Program-made: the position numbers and the translations under genes
Shown here: one piece after another, positions 1-64,000 of the stretch
How positions within the stretch are numbered: position 1 is the first letter of the stretch
Layout of the letters: each line of letters begins with the position of its first letter
The notes under the pieces: generated by a model
The model's database searches: none
Told to the model about the DNA's origin: nothing
The model's input: only the letters and a program-made list of their open reading frames with translations
NCBI RefSeq assembly: GCF_013401515.1
Contig: NZ_CP058529.1
Coordinates: 1,674,001-1,738,000 of the forward strand
Origin: Halorarum halophilum
Lineage (GTDB): Archaea > Halobacteriota > Halobacteria > Halobacteriales > Haloferacaceae
Direction of reading: 5' to 3'
Length of the DNA stretch: 64,000 bases

Positions 1-698
1 ACCACTGGGCCCTCGCTCATTGGTTCGGGTTCCGGTGGTTGCCGGCGTAAGGGTTCCGAAGCGGGAATCACGGACTGGGTTCGACGGGGCGTTCGGTCTC
101 GATGGAACGGACGTCCTACCGACGACTGCTACTGGCTCGAAAGCCCCCGCGGCTCTCGGCTCGCGCGGCACGCTCTGCGCTCCTCGCTCGCCGTTGTCTC
201 GCTGTGGTGCTTGAGGTGCCGGGCTTCCCCGAGAGCCGCGGCCCCTTTCAGTCCCACCCGTCGGAGGTGTTACCGAGCGATGCCACCTGACTACCGCGTG
301 TGGATGCCGTCGGTAGTCCACCGAGGACGTTCGCCCGGCGGAAGGCGAGTGGTGGCAGCAGCGGTGCGGTGGTAGCACATTCCAGCGGGTGGCGCGCGTG
401 ACTGCGAGCCGAAGGCGAGCAGACGCGCGCGAGAGATGAGAAGCACAGCGAGCGTAAGCGAGCGAGCATCGCAATCGGCTGGTCACGCGAGCGAGCGTGC
501 GAGCGAGGGTGACTTCCGAGGAGCGTTCTCCGAGGTAAGGGGGACGTGGCCCTCATGACGCTTGGGTGGAGAGATCTACCTCTTCACAACCCACCTGACG
601 ACCGGGTATGCTGAGCCAGCGTTCGCGCCCCTAACTCACACAGTCACGAGTGTCGGAGCACCCGCGTTTTAGTCGCTCCCACCACAACCGTACAACCG
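1..698. other. Gene-free left edge
   Basis: No convincing coding frame: the open frames here are rich in Arg, Ser and Pro and lack the acidic bias of the neighbouring genes. It holds copy A of the composite hairpin repeat (annotated separately). Between that repeat and the aldo/keto reductase the DNA is rich in GCGAGCGAGC-like runs, common in haloarchaeal spacers. Nothing else was recognised. Confidence 0.6.
139..318. repeat. Composite hairpin repeat, copy A
   Basis: GAAAG (139-143) and CTTTC (245-249) flank a perfect 13-bp inverted repeat (arms 147-159 and 229-241). The loop carries GGTGCTTG at 206-213, and the right arm runs into the tail CCCCTTTCAGTCCCACCC (242-259). A second hairpin follows, GACTACCG (289-296) / CGGTAGTC (311-318), with a 14-nt loop. 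The same architecture recurs at 30974-31256 with different but still self-complementary main arms. Its function is unknown; it could be a structured RNA, a miniature mobile element or a processing signal. Confidence 0.75.
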
Positions 699-1703
699 AT
701 GACCGACATGGAATACCGACGGCTCGGCTCCACCGGAACCCAGGTCTCCAGCCTCTGTTTCGGCACCTGGCGCTTCGGCAAGCGATCGAACGGTGTCGTC
801 GAGACGGACAAGCACGACGCGCACGATCTCCTCGACGCGTTCGCCGACGCCGGCGGGACCTTCATCGACACGGCGAACGTGTACGGCGACCCGAACGGCA
901 CCGCCGAGGAGTACATCGGCGACTGGCTCGCCGGGCGCGAGCGCGAGCAGTACGTGCTCGCCTCGAAGGTGTACTTCGGCTTCGACCCCGACAACCCCAA
1001 CGGCTCGGGGCTCTCGCGGGGCCACATCCGCCGGCAGATCGAGGGCACCCTCGACCGCCTCGGCACCGACTACCTCGACCTCTACTACATCCACCGCTTC
1101 GACGAGGACACGCCCGTCGAGGAGACGCTCTCGACGCTGAACGGCCTCGTCGAGGACGGCCGGGTCAACTATCTCGGCGCCTCCTCGATGGCGGCCTGGC
1201 AGCTCACGAAGATGCTCTGGAAGAGCGACGTGGAGGACCTCGAACGCTTCGAGGTGACCCAGCCGCTGTTCCACGCCGCGTACCGCGACACCGAGGAGTA
1301 CCTCGACGTCTGCGCCGACCAGGACCTCGCGGTCTGCCCGTACTCGCCGCTCGCCGGCGGCTTCCTCACGGGCAAGTACGAGCGCGCCGAGGACGGCTCG
1401 GCGGTCGGCCCCGAGGGCTCCAGGGCGGACCTCGTCGACCACTTCCAGGACTACTACGTCGACGAGCGGAGCTGGCGCGTCCTCGACGAGATCCGGTCGG
1501 TCGCCGACGAACTCGACGCGACCCCCCCGCAGGTCGCTCTCCGGTGGCTCATCGAGCGTCCGCAGTTCACCTGCGTTCCCATCGTGGGCGCGCGGACGGT
1601 CGAGCAACTGGAGGACAACCTCGGCGCCGTGGAGATCGAACTCTCGGACGACCAGCGCGGACGCATCACCGAGGCCCGGGAGTTCGAGGACGAGAGCGAG
1701 TAA
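699..1703 (+). CDS. Aldo/keto reductase
   Basis: A cytosolic NAD(P)H-dependent oxidoreductase of 334 aa, the usual AKR length, with a TIM barrel. The start MTDMEYRRLGSTGTQVS is the typical AKR opening. The catalytic tetrad is visible as Asp57 (FIDTAN), Tyr62 (VYGD), Lys90 (LASKVYF) and His132 (YYIHRFD). The C-terminal half has the NADP-binding signature region around VPIVGARTVEQLEDNL. The substrate cannot be told; relatives reduce sugars, aldehydes or ketones, or act as potassium-channel beta-like reductases. The next gene lies 71 nt downstream on the same strand, so co-transcription is possible but not shown. Confidence 0.9.
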   Translation: MTDMEYRRLGSTGTQVSSLCFGTWRFGKRSNGVVETDKHDAHDLLDAFADAGGTFIDTANVYGDPNGTAEEYIGDWLAGREREQYVLASKVYFGFDPDNPNGSGLSRGHIRRQIEGTLDRLGTDYLDLYYIHRFDEDTPVEETLSTLNGLVEDGRVNYLGASSMAAWQLTKMLWKSDVEDLERFEVTQPLFHAAYRDTEEYLDVCADQDLAVCPYSPLAGGFLTGKYERAEDGSAVGPEGSRADLVDHFQDYYVDERSWRVLDEIRSVADELDATPPQVALRWLIERPQFTCVPIVGARTVEQLEDNLGAVEIELSDDQRGRITEAREFEDESE

Positions 1704-1774
1704 CGCGGCCGCCCCGACGAGACCGGGTGACGTGCGACCCCAAGTTTCTTTCCGGCGTTCCGTGACCCTTCCCC

Positions 1775-2485
1775 GTGACGGACGACGGCGACGGCGGGCG
1801 TTGGGATTGCGGCGACGGCGAGCGTGCGACCGGCGGCGACGACCGGACGGCCTGCGACGACGAACGAGCGCAGCGGCGCGCCGTCCGCGACGGCTACGAC
1901 GCGCTGGCGGACGACTACGGGAAGTCTCGCGACCCGCCGGAGGGGTCCCTCGTCGAATCGTTCCTCGCCGACCTGCCGCCCGGAAGTCGACTGCTCGACG
2001 CCGGATGCGGGCAGGGAACGCCGGTGCTCGACCGCCTTCCGGCCGACATCCACGCGGTGGGACTGGACTTCTCCGGCGAGCAACTCCGCCGCGCGGGGGA
2101 GGTGACCGACGCCGCGCTCGTCCGCGGCGACCTGACCGCCCTGCCCGTCGCCGACGCGTGCGTCGACGCCGTGACCGCGCTCCACTCGCTCATCCACGTC
2201 CCCACGGACCAGCACCAGGCGGTGTTCGCGGAGTTCGCCCGGATAACCCGGCCGGGCGCGCGTCTGCTGCTCACCGCGGGAACGGACGCCTGGGCGGGCG
2301 CGAACGACGACTGGCTGGACAGCGGCGTGCGAATGGAGTGGTCGTTCCCCGACGTCGAGGCGACTCGCGAGTCCCTCCGCGAGGCTGGCTTCACCGTGAC
2401 GGACGAACGGTTCGTGCCGGACGAGTTGGCCGAGGACGACGACGGGGGCTGGCTCTTCCTGACCGCGGAAAAACGGGGCGAGTGA
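1775..2485 (+). CDS. Class I SAM-dependent methyltransferase
   Basis: A soluble 236-aa methyltransferase starting at GTG. Motif I, LLDAGCGQGTP (residues 73-83), is the SAM-binding glycine loop, followed by the acidic end of beta2 (AVGLDFS) and a motif III/IV region resembling the UbiE/Methyltransf_11 group. The first 35 residues are a poorly conserved acidic extension rich in Asp and Gly, so an internal start is possible. The methyl acceptor is unknown. It converges with the Rdx-family gene, leaving 22 nt between the two stops. Confidence 0.85.
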   Translation: MTDDGDGGRWDCGDGERATGGDDRTACDDERAQRRAVRDGYDALADDYGKSRDPPEGSLVESFLADLPPGSRLLDAGCGQGTPVLDRLPADIHAVGLDFSGEQLRRAGEVTDAALVRGDLTALPVADACVDAVTALHSLIHVPTDQHQAVFAEFARITRPGARLLLTAGTDAWAGANDDWLDSGVRMEWSFPDVEATRESLREAGFTVTDERFVPDELAEDDDGGWLFLTAEKRGE

Positions 2486-2507
2486 TCCGCCGATACGTCG
2501 GCGGGAC

Positions 2508-2750
2508 CTACGCGGTCGCGCCGACGTGCGAGCGGACCGAGTCGACGATGGCGTCCTCGTCGTACTCGTCGCGCTCCTTGTCGAAGACGACCTCGTCGTT
2601 CGAGCGGACCTCGAACACGCCGGTGTCGCCGGTGACGAGCGCGACGCGGTCGAGTTCCTCGCCGAACTCCTCCAGCAGCGCTGCCTGGACGTCCTGTGCA
2701 CGGCCGAGCATCCCGCAGGGGACGCAGTACTCGATCTCGACGGTTGTCAT
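2508..2750 (-). CDS. SelT/SelW/SelH (Rdx) family protein
   Basis: An 80-aa thioredoxin-like protein. It opens MTTVEIEYCVPC, placing the redox CxxC at Cys9 and Cys12 directly after beta1, as in the Rdx family where bacterial and archaeal members have Cys in place of selenocysteine. The C-terminal half (TGDTGVFEV, then DEVVFDKERDEY) matches the family's beta-beta-alpha end with its F-D-K element. A role in thiol redox chemistry is inferred from the family; the partner is unknown. It lies 74 nt downstream of the respiratory-block membrane gene. Confidence 0.85.
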   Translation of the reverse strand: MTTVEIEYCVPCGMLGRAQDVQAALLEEFGEELDRVALVTGDTGVFEVRSNDEVVFDKERDEYDEDAIVDSVRSHVGATA

Positions 2751-2824
2751 TCCGGCTCACGATTGTCCCGTGACGACGTAAATCCGGTGACGACCGAGGT
2801 GGTGGCGTGGCCGGACGGCTCTAT

Positions 2825-3502
2825 TCATCGCGACGCGCCGAACGTCTCGAACCCAGGCCGCCACCACAGCAGCGCGACGGTCACCAGAAAGACCAGCGTC
2901 GACGGACCGTAGCCGATGCCCGTCGCGGCCGCGAGCAGCGCGCCGCCGCCGCCGAACAGCGAGGCCGCTATCCCGGCCAGGATGGGGAACGCACACGAGA
3001 CGCACGAGAACAGGCCGAGCAGGCCCGCGAGACCGGCACCGGCCGTCTCGACGAGCGTCCCGTAGAGGAGGTACGCGAGCGCCGCGTAACCGAGCACCTT
3101 CGCCGGCATGAGCACGGCTGCGACGACGTTTCCGCCGTAGACGAGCGCCGGTCCCCACCCCGGGGGGAGGAACGCGATACCGAGGCCGCTCGGCGTCGTG
3201 GGCGTGGGCGGGCCGACGATGCCGCCGAACACCGAGAGCAGGCCGAGGTAGCCGACGGAGACGAGGGCGGCCCGGCGGCGGGCCGACGGCGACCCGTTCG
3301 GCGGCGAGTAGCGGGCGAAGACGAGTAACGCGACGTTCACCCAGAGCAGCCCGTAGATGGTGAACAGCGGCGAGGTGAGCGTCGCGTCCGTGAACGCGAA
3401 GTAGCCGACGACGAACGCGAGTTCCACGTTTACGGCGAGGGTGCCGAGGAGGATGGACTCCCTGGAGACGGTCAGGTCGCGGCCGGCGACGCTGGCCGCC
3501 AT
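2825..3502 (-). CDS. Six-TM membrane protein next to heme synthase (DUF7546-like)
   Basis: A polytopic membrane protein of about 225 aa with roughly six hydrophobic segments. A Cys pair lies in the fourth quarter (FSCVSCAFP, near residues 166-173), ahead of a Gly-rich turn and a last helix ending LLWWRPGFETF. I recall haloarchaeal relatives labelled DUF7546, but this could not be checked. The ATG start is 2 nt after the CtaA/CtaB stop; a GTG two codons upstream would give a 4-nt GTGA overlap, so the start is uncertain. The tight coupling to heme O synthase suggests a role in terminal-oxidase assembly or copper/heme handling, which is inference. Confidence 0.75.
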   Translation of the reverse strand: MAASVAGRDLTVSRESILLGTLAVNVELAFVVGYFAFTDATLTSPLFTIYGLLWVNVALLVFARYSPPNGSPSARRRAALVSVGYLGLLSVFGGIVGPPTPTTPSGLGIAFLPPGWGPALVYGGNVVAAVLMPAKVLGYAALAYLLYGTLVETAGAGLAGLLGLFSCVSCAFPILAGIAASLFGGGGALLAAATGIGYGPSTLVFLVTVALLWWRPGFETFGASR

Positions 3503-3504
3503 CG

Positions 3505-4944
3505 TCACACCGCGAGCGCGTCGACGACGACGGCGAGCAGCGCCGTCCCGAGGTAGAGGTTCGACGCGTGGAACGCCCGGAACGCCGCCGCCTCGGTCCG
3601 CTCGTAGTGGAGGCGGACGATCGCCCAGAGGAACACCGCGCCCACGGCGGCCCCCGAGAGCGCGTACAGCCAGTCGAGGCGTGCGAAGCCGACGAGTGCC
3701 GCGCCGACCGCGAGCGTGCCCGCGAAGTACCAGACGATGTGGCGCCGGGTCGCCGTCTCGCCGCGCACGACCGGCATCATCGGGAAGCCGCCGCGCTCGT
3801 AGTCGTCCCTGTACGCCAGCGCGAGGTTGTAGAAGTGCGCCGGCGTCCACAGGAAGATGAGCGCGGCGAGCGCGATGCCGCCGAGGCCGACCGACCCGGT
3901 GACCGCGGCCCAGCCGATGAGCGCCGGGAGCGCCCCGGCCGCCCCGCCGATGACGGTGTTCTGGACCGTGTTCGGCTTCAGTATCAGCGTGTAGACGACC
4001 GAGTAGAACAGGATCGCCGTCAGGCCGAGGACCGCCGCGAGGAGGTTCACGGTGGCGAACAGGCCGACAGAGACGGCCGACAGCAACAGGCCGAACGCGA
4101 CCGCGTTGCGGACGGAGACGAGGTCGACCGCGAGCGGGCGGTCGCTCGTGCGCTGCATCTTCCGGTCCACGTCGCGTTCGAGCACGTGGTTGAACGTCCC
4201 CGACGCGCCGATCGAGAGCGCGCCCGCGACGAGCGTCGTCGCGACGATCCGCGACGAGAGGTTCGCACCCCCCGCGAGCGCCATCGCCGCCGAGGCGACG
4301 AGACAGAGGAGCCACATCAGCCGGGGCTTCATCAGGCGGAAGTAGGCTCCGGCGGTGAGCCGCGCGCGCAGGAGGGGTTCCTCGCGCCAAGTCGGCGGGG
4401 TCGGACGGGGACCCGGAGCGATGGGTTCCGCGGGGGCGTCCCGACCCCCGGATCCGGACGCGGGGTCCTCGGTCGGGTCGCCCGTCTCGGCCTCGAGCTG
4501 CCAGGCGAGCGCAGCCAGCAGTCCGCCGAAGATGAGCAGGCCAACGACCAGGTGGAGCGTGGACGCGGCAATCGAGACGCCGGCGACGGTCCCGACCGGG
4601 CCGCGGCCGCCCGCGAGGGCGATCGACGCGCCGAGCGTCGACTGGACCGGGTAGAGGACGGCGGCGAAGAGGAGCGACGCCGCGACGCGTCGCGACGGTC
4701 GCTCGCGGAGGGCGACGACGACGGTGGCGAGCGCGAGCAGGCCGACGAGGAACGCGACCGCCCGGTGCCCGAGCGCGACCCACCCGGCGAGCGAGGCCGG
4801 GGTGGTGAAGCCGTCGCCGCAGGCCGGCCACGCCGTGCAGGCCGCCGCCGCGTCCGTCACCGCCGTCGTGGCGCCGACGACGAGCAGGAGGTACACGCCC
4901 ATCGCCGTCGCGGCGAGTAGGGCGGGGAGCCGCTTCGTATGCAC
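3505..4944 (-). CDS. ctaB: Half-CtaA / CtaB fusion: heme O synthase (protoheme IX farnesyltransferase)
   Basis: A 479-aa membrane enzyme starting at GTG. Residues 1-150 form a four-helix CtaA-like half with a Cys pair (C36, C42 in CTAWPAC) and helix histidines H60 and H131. An acidic Pro-rich linker (150-190) follows, then a full UbiA-type prenyltransferase with the first polar motif NHVLERDVDRKMQRTSDRP (N252, D258, D260) and the second, YRDDYERGGFPMMP. CtaB farnesylates protoheme to heme O. Whether the CtaA half (normally two such halves) oxidises heme O to heme A is unknown. It is transcribed divergently from coxB, as expected for an oxidase biogenesis locus. Confidence 0.9.
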   Translation of the reverse strand: MHTKRLPALLAATAMGVYLLLVVGATTAVTDAAAACTAWPACGDGFTTPASLAGWVALGHRAVAFLVGLLALATVVVALRERPSRRVAASLLFAAVLYPVQSTLGASIALAGGRGPVGTVAGVSIAASTLHLVVGLLIFGGLLAALAWQLEAETGDPTEDPASGSGGRDAPAEPIAPGPRPTPPTWREEPLLRARLTAGAYFRLMKPRLMWLLCLVASAAMALAGGANLSSRIVATTLVAGALSIGASGTFNHVLERDVDRKMQRTSDRPLAVDLVSVRNAVAFGLLLSAVSVGLFATVNLLAAVLGLTAILFYSVVYTLILKPNTVQNTVIGGAAGALPALIGWAAVTGSVGLGGIALAALIFLWTPAHFYNLALAYRDDYERGGFPMMPVVRGETATRRHIVWYFAGTLAVGAALVGFARLDWLYALSGAAVGAVFLWAIVRLHYERTEAAAFRAFHASNLYLGTALLAVVVDALAV

Positions 4945-5281
4945 TAGCGGGGGGTATCGGCGCGTGGCATATCAACCCCCCGCTTCACGCCACGGCGGCC
5001 TACTTCCCCGTCCCAGTGGCCGTATCGTGGCGTGCCCCTTCGCGCTCGAAGGACGTCCCGTACCGGACCGAAACCGGATTCTGCCGTCCGGTCGAACGAG
5101 GCGCCGGAACCCCAGACCTGCCGACGACTGGCCGAACGTCGGTGCCGCCGATACGACGAACGCCCACGGCGGCGACGTGTCGAATTGCCGTCCCGACGAT
5201 GCGGGCGAAACCGCAACGCTGCGGGCGGAATCGACGGAAGACAGCAGGTATTTACGTCGCCTGTTCAAATCTCGTGATAGC
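4945..5281. other. Divergent ctaB / coxB control region
   Basis: A 337-nt space between two outward-facing oxidase genes, with no credible ORF. A coxB-proximal TATA-like box TATTTACG sits at 5249-5256. An AT-leaning patch close to the ctaB start may hold its promoter, but no clear box was picked. No strong operator palindrome was seen. Confidence 0.5.
5249..5256 (+). promoter_or_regulatory. TATA-like box of coxB
   Basis: TATTTACG lies 26-33 nt ahead of the coxB ATG, the spacing of leaderless or near-leaderless haloarchaeal promoters. Confidence 0.45.
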
Positions 5282-6202
5282 ATGAAGGGCAAGCGTCTCG
5301 GGACCCTCCTGGCAGCCCTGGGCGGTCTCGCGCTGTTCGCCGGAACGGCGGCGGCACAGCCGTCCACGACCGCTGGGCTGATCAACCAGCTCAACGACAG
5401 GCTCCTCTACATCGGCATCCCCATCACGCTGCTGGTGGAGGTCATCCTCATCTACACCGTCCTCAAGTTCAAGGACTCCGACGAGGCGAAGCCGACCCGC
5501 GAGAACCGTCGGCTGGAGATCACCTGGACGGTCGCCACCGCGATCATCCTGCTGTTCGTCGGCGTCGCCTCCTACGGCGTCCTGGCGAACCCGGACGTGA
5601 CGTACGTCGCCGGCGCGAACTCCGGGCCCGACGAGGGCGACGTCCACGTCGAGGCGATTGCGTACCAGTGGAACTGGGAGATGAACTACCCCCAGGAGAA
5701 CATGAGTGGCGTGACCGCGAGCGACGTGAACCTCGAAGGTGCCGGTGACGTCGAGGGGCCGCTGATCGTCCTCCCGGTCGACCAGGACGTGTACATCACG
5801 GTGACCTCCCGTGACGTGATCCACGCGCTCCACGTCCCCGACATGGGCCTGAAACACGACGCGGTGCCCGGCCAGCGGAACACCATCAAGACCCACACGC
5901 TCGAGACGGGCGTCTACCAGGGCTACTGCGCCGAGTACTGTGGCGTCGCCCACTCGCAGATGTACTTCACGGTGGTCGTCGTCCCCCAGGACGACTACCA
6001 GCAGTTCCTGCAGAACCAGGGGAACCAGGGCGGCGATTCCTCGAACGGCGCAGGATCGGCCAACGGCACCGCCACCCCGAACGGCTCCGCGTCAGGGAAC
6101 GGCACTGCCACGCCGACCGGGGCTTCCACGTCGACTGGCACTGCCACGTCAGCCGGCACTGCCACATCGACCGGCACTGCTACGCCGACCGGTTCCGCCT
6201 GA
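5282..6202 (+). CDS. coxB: Cytochrome c oxidase subunit II (CuA subunit)
   Basis: A 306-aa protein. It has an N-terminal signal/TM segment (MKGKRLGTLL to about residue 25), a second hydrophobic hairpin (42-62 and 82-102), then the extracytoplasmic cupredoxin. CuA ligands are visible: H181 (VIHALHVP), C216, C220, H224 and M227 in CAEYCGVAHSQM, with the aromatic AYQWNW at 127-132. Residues about 244-306 are a Gly/Ser/Thr/Asn-rich tail of repeated GTAT units that may be O-glycosylated in the exported protein. I chose the ATG after the TATA-like box; longer frames upstream are not acidic or conserved. It receives electrons for the heme-copper oxidase, whose subunit I is not in this window. Confidence 0.93.
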   Translation: MKGKRLGTLLAALGGLALFAGTAAAQPSTTAGLINQLNDRLLYIGIPITLLVEVILIYTVLKFKDSDEAKPTRENRRLEITWTVATAIILLFVGVASYGVLANPDVTYVAGANSGPDEGDVHVEAIAYQWNWEMNYPQENMSGVTASDVNLEGAGDVEGPLIVLPVDQDVYITVTSRDVIHALHVPDMGLKHDAVPGQRNTIKTHTLETGVYQGYCAEYCGVAHSQMYFTVVVVPQDDYQQFLQNQGNQGGDSSNGAGSANGTATPNGSASGNGTATPTGASTSTGTATSAGTATSTGTATPTGSA

Positions 6203-6324
6203 ATCCGGCACGCTGACCACGGTCCCGAGTCCGGTCCACCCTCCTCGGTTCGCTCGGAACGACCAGGCCGTTCGTTGTCACATCACCCCGTTTCCTTTCA
6301 ACTCCCAGCCGCGTATACCCCGGT

Positions 6325-6471
6325 ATGCGCGACGAGGAGGAAATCCGTGAGCAGTACGAGTTCCTGGCAGAACAGCTCGACTCCGAGGAGATGCGCCACG
6401 AGAGCATCAGGCAGATGTTCACCTACTACAAGCGGGCGCTGGGCTGGGTGCTCGAGGAGGAGTACATATAA
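6325..6471 (+). CDS. Small charged protein, 48 aa
   Basis: A short ORF opening MRDEEEIREQYEFLAEQL and ending GWVLEEEYI. It is acidic, predicted helical, and has an amphipathic pattern in its second half. The acidic composition and a clean ATG behind an AT-containing spacer suggest a real small protein. No family is recognised. The two hairpins at 6525-6603 follow it and could end its transcript. It could be co-regulated with coxB 122 nt upstream, but nothing shows that. Confidence 0.55.
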   Translation: MRDEEEIREQYEFLAEQLDSEEMRHESIRQMFTYYKRALGWVLEEEYI

Positions 6472-6524
6472 GGGAACCATGATAGCCCGGTACCTTTAAG
6501 TCACAATACCCGGTAGGCGAATGC

Positions 6525-6603
6525 GACGCTTCGTCTGGAGGGCCGAAGCGTCAGCGGGGACCAATTCACGGGCGCCACGCCGTGTTTTTACGGCCTGGCG
6601 CCC
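6525..6603. repeat. Two successive hairpins, possible terminator
   Basis: Hairpin 1 is GACGCTTCG (6525-6533) / CGAAGCGTC (6544-6552). Hairpin 2 is a 14-bp arm pair at 6570-6583 and 6590-6603 with one mismatch and the loop GTTTTT. They sit between the 48-aa gene and the 3' end of the convergent amphi-Trp gene, where a bidirectional terminator or intergenic palindromic element would be expected. Confidence 0.5.
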
Positions 6604-6730
6604 CTGGTTTCTACGTATCCGAGTGCCGACGCCGCCCGTCGACCGACGCTGCGGGCGCGGCAGGAGCGAGAAAAACGAACGGTCCTTCCCACTGATCGGT
6701 TCGCGTCGGTTCTCGCGTCGACCGAGAGCG

Positions 6731-7006
6731 CTACTCGATGCTGAGCGCGCCGTCCGAGGTCTGGTCGCCCTCGTCCCACTCCAGTTCGAACTCGACGCTC
6801 AGTTCGTCCTCGGCGCCGCCGGTCTCGCGCTCGGCCTTGACCTCGAAGGTCACCTCCGACGGGACCTCGAGCGTCAACGTGTTGTCGCCGGCCGAGAGCG
6901 TGAGTTCGTCGCTCGAGTCGAGTTTGTCGGCCACGTCGCGAAGCAGCGCCGCGACGTCGCTCCTGCTCTGGCGCCGCTCCGTCTCGAAGAGGACTTCCTC
7001 CGGCAT
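6731..7006 (-). CDS. Amphi-Trp domain protein
   Basis: A 91-aa acidic protein starting MPEEVLFETERRQSRSD. The pattern of an N-terminal helix (DVAALLRDVADKL), a central LSAGDNTLTLEVP strand pair and the C-terminal VEFELEWDEG, with the conserved late Trp, matches the amphi-Trp domain common in haloarchaea. Its function is unknown. The upstream MPVRGLRGR extension is basic and out of character, so the inner ATG was taken. Confidence 0.8.
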   Translation of the reverse strand: MPEEVLFETERRQSRSDVAALLRDVADKLDSSDELTLSAGDNTLTLEVPSEVTFEVKAERETGGAEDELSVEFELEWDEGDQTSDGALSIE

Positions 7007-7167
7007 ACGCCCCCGTAGGCCGCGAACGGGCATAAAGTGGACGCCCGGGCGTGTCGGCCGTCGGATATGGTCGTTCGCCCGGACATCACAGTCGTCTTAC
7101 TCGTTCTCGCTGGGGAAAGCCGGTCGAATTCAACGGTCGACGGCTGACTTGCGGGGGCAGGCCGATA

Positions 7168-7178
7168 TCTTTATTTCG
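7168..7178 (+). promoter_or_regulatory. TATA-like box of the PadR gene
   Basis: TCTTTATTTCG, about 33 nt ahead of the PadR ATG, in a locally AT-rich patch (CGACAATAAT follows). Confidence 0.5.
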
Positions 7179-7210
7179 AACCGACAATAATCCTCGTTGA
7201 GAACTTACCG

Positions 7211-7495
7211 ATGTACGACCTGACCGGGTTCCAGCGCGACTTGCTCTACGTCATCGCTGGACAGGAGGAACCACACGGACTGGCGATCAAGGACGAACTC
7301 GAGGACTACTACGAGAAGGAGATCCACCACGGGCGGCTGTATCCGAACCTCGACACGCTCGTCGACAAGGGACTCGTCGAGAAGGGCGAGCGCGACCGGC
7401 GGACGAACTACTACACGCTCACCCGCCGCGGGCGCCGTGAGATCGAGGCGCGCCGCGACTGGGAGGACCAGTACGTCGACGTCACCGAGGAGTAG
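7211..7495 (+). CDS. PadR-family winged-helix regulator
   Basis: A 94-aa single-domain DNA-binding protein. It opens MYDLTGFQRDLLYVIAG, then GLAIKDELEDYY (recognition region), HGRLYPNLDTLVDKGLVEKGE (the typical wing-preceding helix) and RRTNYYTLTRRGRREIEAR (wing). This is the compact PadR layout seen in haloarchaea. The target is unknown; many PadR proteins control adjacent transporters, and the convergent neighbour is an AI-2E-family exporter whose stop lies 17 nt away. Confidence 0.9.
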   Translation: MYDLTGFQRDLLYVIAGQEEPHGLAIKDELEDYYEKEIHHGRLYPNLDTLVDKGLVEKGERDRRTNYYTLTRRGRREIEARRDWEDQYVDVTEE

Positions 7496-7512
7496 TCACC
7501 CGCCGCGGGGAG

Positions 7513-8682
7513 TCACTCCTCGTCGGTCTCGTTCTGCCCGTACACGAACGGCCCCCCGACCGTGAGGTACGACGGGTCGACCGCGTACGGCTTGATCTCC
7601 GTCCCGTTGATCAGTTCCGGCAGGACGATCCTGACGAAGTGGACGACGAGCACGAGCAGCATCGGCATCAGGAAGATCCCGTACCAGCCGAACATGAGCG
7701 GCCCGAGCGTGTACGCCAGCATCACCGCCCCGACGTGGAGCGACCGCCCGGAGACGTACGGCCGGAGCACGAGGTCCGGGATGGTGTCGACGACCACGAA
7801 CGAGGCGAGCGCGAAGGCGAGCACGAACCACAGCGTCCCGGTCGCGTCGAGCGCGACCGCCCGCCCGGCCATGTAGATCGCGACGGGGAAGTAGACGAGT
7901 TTCATGCCGACGAGGGGGATGAGACTCGCGACGCCGGCGAGCAGGCCGACGAGCGCCGCGGCGGGAATGGCCGCACCCTCGGGCGCGAACACGTTCAACA
8001 GCGAGTAGACGATGACGCCGATGGTGCCGGTGAGGATGGCGTTGAGGATGTTGCCGAAGAAGATGCTCTTGTAGTCGGCGTCGACGGCCCGCCCGTACGC
8101 CTCGATGACGCCCCCCTCGTCGGCGTACCGCACGAAGTACCGACTCAGCCTGCCGCCGTCCCGGAGGAGGTAGAACGCCAGCGCGAGCATCACGAACAGG
8201 TGGATGAGCGCGGTGCCGAGGACCGCCACGGTGTCGAACGCGCCCGAGAACGAGCCGATCACCGTGCCGACCGTCTCGAACGTGAGGAACCGACCCCAGT
8301 CGAGCGCCAGCAGGGCCTCCGGGCTGGTGACGCTCCCGAGCAGCTCCTCGTCGACGCCCGGGATCTGCGTGGGGTCGAACACGCCCGCCCCGTCGGCCTC
8401 CTCGGCCAGCTCGGCGAGCTGGGTGGCGACGACGAGCAGTGCGTAGGTGAACAGGAGCAGCGCCGGGAGCGCGAGCGCGAAGATGGCGACGCCGGCCGCC
8501 ACGCTCGGTTGGGGGATGCGACGGCGAATACGCTTGTACACCGGTCGCGTCGCGTAGTAGATGAAGAAGCTGAACACGAACGTGCCGATGAACGTGTAGA
8601 GGACGTACAGCACGGCGATGCCGAGGATCGCGCCGACTCCCCACCACGTCGCGCGACCGCGGTCGACCTCCGAGAGGGACAT
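7513..8682 (-). CDS. AI-2E family transporter (PerM/YdiK/TqsA type)
   Basis: A 389-aa polytopic membrane protein with about eight helices: paired N-terminal helices (residues 18-60), a long soluble segment in the middle, then the family C-terminal core. Features include FETVGTVIGSFSGAF, IGVIVYSLLNVFAPEGA, GVASLIPLVGMKLVYFP (the conserved P-x-x-G helix break) and a last pair ending LVVHFVRIVLPELI. Family members export quorum signals or ions; the substrate here is unknown. MSLSEVDRGRATWW is chosen as start; the upstream 28 residues are Pro/Arg-rich. It diverges from the MgtC/DUF4010 gene. Confidence 0.88.
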   Translation of the reverse strand: MSLSEVDRGRATWWGVGAILGIAVLYVLYTFIGTFVFSFFIYYATRPVYKRIRRRIPQPSVAAGVAIFALALPALLLFTYALLVVATQLAELAEEADGAGVFDPTQIPGVDEELLGSVTSPEALLALDWGRFLTFETVGTVIGSFSGAFDTVAVLGTALIHLFVMLALAFYLLRDGGRLSRYFVRYADEGGVIEAYGRAVDADYKSIFFGNILNAILTGTIGVIVYSLLNVFAPEGAAIPAAALVGLLAGVASLIPLVGMKLVYFPVAIYMAGRAVALDATGTLWFVLAFALASFVVVDTIPDLVLRPYVSGRSLHVGAVMLAYTLGPLMFGWYGIFLMPMLLVLVVHFVRIVLPELINGTEIKPYAVDPSYLTVGGPFVYGQNETDEE

Positions 8683-8799
8683 ACAGTCCACCGGTCGCGG
8701 AACCGACAAAAGCGTGTCGCGGGGTGGGAGGGCTTTCGGGAACCGAATCATAGGCAGGGGAGACATTAAAGGACCGCAGTCGAGTAGGGGAGAACTATC

Positions 8800-10086
8800 A
8801 TGTTTCCGCTACAGGGCGACGCCCTCGCGGGCCCCCTCTCGCTCCCGGTGGTCCGCCTCGTGCTCGCCGCCGCGCTCGGACTCTTTCTCGGCCTGGAGCG
8901 CGAGTGGTCGCAGAAGTCGGCCGGCATCCGCACGTTCTCCCTCACGAGCCTCGTCGCCGCCGTGTTCACGCTCCTCGCCGAGCAGAGCGAACTCGGGCAG
9001 GCGCTGCTGGCCGTGGGCGGCGTGCTCGTCATCGTCCAGGGGGTCCTGCTCGCCATCAGGGGGCTCCGCCAGGACGTGGAGGGGGACTCGCTCGCGCTCA
9101 CGACCTCCGTCTCGCTCATGGCGGCCTACGGCGTCGGCGCGCTCGTCGCCGGGGGCTACATCCTCGAGGGGGTGACCGTCGCGTTCGTCTCCTCGGCGCT
9201 GCTCGTTCTGAAGCGGGAACTCCACTCGTTCGCGGGCGAACTCTCCCGCGAGGAGATCCGGTCGATGATCGAGTTCGCCATCCTCGCGTTCGTCATCTAC
9301 CCGCTGCTTCCTGCGGGCCAGCAGGACGTCTACGGCATCGGCTTCGAACCGCGCGTGGCGTGGTTGATGGTGGTGACGGTCGCCGGCATCGGCATGGCGA
9401 ACTACGCGCTCGTGCGGACGTACGGCGGCCGGGGCATCGCCGTCACCGGCTTCTTCGGCGGGCTGGCGTCCTCGACCGCCGTCGTCGGGACCATGCTGGA
9501 CTACGTGAAGGGGCGCAAGGAGGGGATCTCCTACGCGGTCGCGGCGGTGTTGCTCGCCAACGCTGCGATGGCGCTCCGGAACCTCGCCATCGCCGTCGCG
9601 TTCACGATCGGCCACGACGGACGGATGCTCACAGGCGTGTTCGTCCCGCTGGGCATCCTCGTGGTCGGGAGCTTCGCCATCGCCGGGGTGACGGCGGACT
9701 GGGATACGCACGTCGACGTGGACATCGAGGACCCGTTCTCGCTGCGGAACGCCCTCGCGTTCGGCGTCGTGTTCCTGCTCATCCTCGCGGTGAGTTCGGT
9801 CGCCCAGAGCGAGTTCGGCACCGCCGGGCTGTACGTCACCGCGCTCCTCTCGGGGCTCGTCTCCTCGGCGGGCGCGACGACGTCGGCCGTCCTGCTGTAC
9901 CGCGCCGGCACCATCGGCGAGAACAGCGCGGTGATCGCGGTGCTGCTCGCGACAGCCGCCAGCGTGGCGGTCAAGGTGGGACTGGCCGCGGCGGGGCCGA
10001 GCGGGTTCTCCCGGCGGGTCGCCGGCTGGAGCGCCGCGCTCCTCGTCGCCGCCGGCGGGGCGACGGCCGCGCTGGCCGTCGCCTGA
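8800..10086 (+). CDS. MgtC/SapB and DUF4010 membrane protein
   Basis: A 428-aa membrane protein with about 12 helices. The N-terminal third is MgtC-like (LGLFLGLEREWSQKSAGIRT, the conserved G-x-E-R-x5-G-x-R signature, residues 26-45). The remainder matches DUF4010: FAILAFVIYPLLP, TGFFGGLASSTAVVGTM and LLSGLVSSAGATTSAVLLYR, including the repeated GG/SS-S-T helix motif. MgtC relatives modulate Mg2+ or P-type ATPase homeostasis, but the role of DUF4010 fusions is unknown. The ATG follows a short leader. Confidence 0.9.
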   Translation: MFPLQGDALAGPLSLPVVRLVLAAALGLFLGLEREWSQKSAGIRTFSLTSLVAAVFTLLAEQSELGQALLAVGGVLVIVQGVLLAIRGLRQDVEGDSLALTTSVSLMAAYGVGALVAGGYILEGVTVAFVSSALLVLKRELHSFAGELSREEIRSMIEFAILAFVIYPLLPAGQQDVYGIGFEPRVAWLMVVTVAGIGMANYALVRTYGGRGIAVTGFFGGLASSTAVVGTMLDYVKGRKEGISYAVAAVLLANAAMALRNLAIAVAFTIGHDGRMLTGVFVPLGILVVGSFAIAGVTADWDTHVDVDIEDPFSLRNALAFGVVFLLILAVSSVAQSEFGTAGLYVTALLSGLVSSAGATTSAVLLYRAGTIGENSAVIAVLLATAASVAVKVGLAAAGPSGFSRRVAGWSAALLVAAGGATAALAVA

Positions 10087-10169
10087 CGCGGACCGGCGGA
10101 TCGCGTGAGAGGGGGCGGCGACGGCTCAGGGGTCGGCAAGGTGTGTCGATACGGAAAGGATTACGTCGG

Positions 10170-10178
10170 CTTTATTCG
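10170..10178 (+). promoter_or_regulatory. TATA-like box of the class III aminotransferase
   Basis: CTTTATTCG, 22-30 nt ahead of the ATG, fits a leaderless start. Confidence 0.5.
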
Positions 10179-10199
10179 TCGACCCGCCGACCGGGCGAC

Positions 10200-11549
10200 A
10201 TGGACCGCGACACCGTCGAACCCAGCGTCACGACGATGCCCGGGAAGCGGGCACGGGAGTGGGCCGAGTACCACCGTGACGTGGCCGCGACGAGCACGTA
10301 CGTCTACGACTTCGTCTGGGACATCACCGACGACGCGGAGGGGCCGTTCGTCACCGACGTCGACGACAACGTCCTGCTGGATTTCACCTCCCACGTCGCC
10401 GCCGCGCCGCTCGGGTACAACAACCCGAAGATCATGGACCGCATGGCGGAGTTCGACCTCGTCGATCCGACGAAGATCGCCGGCCAGGACTTCTACCTCT
10501 CCGACGGCAGCGACCCCGGCGAGTCGTCACTCCCCGGCCCCACTGAGCTGATGCACCTCCTGACGGACGTCACCTCCCACTACGGGATGGACACCGTGTT
10601 CCTCTCGAACTCCGGCGCGGAGGCGGTCGAGAACGCCATCAAGGTGTGCTACGACAACTCCGGCGGCGGCAAGTACGGGATCACGTTCGACGGCGCCTTC
10701 CACGGCCGGACGCTCGGGGCGCTGTCGCTCAACCGCTCGAAGTCGGTCTACCGCAAGCACTTCCCCGAAATTCCGGGCGTCCACGACGTCCCGTTCTGCG
10801 ACGACGCCGGCGACGACCCGGCCGCGTGCTCGTGCGGCTTCTTCGTCGACGGCGGCGAGACCTCCGTCCTGCGCGAGAAGCTCCACCCGAAGCGCGGGCA
10901 CGTCGACGCGGAGGAGGTGTCCTACCTCATCATGGAGCCGATCCAGGGCGAGGGGGGCTACCGGTTCCCGAGCGAGGCGTTCATGCGGGAGGTCGCCGAC
11001 CTCTGTTCGGAGTACGACATCCCCCTGATCGCCGACGAGATCCAGTCGGGGCTCGGCCGCACGGGCGAGATGTGGGGCTCGGACCACTACGCCGTCGAAC
11101 CCGACATCATCACGGCGGCGAAGGGCGCACGGGTCGGCGCGACCATCGGCCGCGAGGACCTGTTCCCCGACGAGCGGGCCAGGCTCTCCTCGACGTGGGG
11201 CGCCGGGGACATCGTGGCCTCGATGCAGGGCGTGTTCACCCTGGAGGCGATCCAGGAGCACGACCTGCTAGCGAACGCGGTCGCCCGCGGCGAGCAGTTC
11301 CAGGAGACGCTGACCGACGCCGATCCCGACGGCGTCGCCGACGTACGCGGCAAGGGGCTGATGCTCGGCGTCGAGTTCGAGTCGCAGGAACTGCGCGACG
11401 ACGTCCAGCACGAGGCGCTCACCGACGGCCTGCTCACCCTCTCCTGTGGCTACGACGTCCTGCGGATCCTCCCGCCGCTCGACGTGACCGAACGCGAGAT
11501 CGGCATCGGCACGGACATGCTCCTCGACGCGATCGAGGAAGCGGCGTAG
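10200..11549 (+). CDS. Class III PLP-dependent aminotransferase
   Basis: A 449-aa fold-type I aminotransferase. Visible are LSNSGAEAVENAIK (PLP-phosphate region), FDGAFHGRTLGALSL, the PLP-pyridine Asp in LIADEIQSGLGRTG, and the Schiff-base Lys in TAAKGARVG. A small Cys-containing insertion (DDPAACSCGFF) lies mid-protein. Class III enzymes act on omega-amino groups (acetylornithine, GABA, diamino acids, glutamate semialdehyde). The unusual N-terminus, MDRDTVEPSVTTMPGKRAREW, puts it in an archaeal subgroup of uncertain substrate. It stands alone and is followed by a structured spacer. Confidence 0.9.
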   Translation: MDRDTVEPSVTTMPGKRAREWAEYHRDVAATSTYVYDFVWDITDDAEGPFVTDVDDNVLLDFTSHVAAAPLGYNNPKIMDRMAEFDLVDPTKIAGQDFYLSDGSDPGESSLPGPTELMHLLTDVTSHYGMDTVFLSNSGAEAVENAIKVCYDNSGGGKYGITFDGAFHGRTLGALSLNRSKSVYRKHFPEIPGVHDVPFCDDAGDDPAACSCGFFVDGGETSVLREKLHPKRGHVDAEEVSYLIMEPIQGEGGYRFPSEAFMREVADLCSEYDIPLIADEIQSGLGRTGEMWGSDHYAVEPDIITAAKGARVGATIGREDLFPDERARLSSTWGAGDIVASMQGVFTLEAIQEHDLLANAVARGEQFQETLTDADPDGVADVRGKGLMLGVEFESQELRDDVQHEALTDGLLTLSCGYDVLRILPPLDVTEREIGIGTDMLLDAIEEAA

Positions 11550-11618
11550 AAACGGCCGGTACGAAACTCCTCCTGCGACGATTTCGAGCAACCGACTGCG
11601 GTGTCACCAGCAGTCGTA

Positions 11619-11746
11619 CCGCGAGCAAGGGAGGCACGGCGAAGCCGTGCCGACCGCGCTCGCGGTGTTTTGGCATGAACGGGTTTTACCGGGGTTCGAC
11701 GAGCGAGGGCGGCTTCGCCGCCCGAACGAGGAGGACCCCGGTAAAA
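11619..11746. repeat. Nested intergenic palindromes
   Basis: Two cruciform-like units lie in tandem. Unit 1: CCGCGAGC (11619-11626) / GCTCGCGG (11658-11665) encloses GGCACGGC-GAA-GCCGTGCC (11633-11651). Unit 2: TTTTACCGGGGT (11684-11695) / ACCCCGGTAAAA (11735-11746) encloses GGGCGGC-TTC-GCCGCCC (11707-11723). All arms are perfect. They lie between two convergent genes, so a bidirectional terminator or a haloarchaeal palindromic repeat is the likely explanation. Confidence 0.7.
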
Positions 11747-11771
11747 GAGGTTCCTTGGAAGCGGTTCGTTC

Positions 11772-12092
11772 CTACATCTGGTACCTGCGCTCGTCGTCGC
11801 GCTGGGGGTACTGGTCCCGGCCGGTCATCTCGTCGTAGGTCATGCCGGCGAGGTACTCGTCGTAGGTGACGTCGAACCCCTGCCGGAGGTTGAAGTCGAG
11901 ATCGCCGGTGTCGACCGATGCGCGGAACAGCGCGTGGACGCCCCGTCGGATCAGTTCGTCGCGGTCGGCGTCGAAGGCCGCCGCGAGCATCGCGAGTTCG
12001 TTGCGCGTCTCCCGGTCGAGTTCGACCGTCACCTCGTCGTCGAGGTCGCCGTACGCGTCGCCGAGGTCGGCCTCGAGTTTGTCGAGTCCCAT
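11772..12092 (-). CDS. Small protein with ribbon-helix-helix-like segment
   Basis: A 106-aa acidic protein. Residues about 20-55 (VTVELDRETRNELAMLA, then DRDELIRRGVHALF) have the strand-helix-helix pattern of a MetJ/Arc-type domain. The C-terminal part (LRQGFDVTYDEYLAGMTYDEMTG) is unfamiliar. DNA binding is therefore possible but unproven. It follows the 50-aa membrane protein gene on the same strand with a 36-nt gap, so the two may be co-transcribed. Confidence 0.65.
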   Translation of the reverse strand: MGLDKLEADLGDAYGDLDDEVTVELDRETRNELAMLAAAFDADRDELIRRGVHALFRASVDTGDLDFNLRQGFDVTYDEYLAGMTYDEMTGRDQYPQRDDERRYQM

Positions 12093-12128
12093 GGCCGGAA
12101 GAGGGCGGAGGGCCGGATACCAGTTACG

Positions 12129-12281
12129 CTACGCGGTCTTCACGGCCATCGCGACGGCGATCCCCACGAGCGCGACTGCGACTACGGCCGCGACGGGACC
12201 GTAGGAGTTCCCGGCGAGCAGTGTTACAGGGACGGTGAGAAGTCCTACCCCGGCACCCAGCCAGACGGCGGAGTTCGACAC
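12129..12281 (-). CDS. Two-TM mini membrane protein, 50 aa
   Basis: A GTG-started ORF below the usual length cut-off. It is almost wholly hydrophobic: helix 1 AVWLGAGVGLLTVPVTLLA, a Gly-Asn-Ser-Tyr-Gly turn, then helix 2 VAAVVAVALVGIAVAMAV, ending KTA. The clean two-helix hairpin with a polar turn and a charged end argues for a real membrane protein. No family is recognised. It lies just upstream of the RHH-like gene and diverges from mutY. Confidence 0.55.
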   Translation of the reverse strand: MSNSAVWLGAGVGLLTVPVTLLAGNSYGPVAAVVAVALVGIAVAMAVKTA

Positions 12282-12437
12282 ACACAATCGAAACCGAGCG
12301 CCGGTTGTAAACCTTCTGCAGGCACTGGATGGGGGTCGGGGACGAGTCTCAGGAGGGGGCCGTGCGGGGCGGCCGTTCGCCCCACCCGTCGCCCCCGACC
12401 GTGACCGATAAACGCCCGCCCGTCGCAGGTGCTATCG

Positions 12438-13361
12438 ATGACGGACCGCCTCCCGGAACTGGCCGCCGACGCGGACGTCGAAGCCGCCCGCGAGGCGCTC
12501 GTCTCGTGGTACGAGGCGGACCACCGGGAGTTCCCGTGGCGCCGGACCGACGACCCGTACCGCATCCTCGTCTCGGAGGTGATGAGCCAGCAGACCCAGC
12601 TCTCGCGGGTCGAGGAGGCGTACGCCGACTTCCTCGACCGCTGGCCGGCGGTGACCGACCTCGCGGCGGCCGAGCGCGGCGACGTCGTCGCGTTCTGGTC
12701 GGCCCACTCGCTGGGGTACAACAACCGGGCGAAGTACCTCCACGAGGCCGCGAACCAGGTGGTGGACGAGTACGACGGCTCGTTCCCGGAGTCGCCCGAC
12801 GAGCTGCAGGAGCTGATGGGCGTCGGCCCGTACACCGCGAACGCCGTCGCCTCGTTCGCGTTCAACAACGGCGACGCCGTGGTGGACACGAACGTCAAGC
12901 GGGTTCTCCACCGCGCGTTCGGCGTTCCCGACGACGACGCGGCGTTCGAGGAGGCCGCGTCGTCCCTGATGCCCGCGGGCGAGTCGCGGGTCTGGAACAA
13001 CGCGATCATGGAACTGGGCGGCGTCGCCTGCGGCACGACGCCTCGGTGCGAGGAGGCCGGCTGTCCGTGGCGGCGCTGGTGTCACGCCTACAGGACCGGC
13101 GACTTCACGGCGCCCGACGTCCCCGAGCAGCCGAGCTTCGAGGGGAGCCGGCGCCAGTTCCGCGGCCGCGTCGTTTCGACGCTGAAGGAGTACGACGAAC
13201 TCCCGCTGTCGAAGCTCGGCCCCCGAATCCGAGTGGACTACGCGCCAGGCGGCGAGTACGGTCGCGAGTGGCTCGACGGGCTGCTCGCGGACCTGGCCGA
13301 CGACGGGTTGGTCGAGGTCGAGGCGGGCGACGGCGAGACCGTCGCGCGGCTTCGGCGGTAA
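12438..13361 (+). CDS. mutY: A/G-specific adenine DNA glycosylase
   Basis: A 307-aa base-excision repair enzyme that removes adenine opposite 8-oxoguanine. Visible are FPWRRTDDPYRILVSEVMSQ with catalytic Glu47, the helix-hairpin-helix LMGVGPYTANAVASFA (127-142), and catalytic Asp150 in DAVVDTNVKRVL. Four cysteines (C198, C204, C209, C215) follow the domain as in the 4Fe-4S loop, but the spacing is C-x5-C-x4-C-x5-C rather than the usual C-x6-C-x2-C-x5-C. The C-terminal segment is shorter than bacterial NUDIX-like tails and looks like a small winged-helix or charged domain. The ATG is three codons inside a GTG-started frame. Confidence 0.9.
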   Translation: MTDRLPELAADADVEAAREALVSWYEADHREFPWRRTDDPYRILVSEVMSQQTQLSRVEEAYADFLDRWPAVTDLAAAERGDVVAFWSAHSLGYNNRAKYLHEAANQVVDEYDGSFPESPDELQELMGVGPYTANAVASFAFNNGDAVVDTNVKRVLHRAFGVPDDDAAFEEAASSLMPAGESRVWNNAIMELGGVACGTTPRCEEAGCPWRRWCHAYRTGDFTAPDVPEQPSFEGSRRQFRGRVVSTLKEYDELPLSKLGPRIRVDYAPGGEYGREWLDGLLADLADDGLVEVEAGDGETVARLRR

Positions 13362-13469
13362 GTCGGCGATCGGTCCACCCGTCGCGAACTCCTTTGCTCT
13401 TCGAGTCCAGCACGTACCGTAGTCCCGGCACCGTCAGCGCGAACCGGCGCAGCTGGTCACCACCCATAT

Positions 13470-13486
13470 GTACAACCTAGTTGTAC
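13470..13486. promoter_or_regulatory. Palindromic operator candidate GTACAAC-CTA-GTTGTAC
   Basis: A perfect 7-bp inverted repeat with a 3-nt spacer, centred 17 nt ahead of the chosen ATG of the AIR-synthase-like gene. A dimeric repressor bound here would cover the start region. Because ThiD-ThiN is second in this operon, and the archaeal regulator ThiR has a ThiN-type sensor domain, a thiamine-responsive site is a reasonable guess, but it is not demonstrated. Confidence 0.5.
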
Positions 13487-13494
13487 ACCCGGGT

Positions 13495-14517
13495 ATGGCC
13501 AACCTCGGAAAGGTCGACCGCGAGTTCTTCGACGAACTGATCTACCCGAACCTCGGCGCGGACAGGGAGGACGTGACGCTCGAACCCCAGCACGGCGTCG
13601 ACTTCGGCGCGATCGCCGTCGGCGGGCGAAGCGTCGTACTGGCGACGGATCCGGTGTTCGTCATGCCGTCGCTCGGCTTCGAGCGTGCGGCGTGGTTCGC
13701 GTTCCACATCCTGATGAGCGACGTGGCCGTGAGCGGTCTGCCGCCCACCCACCTCTCGATCGATTTCAACCTCCCGCCCGAGATCACCGACGACCAGTTC
13801 CGCACCCTCTGGGAGACGTTCGACCGCGAGGCACGCGATCTCGGCGTCGGCGTCGTCACCGGCCACACCGCCCGCTACGCCGGCTGTAACTACCCGATGG
13901 TCGGCGGCGCGACGGTCCTCGGCGTGGGCGACCCCGACGACGTCGTCCGCCCCGACGGCGCGCGGCCGGGTGACGCCGTCGTCGTCACCAAGGGACCGGC
14001 GATCGAGACGACCGGACTGCTCTCCATCCAGTTCGAGGAGCTACTCGACCTGCCTGCCGACACCGTCGAGGCCGCCCAGGAGCGCTTCTCGGACATGAGC
14101 CCCGTGCGCGACGCGCTGACCGCGGCCGCGGCCGGCGACGTGACCGCGATGCACGACGCCACCGAGTGCGGCGTCTACGGCGGGCTCTTCGAACTGGCGC
14201 GGGCCGGCGGCGTCCGACTCGACGTCAAACGCGACGAGATCCCGGTGCTCCCGGGCGTCCGGGAGATCTGCGACTTCTTCGATATCGACCCGTGGGCGGC
14301 GATCAGCGAGGGAACGCTCCTCTGCACCGTCGCGCCGGGGAACGTCGGGGACGTCCTCGACGCGCTCGACGCCGAGGGGATCCCGGCGGCCGAGGTCGGG
14401 ACGGCGAGCGATGGCGACGGCGTGTACGTGGACGGCGACCGCATCGAACACCCCGGCGTCGACCCCTTCTGGGGCGCCTTCGAGGAGAACATGGAGAAAC
14501 TGGAGGAGAGCTCGTGA
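13495..14517 (+). CDS. AIR synthase-like ATP-binding protein
   Basis: A 340-aa member of the PurM/ThiL/HypE/SelD superfamily. Features include [25 protein letters not shown] (N-terminal strand block), [20 protein letters not shown] (the Asp-rich ATP/Mg region), [22 protein letters not shown], and [21 protein letters not shown] in the second domain. It is not plainly PurM, ThiL or HypE; archaeal copies are often labelled AIR-synthase-related. The earlier ATG at 13468 would place the operator palindrome inside the coding region, so the inner ATG is preferred. It overlaps the ThiD-ThiN gene by 4 nt (GTGA), supporting a shared operon and possibly a thiamine-linked role. Confidence 0.82.
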
Positions 14518-15884
14518 TCCGAACGTCGGCGCCCGAACTCCGGCCTGTTTCGCTCACGATCGCCGGGAGCGACTCGGGCGGCGGCGCGGGGATACAGGCC
14601 GACATCAAGACGATGGAGGCCCGCGGCGCGTTCGCGACCAGCGTGATCACGAGCGTGACGGCACAGAACACGCGCGGCGTGCGAAGCGCGTACACGCTCC
14701 TGCTCGAGGAGATCGAGGCGCAGTACGAGGCGGTCGTCTCCGACTTCGACGTGCGCGCGGTGAAGACGGGCATGCTCGCCGAAGCGCCGGTCGTCGAGCG
14801 CGTGACGGAGTGGGCGGCCGACGTCGACGCTCCCGTCGTCGTCGACCCCGTGATGATCGCGACCTCCGGCGACCGACTACTCGAACCCGCGGGCGAGGAC
14901 GCCTACGAGGCGTTGATCCGGGAGTCCACGCTGGTCACGCCCAACGCGGACGAGGCGGCGGTACTCACCGACGTCAGGCCGGTCGACGCCGAAACGGCCC
15001 GGGAGGCCGGCGAGGTGCTGGTCGACCGCGGCGCGACCGCGGCGCTCGTGAAGGGCGGTCACGTCGAGGGGGAGTCGGTCCGGGACGTGCTCGTGACCGG
15101 CGACGACGTCGAGGAGTTCGTCCACCCGCGGATCGCAACCGACGCGACCCACGGCTCCGGCTGTACCCTGTCGAGCGCCATCGCCGCGAACCTCGCGCAG
15201 GGGGAGTCGCTGAAGCCGGCCGTCGAGCGGGGCGTCGAGTTCACAGAGCGGGCGGTCCGCTACCCGCTGGACGTCGGAGCGGGTTCCGGATCGGTCCACC
15301 ACCTGGCCGAACTCCGCGAGCGGGCCGCCCGCCAGCCGACGGCCGAGCGGGTCGAGGCGGTCGTCCGCGCGTTCGTCGACGCCGACGTCGGCCCGCTCGT
15401 CCCCGAGGTGGGGATGAACGTGGTCGGCGCGACCCCGTACGCCGAGTCGGTCGGCGAGACCGCCGCCGTCGAGGGCCGCATCACGCGTACGCTGGACGGC
15501 GTGCATCCGAACCGCGGCGTCCGGTTCGGGGCCTCCAGCCACGTCGCGCGGTTCCTGCTCGCGACGCGCGAGCGCGACCCGAGCCTGCGGTTCGCCGTCA
15601 ACTGCCGCTTCGACGGGGAGGTCGAGGCGGCGCTCCCCGCGCTCGACGGGCCGGTGAGCGAGTTCGAGCGCGCGGAGGAGCCGGAGGACGTGAAGGCCGA
15701 GGAGGGGAGTACGATGGGGTGGGGCGCCCGTCGGTCGTTCGAGCGAGTCGACGGCACGCCGGTCGCGGTGGTCGACCGCGGGGAGGTCGGGAAGGAGGCG
15801 ATCGTCAAGCTCCTGGCCGACGACGCGGAGACACTGCGCGAGCGGACGCTGTCGTTGCTCGGGGCGGTGGCCGCCGGTGGCTGA
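14514..15884 (+). CDS. thiD: Bifunctional HMP(-P) kinase / ThiN thiamine-phosphate synthase
   Basis: A 456-aa fusion starting at GTG. The N-terminal ThiD (about 15-275) shows [19 protein letters not shown], the [15 protein letters not shown] block and the ribokinase-family anion hole [18 protein letters not shown]. The C-terminal ThiN (about 285-456) shows [15 protein letters not shown] and [19 protein letters not shown]. ThiD phosphorylates hydroxymethylpyrimidine and its phosphate. ThiN joins HMP-PP to thiazole phosphate and replaces ThiE in archaea. The 4-nt overlap with the upstream gene shows translational coupling. It converges with the Gfo/Idh gene. Confidence 0.92.
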
Positions 15885-15908
15885 GGCCGTCCCCCACGCG
15901 CGGAGCCG

Positions 15909-16973
15909 CTACTCCAGCGCCACGTCGTCGGGGTCGACGGCGACGAACGACCCGTCGCCGCGTGCCGACTCGTAGGCCGCCTCGGTGACGGCGGTCACCC
16001 GAAGGCCGTCGAGGGCGGTCGCCACGGGCTTCTCGTCCGTCCTGATCGCGTCGACGAACGCGTCGGCCTTCGTCCGCTGGTCCTCGTACTCGATCCGCGG
16101 GCGGTACTCGCCGCTCTCCTCGTCGATCTCGGCGTACTCGCTCGGCTCCCAGTCCTGGCTGTCGAGCGCGACGGCGCCCTGCCCGTCCCACATCCGCACG
16201 TGCTCGCGCATGCACGGGGTCTCGCCAGAGAGCGAGAACGAGGCCGTTGCGCCGTTCGTGAACCGGACGGTGACGTTCGCTCGGCCGTCGACGCGCTCCT
16301 CGTCGTCGACGAATTCCATGCTCGCCGAGACGGACTCGGGGGTGAGCCGGGTGCTCCACAGCACGCAGTCGAGCAGGTGGCTCCCGGTGTCGTACAGGTA
16401 GCCGCCGCCGGAGAGGTCCGGATTCTGCCGCCAGGTCCCCTCGAAGCGGTCGACCCAGTCCTGACACACCTCGGCGGTGATCCAGCGGGGCTCGCGTCCC
16501 TCCTCGTCCCACACCCCGCGTGCCTCGACGAACGCCTCGTAGAGGTGACGCTGGTAGCCGACCATCAGCACCTCGTCGCGTTCGCGGTCGCGCTCCACGA
16601 GGGCGCGCGCGTCGTCGAGGTCGGTCGTGAGCGGCTTGTCGCAGAGCACGTGGAGGTCGTGCTCGAACGCCGCGAGGACCTGGTCGTAGTGGAGGGTGTG
16701 GGGCGTCCCGATGAGCACCGCGTCGAGCGCCTCGGCGTCGAGCATCGCCGCGTAGTCGGTGTACCTGGAGTCGGCGTCGACCCCCAGTTCGACGCCGGCC
16801 GTTTCGAGGACCCCCTCGTCGATGTCGACGAGCGCGTCGACGCGCGCGTCCTCGTGCTCGACGAACTCCCCGCCCACCGTCGTTCCGATGTACCCACCGC
16901 CGACGACGCCGACCCGGAGTGGGTCTGCCTCGCCGGCATGGGCGGTCTCGCTGTCTACCGCGGTCTCTACCAT
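15909..16973 (-). CDS. Gfo/Idh/MocA family dehydrogenase
   Basis: A 354-aa NAD(P)-dependent sugar or cyclitol dehydrogenase. It has a Rossmann GVVGGGYIGTTVGG near residue 22, IGTPHTLHYDQVLAAFEHDLHVLCDKPL with the catalytic-region Lys (E/D-K-P motif), and the C-terminal beta-sheet domain containing GGGYLYDTGSHLLDCVLWS, with the G-x(3)-D-x-G-x-H pattern. The start at MVETAVDSE gives the usual length. It diverges from a sulfatase-family gene 141 nt away, which suggests sulfated-sugar handling, but the substrate is unknown. Confidence 0.88.
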   Translation of the reverse strand: MVETAVDSETAHAGEADPLRVGVVGGGYIGTTVGGEFVEHEDARVDALVDIDEGVLETAGVELGVDADSRYTDYAAMLDAEALDAVLIGTPHTLHYDQVLAAFEHDLHVLCDKPLTTDLDDARALVERDRERDEVLMVGYQRHLYEAFVEARGVWDEEGREPRWITAEVCQDWVDRFEGTWRQNPDLSGGGYLYDTGSHLLDCVLWSTRLTPESVSASMEFVDDEERVDGRANVTVRFTNGATASFSLSGETPCMREHVRMWDGQGAVALDSQDWEPSEYAEIDEESGEYRPRIEYEDQRTKADAFVDAIRTDEKPVATALDGLRVTAVTEAAYESARGDGSFVAVDPDDVALE

Positions 16974-17114
16974 AGTGGGGACGAGTTCGAGAAGCTCAAA
17001 AGGCGCTGTGGCCCTGACCCTCCGATCCGGCCGACGACCGACTCGCGGACGCGAGGAGATGCGACGTCCCAGTCCGCCGCCCGACTTTACCGTCCCGGGC
17101 CCGAAAGGCACCCG

Positions 17115-18539
17115 ATGGCCGATAGTCGCCCGAACGTCCTCTTCGTCCTGACCGACCAGGAGCGGTACGACTACACGGCCCCTGACGGGCCGCCAGTCGA
17201 GACGCCCGAACTCGACCGGCTGTCGCGGGACGGGGTGCGGTTCGAGCGGGCGTACACGCCGACGAGCATCTGCTCCAGCGCCCGCGCGTCGCTGCTGACG
17301 GGGCTCTACCCCCACAACCACGGGATGGTGAACAACACGCACGAGGCCGACGCCATCCAGCCGAACCTGCCGCCCGACCTCCCAACGTTCGGGGAGGGAC
17401 TCGCCGACGTCGGCTACCGCAACACCTATCTCGGCAAGTGGCACGTCGGCCGCGACCAGACGCCGGACGACTTCGGCTTCTCGTACCTCGGCGGTAGCGA
17501 CGCGCACCACGACAACATCGACAGTGCGTTCGGGGAGTACCGGGCTGACATGGGGGTCGAGGTGGACGAGGCGGACCTGGAGGACCCGATATACACGGAC
17601 GACGGGTCGCTGGTGGCCGCGACCGACCCCGTCCCCGTCGAGGCGACGCGGCCGTACTTCCTCGCGGAGCGGACGATCGAGGAACTCCGCCGGGCGGCCG
17701 ACGCGGACGCCCCGTTCTTCCACCGGACGGACTTCCTCGGCCCGCACCACCCCTACGTCGTCCCCGAGCCGTACGCCTCGATGTACGACCCGGACGAGAT
17801 CGAGCTCCCGAACTCGTACGCCGAGACGTTCGACGGCAAGCCCCAGGTCCACGAGAACTACGTCGACTACCGGGGCGTCAGGGAGTTCGGCCGGGAGACG
17901 TGGGCCGAGGTGATCGCCGCCAACCGGGGGTTCATGACACTCATCGACGACCAGGTCGGCCGGGTACTCAACGCGATCGACGACCTGGGCCTGACCGACG
18001 ACACGGTCGTGGCGCACGCGTCCGACCACGGCGACTTCGTCGGGGGGCACCGCCAGTTCAACAAGGGGCCACTGATGTACGAGGACACCTACCACGTCCC
18101 GCTCCAGATACGCTGGCCCGGCGTCGTCGAGTCGGGGTCGGTGGACGACGTCCCCGTCCGGCTCCACGACCTGATGCCGACGTTCCTCGACGTCTGCGAC
18201 GCCCCGATTCCGGACGGGCTGGACGCCCGGAGCCTCCGACCGCTGCTGGAGGGCGACCGGCCCGACGACTGGCCGGAGGCCGTCGTCTCGGAGTACCACG
18301 GCGACGAGTTCGGGCTCTACACCCAGCGGATGATTCACACCGGCGACTACAAGTACGTCTTCAACTCGCCGGACGTCGACGAGCTCTACGACCTCCGCGA
18401 CGATCCCGCGGAGCTACAGAACCTGATCGAACATCCCGACTTCGAGGCGGTCCGTCGGGACCTGCGCGAGCGACTCGTCGACTGGATGCACGGGACCGAC
18501 GACCCCCTGCGACAGTGGGGGGCGCAGGCCCTCGGGTGA
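17115..18539 (+). CDS. Sulfatase-family hydrolase with CSSAR site
   Basis: A 474-aa alkaline-phosphatase-superfamily enzyme. It opens NVLFVLTDQERYDY (metal Asp14), then SICSSARASLLTGLYPHNHG. Cys53 sits where the formylglycine-forming residue is expected, but the core is C-S-S-A-R rather than C-x-P-S-R. Other metal-site elements are present: GKWHVGRDQ, HASDHGDFVGGHRQFNKGP and YHVPLQIRWPG. No signal peptide is seen, so a cytosolic location is likely. It probably hydrolyses a sulfate or phosphate ester, and maturation by a formylglycine enzyme is unproven. It is tail to tail with a second family member. Confidence 0.87.
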   Translation: MADSRPNVLFVLTDQERYDYTAPDGPPVETPELDRLSRDGVRFERAYTPTSICSSARASLLTGLYPHNHGMVNNTHEADAIQPNLPPDLPTFGEGLADVGYRNTYLGKWHVGRDQTPDDFGFSYLGGSDAHHDNIDSAFGEYRADMGVEVDEADLEDPIYTDDGSLVAATDPVPVEATRPYFLAERTIEELRRAADADAPFFHRTDFLGPHHPYVVPEPYASMYDPDEIELPNSYAETFDGKPQVHENYVDYRGVREFGRETWAEVIAANRGFMTLIDDQVGRVLNAIDDLGLTDDTVVAHASDHGDFVGGHRQFNKGPLMYEDTYHVPLQIRWPGVVESGSVDDVPVRLHDLMPTFLDVCDAPIPDGLDARSLRPLLEGDRPDDWPEAVVSEYHGDEFGLYTQRMIHTGDYKYVFNSPDVDELYDLRDDPAELQNLIEHPDFEAVRRDLRERLVDWMHGTDDPLRQWGAQALG

Positions 18540-18540
18540 G

Positions 18541-20004
18541 TCAGCGGTAGCCGAGTTCGGCCAGTCTGTCCAGCGTCGCGTCGGCGATGTCGTCGTCGCC
18601 GGCTCCGGCGTCGGGGTCGGCGTGCTCGAACGACGCCAGCCACTCGTCGAGCCGGTCGTCGAGCCGCCGAACCACCCGGGGTTCCTCGGCACTCCTGTCG
18701 ACCGTCTCGTACGGGTCCCGGTCGACCCGGTACAGTTCCCGTTCACCGTCGCCCCCGCGGACGTACTTCCACCGGCGCGTCCGGACCGTCCGGAGGGTTC
18801 GGTAGTAGTCGCTGACGTTGGCGGCAGCTTCCCCGAACCGCGACTCCAGCGCCTCCATCGGCGGCTGCGGGGCGAGGTACTCCGCGAACACTGCCTCGCG
18901 AGGCTCGCTCGTGGCGCCGGAGTGGAGCGACCGACCCTGCTGCTGGTCGCGGAACGCCGGCGCGTCGATCCCAGCCGCGTCCAGGAGCGTCGCGGGAAGG
19001 TCCAGGAGCTGCACCAGCTCCTCGCGGCGGCAGTCACCGTCGAACGACCCGCCGGAGACGACGAGCGGGACGTGCAACGCGGTGTCGTACACGTTGTACT
19101 GGTGGCCGAAGAGCCCGTGGTCGCCGACGTTCTCGCCGTGGTCGCCGCAGACGGCGATCACGGTGTCGTCCCACTCCCCCGCGTCGGCGAGCGCGGTCCG
19201 CAGTTCGGCGAGGTGCTCGTCCACGTACGACATCTCCCCCCTGTAGAGCCCTCGCAGCGCCGCGAACTCCTCGTCGCTCAGGTCGTACTCGCCCACGTCG
19301 AACGCGCGCGGTTCCTGGCGGATCTCCGTCGCCTCCTCGTAGCTCACCCCGTCGGGGAGGTACGGCTCCGCGTGCTCCCGGGGCGGGTCGTAGGGGACGT
19401 GCGGCTCCAGGAAGTTGAGGAAGAGGAAGAACGGGCGGTCGTCGTCGCGTCCGCCGAGCCAACGCCGGACGTGGTCGTTCGTCCGGGCCCCGCCGTCGGC
19501 GCCCGCCGGCTGGAACACCTCGCTGTAGAGGAGGTTCGCGACGTTGACCAGCGGGCTCCCCTCGAACAGCCGCTCCCTCGCGGCCTCTACCGTTCCGGAG
19601 AGCGACTTCGACCGGACGACGGGCCCGAGGTCGACGTCCGACTGGACGTACTGCCAGCCGCGGTGGAGCCGGTCGAAGCCGCGGTCGAAGTCGAACTCGT
19701 CGGTGATCCACGTGTTGTTCGAGAAGCCGACCGTCTCGTAGCCGGCGTCCGAGAAACACTCGGGGAGTGTCCGCAACGAGGTGCCGAGCGCGGGGTTCTC
19801 GCCGTGCGTGCCGTGCTTCGACGAGTAGGTTCCAGTGAACAAGGAGCCGTGGGATGGGACCGTCCACGGGGCGCTGCTGAACGCGTTCGCGAACAGCGTC
19901 CCCTCGCGCCCGAGCGCGGTCAACGTCGGGGCGACGTCCTCGCTCGCGTCGCGGGCGCGCATCGTGTCCATCACGACGAGGACGACGTTGGGCCGTCCCG
20001 TCAT
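18541..20004 (-). CDS. Sulfatase-like hydrolase with Thr at the nucleophile site
   Basis: A 487-aa member of the same superfamily. It opens PNVVLVVMDTMRARDAS (metal Asp13), and the nucleophile region reads SAPWTVPSHGSLFTG. The residue aligned with the formylglycine Cys/Ser is Thr48, and the Arg of C-x-P-S-R is His52. Later metal-site motifs are intact (EPHVPYDPP, CGDHGENVGDHGLFGHQYNVYD). Thr or Ser at this place is typical of phosphoesterase or phosphotransferase relatives, so this may be a phosphoglycerol-transferase-like or phosphonate/phosphodiester enzyme. Its stop abuts that of the other sulfatase gene. Confidence 0.85.
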   Translation of the reverse strand: MTGRPNVVLVVMDTMRARDASEDVAPTLTALGREGTLFANAFSSAPWTVPSHGSLFTGTYSSKHGTHGENPALGTSLRTLPECFSDAGYETVGFSNNTWITDEFDFDRGFDRLHRGWQYVQSDVDLGPVVRSKSLSGTVEAARERLFEGSPLVNVANLLYSEVFQPAGADGGARTNDHVRRWLGGRDDDRPFFLFLNFLEPHVPYDPPREHAEPYLPDGVSYEEATEIRQEPRAFDVGEYDLSDEEFAALRGLYRGEMSYVDEHLAELRTALADAGEWDDTVIAVCGDHGENVGDHGLFGHQYNVYDTALHVPLVVSGGSFDGDCRREELVQLLDLPATLLDAAGIDAPAFRDQQQGRSLHSGATSEPREAVFAEYLAPQPPMEALESRFGEAAANVSDYYRTLRTVRTRRWKYVRGGDGERELYRVDRDPYETVDRSAEEPRVVRRLDDRLDEWLASFEHADPDAGAGDDDIADATLDRLAELGYR

Positions 20005-20810
20005 CGGACGCTCCGACGCGACGCTCGGCGGTTCGCGCTAGGATCGACTGCGGTGGAGGTCGGGGATCGGACGCGACGAGGAGGGCCGGCGGCAGGAGGA
20101 GGAGCGAGGGGAGTTGCCGGGCGGACGGCAGTCGTACGGGGACCTACAATCCGACTCAGACCTTCGTCCGACAGGGCGTGCGGTGACGCTGCCATGACCC
20201 CGAATACTCCGTCGAAGGGGAAGGGGGCGTTGCTCACATTTGCCGGGGGGTGAAGGTAACATCATGATTCTATCACCTGATTCGAGGCGTTTCCCCGCCC
20301 TTACCCCACCATTTCGGCGGTTTTAGGCCCATAGCGGATCTAGCCTCCGCCTATATGGCCAACTTCTGACTATACCGCGCCGATCCGCCGGTCAGTGGGG
20401 TCTCGCGGAAGCCTCGAACCCACTGCCCCGATCACTCAGCGGTTCGGCCCTGCCACTCGCGGGTTCGGTCGAAATCACCTGCTCGGGACAGTTGGGTATC
20501 GTCCGTGACGGGTCGAGGCCGGGACGTTCCGCGAGGTCGACCCGGAGTCGTCGCGGAAGTCGTGGTGGCCACAATCCACGGTGCGCTGACCGACGAGAGC
20601 GTTCGAGAAGGGCCCCGCTCGACCCGTCGAGTGGCGCGGCGTAGACGGTCCCGACTCTGCGCGGACCCTCCCGTCGCGACGATACAAAAGATTCGTGATA
20701 TGTATCGGCAATTTTCGCGGACGCGCTCGTGTCAATCGCCCCCAAGAGAGGCCGTCACACCCCCGCTGTGGACCACAAACTGTTTATCCGGTTCGTCCGG
20801 CGGGAGTAGT
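20005..20810. other. Long spacer, no gene recognised
   Basis: About 800 nt with no acidic, conserved-looking frame on either strand. The part next to the sulfatase start is Arg-coding GC-rich DNA. A patch around 20330-20380 and another near 20690-20710 are AT-richer. No tRNA, terminal repeats or strong hairpins were seen. Confidence 0.5.
20782..20789 (+). promoter_or_regulatory. TATA-like box of the mini zinc-finger gene
   Basis: GTTTATCC, 22-29 nt ahead of the ATG, consistent with leaderless transcription. Confidence 0.5.
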
Positions 20811-20957
20811 ATGCCGACCTGCCAGAACTGTGAGTCGTTCGTCACAGAACGCTACGTGAAGGTGTTCGAACCCGAGGGGATCACCAGCCCCCGTGCGTGC
20901 CCCCACTGCGAGGACATGGTCCGCCGCGGGAAGACCGTCCGCGCGAAGAAGAACTGA
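20811..20957 (+). CDS. Mini zinc-finger protein, 48 aa
   Basis: A 48-aa protein with two CxxC knuckles: CQNC at residues 4-7 and CPHC at 30-33, separated by ESFVTERYVKVFEPEGITSP. It ends in a basic RRGKTVRAKKN tail. This matches the haloarchaeal family of small Cys2-Cys2 (CPxCG-like) zinc proteins. The basic tail suggests nucleic-acid or protein contact. A TATA-like box at leaderless distance supports expression. The next gene begins 70 nt downstream. Confidence 0.75.
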   Translation: MPTCQNCESFVTERYVKVFEPEGITSPRACPHCEDMVRRGKTVRAKKN

Positions 20958-21027
20958 ACGGCAGGTGGGTCGGACGCGGTCGGGGCGACCGCAACCTCTT
21001 TGTCTCTCGGTCTGACACCTTCGGCGC

Positions 21028-21528
21028 ATGACCGGTCTCGATACGTCCCCCCTCCGCCGGCTCCACCGCCTCCTCGAACACTACACGCCCGACGGGACGC
21101 TCGGGCGACTGCTGCTCGGGGGCCCGCTTCTCGTACTCGCGCCGGTGCTGTTCTTCGGCGGCTTCGCCATGGTCACCGGCGCGATGTCGTTCCTCGTGTT
21201 CGTCACGGGACTCGTCTTCCTCCTCGCATCCCCTCCGAGCCTCGTCCTGGGGGTGGTCTGCCTCTGGCCCGTGTACCTCTCGCTCATCGGGAACCTCGAA
21301 TCGCCCGAGGCGTACCCGGGGACGAACCGTCCGACCGGCCGGTCAGACTACGAGGAGGACGCGAACCCCGAGGCGACGCTGAAGCGGCGGTACGCGGAGG
21401 GCGACATCACCCGCGAGGAGTTCGAGGAGCGCCTCGACGCCCTACTCGACGCTGGCGAACTGGGACGCGGTCGGGGGCGACGCCGGACGACGAGCGAGCG
21501 GGAACGCGAGATGGAGTCCGCCCGGTAG
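21028..21528 (+). CDS. SHOCT-domain membrane protein
   Basis: A 166-aa protein with two or three TM segments (about residues 29-50, 53-69 and 70-88: LGRLLLGGPLLVLAPVLFFGG and following). A cytosolic C-terminal SHOCT helix pair follows (ATLKRRYAEGDITREEFEER, then LDALLDAGEL), ending in an Arg-rich tail. SHOCT modules are oligomerisation helices found at the ends of many haloarchaeal membrane proteins; no enzyme function is implied. Confidence 0.85.
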   Translation: MTGLDTSPLRRLHRLLEHYTPDGTLGRLLLGGPLLVLAPVLFFGGFAMVTGAMSFLVFVTGLVFLLASPPSLVLGVVCLWPVYLSLIGNLESPEAYPGTNRPTGRSDYEEDANPEATLKRRYAEGDITREEFEERLDALLDAGELGRGRGRRRTTSEREREMESAR

Positions 21529-21608
21529 TCGTTCGACCGGGTGGCACCGACGCTTCATCGAGGCTCGATTCCCAACCCGGCGAGCGGATGCGAGCCGAAA
21601 CTCGGGGA

Positions 21609-22313
21609 TCAAGCCTCGCCGTACACCGGCACGGCGGCCCCGCTCGTCGGCGTCGCCGCGTCCGAACAGAGGAACAGCATCACCCGGGCCACCTCGGCCG
21701 GCATCACCCACTCGTCGCTGTACTCCATCATCTCGCGGTTCATCGGCGTGTCGAGCACCGACGGCATGACGCAGTTCGCCCGCACGGTCCCGAGGTTCTC
21801 CTCGGCGACGGACTCCGTGAATATGCGCACGCCGGCCTTGCTCGCGCGGTAGAGCGCGTCCCCCTCGCCGCCCTCCAGCCCCGACCGGGCCGACACGGCG
21901 ACCATCGCCCCCTCCGACTCCCGGAGGTGGGGGAGCGCGTGCTTCGTCGCGAGGAACGCCGTCTTCAGGTTCACGTCGAAGAGCAGGCCGAACTGGCCGG
22001 CATCCGTCTCGTGGACCGGGTCGCCGCCGCGCCATGTGCCCGCGATGTTCAGCAGGCAGTCGAGCCGGCCGTGCTCGTCGACGACCGCCTCGACCGTCTC
22101 CGCCACCTCCGTCTCGTCGGTGAAGTCCGCCCGACGGAAGCGCACGCCCTCGCCGGGGTCGAGCAGGCTGTCCTCGTCGTCCACGTCCACGACGTCGCAG
22201 GCGGCGACGGTCGCGCCCGCGTCCGCGAACTCGTCCACCACGGCGCTCCCGAGCGCACCGCAGGCACCCGTGACCAGCACCACGGAATCGGTGAAGTCGA
22301 ACTCGGCGTGCAT
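21609..22313 (-). CDS. Short-chain dehydrogenase/reductase
   Basis: A 234-aa classical SDR. It has the cofactor loop VLVTGACGALGSAVVDEF (TGxxxGxG), DCLLNIAGTWRGGD (NAG motif with Ile), catalytic Ser in VAVSARSGLEG, and the YRASK dyad (Y-x3-K). The NAD(P) specificity residue near CDVVDVDDED suggests NAD. The substrate is unknown. The quinone oxidoreductase gene lies 99 nt upstream on the same strand, so the two may be co-expressed. The ATG before HAEFDFTDS was preferred over an upstream start. Confidence 0.88.
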   Translation of the reverse strand: MHAEFDFTDSVVLVTGACGALGSAVVDEFADAGATVAACDVVDVDDEDSLLDPGEGVRFRRADFTDETEVAETVEAVVDEHGRLDCLLNIAGTWRGGDPVHETDAGQFGLLFDVNLKTAFLATKHALPHLRESEGAMVAVSARSGLEGGEGDALYRASKAGVRIFTESVAEENLGTVRANCVMPSVLDTPMNREMMEYSDEWVMPAEVARVMLFLCSDAATPTSGAAVPVYGEA

Positions 22314-22412
22314 GGTGAGGGGTTCGGTACCGGGCGTCACAAAGGTACCGTCGGCGAGGGTGCGGTCGGCGGCGGTCGTCGCGACCCGCCGAGGTCCGGC
22401 GCGCCGGGGTTC

Positions 22413-23378
22413 CTACGGCTCGACGACGAGCTTCCCGAGGAAGCTGTCCTCCATCACCGCGCGCTGGGCCTCCCCGGCCTCCTCGAGGTCGTAGCTCCGA
22501 GCGACGTCGATTTCCAGGTTCCCGTCGCTCCACAGGGTCGCCAGGTCGGCGAGCGGGTCGGCCAGCCGCGGCGTATTGAACATCGACATCAGAGTCACCT
22601 GCAGGTCCTTCGACCGGGCGTCCGAGGAACGGTCGAGCCCGATCGCCGGGTCGTTCTCGCCGATGCCGACGACGCGCGCGCCCTGCGCGGCGACGTCCGC
22701 GTCGAACTGGAGGTAGTCGTCGAGGCGGTGGTCGAGGATCACGTCGACGCCGTCGCCGCCCGCCGCCTCCGCCACCGCGTCCGCGAGGTCGTCGCGGTCG
22801 TAGTCGAGCACGACGTCGGCGCCGAGTTCCTCGAGGCGGTCGTGGTAGTCGGGCGACGCGGTGGTGACGACCCGCGCGCCGGTCGCCGCGGCGACCTGGA
22901 CCGCGGCGTGGCCGACGCCGCCGGAGCCGCCGTGGACGAGCGCGGTCTCGGCGGGTCGGAGGCCGCCGTGGTCGATCAGCGCCCGCCAGGCCGTGACGGC
23001 GGCGACGCCGGCGGCGCCCGCCGCGCGGAGATCGGCGCCATCGGGGAGCACGGCGAGTCTGTCGGTCGGGACCGCGACGTACTCGGCGTAGCCGCCGGGC
23101 ATCGCCATGCTCAACCCGGTTGCGTAGACTGGGTCACCCTCGGCCACGTCCTCGACGCCGTCGCCGACGGTCGCGGCCTCACCCGCCGCGTCGACGCCGG
23201 GGATCGCCGGGATGTCGTACGGCGTGTACGACCCCTCGCGGAAGTAGGTGTCCACGGGGTTCACGCCCGCCGCTGCCACCTCGACCAGCACCTCGTCGGT
23301 TCCCGGGTTGGGTCGGTCGACCTCGTCGACTCGCAGTACGTTGGGTCCGCCGTGCTCGTGGAATCTGACTGCGCGCAT
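22413..23378 (-). CDS. NADPH:quinone reductase-like zeta-crystallin (MDR)
   Basis: A 321-aa medium-chain reductase without structural-zinc cysteines. It opens MRAVRFHEHGGPNVLRVDEV, then AGVNPVDTYFREGSY, PGVDAAGEAATVGDGV, the nucleotide fold VHGGSGGVGHAAVQVAAATGA (AxxGxxG-type loop), and the C-terminal EDSFLGKLVVEP that closes the QOR family. It probably reduces quinones or enones with NADPH. It is upstream of the SDR on the same strand and diverges from a small membrane protein. Confidence 0.88.
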   Translation of the reverse strand: MRAVRFHEHGGPNVLRVDEVDRPNPGTDEVLVEVAAAGVNPVDTYFREGSYTPYDIPAIPGVDAAGEAATVGDGVEDVAEGDPVYATGLSMAMPGGYAEYVAVPTDRLAVLPDGADLRAAGAAGVAAVTAWRALIDHGGLRPAETALVHGGSGGVGHAAVQVAAATGARVVTTASPDYHDRLEELGADVVLDYDRDDLADAVAEAAGGDGVDVILDHRLDDYLQFDADVAAQGARVVGIGENDPAIGLDRSSDARSKDLQVTLMSMFNTPRLADPLADLATLWSDGNLEIDVARSYDLEEAGEAQRAVMEDSFLGKLVVEP

Positions 23379-23522
23379 ACGGGGAGCCACCGCGTCGAGG
23401 GGCATAAAGTCGGCCGGCGAGGCAATCGAGGGGGGATTCGGTGCGATGTGGGGGGCTCGAGACGGGCCGGCGAGTCGCCGCGGACCGACGGACTGATTTT
23501 CCGGGCACGAGAGGGACGTACC

Positions 23523-23816
23523 ATGTCCCTCCGACGGGTCGGGTTCACGACGTTCGCCATCGGACTGTTCGTCGGGACGATCCTGCTCGTCCTGAGTCCG
23601 TTCGTCTCCCCGGCGTTCGGGTCGTGTCCGGGACGCGTGCCGCTGGCCGGGTTCGTGTTCCGGGGCGTGCAGTTCTGGCCGCCGCGCGTGTTCTACTCGA
23701 ACGCCTGTACCGACGTGGCGCTCGACCCGTCGTTCGCGGTGGCGTTCCTCCTCGCGCTGGTCGGCCTCGTCGTCGCCGCCGCGGGCCACGTGCTGGAGGC
23801 CCGCCGGTCGTCCTGA
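23523..23816 (+). CDS. Small two-TM membrane protein with paired Cys
   Basis: A 97-aa protein. Helix 1 (TTFAIGLFVGTILLVLSPF) and helix 2 (FAVAFLLALVGLVVAAAGHVL) flank an extracytoplasmic-looking loop of about 37 residues with Cys in GSCPGRVP and SNACTDVAL that could form a disulfide. No family is recognised. It stands between the quinone reductase and the putative surface-polymer locus. Confidence 0.6.
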   Translation: MSLRRVGFTTFAIGLFVGTILLVLSPFVSPAFGSCPGRVPLAGFVFRGVQFWPPRVFYSNACTDVALDPSFAVAFLLALVGLVVAAAGHVLEARRSS

Positions 23817-23959
23817 GCATGGTCCGCCCGGCACGCCGGCCGCACTGGTGCAGGTTTCCCCGACGCTGACGACCCTACTCGGACACGACCGGGTATTCAG
23901 TTGGACAACGCCTTCATCCGCTCGTGGGGCGGTGGTAGATGGTACGAGGGGTCGAAACG

Positions 23960-24748
23960 ATGTCAGCACCGAGGCTCGGATTCGTCGCACAGACGCACAC
24001 GGGAGCGGTCGAGTACGACGACCTCGTGGCCGCGGGCGCCACGGAGGGGTTCGACTTCGTCGAGTTGTACATGGACGGCGCCACGGAGCGCCGCGCCCTC
24101 GATCCGGAGAGGATCGAGACGCTGCACGAACGGCACGGGCTCGATCTCGCGGTTCACCTGCCGTTCGTCGACCTCGACCTGGGATCGCCGCGACCGCTGG
24201 TCCGCGAGGCGTCCCGGCGCGAACTCGAAGCCTGTCTCGACGCGGCGGCCGAGATGGGCGCCGAGAAGGCCGTCCTCCACGCCGACACGGACGCGACGCC
24301 GCCGGAGTTCGGCCGGGAGTCGGTCCTCCCGCACGCGCTCGAGTCGATCGAGCGACTGGACGCCTACGCGGACGACGCGGGCGTCGAGGTCTGCGTCGAG
24401 AACCTGCCCGGTCGGCTGTTCTCGACGTACGACTTCGACGTCCTGACGGCAGAGACCGACGCGTCGCTCACCCTCGACACGGGGCACGCGCGCGTCGACG
24501 GGCTGGACGAGGCGGAGATGGCCGACGCGCTCCGGGAGTTCGACGACCGTATCTCGCACGTCCACGTCAACGACTCGCGGGTCCCGGAGGACGAGCACGT
24601 CCCGGTCGGCTCCGGCACGATCGACTTCGAGCGGGCGTTCCGGCCCGTCCGCGATGGCGACTGGGACGGGACGCTCTCGGTGGAGGTGTTCACGTTCGAC
24701 TTCGACTACGTGGCGACGAGCCGACGGAAACTGGAAGCGTGGCTCTGA
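23960..24748 (+). CDS. Sugar phosphate isomerase/epimerase-like TIM barrel
   Basis: A 262-aa xylose-isomerase-like barrel. Metal-site elements are visible: FVELYMDG (first Glu), AEKAVLHADTDAT (His), VEVCVENLPGRLFSTYD (Glu), LTLDTGHARVDG (D-T-G-H), ISHVHVNDSR (His/Asp) and LSVEVFTFDFDY (last Glu). These are the Glu/His/Asp set of the AP endonuclease 2 / isomerase fold. The substrate is unknown; family members epimerise or isomerise sugars and polyols. The next gene starts inside its last codons, so it is coupled to the glycerophosphotransferase-like enzyme and may supply a polyol precursor. That last point is inference. Confidence 0.83.
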   Translation: MSAPRLGFVAQTHTGAVEYDDLVAAGATEGFDFVELYMDGATERRALDPERIETLHERHGLDLAVHLPFVDLDLGSPRPLVREASRRELEACLDAAAEMGAEKAVLHADTDATPPEFGRESVLPHALESIERLDAYADDAGVEVCVENLPGRLFSTYDFDVLTAETDASLTLDTGHARVDGLDEAEMADALREFDDRISHVHVNDSRVPEDEHVPVGSGTIDFERAFRPVRDGDWDGTLSVEVFTFDFDYVATSRRKLEAWL

Positions 24749-25923
24749 GCGAGCGACTCGAGGACGTACTCGAGGCCGCGTCGTTCCTGCTCGGGACGCT
24801 CCTCTACGCGCTCCTGGCTGTCCTCTCGCCGCTCTGGCCGCGCCGGGACGACCTCTGGGTGTTCGGCGCGCGCGGCGGCGCGGACTTCGTCGACAACGCG
24901 AAGTACCTGTTCACGTACGTGAACGCCGCCGAACCGGACGTTCGCGCCGTCTGGCTCACGAAGAACCCCGAGGTCGCCGCGTCGCTGCAGCGCGCCGGGT
25001 ACGAGGCGTACCGCGCCCGGTCGCTCCGGGGGGTGTGGCTGAACCTGCGGGCCGGCACGGCCTTCCTCACCCAGGGACTCAGGGACCTGAACCTGCCGTG
25101 TCTGGCGGGCGCGTTCGTCGTCCAGCTCTGGCACGGGGTCCCGCTGAAGACGATCGGGTGGGACGCCGAGATCGCGGAGCACACGCTGCCGGTCCGAGCC
25201 GCGCACGCGTTCCTCGCCGACTCGATCGACGTCGTCACGGTCACCGCCGAGGCGCTCCGAACCCCGTTCGCGACCGGGCTTCGGGTGCCCCCCGAGCGCA
25301 TCGCCGTCACCGGCTACCCGCGGCACGACGGGTTGCTCGGACGGCTTCCCGACATGGACGACGCCGGTGGGACGGACGCGAACCGGGGGATTCCGGAGGA
25401 CGCGTTCGTCTTCTACTACCTGCCGACGTTTCGCGGCGGCGACGGCGCGCCGCTCGACGAGCACCTCGACCTGGCGGCGCTCGACCGGACGATGTCGTCG
25501 ATCGACGCGCACCTCGTCGTGAAGTTCCACCCCGACGAGCCGATCGCGGTCGGGGAGACGCTCGATCGGGTCACCGTCGTCCCCGAATCGGTCGACGTCT
25601 ACCCGTTGCTCAAGCGCGCGGACGCGCTGCTGACCGACTACTCCTCGGTCCTGTTCGACTTCCTCCTCCTCGACCGGCCGGTCGCCTTCTACGCGTACGA
25701 CCTGGCGCACTACCGCGAGGACCGCGGCTTCTACTTCGACTACGACGAGGTTACTCCCGGCCCGGTCGCGACCGACCTCGAGGAACTGCGCGCGGCACTG
25801 CGGTCGATCCGCGACGGCGACGAGTTCGCGGCCGAACGCCGGGCGGTGCGAGACCACTTCCTGCGCGACCCCAAGCGGTGCTACTCCGCGGCGGTGGTCG
25901 AAGCGGTCCGGGAGCGGCGCTGA
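24739..25923 (+). CDS. CDP-glycerol glycerophosphotransferase (TagB/TagF) family protein
   Basis: A 394-aa GT-B-like enzyme starting at GTG, 10 nt inside the upstream gene. An N-terminal hydrophobic helix (AASFLLGTLLYALLAVLSPL) suggests membrane association. Family motifs are QLWHGVPLKTIGWDA (catalytic-region His), TGYPRHDGLL, VFYYLPTFRGGDGAP, VVKFHPDEP, and the nucleotide-end LTDYSSVLFDFLLLDRPVAFY. Relatives transfer glycerol-phosphate or ribitol-phosphate from CDP-activated donors to teichoic acid or capsule. In this archaeon it points to a polyol-phosphate surface polymer or decoration; donor and acceptor are unknown. Confidence 0.87.
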   Translation: MALSERLEDVLEAASFLLGTLLYALLAVLSPLWPRRDDLWVFGARGGADFVDNAKYLFTYVNAAEPDVRAVWLTKNPEVAASLQRAGYEAYRARSLRGVWLNLRAGTAFLTQGLRDLNLPCLAGAFVVQLWHGVPLKTIGWDAEIAEHTLPVRAAHAFLADSIDVVTVTAEALRTPFATGLRVPPERIAVTGYPRHDGLLGRLPDMDDAGGTDANRGIPEDAFVFYYLPTFRGGDGAPLDEHLDLAALDRTMSSIDAHLVVKFHPDEPIAVGETLDRVTVVPESVDVYPLLKRADALLTDYSSVLFDFLLLDRPVAFYAYDLAHYREDRGFYFDYDEVTPGPVATDLEELRAALRSIRDGDEFAAERRAVRDHFLRDPKRCYSAAVVEAVRERR

Positions 25924-25950
25924 CCGCCGGACTGGTCGGCGGTAAGCAAC

Positions 25951-25976
25951 CTTTAATAACCCGCTTGCTTAGCGGG
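25951..25976 (+). promoter_or_regulatory. TATA-like box and small hairpin ahead of the GDPD gene
   Basis: CTTTAATAAC (25951-25960) is followed at once by CCCGCT-TGCTT-AGCGGG (25960-25976). The box is about 55 nt from the ATG, so a short leader with a hairpin, or a terminator for the upstream gene followed by a promoter, are both possible. Confidence 0.35.
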
Positions 25977-26013
25977 CGAACGAGCCGCGGACGTCGTGCG
26001 GCACGAACTGTAG

Positions 26014-26919
26014 ATGACGAACGCGAACCCGGTACTGCCGCGGAACGACCGACGTGGGGAGCGTGGAGTGACCGTAATCGCGCACAGGGGGTTCGGCGGC
26101 CTGTACCCGGAGAACACGGTGGACGCCGTCGAGCGAGCGACCGTCGGGAGCGACGCCGCGGACGCCGTCGAGATCGACGTGATGCCGACCGCGGACGGCC
26201 GGGTCGTCGCCTTCCACGACGAGACGCCCGCCCGCGTGACCGGCGTTCCCGGCGACCTGGCGGACCGACCGATCTGGGAGACGCCGTACGACACACTCCG
26301 CGATCTCGACGTGCTCGGCACGGGACGGGGGATCCCGACGCTCCCGGCCGTCCTCGACGCCGTCCCGACCGACGTCCCCGTCAACATCGAGTTCAAGAAC
26401 CCCGGGAGCGCGGACGTCCGCTTCGCGGAGTGTCTCGGCGAGCGCGCGCTCGAACGCGCCCGGGAGCGATGGTCTCCGTTCGCCGAGCGCGTCCTCGACG
26501 CGGTCGACGTCACGGGGCACGACGTGCTCGTCTCCTCGTTCTGTGAGGGAGCGATCGCCGCGATCAAAGCGGTCGACCCGTCGGTCCCAGTCGCGAGCGT
26601 CGTCTGGGACTCGCTCGCCGACGGCCTGGCGATCGCCCGCCGGCACGACTGTGAGGCGCTCCACGTGCCCCGTACCGCCGTGCAGGGGACCTCTTTCTAC
26701 GGCGCGGACTATCACGTCGAGGGGTGGCGAGAGGGGGTCGACGTCGTCGCAGCGGCCCGGGGGGAGGGACGCGCCGTCCACGCGTGGACGGTCACGAACT
26801 GGCGGCAGGCCGCGGAACTCGCGGATGCCGGGGTGGACGCCATCATCGCGGACTACCCCGGCCTGCTGCGGTACGACCCGGGGCGGAGCGGCGTGAACGT
26901 CGCAGGGAGCGACGACTGA
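26014..26919 (+). CDS. Glycerophosphodiester phosphodiesterase
   Basis: A 301-aa GDPD-family TIM barrel. The signature is VIAHRGFGGLYPENTVDA (His-Arg, then Glu-Asn) followed by AVEIDVMPTADGRVVAFHDETPARVTG, with the metal Glu-x-Asp and catalytic His. Later come VNIEFKNPG, VLVSSFCEGAI and the end VHAWTVTNWRQAAELADAGVDAII. It cleaves glycerol-phosphodiesters, releasing glycerol phosphate. No signal peptide is visible. Its place between a TagB/F-like enzyme and a nucleotidyltransferase-HAD fusion suggests turnover or recycling of a glycerophosphate polymer or lipid head group. Confidence 0.9.
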   Translation: MTNANPVLPRNDRRGERGVTVIAHRGFGGLYPENTVDAVERATVGSDAADAVEIDVMPTADGRVVAFHDETPARVTGVPGDLADRPIWETPYDTLRDLDVLGTGRGIPTLPAVLDAVPTDVPVNIEFKNPGSADVRFAECLGERALERARERWSPFAERVLDAVDVTGHDVLVSSFCEGAIAAIKAVDPSVPVASVVWDSLADGLAIARRHDCEALHVPRTAVQGTSFYGADYHVEGWREGVDVVAAARGEGRAVHAWTVTNWRQAAELADAGVDAIIADYPGLLRYDPGRSGVNVAGSDD

Positions 26920-27077
26920 CCCGCCGGCCGGGGTGCGCGCGTGCTCGGGCTCGACGAAGTGGTGAGTAACCCATCGGCTTCTGGACGTCTTCGAGCGGGG
27001 GAACGGAGCGACCCGGACACCAAACGTTACTATAGAAGTCCCTACGTCTCCCGAGGTAGGGAACGTGATATAGAATA

Positions 27078-27106
27078 GCGCGAACGTACGTTCGGGTACG
27101 TCGCGC
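27078..27106. promoter_or_regulatory. Palindrome upstream of the NTase-HAD gene
   Basis: Contains the perfect 14-nt palindrome CGAACGTACGTTCG (27081-27094). Alternatively, GCGCGAACGTAC (27078-27089) pairs with GTACGTCGCGC (27096-27106) with one bulge. It lies about 50-75 nt ahead of the ATG and just upstream of a TATA-like CTTATCC, where an activator site or an upstream terminator would fit. Confidence 0.4.
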
Positions 27107-27153
27107 TTTCCAACCCCGCTCTTATCCGCTTGCGTGGCGGTCCGCATCGTACG

Positions 27154-28734
27154 ATGAAAGCAGTAATTCTCGCCGCTGGCGTTGGGTCTCGCCTCCGACC
27201 TATCACGCTGGACCGACCGAAGTGCTGCGTGACGGTCGACTCGGTTCCGATCCTGGAACGGCAACTGCGAGGGTACGCCGAGGCCGGCGTCGACGAGGTA
27301 CACGTGGTCGCGGGCTACCTGGCCGACCAGGTTCGAACGCTCGGCCGGGCGGTGGCGAGTGACCTGCCGGGCGTGACGGTCACCGTCCACGAGAACGAGA
27401 CGTACGCGAACACCGACAACATGTACTCGCTGTCCATCGTCCGCGAACAGGTCGGGGGCGAGCCGTTCCTCCTGAGCAACGGGGACGTCGCGTGCGACGA
27501 GGCGATCTTCAGCGAGCTCACCTCCCGGAGCGACGGGAGCGCTATCGCGTGCAACGCGTCGGTGTACGAGGAGGAGGCGATGAAGGTGACCGTGGACGAC
27601 GACCGGCTTGTCGACCACATCGCCAAGGACGTCCCGCGGAGCGAGGCGCACGCGACCTCGCTTGACGTGTATCGATTCTCCGCCTCGTGTTCGGCGCGAC
27701 TGTTCGAGGCGATCCGGCGACGGGTCGAGGTCGAGGGCGCGTACGACCACTGGACGGAGCTGGCCATCGACGACGTCGTCTCCCGCGACGGGCACGACGT
27801 CGAACCGGTCGACGTCGGGGACGTCCCGTGGGTCGAGGTGGACGACCTCGCGGACCTGCTCGCGGCCGACCGGTCGTTCGCGTCGATGGCGCCGCTCGCC
27901 ACGAAGGACGCGGTGTTCTTCGACCTCGACGGGACCGTCTACGTCGACGACGAACCCGTCGAGGGGGTGGCCGACCTCGTCGCCGACCTCCGGGCGGCGG
28001 GGACCGAGGTGTTCTTCCTCTCGAACAACTCGTCGAAGTGGAAGACGAACTACGCGGAGACGCTCACCGGGATGGGCATCCCCGCGGACGAGGACGAGGT
28101 GATCCTCTCGACGGACGCGGTGCTCGACTACCTCGACGACGAGGGCGTGACGTCGTCGTACGTCGTCGGCACGGAGGCGATGCGGGCGGCCGTCGAGCGG
28201 GCGGACGTCGATCCCGAGGCCGACGACCCGGAGGTCGTGGTGGTGGGCTTCGACACCGAACTCACGTACGAGAAGACGCGGCGCGCGACGCTGGCGATCC
28301 GGGACGGCGCGAGCTTCCTCCTCGCCCACCCCGACCTCGTCTGCCCGACGGGCGAGGGACTCGTCCCCGACTGTGGCTCCATCGGTGCGCTCGTCGAGAC
28401 GGCCGCCGGCCGCGAACCGGATCGGGTCTTCGGGAAGCCGAACCCGGAGATGGTACGGACCGCGATGGCGACGAGCGGGCTCGACCCCGACGACGTCGCC
28501 GTCGTCGGCGACCGGATCGGGACCGACATCGCGCTCGCCGAGGCGCTCGGCTGCGAGTCCGTCTGCGTGCTGACCGGCGACGCCGACCGCGCGTCGGTCG
28601 AGACCGCCAGCATCCGGCCGACGCTCGTCGTCGAGAACGTCGGCGAGTTGCGGCGGCCGGGCCTGCTCGTCGAGCACGACGGCACGCAGTCGGTTCCGTC
28701 CGAGGCGTCCGGCGCCTCCGGGGCGTCCCAGTAG
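27154..28734 (+). CDS. Nucleotidyltransferase - HAD-IIA phosphatase fusion
   Basis: A 526-aa two-domain protein. Residues 1-240 are a sugar/alditol-phosphate nucleotidyltransferase: VILAAGVGSRLRPITLDRPK (NTP loop with catalytic Arg and Lys), then LLSNGDVACDEAIF in place of the usual D-x-D, and a C-terminal YDHWTELAIDDV resembling LicC/GCT-like enzymes. Residues about 248-500 are HAD subclass IIA (NagD/glycerol-phosphatase type): VFFDLDGTVYVDDEPVEG, FLSNNSSKWKTNYAETL, FGKPNPEMV and VVGDRIGTDIALAEALG. The tail is Ser/Ala-rich. The likely role is making a CDP- or NDP-activated polyol for the neighbouring TagB/F-like transferase, with the HAD part trimming a phosphate. That role is inference. Confidence 0.85.
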   Translation: MKAVILAAGVGSRLRPITLDRPKCCVTVDSVPILERQLRGYAEAGVDEVHVVAGYLADQVRTLGRAVASDLPGVTVTVHENETYANTDNMYSLSIVREQVGGEPFLLSNGDVACDEAIFSELTSRSDGSAIACNASVYEEEAMKVTVDDDRLVDHIAKDVPRSEAHATSLDVYRFSASCSARLFEAIRRRVEVEGAYDHWTELAIDDVVSRDGHDVEPVDVGDVPWVEVDDLADLLAADRSFASMAPLATKDAVFFDLDGTVYVDDEPVEGVADLVADLRAAGTEVFFLSNNSSKWKTNYAETLTGMGIPADEDEVILSTDAVLDYLDDEGVTSSYVVGTEAMRAAVERADVDPEADDPEVVVVGFDTELTYEKTRRATLAIRDGASFLLAHPDLVCPTGEGLVPDCGSIGALVETAAGREPDRVFGKPNPEMVRTAMATSGLDPDDVAVVGDRIGTDIALAEALGCESVCVLTGDADRASVETASIRPTLVVENVGELRRPGLLVEHDGTQSVPSEASGASGASQ

Positions 28735-28831
28735 GGAACGAAGCGAGAACCGTCCGAGGTCGGCGCTCCGGAGGGAGACTACCGGACGGTACGGCGCGGT
28801 CCCCCCGAGCAAGCACGGCCGGAGATGGCGG

Positions 28832-28839
28832 GATTTAAG
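28832..28839 (+). promoter_or_regulatory. TATA-like box of sucCD
   Basis: GATTTAAG, 26-33 nt ahead of the sucC ATG: a strong match to the haloarchaeal basal element at leaderless distance. Confidence 0.6.
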
Positions 28840-28864
28840 CGCCTCCCGGCCGCGATTCTGCGTG

Positions 28865-30010
28865 ATGAAACTCCACGAGTATCAGGCGAAGGGGATCTTC
28901 GCCGACGCCGGGATCCCGGTACCCGACTCGCGGCTCGCGTCCAGCGTCGACGAGGTCATGGACGCGGTCGAGGACATCGGCTACCCGGCGGCCATCAAGG
29001 CGCAGGTGCACGTCGGCGGGCGCGGGAAGGCCGGCGGGATCAAGATCGCCACCAGCGACGAGGAGGCGCGGGAGGCCGCCGAGGACATCCTCGGCATGGA
29101 CCTGAAGGGGTACACGGTCGAGGAGGTGCTCGTCGAGGCCGGCGTCGACTTCGAGAACGAACTGTACGTCGGCATCACGATGGACCGCGGTGAGGGCGAG
29201 CCCGTCGCAATGGTCTCCACCCAGGGCGGGGTCGACATCGAGGAGGTGGCCGCCGAGACGCCGGAGGCCATCGCCCGGGAACACATCGACCCCGCGTTCG
29301 GCCTCCACCCGTACCAGGCCCGCAAGGTCGTCTACGAGGCGGGCATCGAGCGCGACGTGGCCGGCGACGTGGCCTCGATCGTCTCGACGCTGTACGACCT
29401 CTACGAGGAGCGCGACGCCGCGGACATCGAGATCAACCCCGTCATGGTCACCGCCGACCGCGAGGTCGTCGCTGCCGACGCGGTGATGAACATCGACGAG
29501 GACGCGCTGTTCCGACAGCCCGAACTCGCCGAGATGGAGGACGAGGCGGCCGAGGACGACCTCGAGGCGAAGGCGAACGACTACGGTTTCGACTACGTCC
29601 GGCTCTCGGGCAACGTCGGCATCATCGGCAACGGCGCGGGCCTCGTGATGACGACGCTCGACCTCGTGGACCACTACGGCGGGTCGCCCGCCAACTTCCT
29701 CGACATCGGCGGCGGCGCCAAGGCCGAGCGCGTGACGAACGCGCTCGATATGGTGTTCTCCGACGAGAACGTCGATGCGGTCGTCTTCAACATCTTCGGG
29801 GGCATCACCCGCGGCGACGAGGTGGCGAAGGGCATCAACGAGGCGCTCGAACAGTTCGACGAGATCCCCAAGCAGGTCGTCGTCCGCCTCGCGGGCACGA
29901 ACGCCGAGGAGGGGATGGAGATCCTGAACACCGACCTGGTGCAGGTCGAATCGACGCTGGAGGACGCCGTCCAGCGTGCGGTCGCGAACGCGAAGGAGGT
30001 CAACCAATGA
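28865..30010 (+). CDS. sucC: Succinate--CoA ligase (ADP-forming) subunit beta
   Basis: A 381-aa TCA-cycle enzyme subunit. It opens [20 protein letters not shown], then the ATP-grasp [40 protein letters not shown] (metal-binding Glu/Asn-Asp), [13 protein letters not shown], and [18 protein letters not shown] at the CoA/phosphate interface. It binds nucleotide and succinate. The ATG after GTG is taken because it gives the universal MKLHEYQAK start and a leaderless mRNA. It overlaps sucD by 4 nt (ATGA). Confidence 0.97.
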
Positions 30011-30876
30011 GCGTATTCGTCGACGACGACACCCGCGTGGTGGTGCAGGGCATCACCGGCGGGGAAGGGAAGTTCCACACCGAACAGATGCTCGACTACG
30101 GCACGAACGTGGTCGCGGGCGCGGTGCCCGGAAAGGGCGGCCAGGAGGTCGCCGGCGTCCCGGTGTACGACACCGTCACGGAGGCCGCGCGCGAGGAGGA
30201 CGCCGACGCCTCGGTCGTGTTCGTCCCGCCGGCGTTCGCCGGGGACGCCATCTTCGAGGCGCTCGACTCGCCGCTCGACCTCGTCGTCGCCATCACCGAG
30301 GGCATCCCGACCCAGGACATGGCGAAGGTGAACAAGCGGCTCTCGGAGGTCGACACCCGACTGCTCGGGCCGAACTGCCCGGGCATCATCACGCCCGGCG
30401 AGTCGAAGCTCGGCATCCTGCCGGGCAACATCTTCGAGTCGGGCGACGTCGGCCTCGTCTCCCGTTCGGGCACGCTGACCTACCAGGTCGTCTCGAACCT
30501 CACCGAGCGCGGCATCGGCCAGACGACCGCCATCGGCATCGGCGGCGACCCCATCATCGGGACGTCGTTCGTCGACGCGCTGGAGGCGTTCGAGGCCGAC
30601 AAGGACACCGAGGCGGTCGTGATGTGCGGCGAGATCGGCGGCGAGGACGAGGAGCAGGCCGCCCGGTACATCGCGGAGAACATGGACACGCCCGTCGCGG
30701 GCTTCATCGCCGGGCGGACCGCGCCGCCGGGCAAGCGCATGGGCCACGCTGGCGCCATCGTCTCTGGGAGCGGGACCGGGACGGCGGAGTCGAAGATCGA
30801 CGCCCTCAACGACGCCGGGGTCCCGGTCGGTGACACCCCGAACGAGGTCGCCGACTACATCGAGGACTACCTGTAG
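30007..30876 (+). CDS. sucD: Succinate--CoA ligase subunit alpha
   Basis: A 289-aa CoA-binding subunit. It has [21 protein letters not shown] (Rossmann CoA site), [58 protein letters not shown] and [19 protein letters not shown], whose His is the phosphorylated residue. With SucC it interconverts succinyl-CoA and succinate with ATP synthesis. Its start codon overlaps the sucC stop, so the two are translationally coupled. Confidence 0.97.
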
Positions 30877-31381
30877 GAGCGATTAGTTCGGGTTCTGGGC
30901 TATTCTCCTGCTTCTCTCGTTTCGGAACCCTCGTCTCATTGATCGTCTACGGAACCACCGACAACACTCCCTCGAAAGCCCCCGGCTTCTGCGCTCCCGC
31001 GGCTCGCTGCGCTCCTCACCTCACTCGCTCCGCTCGTTCGGCTACGGTGCTTGCTTCGCCGGGGTTCGCGCAGAAGCCGGCCCCTTTCAGTCCCACCCAG
31101 AGGGACGGTCTGGCGAGCGTCGTGGATGTCCCCACGCCTCCCCGGCGGGCGCGGCTCCCGGCCCTTCGGGCCGCTCGCTGTGCGCCCGCCGCATCCCCCC
31201 GACCGTCCGCCGGAAAAACGACTAGGGACTACCGACGGCGTGCGCATTCGGTAGTCAGGGTCGCACCGCTCGGCTGGATAACCGGAAGGGTGGGAATGGA
31301 AGGGGCCGCGGGGGCTTCCTATGTAGCCGTTCCTAGAGTAACCTGAACGAAGCCGACGAAACCGAATCGGTCGAGTCGGAA
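30877..31381. other. Spacer after sucCD with repeat copy B
   Basis: About 500 nt without a credible gene, dominated by the composite hairpin repeat. It lies between the end of sucD and the 3' end of a convergent regulator gene. T-rich tracts just after the sucD stop (TATTCTCCTGCTTCTC) may serve in termination. Confidence 0.6.
30974..31256. repeat. Composite hairpin repeat, copy B
   Basis: The same order of parts as copy A: GAAAG (30974-30978), a 13-bp inverted repeat (30982-30994 / 31068-31080), loop element GGTGCTTG (31046-31053), tail CCCCTTTCAGTCCCACCC (31081-31098) and the downstream hairpin GACTACCG (31227-31234) / CGGTAGTC (31249-31256), again with a 14-nt loop. The main arms differ in sequence from copy A but stay fully complementary, which indicates selection for structure. 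The space between the two hairpins is about 100 nt longer than in copy A. Confidence 0.75.
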
Positions 31382-32032
31382 TCAGTCCTCCAGATCGAAC
31401 GACTCGTACACCAGCGCCTCCGTCCCGCGCCGGATCCGCTCCGAGGCGGCCTGCCGGGAGACGCCGAGCGACTCGGCCACGTCGCCCAGGCCCGCGTCCC
31501 GGGGGACCGCGAAGAAGCCGAGTTCGGCGGCCCGTCGGAGCGCCTCGCACTGCTTGTCAGAGACGTCGACCGGACCCTCGTCCTCGTCCGCGCCCTCGTA
31601 CAGCCTGCGGAGCGTGACGTCCATCCCCTTCTCCCGGCAGGCCTCGAAGTAGCTGCACATCGTGTCCCGGTCCGGGAACCGCGTCCGCACGTCCAGCCCC
31701 TCGACCGTCTCCGAGAAGCCGAGCCGCGAGACGCCGAACCGGAGGTCCGTCGGGTAGAGGACCACCGACGCCTCGGCGTCGACGTCGAGGCGGTAGAACC
31801 GCCGGTCGCACAGCGATTCGACGCGCTCCCAGCGGTCGACCGTCGGGTCGTCGTCCATCGCGGACTCGAACCGCTCGAAGGCCTCCCCCTCGGCCCAGAA
31901 GAACACCGTCGGCGCGGTCGGATCGTTGGCCAGCAACTGCTCGGCCCACAGGGAGAACCCCGGCGCGCGGTCGAGCGACGCCGAGAGGGGGATGTCCGGG
32001 TGCGAGAGGCGGAACTCCGCTACGAGGCTCAC
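31382..32032 (-). CDS. Bat-type HTH-10 transcriptional regulator
   Basis: A 216-aa haloarchaeal regulator. The N-terminal part, SLVAEFRLSHPDIPLSASLD, is the typical opening of Bat-like proteins. The middle is a GAF-like/DUF sensor region (RRFYRLDVDAEASVVLYP). The C-terminal HTH-10 domain shows LRRAAELGFFAVPRDAGLGD and ESLGVSRQAASERIRRG. The ligand and targets are unknown. GTG was taken as start because it fits the family opening; an ATG 60 nt upstream would add a Cys/Arg-rich extension. It converges with sucCD across the repeat. Confidence 0.82.
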   Translation of the reverse strand: MSLVAEFRLSHPDIPLSASLDRAPGFSLWAEQLLANDPTAPTVFFWAEGEAFERFESAMDDDPTVDRWERVESLCDRRFYRLDVDAEASVVLYPTDLRFGVSRLGFSETVEGLDVRTRFPDRDTMCSYFEACREKGMDVTLRRLYEGADEDEGPVDVSDKQCEALRRAAELGFFAVPRDAGLGDVAESLGVSRQAASERIRRGTEALVYESFDLED

Positions 32033-32638
32033 ATCCGAGCGACACCGCTCGGGGGTAAAACTGGTTCGGTGGAATGATACAAAAGCGGACAAGGGGGGAG
32101 AGTCCGCTGTCAGAGGCGTTCACGTGTGGGGCACCCACTCGTGAACATCTTCCCGTTTGACGACGGATACCGTAAATCTGCCGTCTTTATTCCGACCAAC
32201 CGGCTCGAAACCGAAGCGCGACGACCGTGGACGCGAAGCCATCCCCCCCTGCTGCCCGTCGAAGCTAAGTGGACGCCGGCCGGCAGGGGAACCGACGCGA
32301 CGCCCGGAATTCCGCCCGTTCGACCCCTCGAGTGGCCGAGTCCCCGTCGCTCGACGCTGCACGCGTCCTGTCGTGCTCGTGACTGTCTCGACGGCCGACT
32401 GGTCGGGCGAGAACCAGTACCTCTTCGAACACCTGTCTGAAAAGCGTAGATTTCGGCCTGCCGGAACCGTTCAGTGCTCGGCAATGACCGAGTTCGTTCC
32501 TCGATCCCGACCGGTTTCAGAACTGACGATCGCCCCGCAGTGTGCCAACGATCCCCGTTCTCGAACGACGGACTCTTTTCCCACCCTTCTGAATAGTCGA
32601 GCGACCACGGCGTCTGTCGGCGTCGTGAGACGATACCC
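32033..32638. other. Spacer upstream of the PGF-CTERM gene
   Basis: About 600 nt. The part near the HTH-10 gene holds its likely promoter (ATGATACAAAAG on the + strand, read in reverse). On the minus strand a short frame ending at 32120 (about 40 codons from an ATG, with FTVSVVKREDVHEW) looks faintly protein-like but has no other support. The rest shows no gene, repeat or RNA that I recognise. Confidence 0.45.
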
Positions 32639-33265
32639 ATGAACGGACGCACACTCATCTCCGCTGTCGTACTGCTCTCCACCGTCGCCGGCCTCGCCCT
32701 GGCCGGCCCAGTCGCCGCCCAGGAGACGACGGGGACGGAGAACGGGACCGCGAGCGGGACGGCGAACGTCGAATACGAGGACCAGGAGATCGCCAGTTCG
32801 GTGACCGTCTCCGAAGCCACCCTCCCCGAGGGCGGGTTCGTCGCGGTGTACAACGAGTCCGGCGGGTACGTAGGCAGCAGCGACTACCTGGACGCCGGCA
32901 CGCACGAGAACGTCACCGTCGAACTCGAACGCGAGTTCGCGCGCGACCAGGTCTCCTACGCCCAGGCGTACACGGACGACGGCGACGAGTCCTTCGCAGT
33001 CGGGAACGAGACCACGTACCGGACCGAGACGAACGCCACCGTGAGCGACAGCGCGTACCTCACCTCGGGCGACTCCTCGCGCACCGCCACGGGCACGTCC
33101 ACCGCGACGACCACCGACGGTGCCGGCGAGACGACGACGAGCCTCGACGACTCGAACGCCGAGGAGGACGGCGAGACCGACGAGACCGAGACGTCGGTGC
33201 CCGGCTTCACGGCCGCGCTCGCGCTCGTCGCCATCCTCGGCGCCGCGCTCCTCGCGCGCCGGTAA
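32639..33265 (+). CDS. Secreted surface protein with PGF-CTERM anchor
   Basis: A 208-aa exported protein. It has a Sec-type signal (MNGRTLISAVVLLSTVAGLALA, cleavage near VAAQE) and a beta-rich domain of about residues 42-140 (SSVTVSEATLPEGGFVAVYN, TVELEREFARDQVSYAQAY) resembling DUF7282. A Thr/Ser/Gly/Asp-rich linker and a terminal PGF-CTERM tripartite signal follow (PGF, hydrophobic helix ALALVAILGAALL, basic ARR). Such tails are processed by archaeosortase ArtA and lipid-anchored. The ligand is unknown. The Thr-rich region is a candidate for O-glycosylation. Confidence 0.85.
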   Translation: MNGRTLISAVVLLSTVAGLALAGPVAAQETTGTENGTASGTANVEYEDQEIASSVTVSEATLPEGGFVAVYNESGGYVGSSDYLDAGTHENVTVELEREFARDQVSYAQAYTDDGDESFAVGNETTYRTETNATVSDSAYLTSGDSSRTATGTSTATTTDGAGETTTSLDDSNAEEDGETDETETSVPGFTAALALVAILGAALLARR

Positions 33266-33345
33266 GCGACCGTCGATCACCCGTTCCCGTTTTCCGACAA
33301 CCCGGAGTCGCGGCACTCAAACCGCCGGGTCGCGAAGTACGCGGC

Positions 33346-33897
33346 GTGACCGACGACGAGTGGGCCGCGCAGGTGCGCGCCAACCGCGCCGAGAAGGACG
33401 AGTTCTTCGCCGAGCACCGGCAGTCGCCGCTCCCGCCCGAGGAGCGGGAGTCGTTCGACGGCCTGGACTACTTCCCGCCGGACCCGGCGTACCGGGTGAC
33501 CGCGACCGCGACCGTCCACGAGGACCCCGACCCGGTCGAACTGACGGTTCGGAACGGCGAGGCGGTCAGGTACGAGCGGACCGTCACGTTCTCGTTCGCC
33601 CTGCCGCGGGACGACGGCGAGCCCGAGGAATCGACCCTGGCCGGGTACCGACAGCCGGGGGACGAGGCCCTGTTCGTCCCGTTCCGCGACAAGACCACCG
33701 GGCAGGAGACGTACGACGGCGGGCGGTACATGGATCTCCACCCGGACGGCGAACTCGCCGACGGCGACGAGGTCGTCCTCGACTTCAACCTCGCGTACAC
33801 CCCCTTCTGTGCGTTTGCGGACGCGTTCGCCTGTCCGCTCGCACCCTCGGAGAACTGGCTCGACACCGCCGTCCGAGCCGGCGAGCGGGCCCCCTGA
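33346..33897 (+). CDS. DUF1684 protein
   Basis: A 183-aa soluble protein starting at GTG. The family hallmarks are near the C-terminus: LFVPFRDKTTGQETYDGGRY, then DLHPDGELADGDEVVLDFNL, and AYTPFCAFADAFACPLAPSE with N-W-L following, i.e. the F-D/R-T-x-G-x-x-T-Y...DFN-x-AY-x-P-x-C...CP-x-P-x-EN pattern. The N-terminal EWAAQVRANRAEKDEFF is the usual helical start. Its function is unknown. A small membrane protein lies 83 nt downstream on the same strand. Confidence 0.87.
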   Translation: MTDDEWAAQVRANRAEKDEFFAEHRQSPLPPEERESFDGLDYFPPDPAYRVTATATVHEDPDPVELTVRNGEAVRYERTVTFSFALPRDDGEPEESTLAGYRQPGDEALFVPFRDKTTGQETYDGGRYMDLHPDGELADGDEVVLDFNLAYTPFCAFADAFACPLAPSENWLDTAVRAGERAP

Positions 33898-33980
33898 CGA
33901 GTGGTAACAGGGCACAAAATCGCACGACTGCGCCGGGGTAGAAGGCAAACCTCATTACGGACGGGCCCACATTCCCGGCC

Positions 33981-34157
33981 ATGTCACAGCAGACCCTCAT
34001 CGGTGCAGCCCTGATGGTCGTCGGGACCCTCCTCTTCCTGCCGGGCGTGACACCGGGAACGGCGACCGTCCCGAACGTCGTGCTGGTCGCCGCGGCGGCG
34101 CTGCTCACCTACGGGACGTACCTCGTCGGCACCAGCGAAGGCGGCCGCCCCGTCTGA
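33981..34157 (+). CDS. Two-TM mini membrane protein, 58 aa
   Basis: Short ORF MSQQTLIGAALMVVGTLLFL-PG, a polar turn, then VPNVVLVAAAALLTYGTYLVG and a charged tail GGRPV. It has two clear hydrophobic helices, a clean ATG and codon bias like its neighbours. Many haloarchaea carry such small hydrophobic proteins of unknown role. It converges with the HpaI-type aldolase gene. Confidence 0.6.
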   Translation: MSQQTLIGAALMVVGTLLFLPGVTPGTATVPNVVLVAAAALLTYGTYLVGTSEGGRPV

Positions 34158-34228
34158 ACGCGACAGCGACGACCGACCGAAACCCGACCCCGTTTCTCCC
34201 GCCGAACCCGACCCGCTCCCAGCCCCGG

Positions 34229-34975
34229 CTACCGATACCGGGACAGAGACTCCGCCGCGCCGGTCGCCAGGTACCCCGCGTCAGTCCCGACGATCTGGTA
34301 GTCGAACCCGACGTCGTTCCAGCGGTCCACCTCGTCCGGGGTCGTGGCGAGCGTCCCCACCGGGACCGAACTCTCGGTGAGCACCGTCTCGACGGCGTCG
34401 GTGTAGACCTCGGAGTCGTACTCCCCGAAGACATCGAGCGACGCTGACAGGTCCGCCGGCCCGACGAACAGCGTGTCGATCCCCTCGACGTCCGCGATAG
34501 CCGCAACGTTCTCGACGGCCTCGGGCGACTCGACCTGCGAGATCGTCGCTATCTCGTCGTTCGCGGAGGCGACGTACTCCCCGAAGTCCCGGCCGTAGTT
34601 CGACGCACGCGCGGCGGCCATGCCGCGTCTCCCCTCCGGCGGGTAGCGCGTCGCCGCCACGAACGCCTCGGCCTCCTCGGGCGTGTTCACCTGCGGCGCC
34701 ATCACCCCGGCGGCGCCGGTGTCGAGCACGCGCTTGATCCTGACGTGGTCGTTCCACGCGACGCGGACGATTGGCGCCGTCTCACCCGCCGCCGCGTCGA
34801 CGGCGCGGACCATCGACTCGACCGTCTCGACGGTCGTCGGCGCGTGCTCCGTGTCGATCACGACGAAGTCGAACCCCGCGGCTGCGGTCTGTTCTGCCAC
34901 CTGCGGGTGCGGGATCGACAACCAACTGCCGGCGGGTCGGTCCTCCCCGAACGCGTCTCCGATGGAAGGGGTCAC
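34229..34975 (-). CDS. HpcH/HpaI family aldolase
   Basis: A 248-aa class II pyruvate aldolase starting at GTG. Motifs: GSWLSIPHPQVAEQTAAAGFDFVVIDTEHAP (with the catalytic-region His/Asp-Glu), VRVAWNDHVRIKRVLDTGAAGVMAPQVN, ATRYPPEGRRGMAAARASNYG, ISQVESPEAVENV (metal Glu) and DTLFVGPADLSASLD (metal Asp). Relatives cleave 2-keto-3-deoxy sugar acids or hydroxy-ketoacids to pyruvate plus an aldehyde. The substrate is not predictable here. Confidence 0.9.
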   Translation of the reverse strand: MTPSIGDAFGEDRPAGSWLSIPHPQVAEQTAAAGFDFVVIDTEHAPTTVETVESMVRAVDAAAGETAPIVRVAWNDHVRIKRVLDTGAAGVMAPQVNTPEEAEAFVAATRYPPEGRRGMAAARASNYGRDFGEYVASANDEIATISQVESPEAVENVAAIADVEGIDTLFVGPADLSASLDVFGEYDSEVYTDAVETVLTESSVPVGTLATTPDEVDRWNDVGFDYQIVGTDAGYLATGAAESLSRYR

Positions 34976-35060
34976 GTGTCGTCACTCGCGCCCGGACGGG
35001 AAAAACCGAGGTATCGGTCGGTCGCGATTGCAGGTTCCGGACGGCGCCCCCCGGAACCGC

Positions 35061-35297
35061 TCACTGCGAAGCGTGGCGAACCATGCCGAGGACGAACGCG
35101 CCCCCGAACAGCGCGACGAAGATGATGAACGCGGCGACGACGGCCTCCGGCGACTCCTCGATCCGAAGCTGGAGCTCGGTCGCGGTCCACCGGAGCGTCT
35201 CGCGGATCTCGGGACGGAAGGGGAGTTGCAGATACAGCAGCAGCGTGACGGCGCTGACCACGGCGTAGTCGACGACGTCCCGCTCACGGGCCCACAT
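35061..35297 (-). CDS. Small membrane protein, 78 aa
   Basis: It opens MWARERDVVDYAVVSAVTLLLYLQ (helix 1), then a charged middle (RPEIRETLRWTATELQLRIEES) and helix 2 AVVAAFIIFVALFGGAFVLGMV. No family is recognised. It is downstream of the siroheme-reductase group on the same strand, 94 nt after the 93-aa gene, so membership in that unit is uncertain. Confidence 0.6.
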   Translation of the reverse strand: MWARERDVVDYAVVSAVTLLLYLQLPFRPEIRETLRWTATELQLRIEESPEAVVAAFIIFVALFGGAFVLGMVRHASQ

Positions 35298-35391
35298 TGG
35301 CGGGAGGTCGGCCGAGTGCGGGGAAAAGGGTTCGCCCCGGGTTCTCAGCCGCGAGAACCTTCCTGTCACCCCGGTTTCCCGTCCGGGGGCG

Positions 35392-35673
35392 TCACTCCGA
35401 CGCGGCGTCGACCCGGTCGGCGTACGACTCTAGCTCGTCGGCCAGTTCGCGCGCCTGCGCGGCCGAGAGCGTCACCCGATCCGCGTGTGCCGGGAGTTCC
35501 TCGAGGTCGCTGTTGTCCAGTTCCAGTTCGAGCGTGACGTGGTCGGGGTTCTCGCGCGGGGCGGTGACGTTGAGCACCGCCAGCCCGGACTCCTCGAACC
35601 CGTGTCCCCGCGCCTCCCCGTCCAGCATGTCGAAGGTGGTGTAGGCGTTCACCCGGATGAGTCGGTCGGGCAT
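35392..35673 (-). CDS. Conserved acidic protein linked to siroheme reductase (DUF6360-like)
   Basis: A 93-aa soluble protein, MPDRLIRVNAYTTFDMLDGE followed by LNVTAPRENPDHVTLELEL and a C-terminal helix (LSAAQARELADELESYADRV) ending VDAASE. I recall similar haloarchaeal proteins called DUF6360, but could not verify this. It begins 9 nt after the reductase stop, so it is co-transcribed and probably acts with that enzyme or in its maturation. That is inference from position only. Confidence 0.7.
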   Translation of the reverse strand: MPDRLIRVNAYTTFDMLDGEARGHGFEESGLAVLNVTAPRENPDHVTLELELDNSDLEELPAHADRVTLSAAQARELADELESYADRVDAASE

Positions 35674-35682
35674 GGGCGGGGC

Positions 35683-37449
35683 TTAGTCGTCCGAGGTGAT
35701 GGGCGTTCCGTCGGCGCTGGCGGGCGCCGGGCTGTCGTCCATCGAGTCCTCCTCGGCGTACGGGTACCACGTGAGCTTCGTGTTGTGCATGTACGGGTCC
35801 TCGTAGGAGGTCTCCTCGGGCTCGATGAGCACCTCCAGCGTCTCCTCGTCGCTGCGCTCGACGAAGTCGCGGAAGGACTCCTCGCCCTCGCGGCGCTCCT
35901 CGAAGCTCGCGAGCAGGTTGCCGATGGCGCCGGGCACCTCGTCGGCGGGGACGCGCTGGCCGACCCAGTCGGCGAAGCGCGGGTCCTCGCCGAGGCCGCC
36001 GCCGAGGCCGATGTCGAGCGCCTCGACCGCCTCGCCGTCCTTGCGGGTCTTCATCCCGCGGAGGCTGATGTCCGCGATCTGCGGCTGGGCGCACGACGCC
36101 GTGCAGCCCGAGAGGTGGATGTGGAAGTTCTCGACGCCGTCGGGGAGTTCGACGTTCTCCTTCAGCCAGCGGGCGTAACGCACCTGGCGGTTCTTCGTCT
36201 CCACGATGGAGAGCGAGCAGAACTCCGTGCCCGTGCAGGCGATGGAGCCGCGCATGAACGGGTGCGGGTCCGGCGAGTAATCCTCGAGCAGCGGCTCTGC
36301 GAGCAGGTCGTCGAGGTCCTCCTCGGGCACGTCCGTCACCAGGACGTTCTGGCGCTGGGTGAGCCGCACCTCGCCGGAGCCGTACTCGTCGGCGAGGTCC
36401 GCGAGTTCGAGGGTGTCGTCGACGCCCATCCGACCGACGAGGACGTTGAGGCCGACGTAGTAGTTGCCGTCGTTCTGCTCGTGGACGCCGACGTGGTCGT
36501 GGTGACCCCCGGTGGCGCGCCCCGAGTTGTACGTGTACTCGTCGCGGAGGTCCTCGCCCGCCGTCTCCAGTTCGAAGTCGACGAACTCCTCCTGCAGGAC
36601 GTCGCGGATCTTCTCGGTGCCCCACTCGTCGACGAGGAACTTGATGCGGGCGGAGTAGCGGTCCTCGCGATTGCCGTGTTCGCGGAACAGCGCGGACATG
36701 CCGCCGGCGACCTCGTTGGCGTCCTCCGGCTCGACGAACACGTCGATGTCGCGGGCGAGGCGGGGCTCGTTCCGCGCGAGGCCGCCGCCGACGCGGACGT
36801 TGAACCCCTTGCGTCCGTCCTTCTCGGCCGGCTCGAACGCGAGGTCGTTGATGTCGCCCTGCCCGCAGCCCTCGCGGCAGCCCGTCACCGACACCTTCCA
36901 CTTGCGGGGGAGGTTGGTGTGGTCGTCGTCGCCCTTGAACGTGTCGTGGAGGTTCATGGCCACCGGCAGCGCGTCGACGAACTCGTTGCTGTCCTTGCCG
37001 GCGACCGGGCAGCCGACGATGTTTCGCCAGGAGTCCCCGCAGGCCTGCTGGGTCGAGAGGTCGTTGGCCTCCAGCTTCTCGAAGATGTCGGGGATGTCCT
37101 CCAGCCGGATCCAGTGGAGCTGGATGGACTGGCGAGTCGTCCAGTCGCAGTAGGCCGCGCCGAACTCGGGGTTCTCGCCGGGACCGCGCGCGTACTCGTC
37201 GGCGATCTCGCCGACGACGCGGAGCTGTCCGGGCGTCAGCACCCCGTTCGGCGTGCCGATCCGCATCATGAAGTAGCTCTCCTGGCCGTTCCGCTGGTGG
37301 TACAGCCCCCACCACTTGAAGCGCTCGAACCAGGCGTCGTGCTCGTCCTCGGGGATGGACTCCCAGCCCCCCTCGGCGAACTCCATCAGGTGCTCCCGTA
37401 TCTCGTTGCCGTACGTCTCCGACTTCCACTTCTCGACGTCCGTGGGCAT
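35683..37449 (-). CDS. Ferredoxin-dependent siroheme reductase (nitrite/sulfite reductase)
   Basis: A 588-aa enzyme of the NirA/Sir family, built as two repeated ferredoxin-like plus siroheme-binding halves. Half 1 has RQSIQLHWIRLEDIPDIFE and CGDSWRNIVGCPVAG, then RKWKVSVTGCREGCGQGDIND. Half 2 has RLTQRQNVLVTDVPEEDLD, then the 4Fe-4S/siroheme cysteines in CTGTEFCSLSIVETKNR and HLSGCTASCAQPQIAD. It makes a six-electron reduction of nitrite to ammonia or of sulfite to sulfide; the sequence read here does not separate them. No nitrate reductase is nearby, so nitrite versus sulfite remains open. The MPTDVEKW start is preferred over an upstream Arg-rich extension. Confidence 0.9.
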   Translation of the reverse strand: MPTDVEKWKSETYGNEIREHLMEFAEGGWESIPEDEHDAWFERFKWWGLYHQRNGQESYFMMRIGTPNGVLTPGQLRVVGEIADEYARGPGENPEFGAAYCDWTTRQSIQLHWIRLEDIPDIFEKLEANDLSTQQACGDSWRNIVGCPVAGKDSNEFVDALPVAMNLHDTFKGDDDHTNLPRKWKVSVTGCREGCGQGDINDLAFEPAEKDGRKGFNVRVGGGLARNEPRLARDIDVFVEPEDANEVAGGMSALFREHGNREDRYSARIKFLVDEWGTEKIRDVLQEEFVDFELETAGEDLRDEYTYNSGRATGGHHDHVGVHEQNDGNYYVGLNVLVGRMGVDDTLELADLADEYGSGEVRLTQRQNVLVTDVPEEDLDDLLAEPLLEDYSPDPHPFMRGSIACTGTEFCSLSIVETKNRQVRYARWLKENVELPDGVENFHIHLSGCTASCAQPQIADISLRGMKTRKDGEAVEALDIGLGGGLGEDPRFADWVGQRVPADEVPGAIGNLLASFEERREGEESFRDFVERSDEETLEVLIEPEETSYEDPYMHNTKLTWYPYAEEDSMDDSPAPASADGTPITSDD

Positions 37450-37495
37450 TCTTGCTCCCACTCGGACCGCCACGTCCCTAAAGCGACCCCCGCCG

Positions 37496-37846
37496 TCAAT
37501 CGTCCCCGGAAGTTCCCGATACCGGAGATACTTGCCACCCCACCGAGTCACCCCACGGGATCCGGACCGCTTCCGCCGCGAGGGGTTCGAACGCGCCGTC
37601 GACGAGGCGTCCGACCGGAACCGGGTCGGTGGTCACCGACCGGCCACAGCGGATGCAGGTCCCGTACGTCTCCGCGGCGATCGTCCGCCCGTCGACGTCG
37701 ACGTCGGTGATGCCCTCGACGACGAAGTCGGCGACCTCGCAATCGCACACCCCCGTGACGTACCACAGTTCGCTCGCCCCGACGCGTCGCTCGTCCTCCA
37801 CGGAGACCCAGGCGCCGTCGTCCAGCGTGCGCAACGAGACGGCCAT
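37496..37846 (-). CDS. Hypothetical protein with CxC/CxxC pairs
   Basis: A 116-aa acidic protein opening MAVSLRTLDDGAWVSVEDE. It has Cys in GVCDCEVADF (CDC) and YGTCIRCGRSV (CxxC), which could bind one metal, and then ends in RIPWGDSVGWQVSPVSG. No family is recognised. It lies 46 nt upstream of the siroheme-reductase start on the same strand, so it may lead that operon. Confidence 0.65.
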   Translation of the reverse strand: MAVSLRTLDDGAWVSVEDERRVGASELWYVTGVCDCEVADFVVEGITDVDVDGRTIAAETYGTCIRCGRSVTTDPVPVGRLVDGAFEPLAAEAVRIPWGDSVGWQVSPVSGTSGDD

Positions 37847-38062
37847 ACCGGACAAACGCGCCCCTCGCGTGTAGCCCCGTCGGCGGGCGCAACCCTCGTC
37901 GCGTCCGGTGACGGACTCACGTCCGATAACCGCACGACTGCGGGACAATACGCGGTCGATGGGGCGACCGTGATGACGGCAATCGGTTCCGGTACCGGGG
38001 AGCGTCGGTAGCGATTGTCTACGCAGACCCCCTTATCCGGACGTGGCGTGTAGTCGTGCGTG

Positions 38063-38161
38063 ATGAGGGATGGACTGGCCGAGAAGGAGCCGCGGGAACA
38101 CACGTCCGCGGACGCGGCGCCGGAACTGTTCGGCGACCGCGAGGACGGGGGGAACGAATGA
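38063..38161 (+). CDS. Very short acidic ORF, 32 aa
   Basis: MRDGLAEKEPREHTS... ending LFGDREDGGNE. Its support is the 4-nt ATGA overlap with the next small gene and the TATA-like CCTTATCC about 30 nt ahead. It could equally be a leader ORF. No family is recognised. Confidence 0.35.
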   Translation: MRDGLAEKEPREHTSADAAPELFGDREDGGNE

Positions 38162-38373
38162 GCCGCAAGGTGGCCGACGCCGACGAGGTCGACGACGACG
38201 GCGCACACCTCGAAGACGTCCCGTCGGGCGCGGGATGTACCGAGATCTGGGAGAAGCTGAGCGAGCAGCGCGAGGCCGACCGGGAGGAGGCCTCGGACGG
38301 GCGAGCGGGAGCGAAGCGACACACGAGCAGCGAGGCCGCGGCGGCCGAAGCGGACGACGCCGGCGCGGAGTAG
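38158..38373 (+). CDS. Small acidic protein, 71 aa
   Basis: It opens MSRKVADADEVDDDGAHLED, then VPSGAGCTEIWEKLSEQREA and a low-complexity Ala/Glu/Asp tail. The HLEDVPSGAGCTEIWEKLSE block looks like a conserved core. It is divergent from the siroheme-reductase group, 311 nt from the leading gene of that unit. The function is unknown. Confidence 0.55.
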   Translation: MSRKVADADEVDDDGAHLEDVPSGAGCTEIWEKLSEQREADREEASDGRAGAKRHTSSEAAAAEADDAGAE

Positions 38374-38603
38374 CCCGTTCTTCAGGCCAGACTACGGCGG
38401 GACGATCCACTGACGAAACAACGCGATTTCTGCGGCGCTACTCGTGGACTCGGAGTCGACCGGTAATCCGCTCTCAGTGTCGATTCGACCGTTCGTCGGT
38501 CGGCCCGCTTCCCGAGACCAGTCCCGGGACGCGAGTACACGTTCGCGGCGGATTGCGCGGGCGGGACCGACGGACAGCGTCGGGCCGAAAGTGTGACCCG
38601 TCG

Positions 38604-38613
38604 AAAATTATAT
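38604..38613 (+). promoter_or_regulatory. TATA-like box of the VOC dioxygenase
   Basis: AAAATTATAT, about 33 nt ahead of the ATG, the most AT-rich patch in the spacer. Confidence 0.55.
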
Positions 38614-38646
38614 CCCAGGAGCAACGAACCCTAGGTACGACTTAGC

Positions 38647-39606
38647 ATGCCAACCGCTATCGACGGAATCCACCACGTGACCGCGTTCGCCGACGAACCG
38701 CAGGAGAACTACGACTTCTTCACGGACGTGCTCGGCCTCCGCTTCGTCAAGCGGACCGTGCGGTTCGACGTTCCCGAGAAGATCTACCACCTCTACTACG
38801 GCGACGAGGGGGGGACGCCGGGGACCGTCATCACCTACTTCCCGATGACGAACATGCCGATGGAGGAGGGGGTCGTCGGGAAGGGGCAGATGAGTTCGAC
38901 CGGCCTGAACATCCCCGAGGGATCGGCCGACTACTGGCAGAACCGGTTCGAGGAGCACGGCGTCGAGCACACAGTCGAGGAGCGGTTCGGCCAGACCCGC
39001 ATCTCGTTCACCGACCCGGACGGCACGCCCTACGTGCTCGTGACGAACGACGACACCGACATCGAACCCTGGGACGGCAGCGACGTCCCCGAGGAACACG
39101 GCGTCCGCGGAATGCACAGCGTCACGATCCACTCGGCTGACCCCCAGGGGACCTTCGACATCCTCGAGACGATGGGCTGGGAGCGCGTCGGGCGCTCCGA
39201 CCACCCGCAGGCCGGCGACCTCGTCCGGTATCAGTCGGGTGGCGAGGGCCCCTGCGCCGACGTCGTCGACGTCCTCATCCGACCGAACGCCCCGAACGGC
39301 GTGATGGGGATCGGAACGTACCTCCACGTCGCCTTCCGGGTCGCGAACAAGTGGGAGCAGACGGAGTGGAGCGACGAACTCCGGGCGAACGGGTACATCA
39401 CGACCTCCCGGAAGGACCGCGACTACTTCCACTCGCAGTACATCACGGAACCCGGCGGCGCCGTCTTCGAGTACGCGACCATGGGGCCGGGGTTCACGCT
39501 CGACCAGGAGCCCTCGGAGTTCGGCCAGGAGCTGAAAGTTCCGGACTGGCTCGACGCCGACCTGGAGTACATCGAGGAGCAACTGCCGCCGCTGAACACG
39601 GACTGA
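38647..39606 (+). CDS. VOC-family ring-cleaving dioxygenase-like protein
   Basis: A 319-aa two-module vicinal-oxygen-chelate protein of the PcpA/LinE/MhqO type. Module 1 has IDGIHHVTAFADEPQENYDFF (metal His) and ends RISFTDPDGTPYVLV. Module 2 has EHGVRGMHSVTIHSADPQ, GTYLHVAFRVANK (metal His) and FEYATMGPGFTLDQEP (metal Glu), closing with PDWLDADLEYIEEQLP. Relatives cleave hydroquinones or act in quinone detoxification. The aromatic substrate is unknown. Confidence 0.88.
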   Translation: MPTAIDGIHHVTAFADEPQENYDFFTDVLGLRFVKRTVRFDVPEKIYHLYYGDEGGTPGTVITYFPMTNMPMEEGVVGKGQMSSTGLNIPEGSADYWQNRFEEHGVEHTVEERFGQTRISFTDPDGTPYVLVTNDDTDIEPWDGSDVPEEHGVRGMHSVTIHSADPQGTFDILETMGWERVGRSDHPQAGDLVRYQSGGEGPCADVVDVLIRPNAPNGVMGIGTYLHVAFRVANKWEQTEWSDELRANGYITTSRKDRDYFHSQYITEPGGAVFEYATMGPGFTLDQEPSEFGQELKVPDWLDADLEYIEEQLPPLNTD

Positions 39607-39684
39607 CCGCCCGCCGTCAGCGGCGGGTGAACCGGGTTCCCGTCTAAATCCTTCCGTCGAACGAGCACCGACAACCGGTGTCGC

Positions 39685-40098
39685 CTACAGCGGGCGGAAC
39701 TTCGCGCCGTACCGCAAGACCCCCTCCTGCTTGTAGATCCGCCGAACCACCGCCTCCACCCGATCGCCGCGGCCGAACTCGCCGGGGTCACAGTCGGTCA
39801 ACATCCCGGGGACGCGAGCCCCCTCGTCGAGTTCGACGAGCACGACGCCGATGGCCCCCTCCGCGTCGAGCAGGTCGGAGAACTCGGGCGGGGCGCCGCT
39901 CTCGATGACGGTGTGCGCGAGGATCTCGCCGGTCCCCTCGGGTTCGACCTCGACGAGCGAGCCGACCGCGTTGCACCCGACGCAGGCCCCCTCCGGTGGG
40001 AACGTGTGGGCGCCGCACTCGGAACACCGACCGACGACGAGGCGGTACCGGCTGTCGAGACTCCGCCACCAGGTGGGTAGGCTGACGTAGGCGCCCAT
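39685..40098 (-). CDS. DUF35 / Zn-ribbon OB-fold acyl-CoA-associated protein
   Basis: A 137-aa protein. It has an N-terminal helix (YVSLPTWWRSLDSRYRLVVG), a rubredoxin-like ribbon with CSECGAHTFPPEGACVGC (two CxxC), and an OB fold ending VEAVVRRIYKQEGVLRYGAKF. In archaea such proteins form a complex with a thiolase and an HMG-CoA-synthase-like protein, binding CoA substrates and channelling intermediates. Its start overlaps the stop of the HMGS-like gene, and the thiolase is the next gene upstream, giving the complete trio in one operon. Confidence 0.9.
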   Translation of the reverse strand: MGAYVSLPTWWRSLDSRYRLVVGRCSECGAHTFPPEGACVGCNAVGSLVEVEPEGTGEILAHTVIESGAPPEFSDLLDAEGAIGVVLVELDEGARVPGMLTDCDPGEFGRGDRVEAVVRRIYKQEGVLRYGAKFRPL

Positions 40099-41063
40099 CA
40101 GCGCTCACCCCCTTCGGGGAGGAGCAGACCCCGTTTTCGCAGGTACTCCGAGTAGGAGACCGTCTCGGCCGGCCGCCCCCAGTCGACCCGAAGCGATCCC
40201 TCGACGGCGAGCGCGTCCGCGCTCGCGCCGTCGCCGTAGCCGACGAGGGCGACCGACTCCTCGCCGGCGTCCCACGCGGCCAGCAGTGCGAAGGGCGCGC
40301 TCGCGGCACCGGTGTTCCCGAATTCGTCCGCGAGGTGGTACACTGGCCCGTCGAACGACCGTCCCGCCCGGTGCGGGAGGCTCCCGTCGGGTGCGGTGAC
40401 GGCGAGCGCCGTCGGCGACCCGTGGAGCCGTTCGACCGCGCCGGCGACCGTCGTCGTGTATGCGTCGCGCTCGTAGGCGGTCGCGTCGTACGACTCGACC
40501 GTCACGGACCCACGGCGACGGAACCGCGTCCCGGCGTACTCCCGAGTGTAGGTCGCGACGCCCGTCACATCCACGGCGCCAGTCGCACTCGTCACGACTG
40601 CGACCGCACCGGCGCCGGCCGCGTGGTCGACGGCGTCGTCGGGCGACCCACGGGGGCAGTCGGACACGACCGCGAGGGCGGGGCCGTCGGCCCGGAGCGC
40701 CGACAGCAGCGCACGCGTCCCAGCCCGGGTCGACTGCGTGTGGACGGCGACCTCGACGCCCCCGTCCAGGCCGAGGATCTCCGCGACCTGCGCGCCGACG
40801 TCGCCCTCGTCGACCGGCGGCGTCGTCGTCCCGAGCGCGAGCGTCCCGATCTCCTCCCGCCCGTGCGTCGAGTCGTCGATGGCATCGCGGGCCGCCTCGA
40901 CGGCCATCGTGACCGCGTCCTCGTCGTATCCGGCGACGCGCTTCTCCTCGACCCCGCGGGCGTCGAAGCCCCCCAGAGCCTCCCGAACCTCGTCCGCGGT
41001 GATCCGATACCGCGGGACGTACGCCGCGGCGCTCTCGATCGCGTTCGGGTCCGTCACGCCCAT
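40098..41063 (-). CDS. HMG-CoA synthase-like protein lacking the catalytic Cys
   Basis: A 321-aa thiolase-fold protein. It opens IESAAAYVPRYRITADEVRE, then KRVAGYDEDAVTMAVEAARDA (the usual HMGS/KAS-III N-terminal block), LGTTTPPVDEGDV, and the late GNTGAASAPFALLAAWDAG. The stretch aligned with the catalytic QACYGGTAAL reads QSTRAGTRAL, so the Cys position is Thr112. At 321 aa it is slightly shorter than archaeal HMGS (about 350). It may be a structural or non-Claisen partner of the thiolase, or use another nucleophile. It overlaps both neighbours. Confidence 0.83.
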   Translation of the reverse strand: MGVTDPNAIESAAAYVPRYRITADEVREALGGFDARGVEEKRVAGYDEDAVTMAVEAARDAIDDSTHGREEIGTLALGTTTPPVDEGDVGAQVAEILGLDGGVEVAVHTQSTRAGTRALLSALRADGPALAVVSDCPRGSPDDAVDHAAGAGAVAVVTSATGAVDVTGVATYTREYAGTRFRRRGSVTVESYDATAYERDAYTTTVAGAVERLHGSPTALAVTAPDGSLPHRAGRSFDGPVYHLADEFGNTGAASAPFALLAAWDAGEESVALVGYGDGASADALAVEGSLRVDWGRPAETVSYSEYLRKRGLLLPEGGER

Positions 41064-42223
41064 CCCCCCTCGTAGACGTGGACGGCGACGGCGCCGCCCG
41101 ACCCGCCGACGTTGTGCGTCAGGCCGCACTCCAGGCCGGTGACCCCCCTGTCGCCGGCCTCCCCCCGGAGCTGTTTGAACACCTCGACGACCTGCCCCGT
41201 CCCGGTCGCGCCGATGGGGTGACCCTTCGACTTCAGCCCGCCCGAGAGGTTGACCGGGCGCTCGCCGTCGGGTTCGGTCGCGCCGCGTCGGACGTACGCG
41301 CCCGACTCGCCGCGTTCGCAGAAGCCGAGGTCCTCGTAGGCCATCAGCTCGGCGATGGAGAAGCAGTCGTGGACCTCGGCGAAGTCGACGTCGTCGGGTC
41401 CGACGCCCGCCTCGGCGTACGCCCCCTCCGCGGCCTCCCGCGCAGCGGGGATGCCGGTCAGCGTGCTGCGCTGGAACAGGCCCACCCGGTCGCTCGCCTG
41501 CCCGCTTCCGGTCACCCTGATGGGGTCGTCGGTCAGTCGTTCGGCGGCCTCGCGACCGGCCAGGAGGGCGACGCTCGCGCCGTCGGAGGTCGGACAGCAG
41601 TCGTAGAGGTTCAGCGGGTCGGCGACGGTCGTCGCGGCCATCGCGTCCTCGAGCGAGCACTCGAACCCCAGGTGGGCGTCGGGGTTGTGCGCGCCGTTGG
41701 CGTGGTTCTTGACGGCGACGCGGGAGAGGTCCTCCCGCGTGGTGCCGTGTTCGGCCATGTGGGCGTCGGCCATCTGGGCGTAGACGCCGGCGAACGTCGT
41801 GCCGGCCATCCGCTCCCACTCCGTCTCGCCGGAGACGCCGAGCCAGTACCGGGTCCGATCCCCGCTCGTGTCGGTCATCACCTCGACGCCGCCCGCGAGC
41901 GCGACGTCCGCCGCGCCGGCGCGGATGGCCAGCGTCGCCTGCCTGAGCGCCGTCCCGCTCGCGGCGCAGGCGTTCTCGACGCGCGTGCAGGAGACGCCGT
42001 CGAGCCCGGCGTACTCGGTCACGCTCGGGCCGGCGAGCCCGAGTTGCCGACCGCCGACGCCGAGGGTGCCGACGTACGCCTCGTCGATGCTCGTCCGATC
42101 GAGCTCGCCGTCCACCGAGTCGAGCGCGCCCTCGAGGGCCGTGGCGAACAGCGAGCGGTACGACTCCTCGGGGAAGGCGCCGAAGGGTGACTGGGCCGCC
42201 CCGACGAGGTACACCTCTCGCAT
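41054..42223 (-). CDS. SCP2-type thiolase (acetyl-CoA acetyltransferase-like)
   Basis: A 389-aa thiolase. The nucleophile is Cys86 in RVENACAASGTALRQA. The second active site has HDCFSIAELMAYEDLG and GLKSKGHPIGATGTGQ (His). Classical thiolases have another Cys near the end (CxGGG); here the region reads LTHNVGGSGGAV, as in SCP2/archaeal-type thiolases. It condenses or cleaves acyl-CoAs. The ATG before REVYLVGAAQSPFG is the standard start. Coupling to an HMGS-like and a DUF35 protein suggests a complex, but of uncertain product because the HMGS partner looks catalytically altered. Confidence 0.9.
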   Translation of the reverse strand: MREVYLVGAAQSPFGAFPEESYRSLFATALEGALDSVDGELDRTSIDEAYVGTLGVGGRQLGLAGPSVTEYAGLDGVSCTRVENACAASGTALRQATLAIRAGAADVALAGGVEVMTDTSGDRTRYWLGVSGETEWERMAGTTFAGVYAQMADAHMAEHGTTREDLSRVAVKNHANGAHNPDAHLGFECSLEDAMAATTVADPLNLYDCCPTSDGASVALLAGREAAERLTDDPIRVTGSGQASDRVGLFQRSTLTGIPAAREAAEGAYAEAGVGPDDVDFAEVHDCFSIAELMAYEDLGFCERGESGAYVRRGATEPDGERPVNLSGGLKSKGHPIGATGTGQVVEVFKQLRGEAGDRGVTGLECGLTHNVGGSGGAVAVHVYEGGWA

Positions 42224-42356
42224 GCGCGTCAGAAGAGGGAGCGGGCTGTTCACTGTTTCCCTTACTTCGGCAGATTCCGTCCGCGTTCGGACGCCGTCGG
42301 GCGCGATCGGGTGCGTTCGGGCGAGTTCGGACGTGTCCCCGACGGGCGCCCAGGTC

Positions 42357-43187
42357 TCACCCGTGGACGTCACGGAGGAACTCCCGCAGTTCCCGATCGT
42401 ACCGCTCCGGCGCCTCCCAGAACGGCGTGTGGCCGGCGTCCGGGTAGACGGAGACGGACGTCAGGTCCCCGGGGGGGAGGTCGGCGAGCGCCTCGCCACC
42501 CTCCGGCGTCACGATCCGGTCCTCGGCGCCATGGGTGACGAGCGCCGGCACGTCGACGGTCGCGAGCACGTCGTCGTGGACGACGGTCCGGTCGCGGAGC
42601 GCGTTCCGGACGTACGGGGGGACGACGACGTTGAACCCCAGCATGAAGTACAGATCGTCGGGTGGAAGCTCGTCGTGCACGCACCGCCGGACGAACGACT
42701 CGAGGGCGGCCACGCTCTCCTCGGCGTCCGTCGAGCCCATTCCCTGGAGGAGGTCGAGGTAGCCCGGGTCCAGCAGCGCCGTCGCCTCCTCGGTGCCGAT
42801 CTTCGAGACGGCGTCGACCAGGTTCAGCCCGGCGAGCCGGTCGGTCCCGTAGCGGTCGACGTAGTCGAGGGCGATCAGACCCGCGTACGACCACGCGACC
42901 AGCACCACGTCGTCGAGTTCGAGCGACTCGAGGACGGACCGCACGTCCGCCGCCCACAGGTCAGGGTCGTCGTACCCGTCGCGGGGCTTGTCCGAGCGGC
43001 CGTGTCCCCGGTTGTCGAACGCGACCAGCCGGTAGTCGTCGGCGAGGTCGGACTCCAGCTGTTTCGTCCACGACAGTCGGCACTGGGAGAGGCCGTGGAC
43101 GAAGAGAACTGGCTCGCCGTCGCTCGGCCCCGTCTCGACGACGTGCAGGTCGACGTCGCCGCCTCCCCGGACTGTGTGTGAACGCAT
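42357..43187 (-). CDS. Alpha/beta hydrolase
   Basis: A 276-aa hydrolase. It has VLFVHGLSQCRLSW (oxyanion HG), AFDNRGHGRSDKPRDGYD, the nucleophile elbow VLVAWSYAGLIALDY (S in A-W-S-Y-A-G, slightly off the G-x-S-x-G consensus), the acid in THGAEDRIVTPEGG and the His in VYPDAGHTPFWEAPERY. The size and motifs fit esterase, C-C hydrolase or haloperoxidase-like enzymes. It is upstream of the thiolase gene on the same strand, with a 133-nt gap. Confidence 0.88.
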   Translation of the reverse strand: MRSHTVRGGGDVDLHVVETGPSDGEPVLFVHGLSQCRLSWTKQLESDLADDYRLVAFDNRGHGRSDKPRDGYDDPDLWAADVRSVLESLELDDVVLVAWSYAGLIALDYVDRYGTDRLAGLNLVDAVSKIGTEEATALLDPGYLDLLQGMGSTDAEESVAALESFVRRCVHDELPPDDLYFMLGFNVVVPPYVRNALRDRTVVHDDVLATVDVPALVTHGAEDRIVTPEGGEALADLPPGDLTSVSVYPDAGHTPFWEAPERYDRELREFLRDVHG

Positions 43188-43330
43188 CGGTACGGTGGCA
43201 CACTCGCCGAAGCGCCATCGGTGTTCGGGTGATGTGTGGACCGATGGTCGGTCACGTGCCCCCACCGCAGCGGCCCGCGTCGACGCGCACACCTCCGGCC
43301 CGAACGACCCGAGAACGCGGGCCGAGTTAA

Positions 43331-43340
43331 CCTATTTCAG
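43331..43340 (+). promoter_or_regulatory. TATA-like box of the TatD-like gene
   Basis: CCTATTTCAG, 22-31 nt ahead of the ATG, leaderless spacing. Confidence 0.5.
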
Positions 43341-43361
43341 GGGACGACCCGGAGGTTACGT

Positions 43362-44360
43362 ATGGACCGACGCTATCCGTCGGCGCGTCCGATCGACCCC
43401 GAGTTCGTCGACGACGAGGACCGCCCCGAGTTCCCCCCGGAGCTGACGAACCTGCCGTGGGTGGACGTCCACAACCACGCGCACACGCTCTCGTGGAACG
43501 ACCGCGAGCGGTTCGCCCTCAGCGGCTGTCACGCGATGGTGATGATGGCCGCCGGGTACTACTGGACGCCGTACAGGCCGGTCGAGCCATCGGACGTCCG
43601 GTACCTCTGGGACGACGCGCTCAACCGACTCGACCAGATCGAGCGCTCGCACATCTTCGACGCGAAACTGGGAATCGGCGTCCACACCGGCGTCCGCGTC
43701 GAGGGCTGGGAGGAGCTCGTGGACCTCATGGACGACTACTGCGCGCTCGAGGAGGTCGCGGTCGTGGGCGAGACCGGGATCACCTCCACGCAGCACGTCG
43801 AGCGGTGGGACCTCGACGGCCAGCGGGAGGTCGTCCGACGACAACTCGAGGTCGCGAGCGCCTACGATCTGCCGGCAATCCTCCACACGCCCTCGGACCC
43901 GAGCGGGATCGACATCCCGTTCCGAGCGCGCGGGACGGTCCCGGGCTACGAACTCGACCTGGACCTCCAGCAGTCGCCGGTGCTCGACGCCGACGACGTC
44001 AAGCGCGCAGCGGTCGAGATCGACGTCGAACTCGCGGACGAGGCGGGGCTCGACCAGGACCGGGTCGTCCTCTCGCACGCGAGCCGGGAGGTCGCCCCGT
44101 TCGTCATGGACCACACCGACTGCCACCTGAGTTTCACCGTCAGCTACCCGTGGCTACACGACGTGACGCCCCGGGACGTCGCCGCCGTGATCGAGGAGTA
44201 CGGCCCCGAGCGCGTGCTGCTCGAGACGGACAGCGCCGGCGTCCTCCGCAACGACATCTTCGCGCTCAAGCGGACGCTGTTCGAACTGTACCGGCTGGGA
44301 CTCGACCTCGACACCATCCGGACCGTCGCGTTCGAGAACCCGATGGAACTCCTCTCGTGA
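43362..44360 (+). CDS. TatD-like metal-dependent hydrolase
   Basis: A 332-aa amidohydrolase-fold protein. The metal site shows LPWVDVHNHAHTLSW (H-x-H), EVAVVGETGITSTQHVERWD (Glu), YDLPAILHTPSDP (His), VVLSHASREV (His) and VLLETDSAGVLRNDIFALKR (Asp), ending IRTVAFENPMELL. This is the TatD/hydrolase order, with an N-terminal extension and a large middle. The substrate is unknown. It diverges from the alpha/beta hydrolase of the thiolase group. Confidence 0.85.
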   Translation: MDRRYPSARPIDPEFVDDEDRPEFPPELTNLPWVDVHNHAHTLSWNDRERFALSGCHAMVMMAAGYYWTPYRPVEPSDVRYLWDDALNRLDQIERSHIFDAKLGIGVHTGVRVEGWEELVDLMDDYCALEEVAVVGETGITSTQHVERWDLDGQREVVRRQLEVASAYDLPAILHTPSDPSGIDIPFRARGTVPGYELDLDLQQSPVLDADDVKRAAVEIDVELADEAGLDQDRVVLSHASREVAPFVMDHTDCHLSFTVSYPWLHDVTPRDVAAVIEEYGPERVLLETDSAGVLRNDIFALKRTLFELYRLGLDLDTIRTVAFENPMELLS

Positions 44361-44417
44361 GATCTCCCACCGCCACCTCCGAACGCGCCTAGGCGGACCG
44401 ACGACAACTGAGAACGT

Positions 44418-44530
44418 CTATTCGGCCGGCAGATCGAAGCCGACGGGACACGAGTCGATCCGGTTCGCGTCTGGGTCGTAGTCGATGAGGTCGAACCCCG
44501 CCAGCTTCGGGAGGTCCCTTCGGGTTCCGC
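44418..44530 (-). pseudogene. C-terminal remnant of a winged-helix regulator
   Basis: The minus-strand frame reads RRDLPKLAGFDLIDYDPDAN, then RIDSCPVGFDLPAE and a stop. This is the usual tail of haloarchaeal wHTH proteins (HxHLPKLxxxGxVDYD). No N-terminal recognition helix precedes it; upstream the DNA belongs to a small membrane protein gene. It looks like a truncated gene left at the edge of the disturbed region. Confidence 0.55.
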
Positions 44531-44532
44531 CC

Positions 44533-44739
44533 TCATCGAACGCTCCGCCACGTCATGAGCGAGCCAGCTATCAGGAACCCCAAACACATCAATAGCCAGA
44601 TGTTTATGCCCACGATCGAACCGCCCTCGTCCCCTCTCACTACGAAGAGGAAGGCCATCAGTCCAGCCCCGATGAGCAACGTCCCTCCGGCTGCACTGAT
44701 TCGATTTGATCCGACTGATTCCACTAGCGGTGATGTCAT
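44533..44739 (-). CDS. Small two-TM membrane protein, 68 aa
   Basis: MTSPLVESVGSNRISAAGGT, then helix 1 LLIGAGLMAFLFVV, a polar loop RGDEGGSIVGIN and helix 2 IWLLMCLGFLIAGSLM, ending TWRSVR. It has lower GC than the genes to the left. No family is recognised. It diverges from the PaaK-like fragment across a very AT-rich 26-nt spacer (GTTAATATATGAAAG). Confidence 0.6.
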   Translation of the reverse strand: MTSPLVESVGSNRISAAGGTLLIGAGLMAFLFVVRGDEGGSIVGINIWLLMCLGFLIAGSLMTWRSVR

Positions 44740-44765
44740 GAAGTATTAGTTCACTACGTTAATAT

Positions 44766-44981
44766 ATGAAAGTGGGTTGCGAGGACGGCCTCGATACCGT
44801 CGAGATCACCGCCGAGGTCGCCGAGGACTACGACGGGAGCACGGAGCGCCTCCGACGGCAAATCCACGAGCGCCTCTCGAACGTCCCCTCGTTCACCCCG
44901 GACGACCTCACGCCCGTCGACGCCGGCGGCATAGAGCGTACCGAGGTCGGGAAGGTCCAGCGCGTCTTCGACCGCCGCTAG
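44766..44981 (+). pseudogene. C-terminal fragment of a phenylacetate-CoA ligase-like enzyme
   Basis: Only 71 codons, reading DGLDTVEITAEVAEDYDGST, then LRRQIHERLSNVPSFTPDDL and PVDAGGIERTEVGKVQRVFD. This is the swivelling C-terminal domain of PaaK-type AMP-forming ligases (normally about 430 aa), including the P-G/A-G-x-x-R-T/F-E-x-G-K-x-x-R-V-x-D end. The whole adenylation domain is missing. Although an ATG and an AT-rich promoter-like patch precede it, the piece should be inactive alone. Confidence 0.65.
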
Positions 44982-45019
44982 CGGGCGGCATTTTTCTATC
45001 CCACCCACGAATCACTGGT

Positions 45020-46403
45020 ATGTCATCACGTTTCACGGACGTCTCCTTTCTTACGGACGTCGTCCCCGAGGACCAGGTCGAGACCGACCCTGACGCTCTC
45101 GACGCGTACGCCGGGGACGAGGGCCCGCACCCCGCTCGCCGGCCGGACGCCGTCGTCCACGCGCACGGCACCGACGACGTCTCCGCCGTCCTCGCGGCCT
45201 GTCACGACCGCGACGTTCCCGTCACGCCTCGTAGTGGCGGATCGAGCATCGAGGGGAACCCCATCCCCGTCGCCGGCGGCGTCGTCCTCGACACGTACCC
45301 GATGGACGACGTGGACGTCCGCCCCGCGGACCGCCTCGCCGTCACCGGCCCGGGCGTGGTCTACGACGACCTGAACGACCACCTCGCGCCCTACGAGCTC
45401 CGGTTCGCGCCCGGTATCGCTGCCGGCAACCTCGCCACCGTCGGCGGGATGATCGCGAACGACGCAAGCGGTCTGAATGCCGTGAAGTACGGCGTCACCG
45501 CCGACCACGTCCGCCACCTCGAAGTCGTGCTCGCCGACGGCAGCATCATCGAGTTCGGGCGCAGTGTCGCAAAGTCGGCGTCCGGCTACCGCCTCAAGGA
45601 CGTGTTCGTTGGGAGCGAGGGCACCCTCGGCGTCGTTACCGAGGCGACGCTCGCGCTCGAACCCCGGCCCATCGAACGTCGCGCCGCGCTCGCTACCTTC
45701 CCAACCCGCGAAGCCGCGGGAGACGCCGTCGCGAACGTCATGGCCGGCCCGCTCACCCCCGGCGCGCTCGAGTACCTGGACAGCGCGGCCGCTCGCCTCC
45801 TCGACGAAACGAACGATGCCGGCCTCCCGGACGCTCCCCAGCTGATCGTGGAACTCCACGGGACGAACGACGGCGTGGCAGCCGACCTCGACGTCGTCCG
45901 GGACGCATGCGAGGACGCGGGCTGTACGGGGTTCGAGACTGCGACCGAGGCCGAGATCGACCGTCTGTGGGCGGCCCGCCGCGACGTGTACCCCGCTGCC
46001 TGTGACTACCGTGAGGACGCCACCGTCGCGTTCATCGGGGACGTGGTCGTCCCCGTCTCACGCTACCCGGATCATCGTCGCGCGCGCCGCCCGGCTCGCC
46101 GACGAACTCGACGTCACCGCGCCCTGCGTCGGCCACGCCGGTGACGGCAACCTCCACTTCCTCCCCGTCGCGAACCTCGACGACCCCGAGGAACGCGACC
46201 GCGCGATGGAACTCAACGACCGCATGGTGCGGGCCGCTCTCGACCTCGGCGGCACGTCCACTGGCGAACACGGCGTCGGCATCGGGAAGCGAAAGTTCAT
46301 GCGGGAGGAACACGCCGCTGCTGTCGACGTCATGCGCGATCTGAAGGACACGCTCGACCCCGAAGGCGTCTTGAATCCCGGAAAAGTCCTCCCGGAGGAG
46401 TGA
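45020..46403 (+). pseudogene. Frameshifted FAD-binding oxidase (GlcD/D-lactate dehydrogenase type)
   Basis: Two frames join to make one 460-codon FAD-linked oxidase. Frame 1 (to about 46072) has PRSGGSSIEGNPIPVAGGVV, GIAAGNLATVGGMIANDASG (FAD-binding PCMH domain) and VFVGSEGTLGVVTEATLALE, ending VAFIGDVVVPVSRYPD. Frame 2 resumes IVARAARLADELDVTAP, CVGHAGDGNLHFLPV and STGEHGVGIGKRKFM, ending LNPGKVLPEE. One extra base near 46072-46074 explains the break. The remainder is well preserved, so it is either a recent mutation, a sequencing error or programmed slippage. It would oxidise glycolate or another 2-hydroxy acid. Confidence 0.8.
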
Positions 46404-46428
46404 GTTCACTGCCGCGTGAGCGCGCCGC

Positions 46429-46821
46429 TCAGGCCGACGACTCGACCTTGTAGACGCGGCCGGGGAACTCCGCGACGAGATCACCCGCCTCGTCCCGCAC
46501 GGCGACGGCGTAGAGGGCGGTGCGCCCTCGGTCGTGTCGCCGCTCGGCGCTGGCGGCGAGCGTCTCCCCGACCCCGCACGCTTCGAGGTAGGACATCGAC
46601 GTCTCGAGGGCGACGGCATCCACGTCGGCGGCGTTCTCGGCGGCGTCGAACGCCGCGTCTGCGAGCGTGTAGAGCGCCCCGCCGTGCGGCGTCCCGTGGA
46701 CGTTCAGATGTGACTCGGCGAGCGTCAGTTCCGCCGTCGCGGCGCCGTCCGACGCCCGCACGAGGTCGACGCCCACGCGCTCACGGAACGGGTCGTCCGC
46801 CGAATCCGGGCGCTCCGCCAT
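46429..46821 (-). CDS. PaaI-type hotdog thioesterase
   Basis: A 130-aa acyl-CoA thioesterase. Residues around SHLNVHGTPHGGALYTLADAA contain the family N-x-x-G-x-x-H-G-G-x-x-x-x-x-x-D core with the catalytic Asn and Asp. The C-terminal strand block is GRTALYAVAVRDEAGDLVAE. It hydrolyses hydroxyphenylacetyl-CoA or similar thioesters. Lying beside a PaaK-like remnant and a broken glcD-type oxidase, it may be the surviving member of an aromatic-acid or hydroxy-acid locus. Confidence 0.88.
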   Translation of the reverse strand: MAERPDSADDPFRERVGVDLVRASDGAATAELTLAESHLNVHGTPHGGALYTLADAAFDAAENAADVDAVALETSMSYLEACGVGETLAASAERRHDRGRTALYAVAVRDEAGDLVAEFPGRVYKVESSA

Positions 46822-47656
46822 GTCCGTTGGGTGCGCGGGCGTCGAGTGTAAGGATTCGCCTCGGGTGGGTCTGAACAGTGCGGTTCCCGTTCGGTTTCGG
46901 TTCTCGTGAAGTAGAACGTGTGGCGTCGATCACGTCCGCAGGTTCCGGAAGACCTCCCTCATCCAACCCGTGAACTCGCAGACCGGTTGGCGCCGATCCA
47001 GGTATCGACCCCGTTCGACCTCCTCTCCGTCTGGCATCCCGTCGTAATCGGAATCCGTGTTGATCGGCCCGTGTCGTACGTCTCGTGCTCGATTCTGTCG
47101 GAAAGGCTGTCCCCATCGGTGTCCGGGTTCGTGGGGCCGTCACCCGATTCGGGCCAACCATACTTCTTCTGCTGGTCGGGCGTCGAACAGTCTCATGAGA
47201 ACGTCGGGGGCAATCGCGAGTGAGGTGCAGGGGCACATACCCAAAAACTCGGGCGCGGACTGAGTTTGGTGTAGCGTCGGGTCGAATAGTGAGGAATGGA
47301 TCGGTACGTATGGAGTGCGTAGATACCGAGCCGAATATCGATCTTCCAGTAGTCCAGCAGTAAGAGCGTGCTGCATACAGCAGATGGATGCAGTAATCGG
47401 TCGGCGTTCGTTTCGAGCCAGCAGCGACGGAACAGCCGCTACGTAAGTCTGCAAACCTGTAGCTACGAATACATCCATTACGTCGGATATAGTGGAGACA
47501 GGTCCGTTTGGAGAGCGATTGTTGTCTCTCTGCGTCCTCTCGGAGTCGAGTTTCTCGAACCACACGACCACGTACGCAATCTTGACCTCGAAGTGGGCAG
47601 TATGCGGAATAATGTGGTAAGAGCAGCAATTTGCACACATCGCCTATCTACTGGCT
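46822..47656. other. Spacer with decayed coding DNA
   Basis: About 830 nt with lower GC. The left part holds the calcium-repeat remnant (annotated separately). The right part, about 47200-47656, has no continuous acidic frame and no hairpin or terminal repeat that I could recognise. Confidence 0.5.
46930..47192 (-). pseudogene. Remnant of a calcium-binding (thrombospondin type-3-like) repeat protein
   Basis: Minus-strand frames read KKYGWPESGDGPTNPDTDGD and SLSDRIEHETYDTG. After a frameshift near 47065 they continue INTDSDYDGMPDGEEVERG and RYLDRRQPVCEFTGW to a stop. The paired N-P-D-T-D-G-D-S-L-S-D and D-S-D-Y-D-G-M-P-D-G-E-E motifs are classic type-3-like Asp-rich calcium loops of secreted archaeal proteins. 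There is no start and no signal peptide, so this is a decayed fragment. Confidence 0.6.
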
Positions 47657-48469
47657 ATGCGGGAACAGAGGCCATCGGTTACTCGTCGTGGGATGCTCGC
47701 ACTCACCGGCGCAGCCGCCCTGGCTGGGCGTTCGAGAGCGACTCCGAGAACGCATCAACCGCGCCAAGACACCACCCAGGAAGACGGGACACAACAGATG
47801 GAGACCGTTCGGGCCTTTGTCGGATCGTACCACTGGGGATACTTCCTGCTGGACGAGGACGGCGAGGAACTCGACCAGTTGACGCTCTCGTCGGGCGACG
47901 AACTGCGGCTCACCCTCTTCAACGTGGAAGCCGACGCCGCGGTCGAGGCCCTCCCGCAGGCAGTTCGAACGAACGTTCCGAGTTCGGATGAACGCGCGCG
48001 GCGAAACGAACAGGCGGTCCAGGTTCCACGGGGGACGACCCTCGACGCCCTGCACGACGCGGCCGAGGCCGCGTATCCGGACCACAGTCTCGCCATCCTC
48101 GACGACGAGCTTCTGGGGAACGGGCCCGGCGGTCCCGGACAGGGACCGGGGGGCGGCCACCACGGTCCCCATGGCGGACCCTCCGGCCCCGGGAACGGAC
48201 GGGGACCAGGCCAGGAACCCGGTGGCGGCGGACCGGGACAGGGGCCGGGGGGCGGCCACGGCCCCGGAATGCCGGGGTCGTGCTGGGGTGGCGTGTGCGG
48301 CGGAACGCTCGCCCCGCCAGCGTACCTCTGGCACCACTCGACGGTGCCCACCGAACTCGGGTTCGTGGTGAACACGACCGGGTCGTTCGGGTTCGTCTGC
48401 ACGGTCTACTGCGGGTACGGCCACCCGTACATGGTCGAACCCGGCCGTGTCGTCGTATCCGAGAACTGA
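47657..48469 (+). CDS. Tat-exported CuA-like (COX2-type) cupredoxin with Gly/Pro/His insert
   Basis: A 270-aa protein. The twin-arginine signal is VTRRGMLALTGAAALAG (R10-R11), followed by a Gln/Thr-rich linker. The domain first half, VRAFVGSYHWGYFLLDEDGE, then LSSGDELRLTLFNVEADAAV, parallels VHVEAIAYQWNWEM and LIVLPVDQDVYITV of CoxB. About 60 residues of Gly/Pro/His repeats follow (residues ~154-214), then SCWGGVCGG. The end is FVVNTTGSFGFVCTVYCGYG with HPYM: C248, C252, H256 and M259 match the CuA spacing of CoxB exactly. The first CuA His is not obvious, so copper binding may be altered. Confidence 0.72.
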   Translation: MREQRPSVTRRGMLALTGAAALAGRSRATPRTHQPRQDTTQEDGTQQMETVRAFVGSYHWGYFLLDEDGEELDQLTLSSGDELRLTLFNVEADAAVEALPQAVRTNVPSSDERARRNEQAVQVPRGTTLDALHDAAEAAYPDHSLAILDDELLGNGPGGPGQGPGGGHHGPHGGPSGPGNGRGPGQEPGGGGPGQGPGGGHGPGMPGSCWGGVCGGTLAPPAYLWHHSTVPTELGFVVNTTGSFGFVCTVYCGYGHPYMVEPGRVVVSEN

Positions 48470-48851
48470 GTCTCACAAGGAAACCAGAAATGTCCGGAAG
48501 CTCAGCTGGTGGTCCCAAGCGCAGACACGTCCGACAAGCTGGGTGGATTGCTAAACTGCGAGGTACATCATTCCCCTGTACTTAGCAATAGACCGCTCCG
48601 TTACCCGGTGTGAGAAGTGTGCTGTAGTCGCGCCCTGTATTCAGCATGCTCTTGACGATCTACTCGACATCTATCAAAGGAGCGTACTGACTATAGGGGA
48701 TACGCGCAGTAGAGCGTTCCCGAGAGATCACGGGGCATTCGAGATACCACGCAAATCACGGAATAGACGGACTTCTGAAGGCAAGTGAAGGCATCGTCCG
48801 GGTGCGAAGTAGAAGAACTAACTTTACTCGAGAGCGTCAACACCCAAACGG
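48470..48851. other. Spacer with a bulged inverted repeat
   Basis: About 380 nt at lower GC. No credible ORF was seen. A bulged hairpin occupies 48547-48589 (annotated separately). The final 40 nt before the acetyltransferase contain the AT-rich TAACTTTACTCG, a likely promoter element. Confidence 0.5.
48547..48589. repeat. Bulged inverted repeat
   Basis: ATTGCTAA (48547-48554) plus GTACA (48563-48567) pair with TGTACTTAGCAAT (48577-48589): 13 bp broken by an 8-nt bulge on the left arm. Such imperfect hairpins occur at ends of IS200/IS605 elements and in terminators, but no transposase gene is present. Confidence 0.4.
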
Positions 48852-49724
48852 ATGGGGTACGAGTATAGCGGCGACGCCCACGGAGAACTCGTCGAGTCCT
48901 ATCGAGCAGACGAACCGCCCTTCCCGACGGACACCTCCAGGAACTATCCTCGGCGCGATTCTCTGCGTGACGAACCACCTTTACTCAAACAGCTCCTGTT
49001 TCCCCAGTGCTGGAACGCGACTGAGTTGCTGGACGATCCTGACGAAACTCGTGCCCGCCTGACCGAGCTCGGAATCTGCATACACAAGGGCATCACGGCC
49101 TATTCGGGTCACGACGCGGACGATTTGACCGCGACCGTCGACAGGACGCTCGACCAGTTGCCAGCGATTCGACGTCACCTCAAGAAGGATGTCGAGGCCG
49201 CGTACAAGGGCGATCCCGCGGCGAAGAGCTACTGTGAGATCATCCGATCGTATCCCGGTTTTCACGCCATCCTGACTCACCGAGTGGCGCACATCCTCTA
49301 CGAGGAGGACCGCTTCAAGTACGCCCGTGAACTCGCTGAGTACTCGAAGGTTGAGACGGGAATCGACATCCATCCAGGTGCGGAGATCTGCGAGTATTTC
49401 TTCGTCGATCATGGGACCGGGGTCGTCATCGGCGAGACGGCGACGGTCGGCGACTGGGTCCGGATCTACCAGAACGTCACTCTCGGCGCCCTCCACTTCG
49501 AGGAGGAGGAGGGCGAGAACCATATGCTGGCGAAGGACTACAAGCGCCATCCCGACATCGGTGATCACGTCGTCATCGGCGCCGGAAGCAACGTACTTGG
49601 GCCGGTAGAGATCGGCGACCATGTGAGCATCGGTGCGAACTCGTGGGTGACCGACGACGTTCCGGACAACACGAGTGTATTCATCAGCGATCACCCCGAC
49701 CAGGAGCGGAAATCGAACAGATAG
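48852..49724 (+). CDS. cysE: Serine O-acetyltransferase
   Basis: A 290-aa acetyltransferase that makes O-acetylserine for cysteine synthesis. The N-terminal helical domain runs to about residue 150 (KDVEAAYKGDPAAKSYCEII). The left-handed beta-helix then shows GIDIHPGAEICEYFFVDHGT, GVVIGETATVGDWVRIYQNV with TLGALHF following, and HPDIGDHVVIGAGSNVLGPV then SIGANSWVTDDVP. The active His residues are in HPG and the D-H-G-T-G region. It is of the longer EpsC-like type, with an 80-residue amino extension. No cysteine synthase is adjacent. Confidence 0.92.
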   Translation: MGYEYSGDAHGELVESYRADEPPFPTDTSRNYPRRDSLRDEPPLLKQLLFPQCWNATELLDDPDETRARLTELGICIHKGITAYSGHDADDLTATVDRTLDQLPAIRRHLKKDVEAAYKGDPAAKSYCEIIRSYPGFHAILTHRVAHILYEEDRFKYARELAEYSKVETGIDIHPGAEICEYFFVDHGTGVVIGETATVGDWVRIYQNVTLGALHFEEEEGENHMLAKDYKRHPDIGDHVVIGAGSNVLGPVEIGDHVSIGANSWVTDDVPDNTSVFISDHPDQERKSNR

Positions 49725-49887
49725 CTGGCTGTGGAATCTCGGACGGTACCCGGAACCATGCGGTTACAAAGCGCTGTCTGGTTACCGGCACTTTCGTCGT
49801 GACTGTCTTGTGGGATACGCACTCTGTATGCAGCGCAGCTCCAGAAACCGATCCATCGCTTGAGGGCTTCGACAAGGCCACCACATA

Positions 49888-50757
49888 CTACTCCCCGGGC
49901 TGATTCCGCAGCCGGTCAACGGGGATGATATCGGCCATTCCAGGTGCATCAAGCCTGAACTGCTGAGGCAGTGTCGTCCGAGCGTACGACTTCTCGACCC
50001 GGGGAGACCCCTCCAACGGGTTGTTCAGCACCTCGAGCACATCGTGAGCATCGTCAATCGTCATGACGACCCAGATGACCTCGTCGGGATCTATCGCAGC
50101 CATCTTGTCGTAGTCGTCGGGCACCGCCCTCGCGATGTCGTTGTTGACCCGTTCTGCTTCAACTGCGATGCGAACGTCCCCCGACTCGTCGAGCGCAGCG
50201 ATGTCGAGGCGGCGGCCCTCGTCGATGTCGAAATACGGCACGACCGTCGAGACCGGTGACTCCGGATTCGCGACGTATTCCTGTTCGAGATACAGCCGGG
50301 CAACCTCCACTGCTAGGACGTGTTCGCTGGACTCCTTCAGATCGCCCGCGCCATGCCTACAATCGACGCCCTGGCGATAGCTTTCGCCAATGACGGACCG
50401 TCCACCGGGCGTCACCGTGTACAGGCGGTAGGGGTGGTCAGTGTCGTCTCGAAGTAGGTCCGCATCGATGAGGTCACGTACTGCGTCTGATGAGACCCCG
50501 ACGGTATCCTGAAGGCGGATCATCGAGTCGTGGAGCAGGTTGTATTCAAGCGAGTCGTACCGCAGTTGCTGGCCGTTGTACACCGCCTGGAGGAACATGA
50601 GCTGGCGATCAGACCACTCGGACTCTCGACGCTCGTCCGGTGAGAGTCTGAGATTGAGCTCGCAGATCGGGATGTCGTCTCGGTCGACATCGTCGGCCTT
50701 GAACGGCTTCCACTCGAGACGTATCTCGACGAGTGACGCCCGAGGCTCGAGTTTCAA
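49888..50757 (-). CDS. wHTH plus nuclease-like-fold protein downstream of the RPH-like gene
   Basis: A 289-aa protein of unknown function. The N-terminal half has a winged-helix pattern (SDRQLMFLQAVYNGQQLRYD, then SMIRLQDTVGVSSDAVRDLI and a wing YRLYTVTPGGRSVIG). The C-terminal half has VPYFDIDEGRRLDIAALDES then GDVRIAVEAERVNND, i.e. D-x(n)-E-x-E strands like a PD-(D/E)xK fold in which the Lys is replaced, so catalysis is uncertain. It overlaps the RPH-like stop by 4 nt and is therefore the third gene of the tetR operon. It could bind DNA or sense the same signal. Confidence 0.68.
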   Translation of the reverse strand: MKLEPRASLVEIRLEWKPFKADDVDRDDIPICELNLRLSPDERRESEWSDRQLMFLQAVYNGQQLRYDSLEYNLLHDSMIRLQDTVGVSSDAVRDLIDADLLRDDTDHPYRLYTVTPGGRSVIGESYRQGVDCRHGAGDLKESSEHVLAVEVARLYLEQEYVANPESPVSTVVPYFDIDEGRRLDIAALDESGDVRIAVEAERVNNDIARAVPDDYDKMAAIDPDEVIWVVMTIDDAHDVLEVLNNPLEGSPRVEKSYARTTLPQQFRLDAPGMADIIPVDRLRNQPGE

Positions 50758-53480
50758 GAGTCCAGCACTTCGACGATACCACGCGTCCCATCGATGCGAA
50801 TTCGTTGGCCGGTTTCAATCACGGTGGTCGCCTCAGGTACCGAGACGACGGCCGGAATCCCATACTCTCGAGCGACGAGTGCGCCGTGGCTCATCCGACC
50901 TCCGACTTCGACAACCATCCCCCCCGCGTTCAGAAACAGCGGTGTCCAGCCGGGGTCCGACGATGGTGCGACCAGGATCTCACCGTTCTCGATGGTTTCC
51001 TTCGCGGGATCACGGATGACTCGTGCGACGCCTTCGACAACGCCACCCGAGACGCCGGTGCCGACGAGCGCGCCCTCGGGCACGTCCTCTCGGTTGACGC
51101 GACCAGCGGGTGCCTCGCCTTCGCTCGTCAGCACAGGTGGGGCGTCCATCGTCTTGTGGCGCTCGAACTCCGCTCGGCGGGCGGCGACATCAACGTCTAT
51201 CGACTCGCCGTCAAGTGCGGCGAGCAGTTCACTGACGCGCAGGAACCAGACGTCCGACGGGTCGCTGAGATGGCCCTCGGCGACGAGTACTTCGCCAGCA
51301 TCGCAGAACGCGTCGCGCCATGCTGTGAACATGTGCGCGGCCCCCTGCTTCGGATACTCTCGGGTCTGGATGTACCCGCGGTACGTTCTGACCAGTCGCC
51401 GTACGACTCGTCGCCGCAGTGGGCCGAGGGGGCCGTGGGAAGCTCTCCGTTCTAACCGTTCTGCAGCCGCGAGTGCCTCCCGTTCCATCCGACGGACGTG
51501 CTTTCGGTGTTCGCCTGCCTCACCATGTTCGAGGTTCGCGCCAATCGTCGCGAGCAACGCCGACGGATCTTCTCGCCATCGAGGACGGCTTACATCGATT
51601 TCGCCGGTCGCACGGTGTCCGAATTCGTCAAGGAACTCGTCGAGTTCGGTGAGGAACTCTTCGCTACCGTCGAGCGACTCTATGTCATCGAGCGCCGCCC
51701 CCTGACGGAGCGCGGTCGCGACCGGGGAGGTGTCACGGGCGATGTCCGCGAGGTCCCCGAGTCCGAGGTTGATCCGTGTCACCACCTCTTCCGGAAATCC
51801 CCGTCCGACCGCGTTGACGTCCTCTGGTGCGTCCGGGAACATCCGTTCGAGCACCTCACCGGCTGCGAGTGCGGCGAGCAGCGGGCCGGCGGGCGGGAAG
51901 TCGATAGCGTCGCCCAGCAAGTCAAACACGGCACGCACTCGCTCGGTGGGCGTCTCTGCGTCTCGAACCTGCGATGCGATGTTCCGCCCCCACGCCGTCC
52001 ACTTCGCTTCCTCGCACTCTGGCGGCGTCGGCGTCCCGATGAACGCACCAGGGAAGCCGTCCATCATCGTCGACAGGAGTGGTCGGCTGGTCGACAGCCC
52101 TCTCCACATCCCTCGGGCAAGTGCGGGTGTCGCTGCCAGCGTCTCGGCAACCGACCGGTCGGTGTGGAACTCCTCGCTTCGTTGCTCGAGGATGGCCTCC
52201 ATCGCGGCACCCATCGGTTCGCTCGTGGCCGCGAGCTGGGTAGGGACCAATCCTCTGAGGATGCCGACCCGCAGGAGGTTCGTTGCGTCCATGTATACCC
52301 GCCCGCCCGCTTCGACCGCCCAAGGCCCGCGACCGTCGAACCCGAACTCCTCGAACGTCGTCTCCGTGTAGGACATCCAGATGTCCCGCACGAGTGGCGG
52401 CAACGCCTCGGCGAACGCCTGCGCATGCCCCAAGCTGTAGTAGACGTGGAGTCGGTCGTCCGACGGTTCAGGCGTGGGTACAGGGAACAGCGTCGTAATC
52501 GGCCGCGACTGGACGATTCGGACCGAACCGTCCTCGAGACACCACTCTACGTCCTGCGGGTGTCCGAACAGTGCTTCGACTTCGGCACCTACTTTGACCA
52601 GCGTCCGAACCTGGTCGTCTGAGAGCGCACGAGCCGAACGCTCGTCAGCTGAAAGGTCGACCGTCTCGACACCACCCTCGGGAAGCGGGCGAATCGCAGT
52701 TCGCTGAACGCCCACCTCGTAGTCGAGTATCTCACCGGTTCGCGCGTCGACCAGAACCGAGTCGGCGGCGGCCTCTCCCGAGACGAACGCCTCCCCGAGG
52801 CCGAGTCCGGCCTCGATCGCGGTAATACGACGATTACCGCTCGTCGGGTCGGCGGTGAACATGATGCCGGACACTTCCGGTGTGACCATCCGCTGGACGA
52901 CGACCGAGAGCGCGACGTCCTCGTGCGGAATCCCGTTCTTCGCGCGGTACGCGATGGCACGGTCGGTGAACAGGCTCGCCATGCAGGCTCGGACACTGTC
53001 GATGATCTCCTCGACGCCTCGGGCGTTGAGAAACGTCTCTTGCTGGCCGGCGAAGGAGGCGTCCGGCAGGTCTTCGGCTGTCGCCGATGAGCGCACTGCA
53101 TACGCCGTCTCGGAGCCGGCTTCGGTCGCTCGGTCGGCGAGGGCGGTTTCGATAGCGTCTCGGACTGCTGGTGGGAGGTCGAGTGCTTCGATGCTCGTGC
53201 GAAGGGACGCCCCGACGTCGGCGATCGACTCAGTGTTCGTTGGGTCGAGATCCGAGAGCCGGTCGAACAATGCGTCGACAGACTCGTCGCTGACGAGTTC
53301 TCGGTAGGCGACGGTCGTTACACAGAATCCGTCGGGTACCGGAAGTCCTGCCTCGACGAGCCGAGCGAGGTTCGCCCCTTTCCCACCGACCAGAGCGAGG
53401 TCGGTCGCCGCTGGGTCGTCCAGGGAGACGACGTACGGGCGGTCCGCTTCGAGGGATTCCGGGACCCCGATATCACTCAT
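50754..53480 (-). CDS. Rifampin phosphotransferase / PEP-synthase-like protein
   Basis: A 908-aa three-domain enzyme. The ATP-grasp domain opens LALVGGKGANLARLVEAGLP, then AYAVRSSATAEDLPDASFAG, VVVQRMVTPEVSGIMFTADP and VEWCLEDGSVRIVQSRPITT (end near residue 330). A middle helical region of about 450 residues is diverged, as in the rifampin-binding domain. The C-terminal swivelling domain has VVEVGGRMSHGALVAREYGI with phospho-His865. The S-H-G-A-x-V-A-R-E-Y-G-I form matches RPH rather than PEP synthase (T-C-H-A-A-I-I). Archaeal RNA polymerase is not a rifampin target, so another small molecule is the likely substrate. It overlaps tetR by 8 nt. Confidence 0.85.
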   Translation of the reverse strand: MSDIGVPESLEADRPYVVSLDDPAATDLALVGGKGANLARLVEAGLPVPDGFCVTTVAYRELVSDESVDALFDRLSDLDPTNTESIADVGASLRTSIEALDLPPAVRDAIETALADRATEAGSETAYAVRSSATAEDLPDASFAGQQETFLNARGVEEIIDSVRACMASLFTDRAIAYRAKNGIPHEDVALSVVVQRMVTPEVSGIMFTADPTSGNRRITAIEAGLGLGEAFVSGEAAADSVLVDARTGEILDYEVGVQRTAIRPLPEGGVETVDLSADERSARALSDDQVRTLVKVGAEVEALFGHPQDVEWCLEDGSVRIVQSRPITTLFPVPTPEPSDDRLHVYYSLGHAQAFAEALPPLVRDIWMSYTETTFEEFGFDGRGPWAVEAGGRVYMDATNLLRVGILRGLVPTQLAATSEPMGAAMEAILEQRSEEFHTDRSVAETLAATPALARGMWRGLSTSRPLLSTMMDGFPGAFIGTPTPPECEEAKWTAWGRNIASQVRDAETPTERVRAVFDLLGDAIDFPPAGPLLAALAAGEVLERMFPDAPEDVNAVGRGFPEEVVTRINLGLGDLADIARDTSPVATALRQGAALDDIESLDGSEEFLTELDEFLDEFGHRATGEIDVSRPRWREDPSALLATIGANLEHGEAGEHRKHVRRMEREALAAAERLERRASHGPLGPLRRRVVRRLVRTYRGYIQTREYPKQGAAHMFTAWRDAFCDAGEVLVAEGHLSDPSDVWFLRVSELLAALDGESIDVDVAARRAEFERHKTMDAPPVLTSEGEAPAGRVNREDVPEGALVGTGVSGGVVEGVARVIRDPAKETIENGEILVAPSSDPGWTPLFLNAGGMVVEVGGRMSHGALVAREYGIPAVVSVPEATTVIETGQRIRIDGTRGIVEVLDS

Positions 53481-54099
53481 CCGAGACCCCCGGAGAACCG
53501 GACACGTCCGTCAACCCCGCCGCGACGGCGGCGACGAGCGTATCCCGAACCTCCGGGTACCGTTCCTCGCCAATCTGCTCCCTCTGGAGGACGATTCGGC
53601 TGACCGCGCGAATCGTCTCCGCGATGGTCTCGGGGTCTGGACCGATGACCTTCCCTTCGTCGTACCAGTTCTCGATGTGCGGGAGGACGAACTCCATCGA
53701 GTGAGCACGCTTCTTCGTGAGTTCCTCGTCTGGAACGCTGTCACGGAGGTGGCTGACCTCGTCCTCTGCGATCACTTGCCGGAGCAGTGGATTCGACTCG
53801 AACTCGTCGAACGTTGCATCGAGCAGCGCCGCGATGGCCTGCTCTGGATCGTCGTACTTTTGGACGGACTCGCGCAGGAGTCGAGGAATCAACGCCTCGG
53901 TTTGCTTCTCGACGATGTCGACGTAGAGGTCCTCTTTTGAGTCGTAGAACCGGTAGAACGTCCCAGTACCGATTCCAGCCGACTCCGTGAGTTCCGATAT
54001 CGTCGTCTTTCGCACCCCGTGGCGAGCGAACAGTTCGCGGCCGGATTCTCGAAGCGACTCGCGAACTTTCGCTCGCTTCTCGTCTGTAAATGTGGGCAT
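53473..54099 (-). CDS. TetR/AcrR-family regulator
   Basis: A 208-aa repressor-type protein. The N-terminal HTH is RESGRELFARHGVRKTTISE then LTESAGIGTGTFYRFYDSKE with DLYVDIVEK following. The ligand domain is helical and diverged. It starts the three-gene operon (tetR, RPH-like, wHTH-nuclease-like), with an 8-nt overlap to the second gene, so it probably autoregulates that operon in response to a ligand handled by the RPH-like enzyme. A palindromic AT-rich site lies upstream of its start. Confidence 0.92.
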   Translation of the reverse strand: MPTFTDEKRAKVRESLRESGRELFARHGVRKTTISELTESAGIGTGTFYRFYDSKEDLYVDIVEKQTEALIPRLLRESVQKYDDPEQAIAALLDATFDEFESNPLLRQVIAEDEVSHLRDSVPDEELTKKRAHSMEFVLPHIENWYDEGKVIGPDPETIAETIRAVSRIVLQREQIGEERYPEVRDTLVAAVAAGLTDVSGSPGVSDE

Positions 54100-54588
54100 G
54101 TGTTGCTGGTGCGGTGCTGTGTCGACTGCGCAGTCACCGACCTCTCTGTTTCTCTGTCACGATATGAATATTTGAATATTTCGTTCAGATAGTCAATGTT
54201 CGAGCCCGCTCCACAACTGTCGGTGTGCTTGCGGGGTCGGGGGACGACCGAGACAGCCTCGCCCGTTCTGAGTCCGACAGGCTGTCGATTAGTACGCTGA
54301 GCGTCGAACTCGGCCGAACGGGTGCGTCGTTACGGCCCGCTCGCCGCTGCCGCCCTCCGCGTCGCTCGCGACCGACCAGTCCGGGCGTGCGGCTCGCTCC
54401 TCCGTCGCTCGTTCGACGGACACGAAACCGACCTATGTGGTGGCCGCTCGCGCCGGCCAGATCAGCGCGCTGTGCTGGCACTATAGCCTCCCCTGGGCGC
54501 GCTCTCGCTCGCACCTCAAGGGGCGACCTCCGTTACGTCAACATGTTCACGATAATGGCTACGTTCGTCACCTTGCTATCTACTCCCG
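54100..54588. other. Spacer upstream of the tetR operon
   Basis: About 490 nt between two divergent genes. It contains the AT-rich operator candidate near 54161-54182. The central part, about 54230-54520, is GC-rich and Arg/Ser-coding in every frame, with no gene recognised. A TATA-like GTTCACGATAATGGC lies near 54545 ahead of the ester-cyclase-like gene. Confidence 0.5.
54161..54182. promoter_or_regulatory. AT-rich operator/promoter of the tetR operon
   Basis: GATATGAATATTTGAATATTTC has two tandem GAATATTT units, each with the self-complementary core AATATT. It lies about 65 nt upstream of the TetR start, a sensible place for an autoregulatory site overlapping the promoter. Confidence 0.45.
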
Positions 54589-55011
54589 ATGGTCGACACC
54601 AACCGCCAGGTGATCGAGCGGCTGTATGAGGACGTCTGGAACGGCAAGAACCCGAACACGGCCGAGGAACTGGTACACGACGCATACGTCATCCACGACC
54701 GGGAACTCGCCGAGAAGTTGCAGGGGCCTGAACTCTACAACGCGCTCGCGTCGTCGACGCGTGAGTTGTTCTCGGATCTGACGTTCACCATCGAAGACGT
54801 GGTCGCCGCGGATGACGCGGTCGCCCTCCGATGGACGATGGTGGGAACGCACGATGGGCCGCTGTTCGGGGTCGAACCCACCGGAGAGCAGGTCGAACTG
54901 ACTGCAATCGAGATCAATCGGTTCGAGGATGGTCAACTAATCGAGACCTGGACGCAAAGCGACCAGTTAGGCCTCATGGAACAGGTCGGTGCAGTGCAAC
55001 CGACCGACTGA
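54589..55011 (+). CDS. SnoaL-like / ester cyclase family protein
   Basis: A 140-aa cone-shaped alpha+beta-barrel protein. It opens NRQVIERLYEDVWNGKNPNT, then AEELVHDAYVIHDRELAEKL, FTIEDVVAADDAVALRWTMV and GTHDGPLFGVEPTGEQVELT, ending FEDGQLIETWTQSDQLGLME. This is the SnoaL polyketide-cyclase-like layout with the conserved R-W and E-x-W-x-x-x-D. The substrate is unknown; many such proteins have no known activity. It diverges from the tetR operon. Confidence 0.85.
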   Translation: MVDTNRQVIERLYEDVWNGKNPNTAEELVHDAYVIHDRELAEKLQGPELYNALASSTRELFSDLTFTIEDVVAADDAVALRWTMVGTHDGPLFGVEPTGEQVELTAIEINRFEDGQLIETWTQSDQLGLMEQVGAVQPTD

Positions 55012-55085
55012 CAGCTTGATAGGGAAGGATTGTTTCTTGCCTGTATGCATCGCGGTCGCTGCCGACGACCCACGAGAGACGAACC

Positions 55086-55730
55086 ATGCCCCGGGCAACG
55101 CTGAAAACCAAGTCGAACGACGGGCTCGTCGCGCTATCCGAAGCCCATCCCGACGCGGTATTCAAAGTTCTTGGAGCGTGGCCCGACGAGGAGGGGCTTC
55201 GCCTGCTCGTCGAGACGGACGCGCTCGGAGTTGACCCGCTCATCGAGACGCTTGGGGTGATTTCCGCCGTTACCGGTTTCGAGATCCGTTACGGGGGTTC
55301 CGACCGGGTTCTCTTCGAGGTTACCACGACGACACCTGAACCACACGGTGCAATGGCGGACTCGGGTATCGTTCCGTCGTTTCCGTTGCACCTCGAAGAC
55401 GGGTGGTTCGTCGGTGACCTCGTCGCGTCGCAAGACCAGCTCTCGGTGTTTTGCGACGAACTGGATTCGGCCGGAATCGAGTATCGGATCACGCAGGTCT
55501 CCGCGACGCCGGCGGAGTCTCCCCTGCTTACTGACCGTCAGCGAGAGGTCGTCGATGTCGCCCTGGTGCACGGATACTACGATTCACCCCGTGACTGTAC
55601 GCTTACGACGCTCGCTGAGCACCTCGACGTGAGCAAATCCGCCGTGAGTCGCGTGCTTCATCGGGCCGAGGGGAAGATCATCAATGCGTATAGGCCGGCG
55701 GAAACCGATTCACGATCACCTGCGAATTAG
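55086..55730 (+). CDS. HTH-10 (Bat-like) transcriptional regulator
   Basis: A 214-aa regulator. The N-terminal sensor region has PRATLKTKSNDGLVALSEAH and FEIRYGGSDRVLFEVTTTTP. The C-terminal HTH-10 domain has LTDRQREVVDVALVHGYYDS, then CTLTTLAEHLDVSKSAVSRV and LHRAEGKIINAY. The S-K-S-A-V-S-R recognition helix is typical. It starts 74 nt after the SnoaL-like gene on the same strand, so it may regulate that gene. Confidence 0.87.
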   Translation: MPRATLKTKSNDGLVALSEAHPDAVFKVLGAWPDEEGLRLLVETDALGVDPLIETLGVISAVTGFEIRYGGSDRVLFEVTTTTPEPHGAMADSGIVPSFPLHLEDGWFVGDLVASQDQLSVFCDELDSAGIEYRITQVSATPAESPLLTDRQREVVDVALVHGYYDSPRDCTLTTLAEHLDVSKSAVSRVLHRAEGKIINAYRPAETDSRSPAN

Positions 55731-55837
55731 CTATAGAGGGCCCCACCATTCCAGCAGTTCCATCATTCACCGTCCTTCGAATGAGGTGAGCGGGTCGCGA
55801 ATACGCCTCGTTTGAGGTGTCGTCTTCCGCCGGGTCG

Positions 55838-56515
55838 CTACTCGACCACCGCCACGTCGAACTTCCCGCGCCAGCGGTATCGCCGACCGCCCCAGACGAA
55901 CGTCCGGCGGACGAACGCGTACAGCAGGAGGGGCACAAACACGAACAGCGCCGGATACGCCAATACGGCCGTCCACCGGCGGACGCCCAGGACCTCGTTG
56001 ACGCCGAGGTGCAGCACCGTCAAGGCCACCACCGCAGGGACTGGGGCCAGGACCGCCCCTGCAAGGACGAGCAGCGAGACGAACCACGTCCCGGTGATAG
56101 CCCCGTGAAAGTGCCACCGGAGAATTTGCGTCCACCGAACCGGGCGTTCGACCGCCTCGTGGATGGACCCTCCGATGGGGACGATGTGTGTCCGGCCGAC
56201 GTTCGTCACCTGGAGGTACTCCATGAGGAGCCCATCGTCGCTGACGGTCCGCCGAAGCTCGTCGAGAAACGCGGCCTCGTCGATGTCGCCCCGTTCGAAG
56301 ATAACCGAGCCGCCCCAGATCTGGTCGCCGAGGGAGAGGGGTAGCGAGCCAGCCGATGCGTACAACGGTTCGAGCAACACCGACAGGGGGTCCCGCCCGA
56401 CGAAGTACGGCACCTCCGATACCGACCCGTGGTCCTCGTAGTCCGAGTTAAGGGTCGCCAGCCAGTCCGGCGGGTGGTGGAAGTCGTCGTCGGTCCACAC
56501 GAGCTGGTCGTGCTG
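55838..56515 (-). pseudogene. 5'-truncated family 2 glycosyltransferase
   Basis: The frame opens abruptly with QHDQLVWTDDDFHHPPDWLA (the D-D-D nucleotide-sugar motif), then SVSEVPYFVGRDPLSVLLEP, WGGSVIFERGDIDEAAFLDE and ISIHEAV-like linker sequence, and ends with a membrane-anchoring pair (FVSLLVLAGAVLAPVPAVVA and TAVLAYPALFVFVPLLLYAF). This is the C-terminal two-thirds of a ceramide-glucosyltransferase-like GT2; the first about 90-100 residues are missing. Upstream of the break the sequence becomes an HTH-10 fragment on the other strand, so the gene was cut by rearrangement. Confidence 0.7.
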
Positions 56516-56635
56516 GCGACCCACAACGCGATCGCGGCGGCAACCGGGCTCTCCGAGACGACCGTCGGAGAGCACCTCCGGAAGATCGAGGCGACCGTGT
56601 TCTCGTCGCTCCACGTTGGTACCACCGATCGCTGA
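56513..56635 (+). pseudogene. C-terminal fragment of an HTH-10 regulator
   Basis: Plus-strand reading LATHNAIAAATGLSETTVGE, then HLRKIEATVFSSLHVGTTDR and a stop: the recognition helix and tail of a Bat-type HTH-10 protein. The rest of the gene is absent; the frame upstream is the antisense of the glycosyltransferase. The two fragments overlap within a few bases, marking a recombination junction. Confidence 0.6.
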
Positions 56636-56929
56636 AGCGCCCGATCGTTCGTCGATTGGGTAATTAAAAAGCGGAGATCAGCGGGCACAATCGGTGACTC
56701 ACGGAAGCCCCCGCCCGCTCAACTCGGGCAGCTCAGTGCGGTCCTCGCTCCGCTCGCTTCCTGCGGTCTGTACACCGCTGACTATCGTCGATAGGCGACC
56801 TCATCCGAAGCCCGACTCGACCCCGGCCCTGTTCTGGGTTGGAGAGGTCCAGCTTCCCCTTCTGGATGTTGTGAGCCTCGATATCGTGCTCACAAATATC
56901 AAGCCGCAGTGTCTCATCATCGTCAGCTG
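56636..56929. other. Spacer with possible degenerate sequences
   Basis: The left part, GGAAGCCCCCGCCCGCTC and CTCGCTCCGCTCGC (56703-56760), recalls the start of the composite repeat, but the CCCCTTTCAG tail is absent. The right part, read on the minus strand, gives HDIEAHNIQKGKLDLSNPEQ, which looks like a scrap of protein of unknown family. No intact gene. Confidence 0.35.
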
Positions 56930-57175
56930 TTATGGGACGTTCAGATACGGTTCGATCGCTTGGAAGGAGTCCCAGCCGCCGACAGCCATCACGACACCGG
57001 GGTTCATCTGTCGGTCGACGAGGAGCCGCTGGGCGAACCGGCGGCGAAGATCGTGGGAGCTCACGTAGCGGAAGTCGTCGGAGATTGTGTTCCCAGTGTA
57101 GGAATCGTCGTCGTAGTAGTGGGCGGCGCCACCGGCGCGGCTGCGCTCCTTGATGTCGCGAATCCGTTCGCGCAT
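56930..57175 (-). pseudogene. C-terminal fragment of a tyrosine recombinase (integrase)
   Basis: An 81-aa piece containing FRYVSSHDLRRRFAQRLLVD (H41-x-x-R44 of the catalytic set), NPGVVMAVGGWDSFQAIEPY (Trp68 and nucleophile Tyr77), and a stop after LNVP. The catalytic domain's first Arg and Lys and the core-binding domain are missing; full haloarchaeal integrases are about 330-400 aa. A good TATA-like box lies ahead, so the fragment could still be expressed. It marks past mobile-element activity. Confidence 0.7.
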
Positions 57176-57210
57176 GGTCAGAGACACAGACCTGTTTCGT
57201 TCCAGGATCT

Positions 57211-57220
57211 ATTTATATGC
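57211..57220 (-). promoter_or_regulatory. TATA-like box ahead of the integrase fragment
   Basis: On the minus strand CATATAAATA, about 36-45 nt before the ATG of the integrase remnant. It could also belong to a promoter inherited from another gene. Confidence 0.4.
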
Positions 57221-57338
57221 CTGAAACCCCGTGACGGGCTTCACCCCCGACCTTCGTGTGAAGCGCGACGCGGTAGCGAGACGGGGAGAGAGCCCGGAGG
57301 CGAAGTGCTCATCAGAGCCGCTCTCCTGGCGTACACCA

Positions 57339-57995
57339 GTGACACAGGAGATCGTCGACGCACTGTTCGGTGATCCATTCGCCGTGATGAACACGATCGG
57401 GCTCGTCGCGTTCGCGCTGGTTGGCGCAACGAAGGCGATACGCGAGGAGTTCGATATGTTCGGGGTCACCGTGGTCGGGCTCGCCACAGCATTTGCTGGC
57501 GGGATGACCCGTGACCTCCTCGTCGATCGGATTCCGCTCGCACTCAGCTCCCCTATCGAGATCGGTCTCGGGGTGCTCGGTGTCGGGCTGGCGATCGGGG
57601 TGAGTGCTACACTCGAATCAGCCGACACCCATCCACTGACGTTGCTCTCGGATGCGATTGGGCTTGCCGCGTTTACCACGGCAGGCGCCATCGTCGCAAC
57701 GCAGGCCGATATCCCGGCCTTCGGCATCGTCGCGATTGCGACGGTCAACGCGGTTGGGGGTGGTGCCGTTGCGGATATCCTGCTGGATCGCTCACCGTTC
57801 ATCCTGCTCGTCGACTTCTACGCCAGTTGTGCCGTGCTGGGTGGCAGCACGTACTGGCTCGTCGTCACCGCCGGCGGCTCGGACGGAACCGCTGCAGCAC
57901 TGTGCGCAGCAGTGGTCATTGGAACACGAACGGGTGCACTCATCTACGGTTGGTCGGTCCCGTCAGCACAAGGACTGGGGTTAACACGCGAGTAG
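57339..57995 (+). CDS. TRIC (UPF0126) family cation channel-like protein
   Basis: A 218-aa membrane protein with seven helices built as two repeats. Repeat 1 has FAVMNTIGLVAFALVGATKA and FGVTVVGLATAFAGGMTRDL with LVDRIPLAL following. Repeat 2 has LLSDAIGLAAFTTAGAIVAT and FGIVAIATVNAVGGGAVADI with LLDRSPFIL following. The duplicated G-G-x-x-R/A-D-x-L-x-D/L-R-x-P motif defines the family of K+-permeable trimeric channels. The GTG start after a Pro/Arg-rich upstream frame gives the usual length. It converges with the EF-1alpha gene. Confidence 0.9.
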   Translation: MTQEIVDALFGDPFAVMNTIGLVAFALVGATKAIREEFDMFGVTVVGLATAFAGGMTRDLLVDRIPLALSSPIEIGLGVLGVGLAIGVSATLESADTHPLTLLSDAIGLAAFTTAGAIVATQADIPAFGIVAIATVNAVGGGAVADILLDRSPFILLVDFYASCAVLGGSTYWLVVTAGGSDGTAAALCAAVVIGTRTGALIYGWSVPSAQGLGLTRE

Positions 57996-58041
57996 GGGGC
58001 TCAACGGCCAAAAGAGAGGAGACAGATGAGGCGTTGGCTCA

Positions 58042-59313
58042 TCAAGTCCGGGCATTGATCTTCAGCACTTTGCCTGCCGCGATGGTCTGACCCATGTCGC
58101 GGATGGCGAAGCTCCCGAGTTCCGGGATCTCGCTCGACGGCTCGATGCTGAGCGGCTTCTGCGGGCGGACGGTGACGACCGCGGCGTCGCCGTTCTGGAT
58201 GAAGTCCGGGTTCTCCTCGGCGACCTCACCCGAGGCCGGGTCGAGCTTCTGGTCGAGCGACTCGATGGTACACGCGACCTGCGCCGTGTGGGCGTGGAAG
58301 ACCGGCGTGTAGCCCGCCGTGATCACGGATGGGTGCTGCATGACGACGATTTGAGCCTGGAACGTCTCGGCGACCGTCGGTGGGTCGGCAGCGGGCCCAC
58401 AGACGTCGCCGCGGCGGATGTCGTCCTTGCCGACGCCGCGGACGTTGAACCCGACGTTGTCGCCGGGGCCGGCCTCGGACACCTCCTCGTGGTGCATCTC
58501 GATCGTCTTTACCTCGCCACCGACGTCCGAGGGCTGGAAGCTGACGTTGTCGCCCGTGTTGAGCATCCCCGTTTCGACACGGCCGACCGGCACGGTCCCG
58601 ATGCCGGAGATGGTGTAGACGTCCTGGATCGGCAGGCGGAGCGGCGCGTCCGTCGGCGGAGACGGCTCCGGCAGGTTGTTCAGTGCCTCGAGGACGGTTT
58701 CGCCGTCGTACCAGGGGGTGTTCTCGGAGTGTTCGGCGACGTTGTCGCCCTTGAAGGCGGACACGGGGATAAACTCCGCATCGTCCGTGTCGAAGCGGAC
58801 CTGGTTGAGGAGGTCCTTGACCTCGGAGACGACCTCGTCGTAGGTGTCCTGCGAGTAGTCGACGATATCCATCTTGTTGACCGCGACGATGAGCTCATCG
58901 ATCCCGAGGGTCCGTGCGAGGAACACGTGTTCCTGAGTCTGGGGTGCAACGCCATCGTCGGCCGCGACGACGAGGACTGCGTGATCGGCCTGCGAGGCGC
59001 CCGTGATCATGTTCTTCACGAAGTCACGGTGCCCGGGGGTGTCGACGATGGTGAAGTAGTACGTGTCCGTCGAGAACTCCTGGTGGGCGATGTCGATGGT
59101 GACACCGCGCTCTCGCTCCTCCGCCAGGTTGTCCATGACGTAAGCGAACTCGAAGCCACCCTTGCCCTTCTCCTCAGCTTCCTCCCGGTGCTGTTCGATG
59201 ACGTGCTCGGGGACGCTCCCCGTTTCGTAGAGCAGGCGACCCACGAGCGTGGACTTCCCGTGATCGACGTGGCCAATGATGGCCAGGTTCTGGTGGGGTT
59301 TGTCTTGGCTCAT
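58042..59313 (-). CDS. tuf: Translation elongation factor EF-1 alpha
   Basis: A 423-aa GTPase that delivers aminoacyl-tRNA to the ribosome. G-domain motifs: [20 protein letters not shown] (P-loop), [15 protein letters not shown] (switch I), [20 protein letters not shown] (DxxG; Thr precedes PGH, where I recall Cys in other haloarchaeal sequences), and [13 protein letters not shown] (NKxD). Domains 2 and 3 are complete ([40 protein letters not shown]). In haloarchaea this gene is normally followed by ribosomal protein S10. Here the next gene is a convergent TRIC channel, so this may be a second copy or a relocated gene. Confidence 0.95.
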
Positions 59314-59747
59314 ATGAGAGTGATTGTCTGGACGACGTATAGTGGTGGGGACGGGATACTGACACGATGCATTAGACCAACAGTAGCCGACGCTGATTTG
59401 CTGGGGAGAAGATGACATAACACTCGTCCCCTCGATGGCCGAAAAGAGCGTCGACTACTGTGAAGATGGTTAGCTACGTATGTTCCCTGATACATCACAT
59501 TGAGTACATCACGAGCGTAAGGCAGTAACTGAAGCGCTGCTCCGTCACCTTTCATAGACGCCAGCAACGATTCATCGGTTTGTTCCACGAACGTCGAGTA
59601 GGCGACATCCACCAGGCCAATCTCGAGGCGGCTGAGGTCGACCACATCCTCGGAGGATCGGGCATTTGCCTTGAAAAGGGCGTCTCAAACGCTCTTGAAT
59701 CACGATGGAAACAATAGGTCAGCGACTGTCCACGTCGGTCATCGATA
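59314..59747. other. Spacer upstream of EF-1 alpha with a possible gene fragment
   Basis: Contains TATACG on the minus strand about 25 nt ahead of the EF-1alpha ATG, a likely promoter. Farther on, the minus-strand frame at about 59444-59645 reads DLSRLEIGLVDVAYSTFVEQ, then LQLLPYARDVLNVMYQGTYV, which is protein-like but of no family I recognise and without a proper end. It may be a scrap of a decayed gene. Confidence 0.4.
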
Positions 59748-60599
59748 TTAGTCGTCCATCGAGGACGCCGTCGCTTGTCGGGGCAAGACGAGAGTAGTCC
59801 TGTCAGGTTCGGTTACACGCACGGTCAGGTACACTACCGAGATGATGGCGGCGTACTCGATGACAGCTGCTACTAAGTGAAGGTCGGATGGGATACTCAC
59901 CGTGACTAAGACTGGTGGATGATTCATCGTCGCGTGGAACAGGGCGACCAGCCAGAGGTTACGCGTCAACGCGTATACAACCCCGTAGGTCAGGCCCATG
60001 AGAGTCAAGCCAACGAGCCGCCCCACTAGCGCAACGCTGACCCCGTGACCCGATGCGAGAAACCACCTCGGGAGGTGAAAGAGAGCGAACAGGACCGCCA
60101 CGATCACGATACTCGAGACGACCGCGTGGCGGGTTTGGCCGCCGATCAGCGCGATGAGTTTCTGCTGGAGATAGCTGCGAAAGACGAGTTCTTCCGGTAT
60201 CGCGGTGATCAAGAACGAACTGAGGAGGGCCAGGAGGTACGAGAGCGGATGGATAGCGGTCCGTGACCTCGTGGCTTCGAATCCGTGAACACCACCCAAT
60301 GCGAGGGCGAACGCGACTAGGTTGTATAGCGCCCAGAACGCGACGAGAACCCCGATCACGGGGATTAGTGTTCGGGCGGGCGGAAGGATCGAGCGTGGTG
60401 AGACGTCCTCGATTTTGAGCACACCGATGGCGAGCACGACGAGGAACGCACTCCAGCCCACTGCCAAGAGGGGTGGCGGCGGTGTTCCCGCGGATACAAG
60501 CGTCAGTCCGGATAGGACGGCGATGACGAGGAGGTACGTTGCGACGGGTACCAGAGACCCGCTCTCGAACGTCGGCGGGTCCGTGTCAGTGCGCAACAT
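59748..60599 (-). CDS. CPBP-family intramembrane metalloprotease
   Basis: A 283-aa, eight-helix membrane protein of the Abi/Rce1-like family. Conserved motifs are SFLITAIPEELVFRSYLQQK (E-E-x-x-x-R), VLFALFHLPRWFLASG (F-x-x-x-H) and LWLVALFHATMNHPPVL (H-x-x-x-N), the three elements of the Glu/His active site. Roles include processing of prenylated or bacteriocin-like peptides; the target here is unknown. It is in the disturbed island, as a stand-alone gene. Confidence 0.9.
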   Translation of the reverse strand: MLRTDTDPPTFESGSLVPVATYLLVIAVLSGLTLVSAGTPPPPLLAVGWSAFLVVLAIGVLKIEDVSPRSILPPARTLIPVIGVLVAFWALYNLVAFALALGGVHGFEATRSRTAIHPLSYLLALLSSFLITAIPEELVFRSYLQQKLIALIGGQTRHAVVSSIVIVAVLFALFHLPRWFLASGHGVSVALVGRLVGLTLMGLTYGVVYALTRNLWLVALFHATMNHPPVLVTVSIPSDLHLVAAVIEYAAIISVVYLTVRVTEPDRTTLVLPRQATASSMDD

Positions 60600-61125
60600 C
60601 TCATCGAAGTCCGACGGGTACGTGTAAAAATACTATTACCTATCGATTCGGTGAACACGCTTGCGACCTGATTCCGCAGCACTCCCATCGAGTTGTGAGA
60701 TGGACTTGATTAGAAGTTCCAGCACGAATTCGTTGTCTGATGTACTCGCGAGTAATTTATTCAAGAGTAACCTAATAGCGGCGCCACTGCGTAGGTAGCA
60801 GTATGAGCACCGATCTGGGGACTGCTGATGGGGGAGAGGCACGCGAACTCGTCCATTTCGTGACCCAGCAGGCGCTCGCAGACTCCGCTGACGTAACGAC
60901 GCTCACGATTCGGAATCGGTGTCGAGAACTTCCAGAACTGAGCATCGGATTCTACGGTTCGACGGGTCTCTGGACTTGAATGGATGAAGACTACGTCTTG
61001 TCACCTTCTGTCTTCACTGTGAGAGCGATGTGGTGGACTCCAACTGGAGTCCCGTTGAACACCCTCACCCGCTCCCGGGAGCCAGCCCCCAAAGCTATTT
61101 TCTGCCCCGGCGGGCAGGTTGAGCG
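60600..61125. other. Spacer with one short ORF
   Basis: About 525 nt. It contains the small ORF annotated separately, a TATA-like TAATTTATTC near 60751-60760, and an opposite-strand frame around 60640-60770 (NKLLASTSDNEFVLELLIKS) that may be a decayed fragment. Nothing else was recognised. Confidence 0.4.
60803..60979 (+). CDS. Short ORF, 58 aa, possibly truncated
   Basis: MSTDLGTADGGEARELVHFV, TQQALADSADVTTLTIRNRC and RELPELSIGFYGSTGLWT to a stop. It is acidic with a helical start, like the beginning of many haloarchaeal accessory proteins, but stops early. A TATA-like TAATTTATTC lies about 45 nt upstream. It could be an intact small protein or a broken gene. Confidence 0.35.
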   Translation: MSTDLGTADGGEARELVHFVTQQALADSADVTTLTIRNRCRELPELSIGFYGSTGLWT

Positions 61126-62232
61126 ATGACCTACCGAGTCGCAGTTGTCGGCACCGGTCCGGGGAGGGACGTCGACATCAGCGGGAAGAGCCACGCATTC
61201 GGCTACGAACACGCAGACGCCTACCACGCGCGCGAGGATTGCGAACTCGTCGCCTGCGCGGATATCGTGGGGGAGTACGCCGAGCGGTTCGCCGGGGAGT
61301 TCGGCGTTCCCCCCGACGGCATCTACGAGGACCATGAACCGATGCTGGCCGAGAAGGAGCTCGACGTCGTCAGCGTCTGTACGCCCATCCCGACCCATGC
61401 GCCCATCGTCTCGGACTGTGCCGAGGCGGGCGTGACGGCCGTCCACTGTGAGAAGCCTATGGCACGCACGTGGGGGGAGGCCCGCTCGATGGTCGCGGCC
61501 TGCGAGGAACGGGGCGTCCAGCTCACGTTCGGCCACCAGCGGCGCTTCGGCGACCCGTTCAGACGGACGAAACAGCTGCTCGACGATGGCGCCGTGGGTG
61601 AACTGGAGCGCATCGAGATCTCCTGGGGGAACTTCTTCGACAACGGGACACACACCCTGGACCTCGCGGCGATGTTCAACGACGAGTCCCCCGCCGAGTG
61701 GGTGATCGGCCAGGTCGACTACTCGAAGGAGCACGTCCGCTACGGCGTGCCCACGGCGGACCACGCGTTCGTCTCCTGGCAGTACGAGAACGGCGTCCAC
61801 GGCATCGCCGCGACCGGCGACGACGTCCCGCTCTCGGGTGGGCCGTTCGACTTCTACGACTGCTGGCACCGGCTCGTCGGCACGGAGGGGGTCATCGAAC
61901 TCGGCCGGTTCGAGGGGCCGTCGCTGCGCTACCGGCGCGACGGCGAAAGCTGGACGGCCATCGAGGTCGAGGACGAGTTCGACGGCCGGGTCGACCTCGC
62001 CATCGACGACGTGGTTCGGGCCCTCTCCTCCGGTGCGGAGACGGAGCTTCGCGCCGAGCACGCGCTCAACACGACGGAGATCCTGTTCGCCGGCCACGAG
62101 TCCTCGCGGCGGCGTGGCCGAGTCGACCTTCCGTTGGAGATAGACGACCACCCGCTGGAGTCGCTCATCGAGGCTGGCGAGGTCGAACCGACGGTGTCCG
62201 ACGATCGGCCGCCGCACCCCTCGGAGGGGTAG
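61126..62232 (+). CDS. Gfo/Idh/MocA family dehydrogenase
   Basis: A 368-aa NAD(P)-dependent oxidoreductase. Its Rossmann start is YRVAVVGTGPGRDVDISGKS with a short insertion before the first helix. It then has DVVSVCTPIPTHAPIVSDCA, TAVHCEKPMARTWGEARSMV (E-K-P catalytic-region Lys), LTFGHQRRFGDPFRR, and SWGNFFDNGTHTLDLAAMFN in the sheet domain (D-x-G-x-H). It differs from the other Gfo/Idh protein of this window in the insertion and the WGNFFDNGTH active-site block. Substrate unknown; cyclitols or sugars are likely. No co-operonic gene is seen. Confidence 0.88.
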   Translation: MTYRVAVVGTGPGRDVDISGKSHAFGYEHADAYHAREDCELVACADIVGEYAERFAGEFGVPPDGIYEDHEPMLAEKELDVVSVCTPIPTHAPIVSDCAEAGVTAVHCEKPMARTWGEARSMVAACEERGVQLTFGHQRRFGDPFRRTKQLLDDGAVGELERIEISWGNFFDNGTHTLDLAAMFNDESPAEWVIGQVDYSKEHVRYGVPTADHAFVSWQYENGVHGIAATGDDVPLSGGPFDFYDCWHRLVGTEGVIELGRFEGPSLRYRRDGESWTAIEVEDEFDGRVDLAIDDVVRALSSGAETELRAEHALNTTEILFAGHESSRRRGRVDLPLEIDDHPLESLIEAGEVEPTVSDDRPPHPSEG

Positions 62233-62846
62233 ACGACCTCTAGAGTCGAAGTCTCGATGGCCAAGTGAAACCAGTCACGAGGGCAGTGTCCTCACTGTTC
62301 AACTGTAGGATCGACTCGACGCGGTTGTCGTTCTTGCAAGGTAACATTCACAACCGTCCTATCCTGCAAGTTCCTCAGGTTCAGACGGGTTTGCGGAAGA
62401 CGGACGTTCCCGGAGGGGGCTTCTCCCTGAACGTGTATCGTGGAGCCTCCACAGTTACCGCCTACCGTTGTTCGACCGTAGCCCCACGATCCTGATCGGA
62501 AGGTCGCCGGCTTCGAGGTTCAACTGGAGACGGCTCCCGCCGCCGGACGTACTACCGTACGTAACGACATCATCATTCCCGACGAGCCGCGCTGCTCTGC
62601 GCATATCGTCGTAAATGGTCGTCCGGTCGACGTTCGGGTGCTGGAGCGCCCTCCCGGCTTCCTCACGGTCCGCCGACGCCCTCGCCTGCCGTCCTCGATC
62701 GCGCTCTTTCTTAGCTGCACGGCGGTGGTTTCGTCTTCCGAATGCTCGCCGTTCAAGCTAAACACCCCCTCGTATCGCTACTAAAGAGAAGTGCGGAGCG
62801 GTGACTCTGGGGTGTGATTATATCGGCATATAGAGGGTCCGAAGAG
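62233..62846. other. Spacer between Gfo/Idh gene and tRNA-Met
   Basis: About 610 nt. It contains the minus-strand gene fragment annotated separately and a small hairpin GTGGAGCCTCCAC near 62440-62453. No direct repeat of the tRNA 3' end was found by eye. The stretch next to the tRNA (62770-62846) shows no coding signal and is the natural place to look for an attachment-site remnant. Confidence 0.4.
62455..62757 (-). pseudogene. 5'-truncated gene fragment of unknown family
   Basis: A minus-strand frame open for 101 codons without a start reads AAKKERDRGRQARASADREE, then PNVDRTTIYDDMRRAARLVG and STSGGGSRLQLNLEAGDLPI, then RIVGLRSNNGRR and a stop. The second half looks like real protein. I do not recognise the family. 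It is 90 nt from the 3' end of the tRNA gene. Confidence 0.35.
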
Positions 62847-62994
62847 TGCCGGGGGCGGGCTCCGAACCCGCGATCTCCGCATATCCCAGGTACGAGGCTC
62901 GGCGGGCCTCGTGGGGCGGAGGCTTCCAAGGCGGTCCGCACCGAATCTCGAAACCCTATGAGTGCGGCGCTATGTCCAGCTAAGCCACCCCGGC
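62847..62994 (-). tRNA. Elongator tRNA-Met (CAT) with intron
   Basis: The 7-bp acceptor GCCGGGG/CCCCGGC ends with discriminator A and no encoded CCA. D-arm GCTTAGCTGGACATAGC, anticodon stem CCGCA/TGCGG, variable loop AGATC, T-arm GCGGG-TTCGGAG-CCCGC. The loop CTCATA...A is split by a 74-nt intron (62883-62956) after position 37, the standard archaeal site; the intron contains a 7-bp hairpin ACGAGGC/GCCTCGT. Haloferax elongator tRNA-Met is known to carry an intron of nearly this size. A CAT anticodon could also mean tRNA-Ile2, but intron and body fit elongator Met. The mature length is 74 nt. Confidence 0.9.
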
Positions 62995-63020
62995 TCACTC
63001 GAAGTTGGCGCGGTGAGACC

Positions 63021-63030
63021 CTTTAAGCTT
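63021..63030 (-). promoter_or_regulatory. TATA-like box of tRNA-Met
   Basis: On the minus strand AAGCTTAAAG, about 27 nt ahead of the tRNA 5' end. Confidence 0.55.
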
Positions 63031-63089
63031 CCCATCTCCCCCGACCGCGGGACGGCGCCGCCTCCGCCCCGCCCCCGCCGACCCACCGG

Positions 63090-63096
63090 TTTTAAG
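63090..63096 (+). promoter_or_regulatory. TATA-like box of the right-edge gene
   Basis: TTTTAAG, 25-31 nt ahead of the ATG, consistent with leaderless transcription. Confidence 0.55.
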
Positions 63097-63120
63097 CCGT
63101 GGCCCCGGTCAATCCGAGGC

Positions 63121-64000
63121 ATGAGTCTTCCGGAACTGGTCCAGCGGGAGATGGGCGAGGAGGACCCCGTCGCCCGGGTCTCCCTCGGGGGGGACGACGA
63201 GCTGTTCGTCACCCCCACGCGGACGCTCATCTACCGCGGCGAGGGGCTCCTCTCCGACGAGACCGTCGACGAGTACCCCCACAGCGCAGAACGCGTCGCG
63301 GTGTCCGAGTCGCGACGCAAGGCGAAACTGACCCTCGATTACGGCCTCGACGGCGAGCAGTCGTTCAACATCCCGCGCAAGAAACTCGACGGCGTGCTCC
63401 ACCCCGTCATCGCCGGTGTCCTCGCCGCGTCCGACATCACGGAGGCCGGCGAGACCGTCGAGCGCACGTTCCGCTTCTCCGACCTGACGCTGGTCGTGAC
63501 GAGCGCGCGTGTCGTCAAGCACATCGGCGCGGCAGTCTGGGACGAGGAGTACGAGGAGTTCCCGTACGACGACGTGACCGACCTCACCTTCGAGGAGGGG
63601 AGCGTCGCCACCTCGATCGTGCTCTCGGTGAACGGCCGGCAGGAACGGTTCAAGGCGCCGGCCGAGGACGCCCGCGCCGTCCGCGAGACGCTCACGGACG
63701 CCATCACGACGTTCTACGGCGTGGACTCGCTGGAGGCGTTCCGCGCGCTCTCGGCCGACGCGGAGGGCGAGGATGAGGAGCCCCGCGGCGAGGTCGACTT
63801 CGGCGACGGGCCGGACCCGCTCTCCGCGGAGCCCGCCGAGATCGACAGCCCCGAGAACGCGACCCGGGAGGATCCGCTGGACGAACCGGTCGGCGGCGAC
63901 TCGCCGGCCGGCGTCGCCGAGGAACCCGCGGAGGACGACCCCACGGACGTCGGGAGCGGTCCGACGGTGGGCGCGACGACCGCGACGACCGCAGCGACGG
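63121..64000 (+). CDS. Acidic haloarchaeal protein (DUF7115-like), 3' end outside window
   Basis: At least 293 codons. It opens MSLPELVQREMGEEDPVARV, then GGDDELFVTPTRTLIYRGEG, RTFRFSDLTLVVTSARVVKH and VWDEEYEEFPYDDVTDLTFE. These are two PH-like or DUF-type beta repeats that I associate with DUF7115 from memory. The C-terminal part visible here is a low-complexity Asp/Glu/Pro/Ala linker turning Thr-rich, so another domain probably follows beyond the edge. Function unknown. It diverges from the tRNA. Confidence 0.75.
   Translation, partial: MSLPELVQREMGEEDPVARVSLGGDDELFVTPTRTLIYRGEGLLSDETVDEYPHSAERVAVSESRRKAKLTLDYGLDGEQSFNIPRKKLDGVLHPVIAGVLAASDITEAGETVERTFRFSDLTLVVTSARVVKHIGAAVWDEEYEEFPYDDVTDLTFEEGSVATSIVLSVNGRQERFKAPAEDARAVRETLTDAITTFYGVDSLEAFRALSADAEGEDEEPRGEVDFGDGPDPLSAEPAEIDSPENATREDPLDEPVGGDSPAGVAEEPAEDDPTDVGSGPTVGATTATTAAT

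Follow-up and report, generated by a model that had tools for sequence, protein, structure and literature searches.

A conserved haloarchaeal gene cassette with a predicted role in alcohol-phosphate activation, transfer, and recycling

A four-gene cassette shared among haloarchaea

A cassette found in Halorarum halophilum and related haloarchaea combines a PF04464 (glycerol)phosphotransferase (GPT) with a LicC-like nucleotidyltransferase (NTase) fused to a HAD-IIA phosphatase, and we lean toward reading it as a module that activates, transfers, and recycles an alcohol-phosphate, most probably glycerol-phosphate. The observations behind this reading are the identities of the genes, their conserved active sites, the linkage of NTase and GPT, their joint inheritance, and the absence of a TagD-type enzyme scoring above cut-off. 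The cassette makes an explicit candidate for chemistry of the alcohol-phosphate (teichoic-acid) type in the envelopes of haloarchaea, and the enzyme that would make the donor is from a different family than in bacteria.

In the window (the whole stretch of 64,000 nucleotides analyzed here), the four genes listed in a preliminary description of this DNA were confirmed on one strand at the place given there, each matching its Pfam family far above the cut-off:

23960..24748, + strand: TIM-barrel protein (TIM), probable metal-dependent phosphodiesterase (PF01261 AP_endonuc_2, 5e-39)
24739..25923, + strand: GPT, TagB/TarF-type (glycerol)phosphotransferase (PF04464 Glyphos_transf, 1.3e-61)
26014..26919, + strand: GDPD, glycerophosphodiester phosphodiesterase (PF03009, 9.3e-32)
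27154..28734, + strand: fusion of a LicC-like nucleotidyltransferase and a HAD-IIA phosphatase (NTP_transf_3/NTP_transferase and Hydrolase_6/Hydrolase_like)

The TIM reading frame starts at 23960 or, alternatively, at 23939; the GPT starts with a GTG at 24739, so that its first 10 nt overlap the end of TIM; and the fusion starts with an ATG at 27154, as it does in its relatives. Tight coupling is confined to TIM and GPT. Gaps of ~90 nt and ~235 nt precede GDPD and the fusion, respectively, and both contain stretches that, by eye, are AT-rich and promoter-like.

Conservation and linkage

The grouping of the four genes exceeds chance. Among 392 genomes of the order, GPT was present in all 39 that carry the fusion, with both genes lying within 5 kb in 34, compared with 34 of the 353 other genomes (Fisher p ~8e-34, a value that is only descriptive because the genomes are related). 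GDPD adjoins the fusion in 29 of the 32 genomes checked, and the cassette includes TIM in 23 of them. Since the cassettes of families f4 and f5 lack TIM and GDPD is not beside the fusion in the other three genomes, neither gene is essential to the cassette. Ten relatives from three other genera have all four genes in identical order and strand, sisters in the same genus lack the cassette and retain the flanking genes, and TIM travels with the cassette to new loci, also to the opposite side of the fusion. The gene-order comparison in other haloarchaea proposed in the preliminary description therefore came out in its favor: the genes are kept together in relatives. Because the module is patchy, with the NTase fused or stand-alone and a given site either holding the cassette or not, natural cassette-less relatives exist for comparison.

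Fusion cassettes are not located in glycan clusters. In family f18, which lies outside the haloarchaea, the fusion has no GPT beside it, although GPTs occur in two of three genomes. No plasmid record covers 80% of the fusion, and the plasmid places listed match the HAD part only. The flanking genes for a quinone oxidoreductase, an SDR, and sucCD, which also adjoin the cassette in Halorussus and Haladaptatus, were considered as further components and rejected, given that they cluster without it in same-genus and same-family genomes.

Activation and transfer enzymes

The nucleotidyltransferase-HAD fusion described earlier is well founded, as both domains (NTase, residues 1-245; HAD-IIA, residues 250-500) exceed their family cut-offs and keep invariant active-site residues. 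The best PDB match of the fused NTase profile is a CTP:phosphocholine cytidylyltransferase (1jyk, 6.5e-21), which also ranks first for a stand-alone form of the NTase (1.5e-28), and both forms match the CTP:phosphocholine, 2-aminoethylphosphonate (PntC), and inositol-1-phosphate cytidylyltransferases. LicC outranks the sugar-1-phosphate NTases as a profile match, both acidic motifs are present, and D111, E228, and D230 of the fusion are invariant. Judged by these profiles, the NTase is LicC-like, probably a CTP:alcohol-phosphate cytidylyltransferase, with CTP as its presumed nucleotide; a published assay was found for no enzyme of this clade.

Profile comparison places the stand-alone and fused NTases in one subfamily (hhalign probability 100, E 8.7e-46). 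Of the 34 genomes that have GPT only, 19 encode the stand-alone NTase, directly adjoining GPT each time, and ~15 lack it at the same threshold (E<1e-108); the search returned none among fusion-bearing and GPT-less genomes. GPT and this NTase type are thus linked twice over, via fusion and via stand-alone pairing. Several of the GPT-only loci inspected are surface-glycan clusters with GT2, GT61, and GT4 glycosyltransferases, a flippase, and a polysaccharide deacetylase. A TagD-type glycerol-3-phosphate cytidylyltransferase (TIGR01518) reached the cut-off in 0 of 80 haloarchaeal genomes (best score ~42 bits against 165.4). Because the NTase is LicC-like and paired with GPT, and no TagD-type enzyme reaches the cut-off, a CDP-alcohol, probably CDP-glycerol, would be made and its alcohol-phosphate transferred, which fits the earlier suggestion that the locus activates and transfers a polyol phosphate.

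The GPT scores 209 bits against PF04464 (cut-off 22.1), a family that includes the polymerases TagF and TarL. It is ~390 aa long, with one catalytic domain and a hydrophobic helix at the N-terminus (segment at residues 10-28). The best solved-structure match of its profile is Staphylococcus epidermidis TagF (3l7i, 3e-43), in an alignment that pairs the WHG motif and the second catalytic His; H132 and H264, which align to the TagF catalytic histidines, are invariant in 11/11 sequences. TarL and Bcs3, also PF04464 members, match the profile as well. The best NCBIfam model is TarF, although the score lies far below the TarF and TarB equivalog cut-offs. With its single domain, the GPT resembles TagB/TarF and not polymerases of the TagF kind. 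The glycerophosphotransferase family first assigned to it stands. In the GPT tree, all 22 fusion-paired sequences form one clade (support 96/96) with one unpaired member inside.

Three hydrolases

The identity of the GDPD is clear, with 111.5 bits against PF03009 (cut-off 23.6) and catalytic H24, R25, E53, D55, H68, and E126 invariant in 11/11 sequences. However, no signal peptide is apparent in its sequence, which makes the turnover of a surface polymer, the role first assigned to it, unlikely. The HAD half scores 127.6 bits against TIGR01460 (cut-off 100.15), matches 1vjr, PGP, and the glycerol-phosphate phosphatase Rv1692, and carries the HAD motifs (DxD, Asn/Ser loop, Lys, GD), with D257, D259, N291, K428, and D453 invariant. 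HAD-IIA families act on glycerol-phosphate or phosphoglycolate, and GDPD families act on glycerophosphodiesters. A fold search with the AlphaFold2 model of the fusion (pLDDT 88) is uninformative on the NTase half because the matches listed are all HAD structures.

TIM had been proposed as an isomerase that makes the polyol phosphate. Instead, it keeps all nine endonuclease IV-type metal ligands (H66, H107, E147, D173, H176, H202, D211, H213, and E242; invariant in 15/15 relatives), eight of which align to Mycobacterium tuberculosis endonuclease IV (5zhz) and all nine of which are present in MJ1311; for this reason, a phosphodiesterase with a predicted metal site is likelier than an isomerase. 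It is doubtful that TIM is a passenger outside the module, whether as a sugar isomerase/epimerase of the usual kind or as a cobamide enzyme like CbiR. The overall fold of TIM (AlphaFold2 model, pLDDT 87) most resembles that of ketose 3-epimerases, CbiR is its highest-scoring NCBIfam model (NF041277; 93.2 bits, below the cut-off of 105), many cassette-less genomes contain paralogs, and some cassettes lack TIM, as noted above. Set against this are the invariant ligands, the overlap of the TIM stop with the GPT start in the window, and the co-relocation of TIM with the cassette. A ketose 3-epimerase function was not adopted from the fold, the extra metal ligands being of the endonuclease IV type.

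Proposed pathway and alternative explanations

We propose that the module works in three steps: (i) the LicC-like half would form a CDP-alcohol with CTP (probably CDP-glycerol, with sn-glycerol-1- or 3-phosphate as substrate), filling the role of bacterial TagD; (ii) the membrane-associated GPT would take the alcohol-phosphate off the CDP-alcohol and attach it, on the cytoplasmic side of the membrane, to a hydroxyl group of a glycolipid or a lipid-linked glycan, limiting the addition to one or a few units like TagB, TarF, and the capsule transferase Cps7A; and (iii) GDPD and the endonuclease IV/CbiR-like TIM would hydrolyze glycerophosphodiesters that are misplaced, surplus, or turned over, and the HAD-IIA half would dephosphorylate the resulting alcohol phosphate or trim or proofread the NTase substrate. 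What this scheme infers is that the alcohol is glycerol and the nucleotide CTP, which acceptor is used, and in which direction and on which substrate each of the three hydrolases acts. Archaeoglobus lysates convert glycerol-1-phosphate to CDP-glycerol (PMC8262930). Against the module reading, it is unusual for a pure decoration system to have three hydrolases next to a single synthetic pair.

The same module logic may serve another alcohol-phosphate (choline-, ethanolamine-, ribitol-, or inositol-phosphate or a 2-linked glycerol), which is possible but not what we expect. The alcohol is not fixed by homology because the LicC relatives that match the NTase best act on choline, aminoethylphosphonate, or inositol phosphate. 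The GPT profile also matches TarL and Bcs3. Yet the co-conserved GDPD and HAD-IIA families favor glycerol, and LicD, the usual partner of LicC, is not seen in the cassette. We consider it unlikely that the genes make and degrade a soluble glycerophosphodiester (a compatible solute or phosphate store) in the cytosol. All four products look cytosolic or membrane-peripheral, and CDP-alcohol synthesis, transfer, dephosphorylation, and diester hydrolysis are the activity set of the archaeal glycerophosphoinositol pathway, which uses CDP-1-glycerol as a precursor (PMC8262930, discussion). However, the GPT relatives of GPT-only genomes lie in surface-glycan clusters at several loci. Moreover, the glycerophosphoinositol transferase belongs to the CDP-alcohol phosphotransferase family and is not known to be a PF04464 enzyme, and that pathway is not known to include a GDPD or TIM barrel.

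The teichoic-acid-like polymer of the preliminary description, in which GPT would polymerize glycerol-phosphate into poly(glycerol-phosphate) on the envelope and GDPD would degrade the chain, is quite improbable. Although TagF and TarL belong to the GPT family, TagF is its best solved-structure match, and a PF04464 gene of Methanobrevibacter ruminantium is annotated under teichoic acid biosynthesis (PMC5816558), the polymer is not supported because the GPT has one domain and TarF, a transferase, as its nearest model, the GDPD has no apparent signal peptide, and no priming (TagO/TagA), export (TagGH), or attachment (LCP) genes were noticed on local inspection of the cassette and its conserved neighbors in the window and relatives. 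What stands of the original proposal is a unit kept in relatives that would activate and transfer an alcohol-phosphate, without the polymer or the TIM isomerase.

Within the alcohol-phosphate module reading, a more specific and tentative version is that the LicC-like cytidylyltransferase fused to HAD, possibly acting on sn-glycerol-1-phosphate, feeds the TagB-like transferase, which would place glycerol-1-phosphate on envelope glycolipids or S-layer glycans under the control of two dedicated phosphodiesterases. If true, this undescribed haloarchaeal CDP-glycerol pathway would be the archaeal mirror image of the surface chemistry that bacteria carry out with glycerol-3-phosphate. Since the glycerol-phosphate stereochemistry of archaeal membranes is opposite to that of bacteria, the isomer used by the enzyme would bear on the lipid divide. 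No description of this cassette was found in the open-access titles and abstracts retrieved on haloarchaeal teichoic acids or CDP-glycerol.

Comparison with known systems

TIM shares the TIM barrel and the His/Asp/Glu metal ligands of the AP endonuclease 2 superfamily with CbiR, endonuclease IV, and MJ1311. CbiR hydrolyzes the cobamide nucleotide loop (PMC7733943) in the context of cobamide synthesis, whereas TIM falls below the CbiR cut-off and stands in a context of alcohol-phosphate transfer. The osmolyte pathway to glycerophosphoinositol shares with the cassette archaeal CDP-glycerol use (PMC8262930) and the logic of synthesis, transfer, and phosphatase.

The fusion NTase has the LAAG.G.RL.P.T..PK and N..YSL motifs and the terminal EID of LicC/PntC, and a PntC entry is likewise fused to another enzyme domain; in the cassette, however, the second domain is a HAD-IIA phosphatase and the partner is a PF04464 transferase in place of LicD. 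The GPT shares PF04464, one catalytic domain, and the WHG and second His motifs with TagB, TarF, and Cps7A, and CDP-glycerol-dependent transfer onto a lipid-linked acceptor is predicted from this likeness. TagB and Cps7A each add single glycerol-phosphates (PMC11666461). Unlike these enzymes, the GPT copy in the window is not surrounded by a teichoic-acid or capsule cluster, it scores far under the TarF/TarB equivalog cut-offs, and its partner is a LicC-like activating enzyme where bacterial TagB/TarF have TagD. By analogy, the cassette looks like the bacterial initiation of teichoic acids and capsules, with a different activating enzyme.

Organization and genomic setting of the cassette

The preliminary description placed four genes within 5 kb on one strand, and their positions were confirmed on the plus strand:

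23960-24748, + strand, TIM-barrel protein (PF01261)
24739-25923, + strand, TagB/TarF-type glycerophosphotransferase, GPT (PF04464)
26014-26919, + strand, glycerophosphodiester phosphodiesterase, GDPD (PF03009)
27154-28734, + strand, fusion of a LicC-like nucleotidyltransferase (NTase) with a HAD phosphatase

The TIM-barrel and GPT reading frames overlap by 10 nt and are therefore probably co-translated. Gaps of ~90 nt before the GDPD gene and ~235 nt before the fusion gene both contain AT-rich, promoter-like stretches (by eye), so a single operon for all four genes is not certain. Downstream of the fusion lie sucC and sucD. In two same-genus genomes, sucCD and a PIG3-type quinone oxidoreductase and/or SDR gene stand together without the cassette, as this block also does in two other family members; therefore, the cassette is an optional insert in a conserved backbone or has been repeatedly lost from it. 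The same four genomes rule out these flanking genes as parts of the system. In Halorussus and Haladaptatus, the cassette is bordered by the same neighbour genes as in the window.

In the same-genus genome G103, the place that the cassette takes in the window, from sucC to the quinone oxidoreductase gene, holds a FemAB-like/GNAT gene (L156:6162-7220). A block with AIRS-like, ThiD-ThiN and two sulfatase-family genes (window 13495-20004) is missing from two genomes of the same genus, in which the orthologs of its neighbours have nothing of it between them; this suggests that the block was inserted or the region rearranged. At window 46000-62000, where a PPDK-like and a serine acetyltransferase-like protein are encoded, GC drops from ~0.69 to 0.61-0.64, possibly marking an acquired region.

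Pairing of the nucleotidyltransferase with GPT

Among 170 genomes of the window's family, close GPT homologs (near 50% identity) occurred in ten others from three genera, leaving out one short fragment (genome G049) and three weaker matches, and the full-length fusion (57-60% identity) occurred in exactly those ten. All ten keep the TIM-GPT-GDPD-fusion order on a single strand, the cassette occupying two genomic sites, neither of them that of the window. Across the order, the fusion was found in 39 of 392 genomes (10 of 95 genera), including Halegenticoccus, Halohasta, Haloprofundus, Halorussus, Haladaptatus, Halomarina and one Natronomonas MAG. GPT was present in all 39, versus 34 of the 353 genomes without the fusion, and lay within 5 kb of the fusion in 34 of the 39. 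Of 32 genomes tested, GDPD was within 5 kb of the fusion in 29 and the TIM gene in 23; in Halorussus and Haladaptatus, the latter lies on the opposite side of the fusion. Genes of the relatives were called by a simple custom script that may miss small genes. All 22 fusion-paired GPTs in the tree fell into one supported clade (96/96) with just one unpaired member.

Outside the haloarchaea, full-length fusion homologs (~35% identity) occur in another family of the same phylum (f18; loci L152, L153, L154 and L155), with two copies in one genome. One copy adjoins glycosyltransferases as well as a gene of the type I phosphodiesterase family, and two of the three genomes carry PF04464 genes elsewhere.

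In all 19 GPT-bearing, fusion-less genomes with a stand-alone NTase of the fused subfamily, its coordinates place it directly beside GPT; the same search found no equally strong match in fusion genomes or GPT-less genomes. Several of these loci neighbour genes for GT2, GT61 and GT4 glycosyltransferases and polysaccharide flippase and deacetylase genes. The genome of the window has a second, divergent PF04464 gene (L138:8433-10066, contig C2), which is likewise followed by an NTase. Since the genomes share ancestry, the p-value of the fusion/GPT association overstates independence; the stronger argument is the recurrence of the NTase/GPT pairing across two architectures and several genomic sites. 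As a side observation, several haloarchaea carry members of a ~300-aa family (L111:6040-6987, L111:10285-11244, L133:9827-10750) next to their GPT loci; the family had no Pfam match in two members scanned and is possibly another surface-glycan modification part.

The fused and stand-alone NTases are homologous along their whole length (hhalign E 8.7e-46), and the best solved-structure match of both is the CTP:phosphocholine cytidylyltransferase LicC. PntC and inositol-1-phosphate cytidylyltransferases also match both, ranking next for the stand-alone form; all these enzymes act on small alcohol-phosphates or phosphonates. TagD (TIGR01518), the CDP-glycerol enzyme of bacteria, reached its cut-off in two control genomes and in none of 80 haloarchaea. 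Most simply read, the NTase would make a CDP-alcohol that GPT would use. Glycerol is favoured as this alcohol on circumstantial grounds, other alcohols being possible: the PF04464 family is associated with CDP-glycerol and CDP-ribitol, glycerophosphodiesters are what GDPD enzymes cleave, and among the fused phosphatase's HAD-IIA relatives are a mycobacterial glycerol-phosphate phosphatase and mammalian PGP.

Possible roles of the TIM-barrel protein and the cassette

The TIM barrel had been proposed to be an isomerase, a fair guess from a fold resembling ketose 3-epimerases and MJ1311. The nine positions that bind three metals in endonuclease IV speak otherwise: they are invariant in 15 relatives, the eight covered by the alignment agree with those of M. 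tuberculosis endonuclease IV, and all nine are present in MJ1311. The nearest curated family, with a score just under its cut-off, is CbiR (PMC7733943). We therefore favour a candidate metal-dependent phosphodiesterase or phosphatase. Paralogs of the protein are encoded at other loci in many haloarchaea, cassette-free genomes among them (e.g., G102:C1:2240672-2241403 and G103:C1:3503414-3504151, among others).

The teichoic-acid-like glycerol-phosphate polymer first proposed as the product is possible but not favoured, as GPT has a single domain, no priming, export or attachment genes were noticed near the cassette, and no signal peptide is apparent in GDPD. The literature searched, mostly open access, yielded no biochemical data on the cassette's enzyme clade. 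GPT, a single-domain protein of ~390 residues whose N-terminus forms a hydrophobic helix, is comparable to TagB and Cps7A, which place the initial glycerol-phosphate on a glycolipid (PMC11666461).
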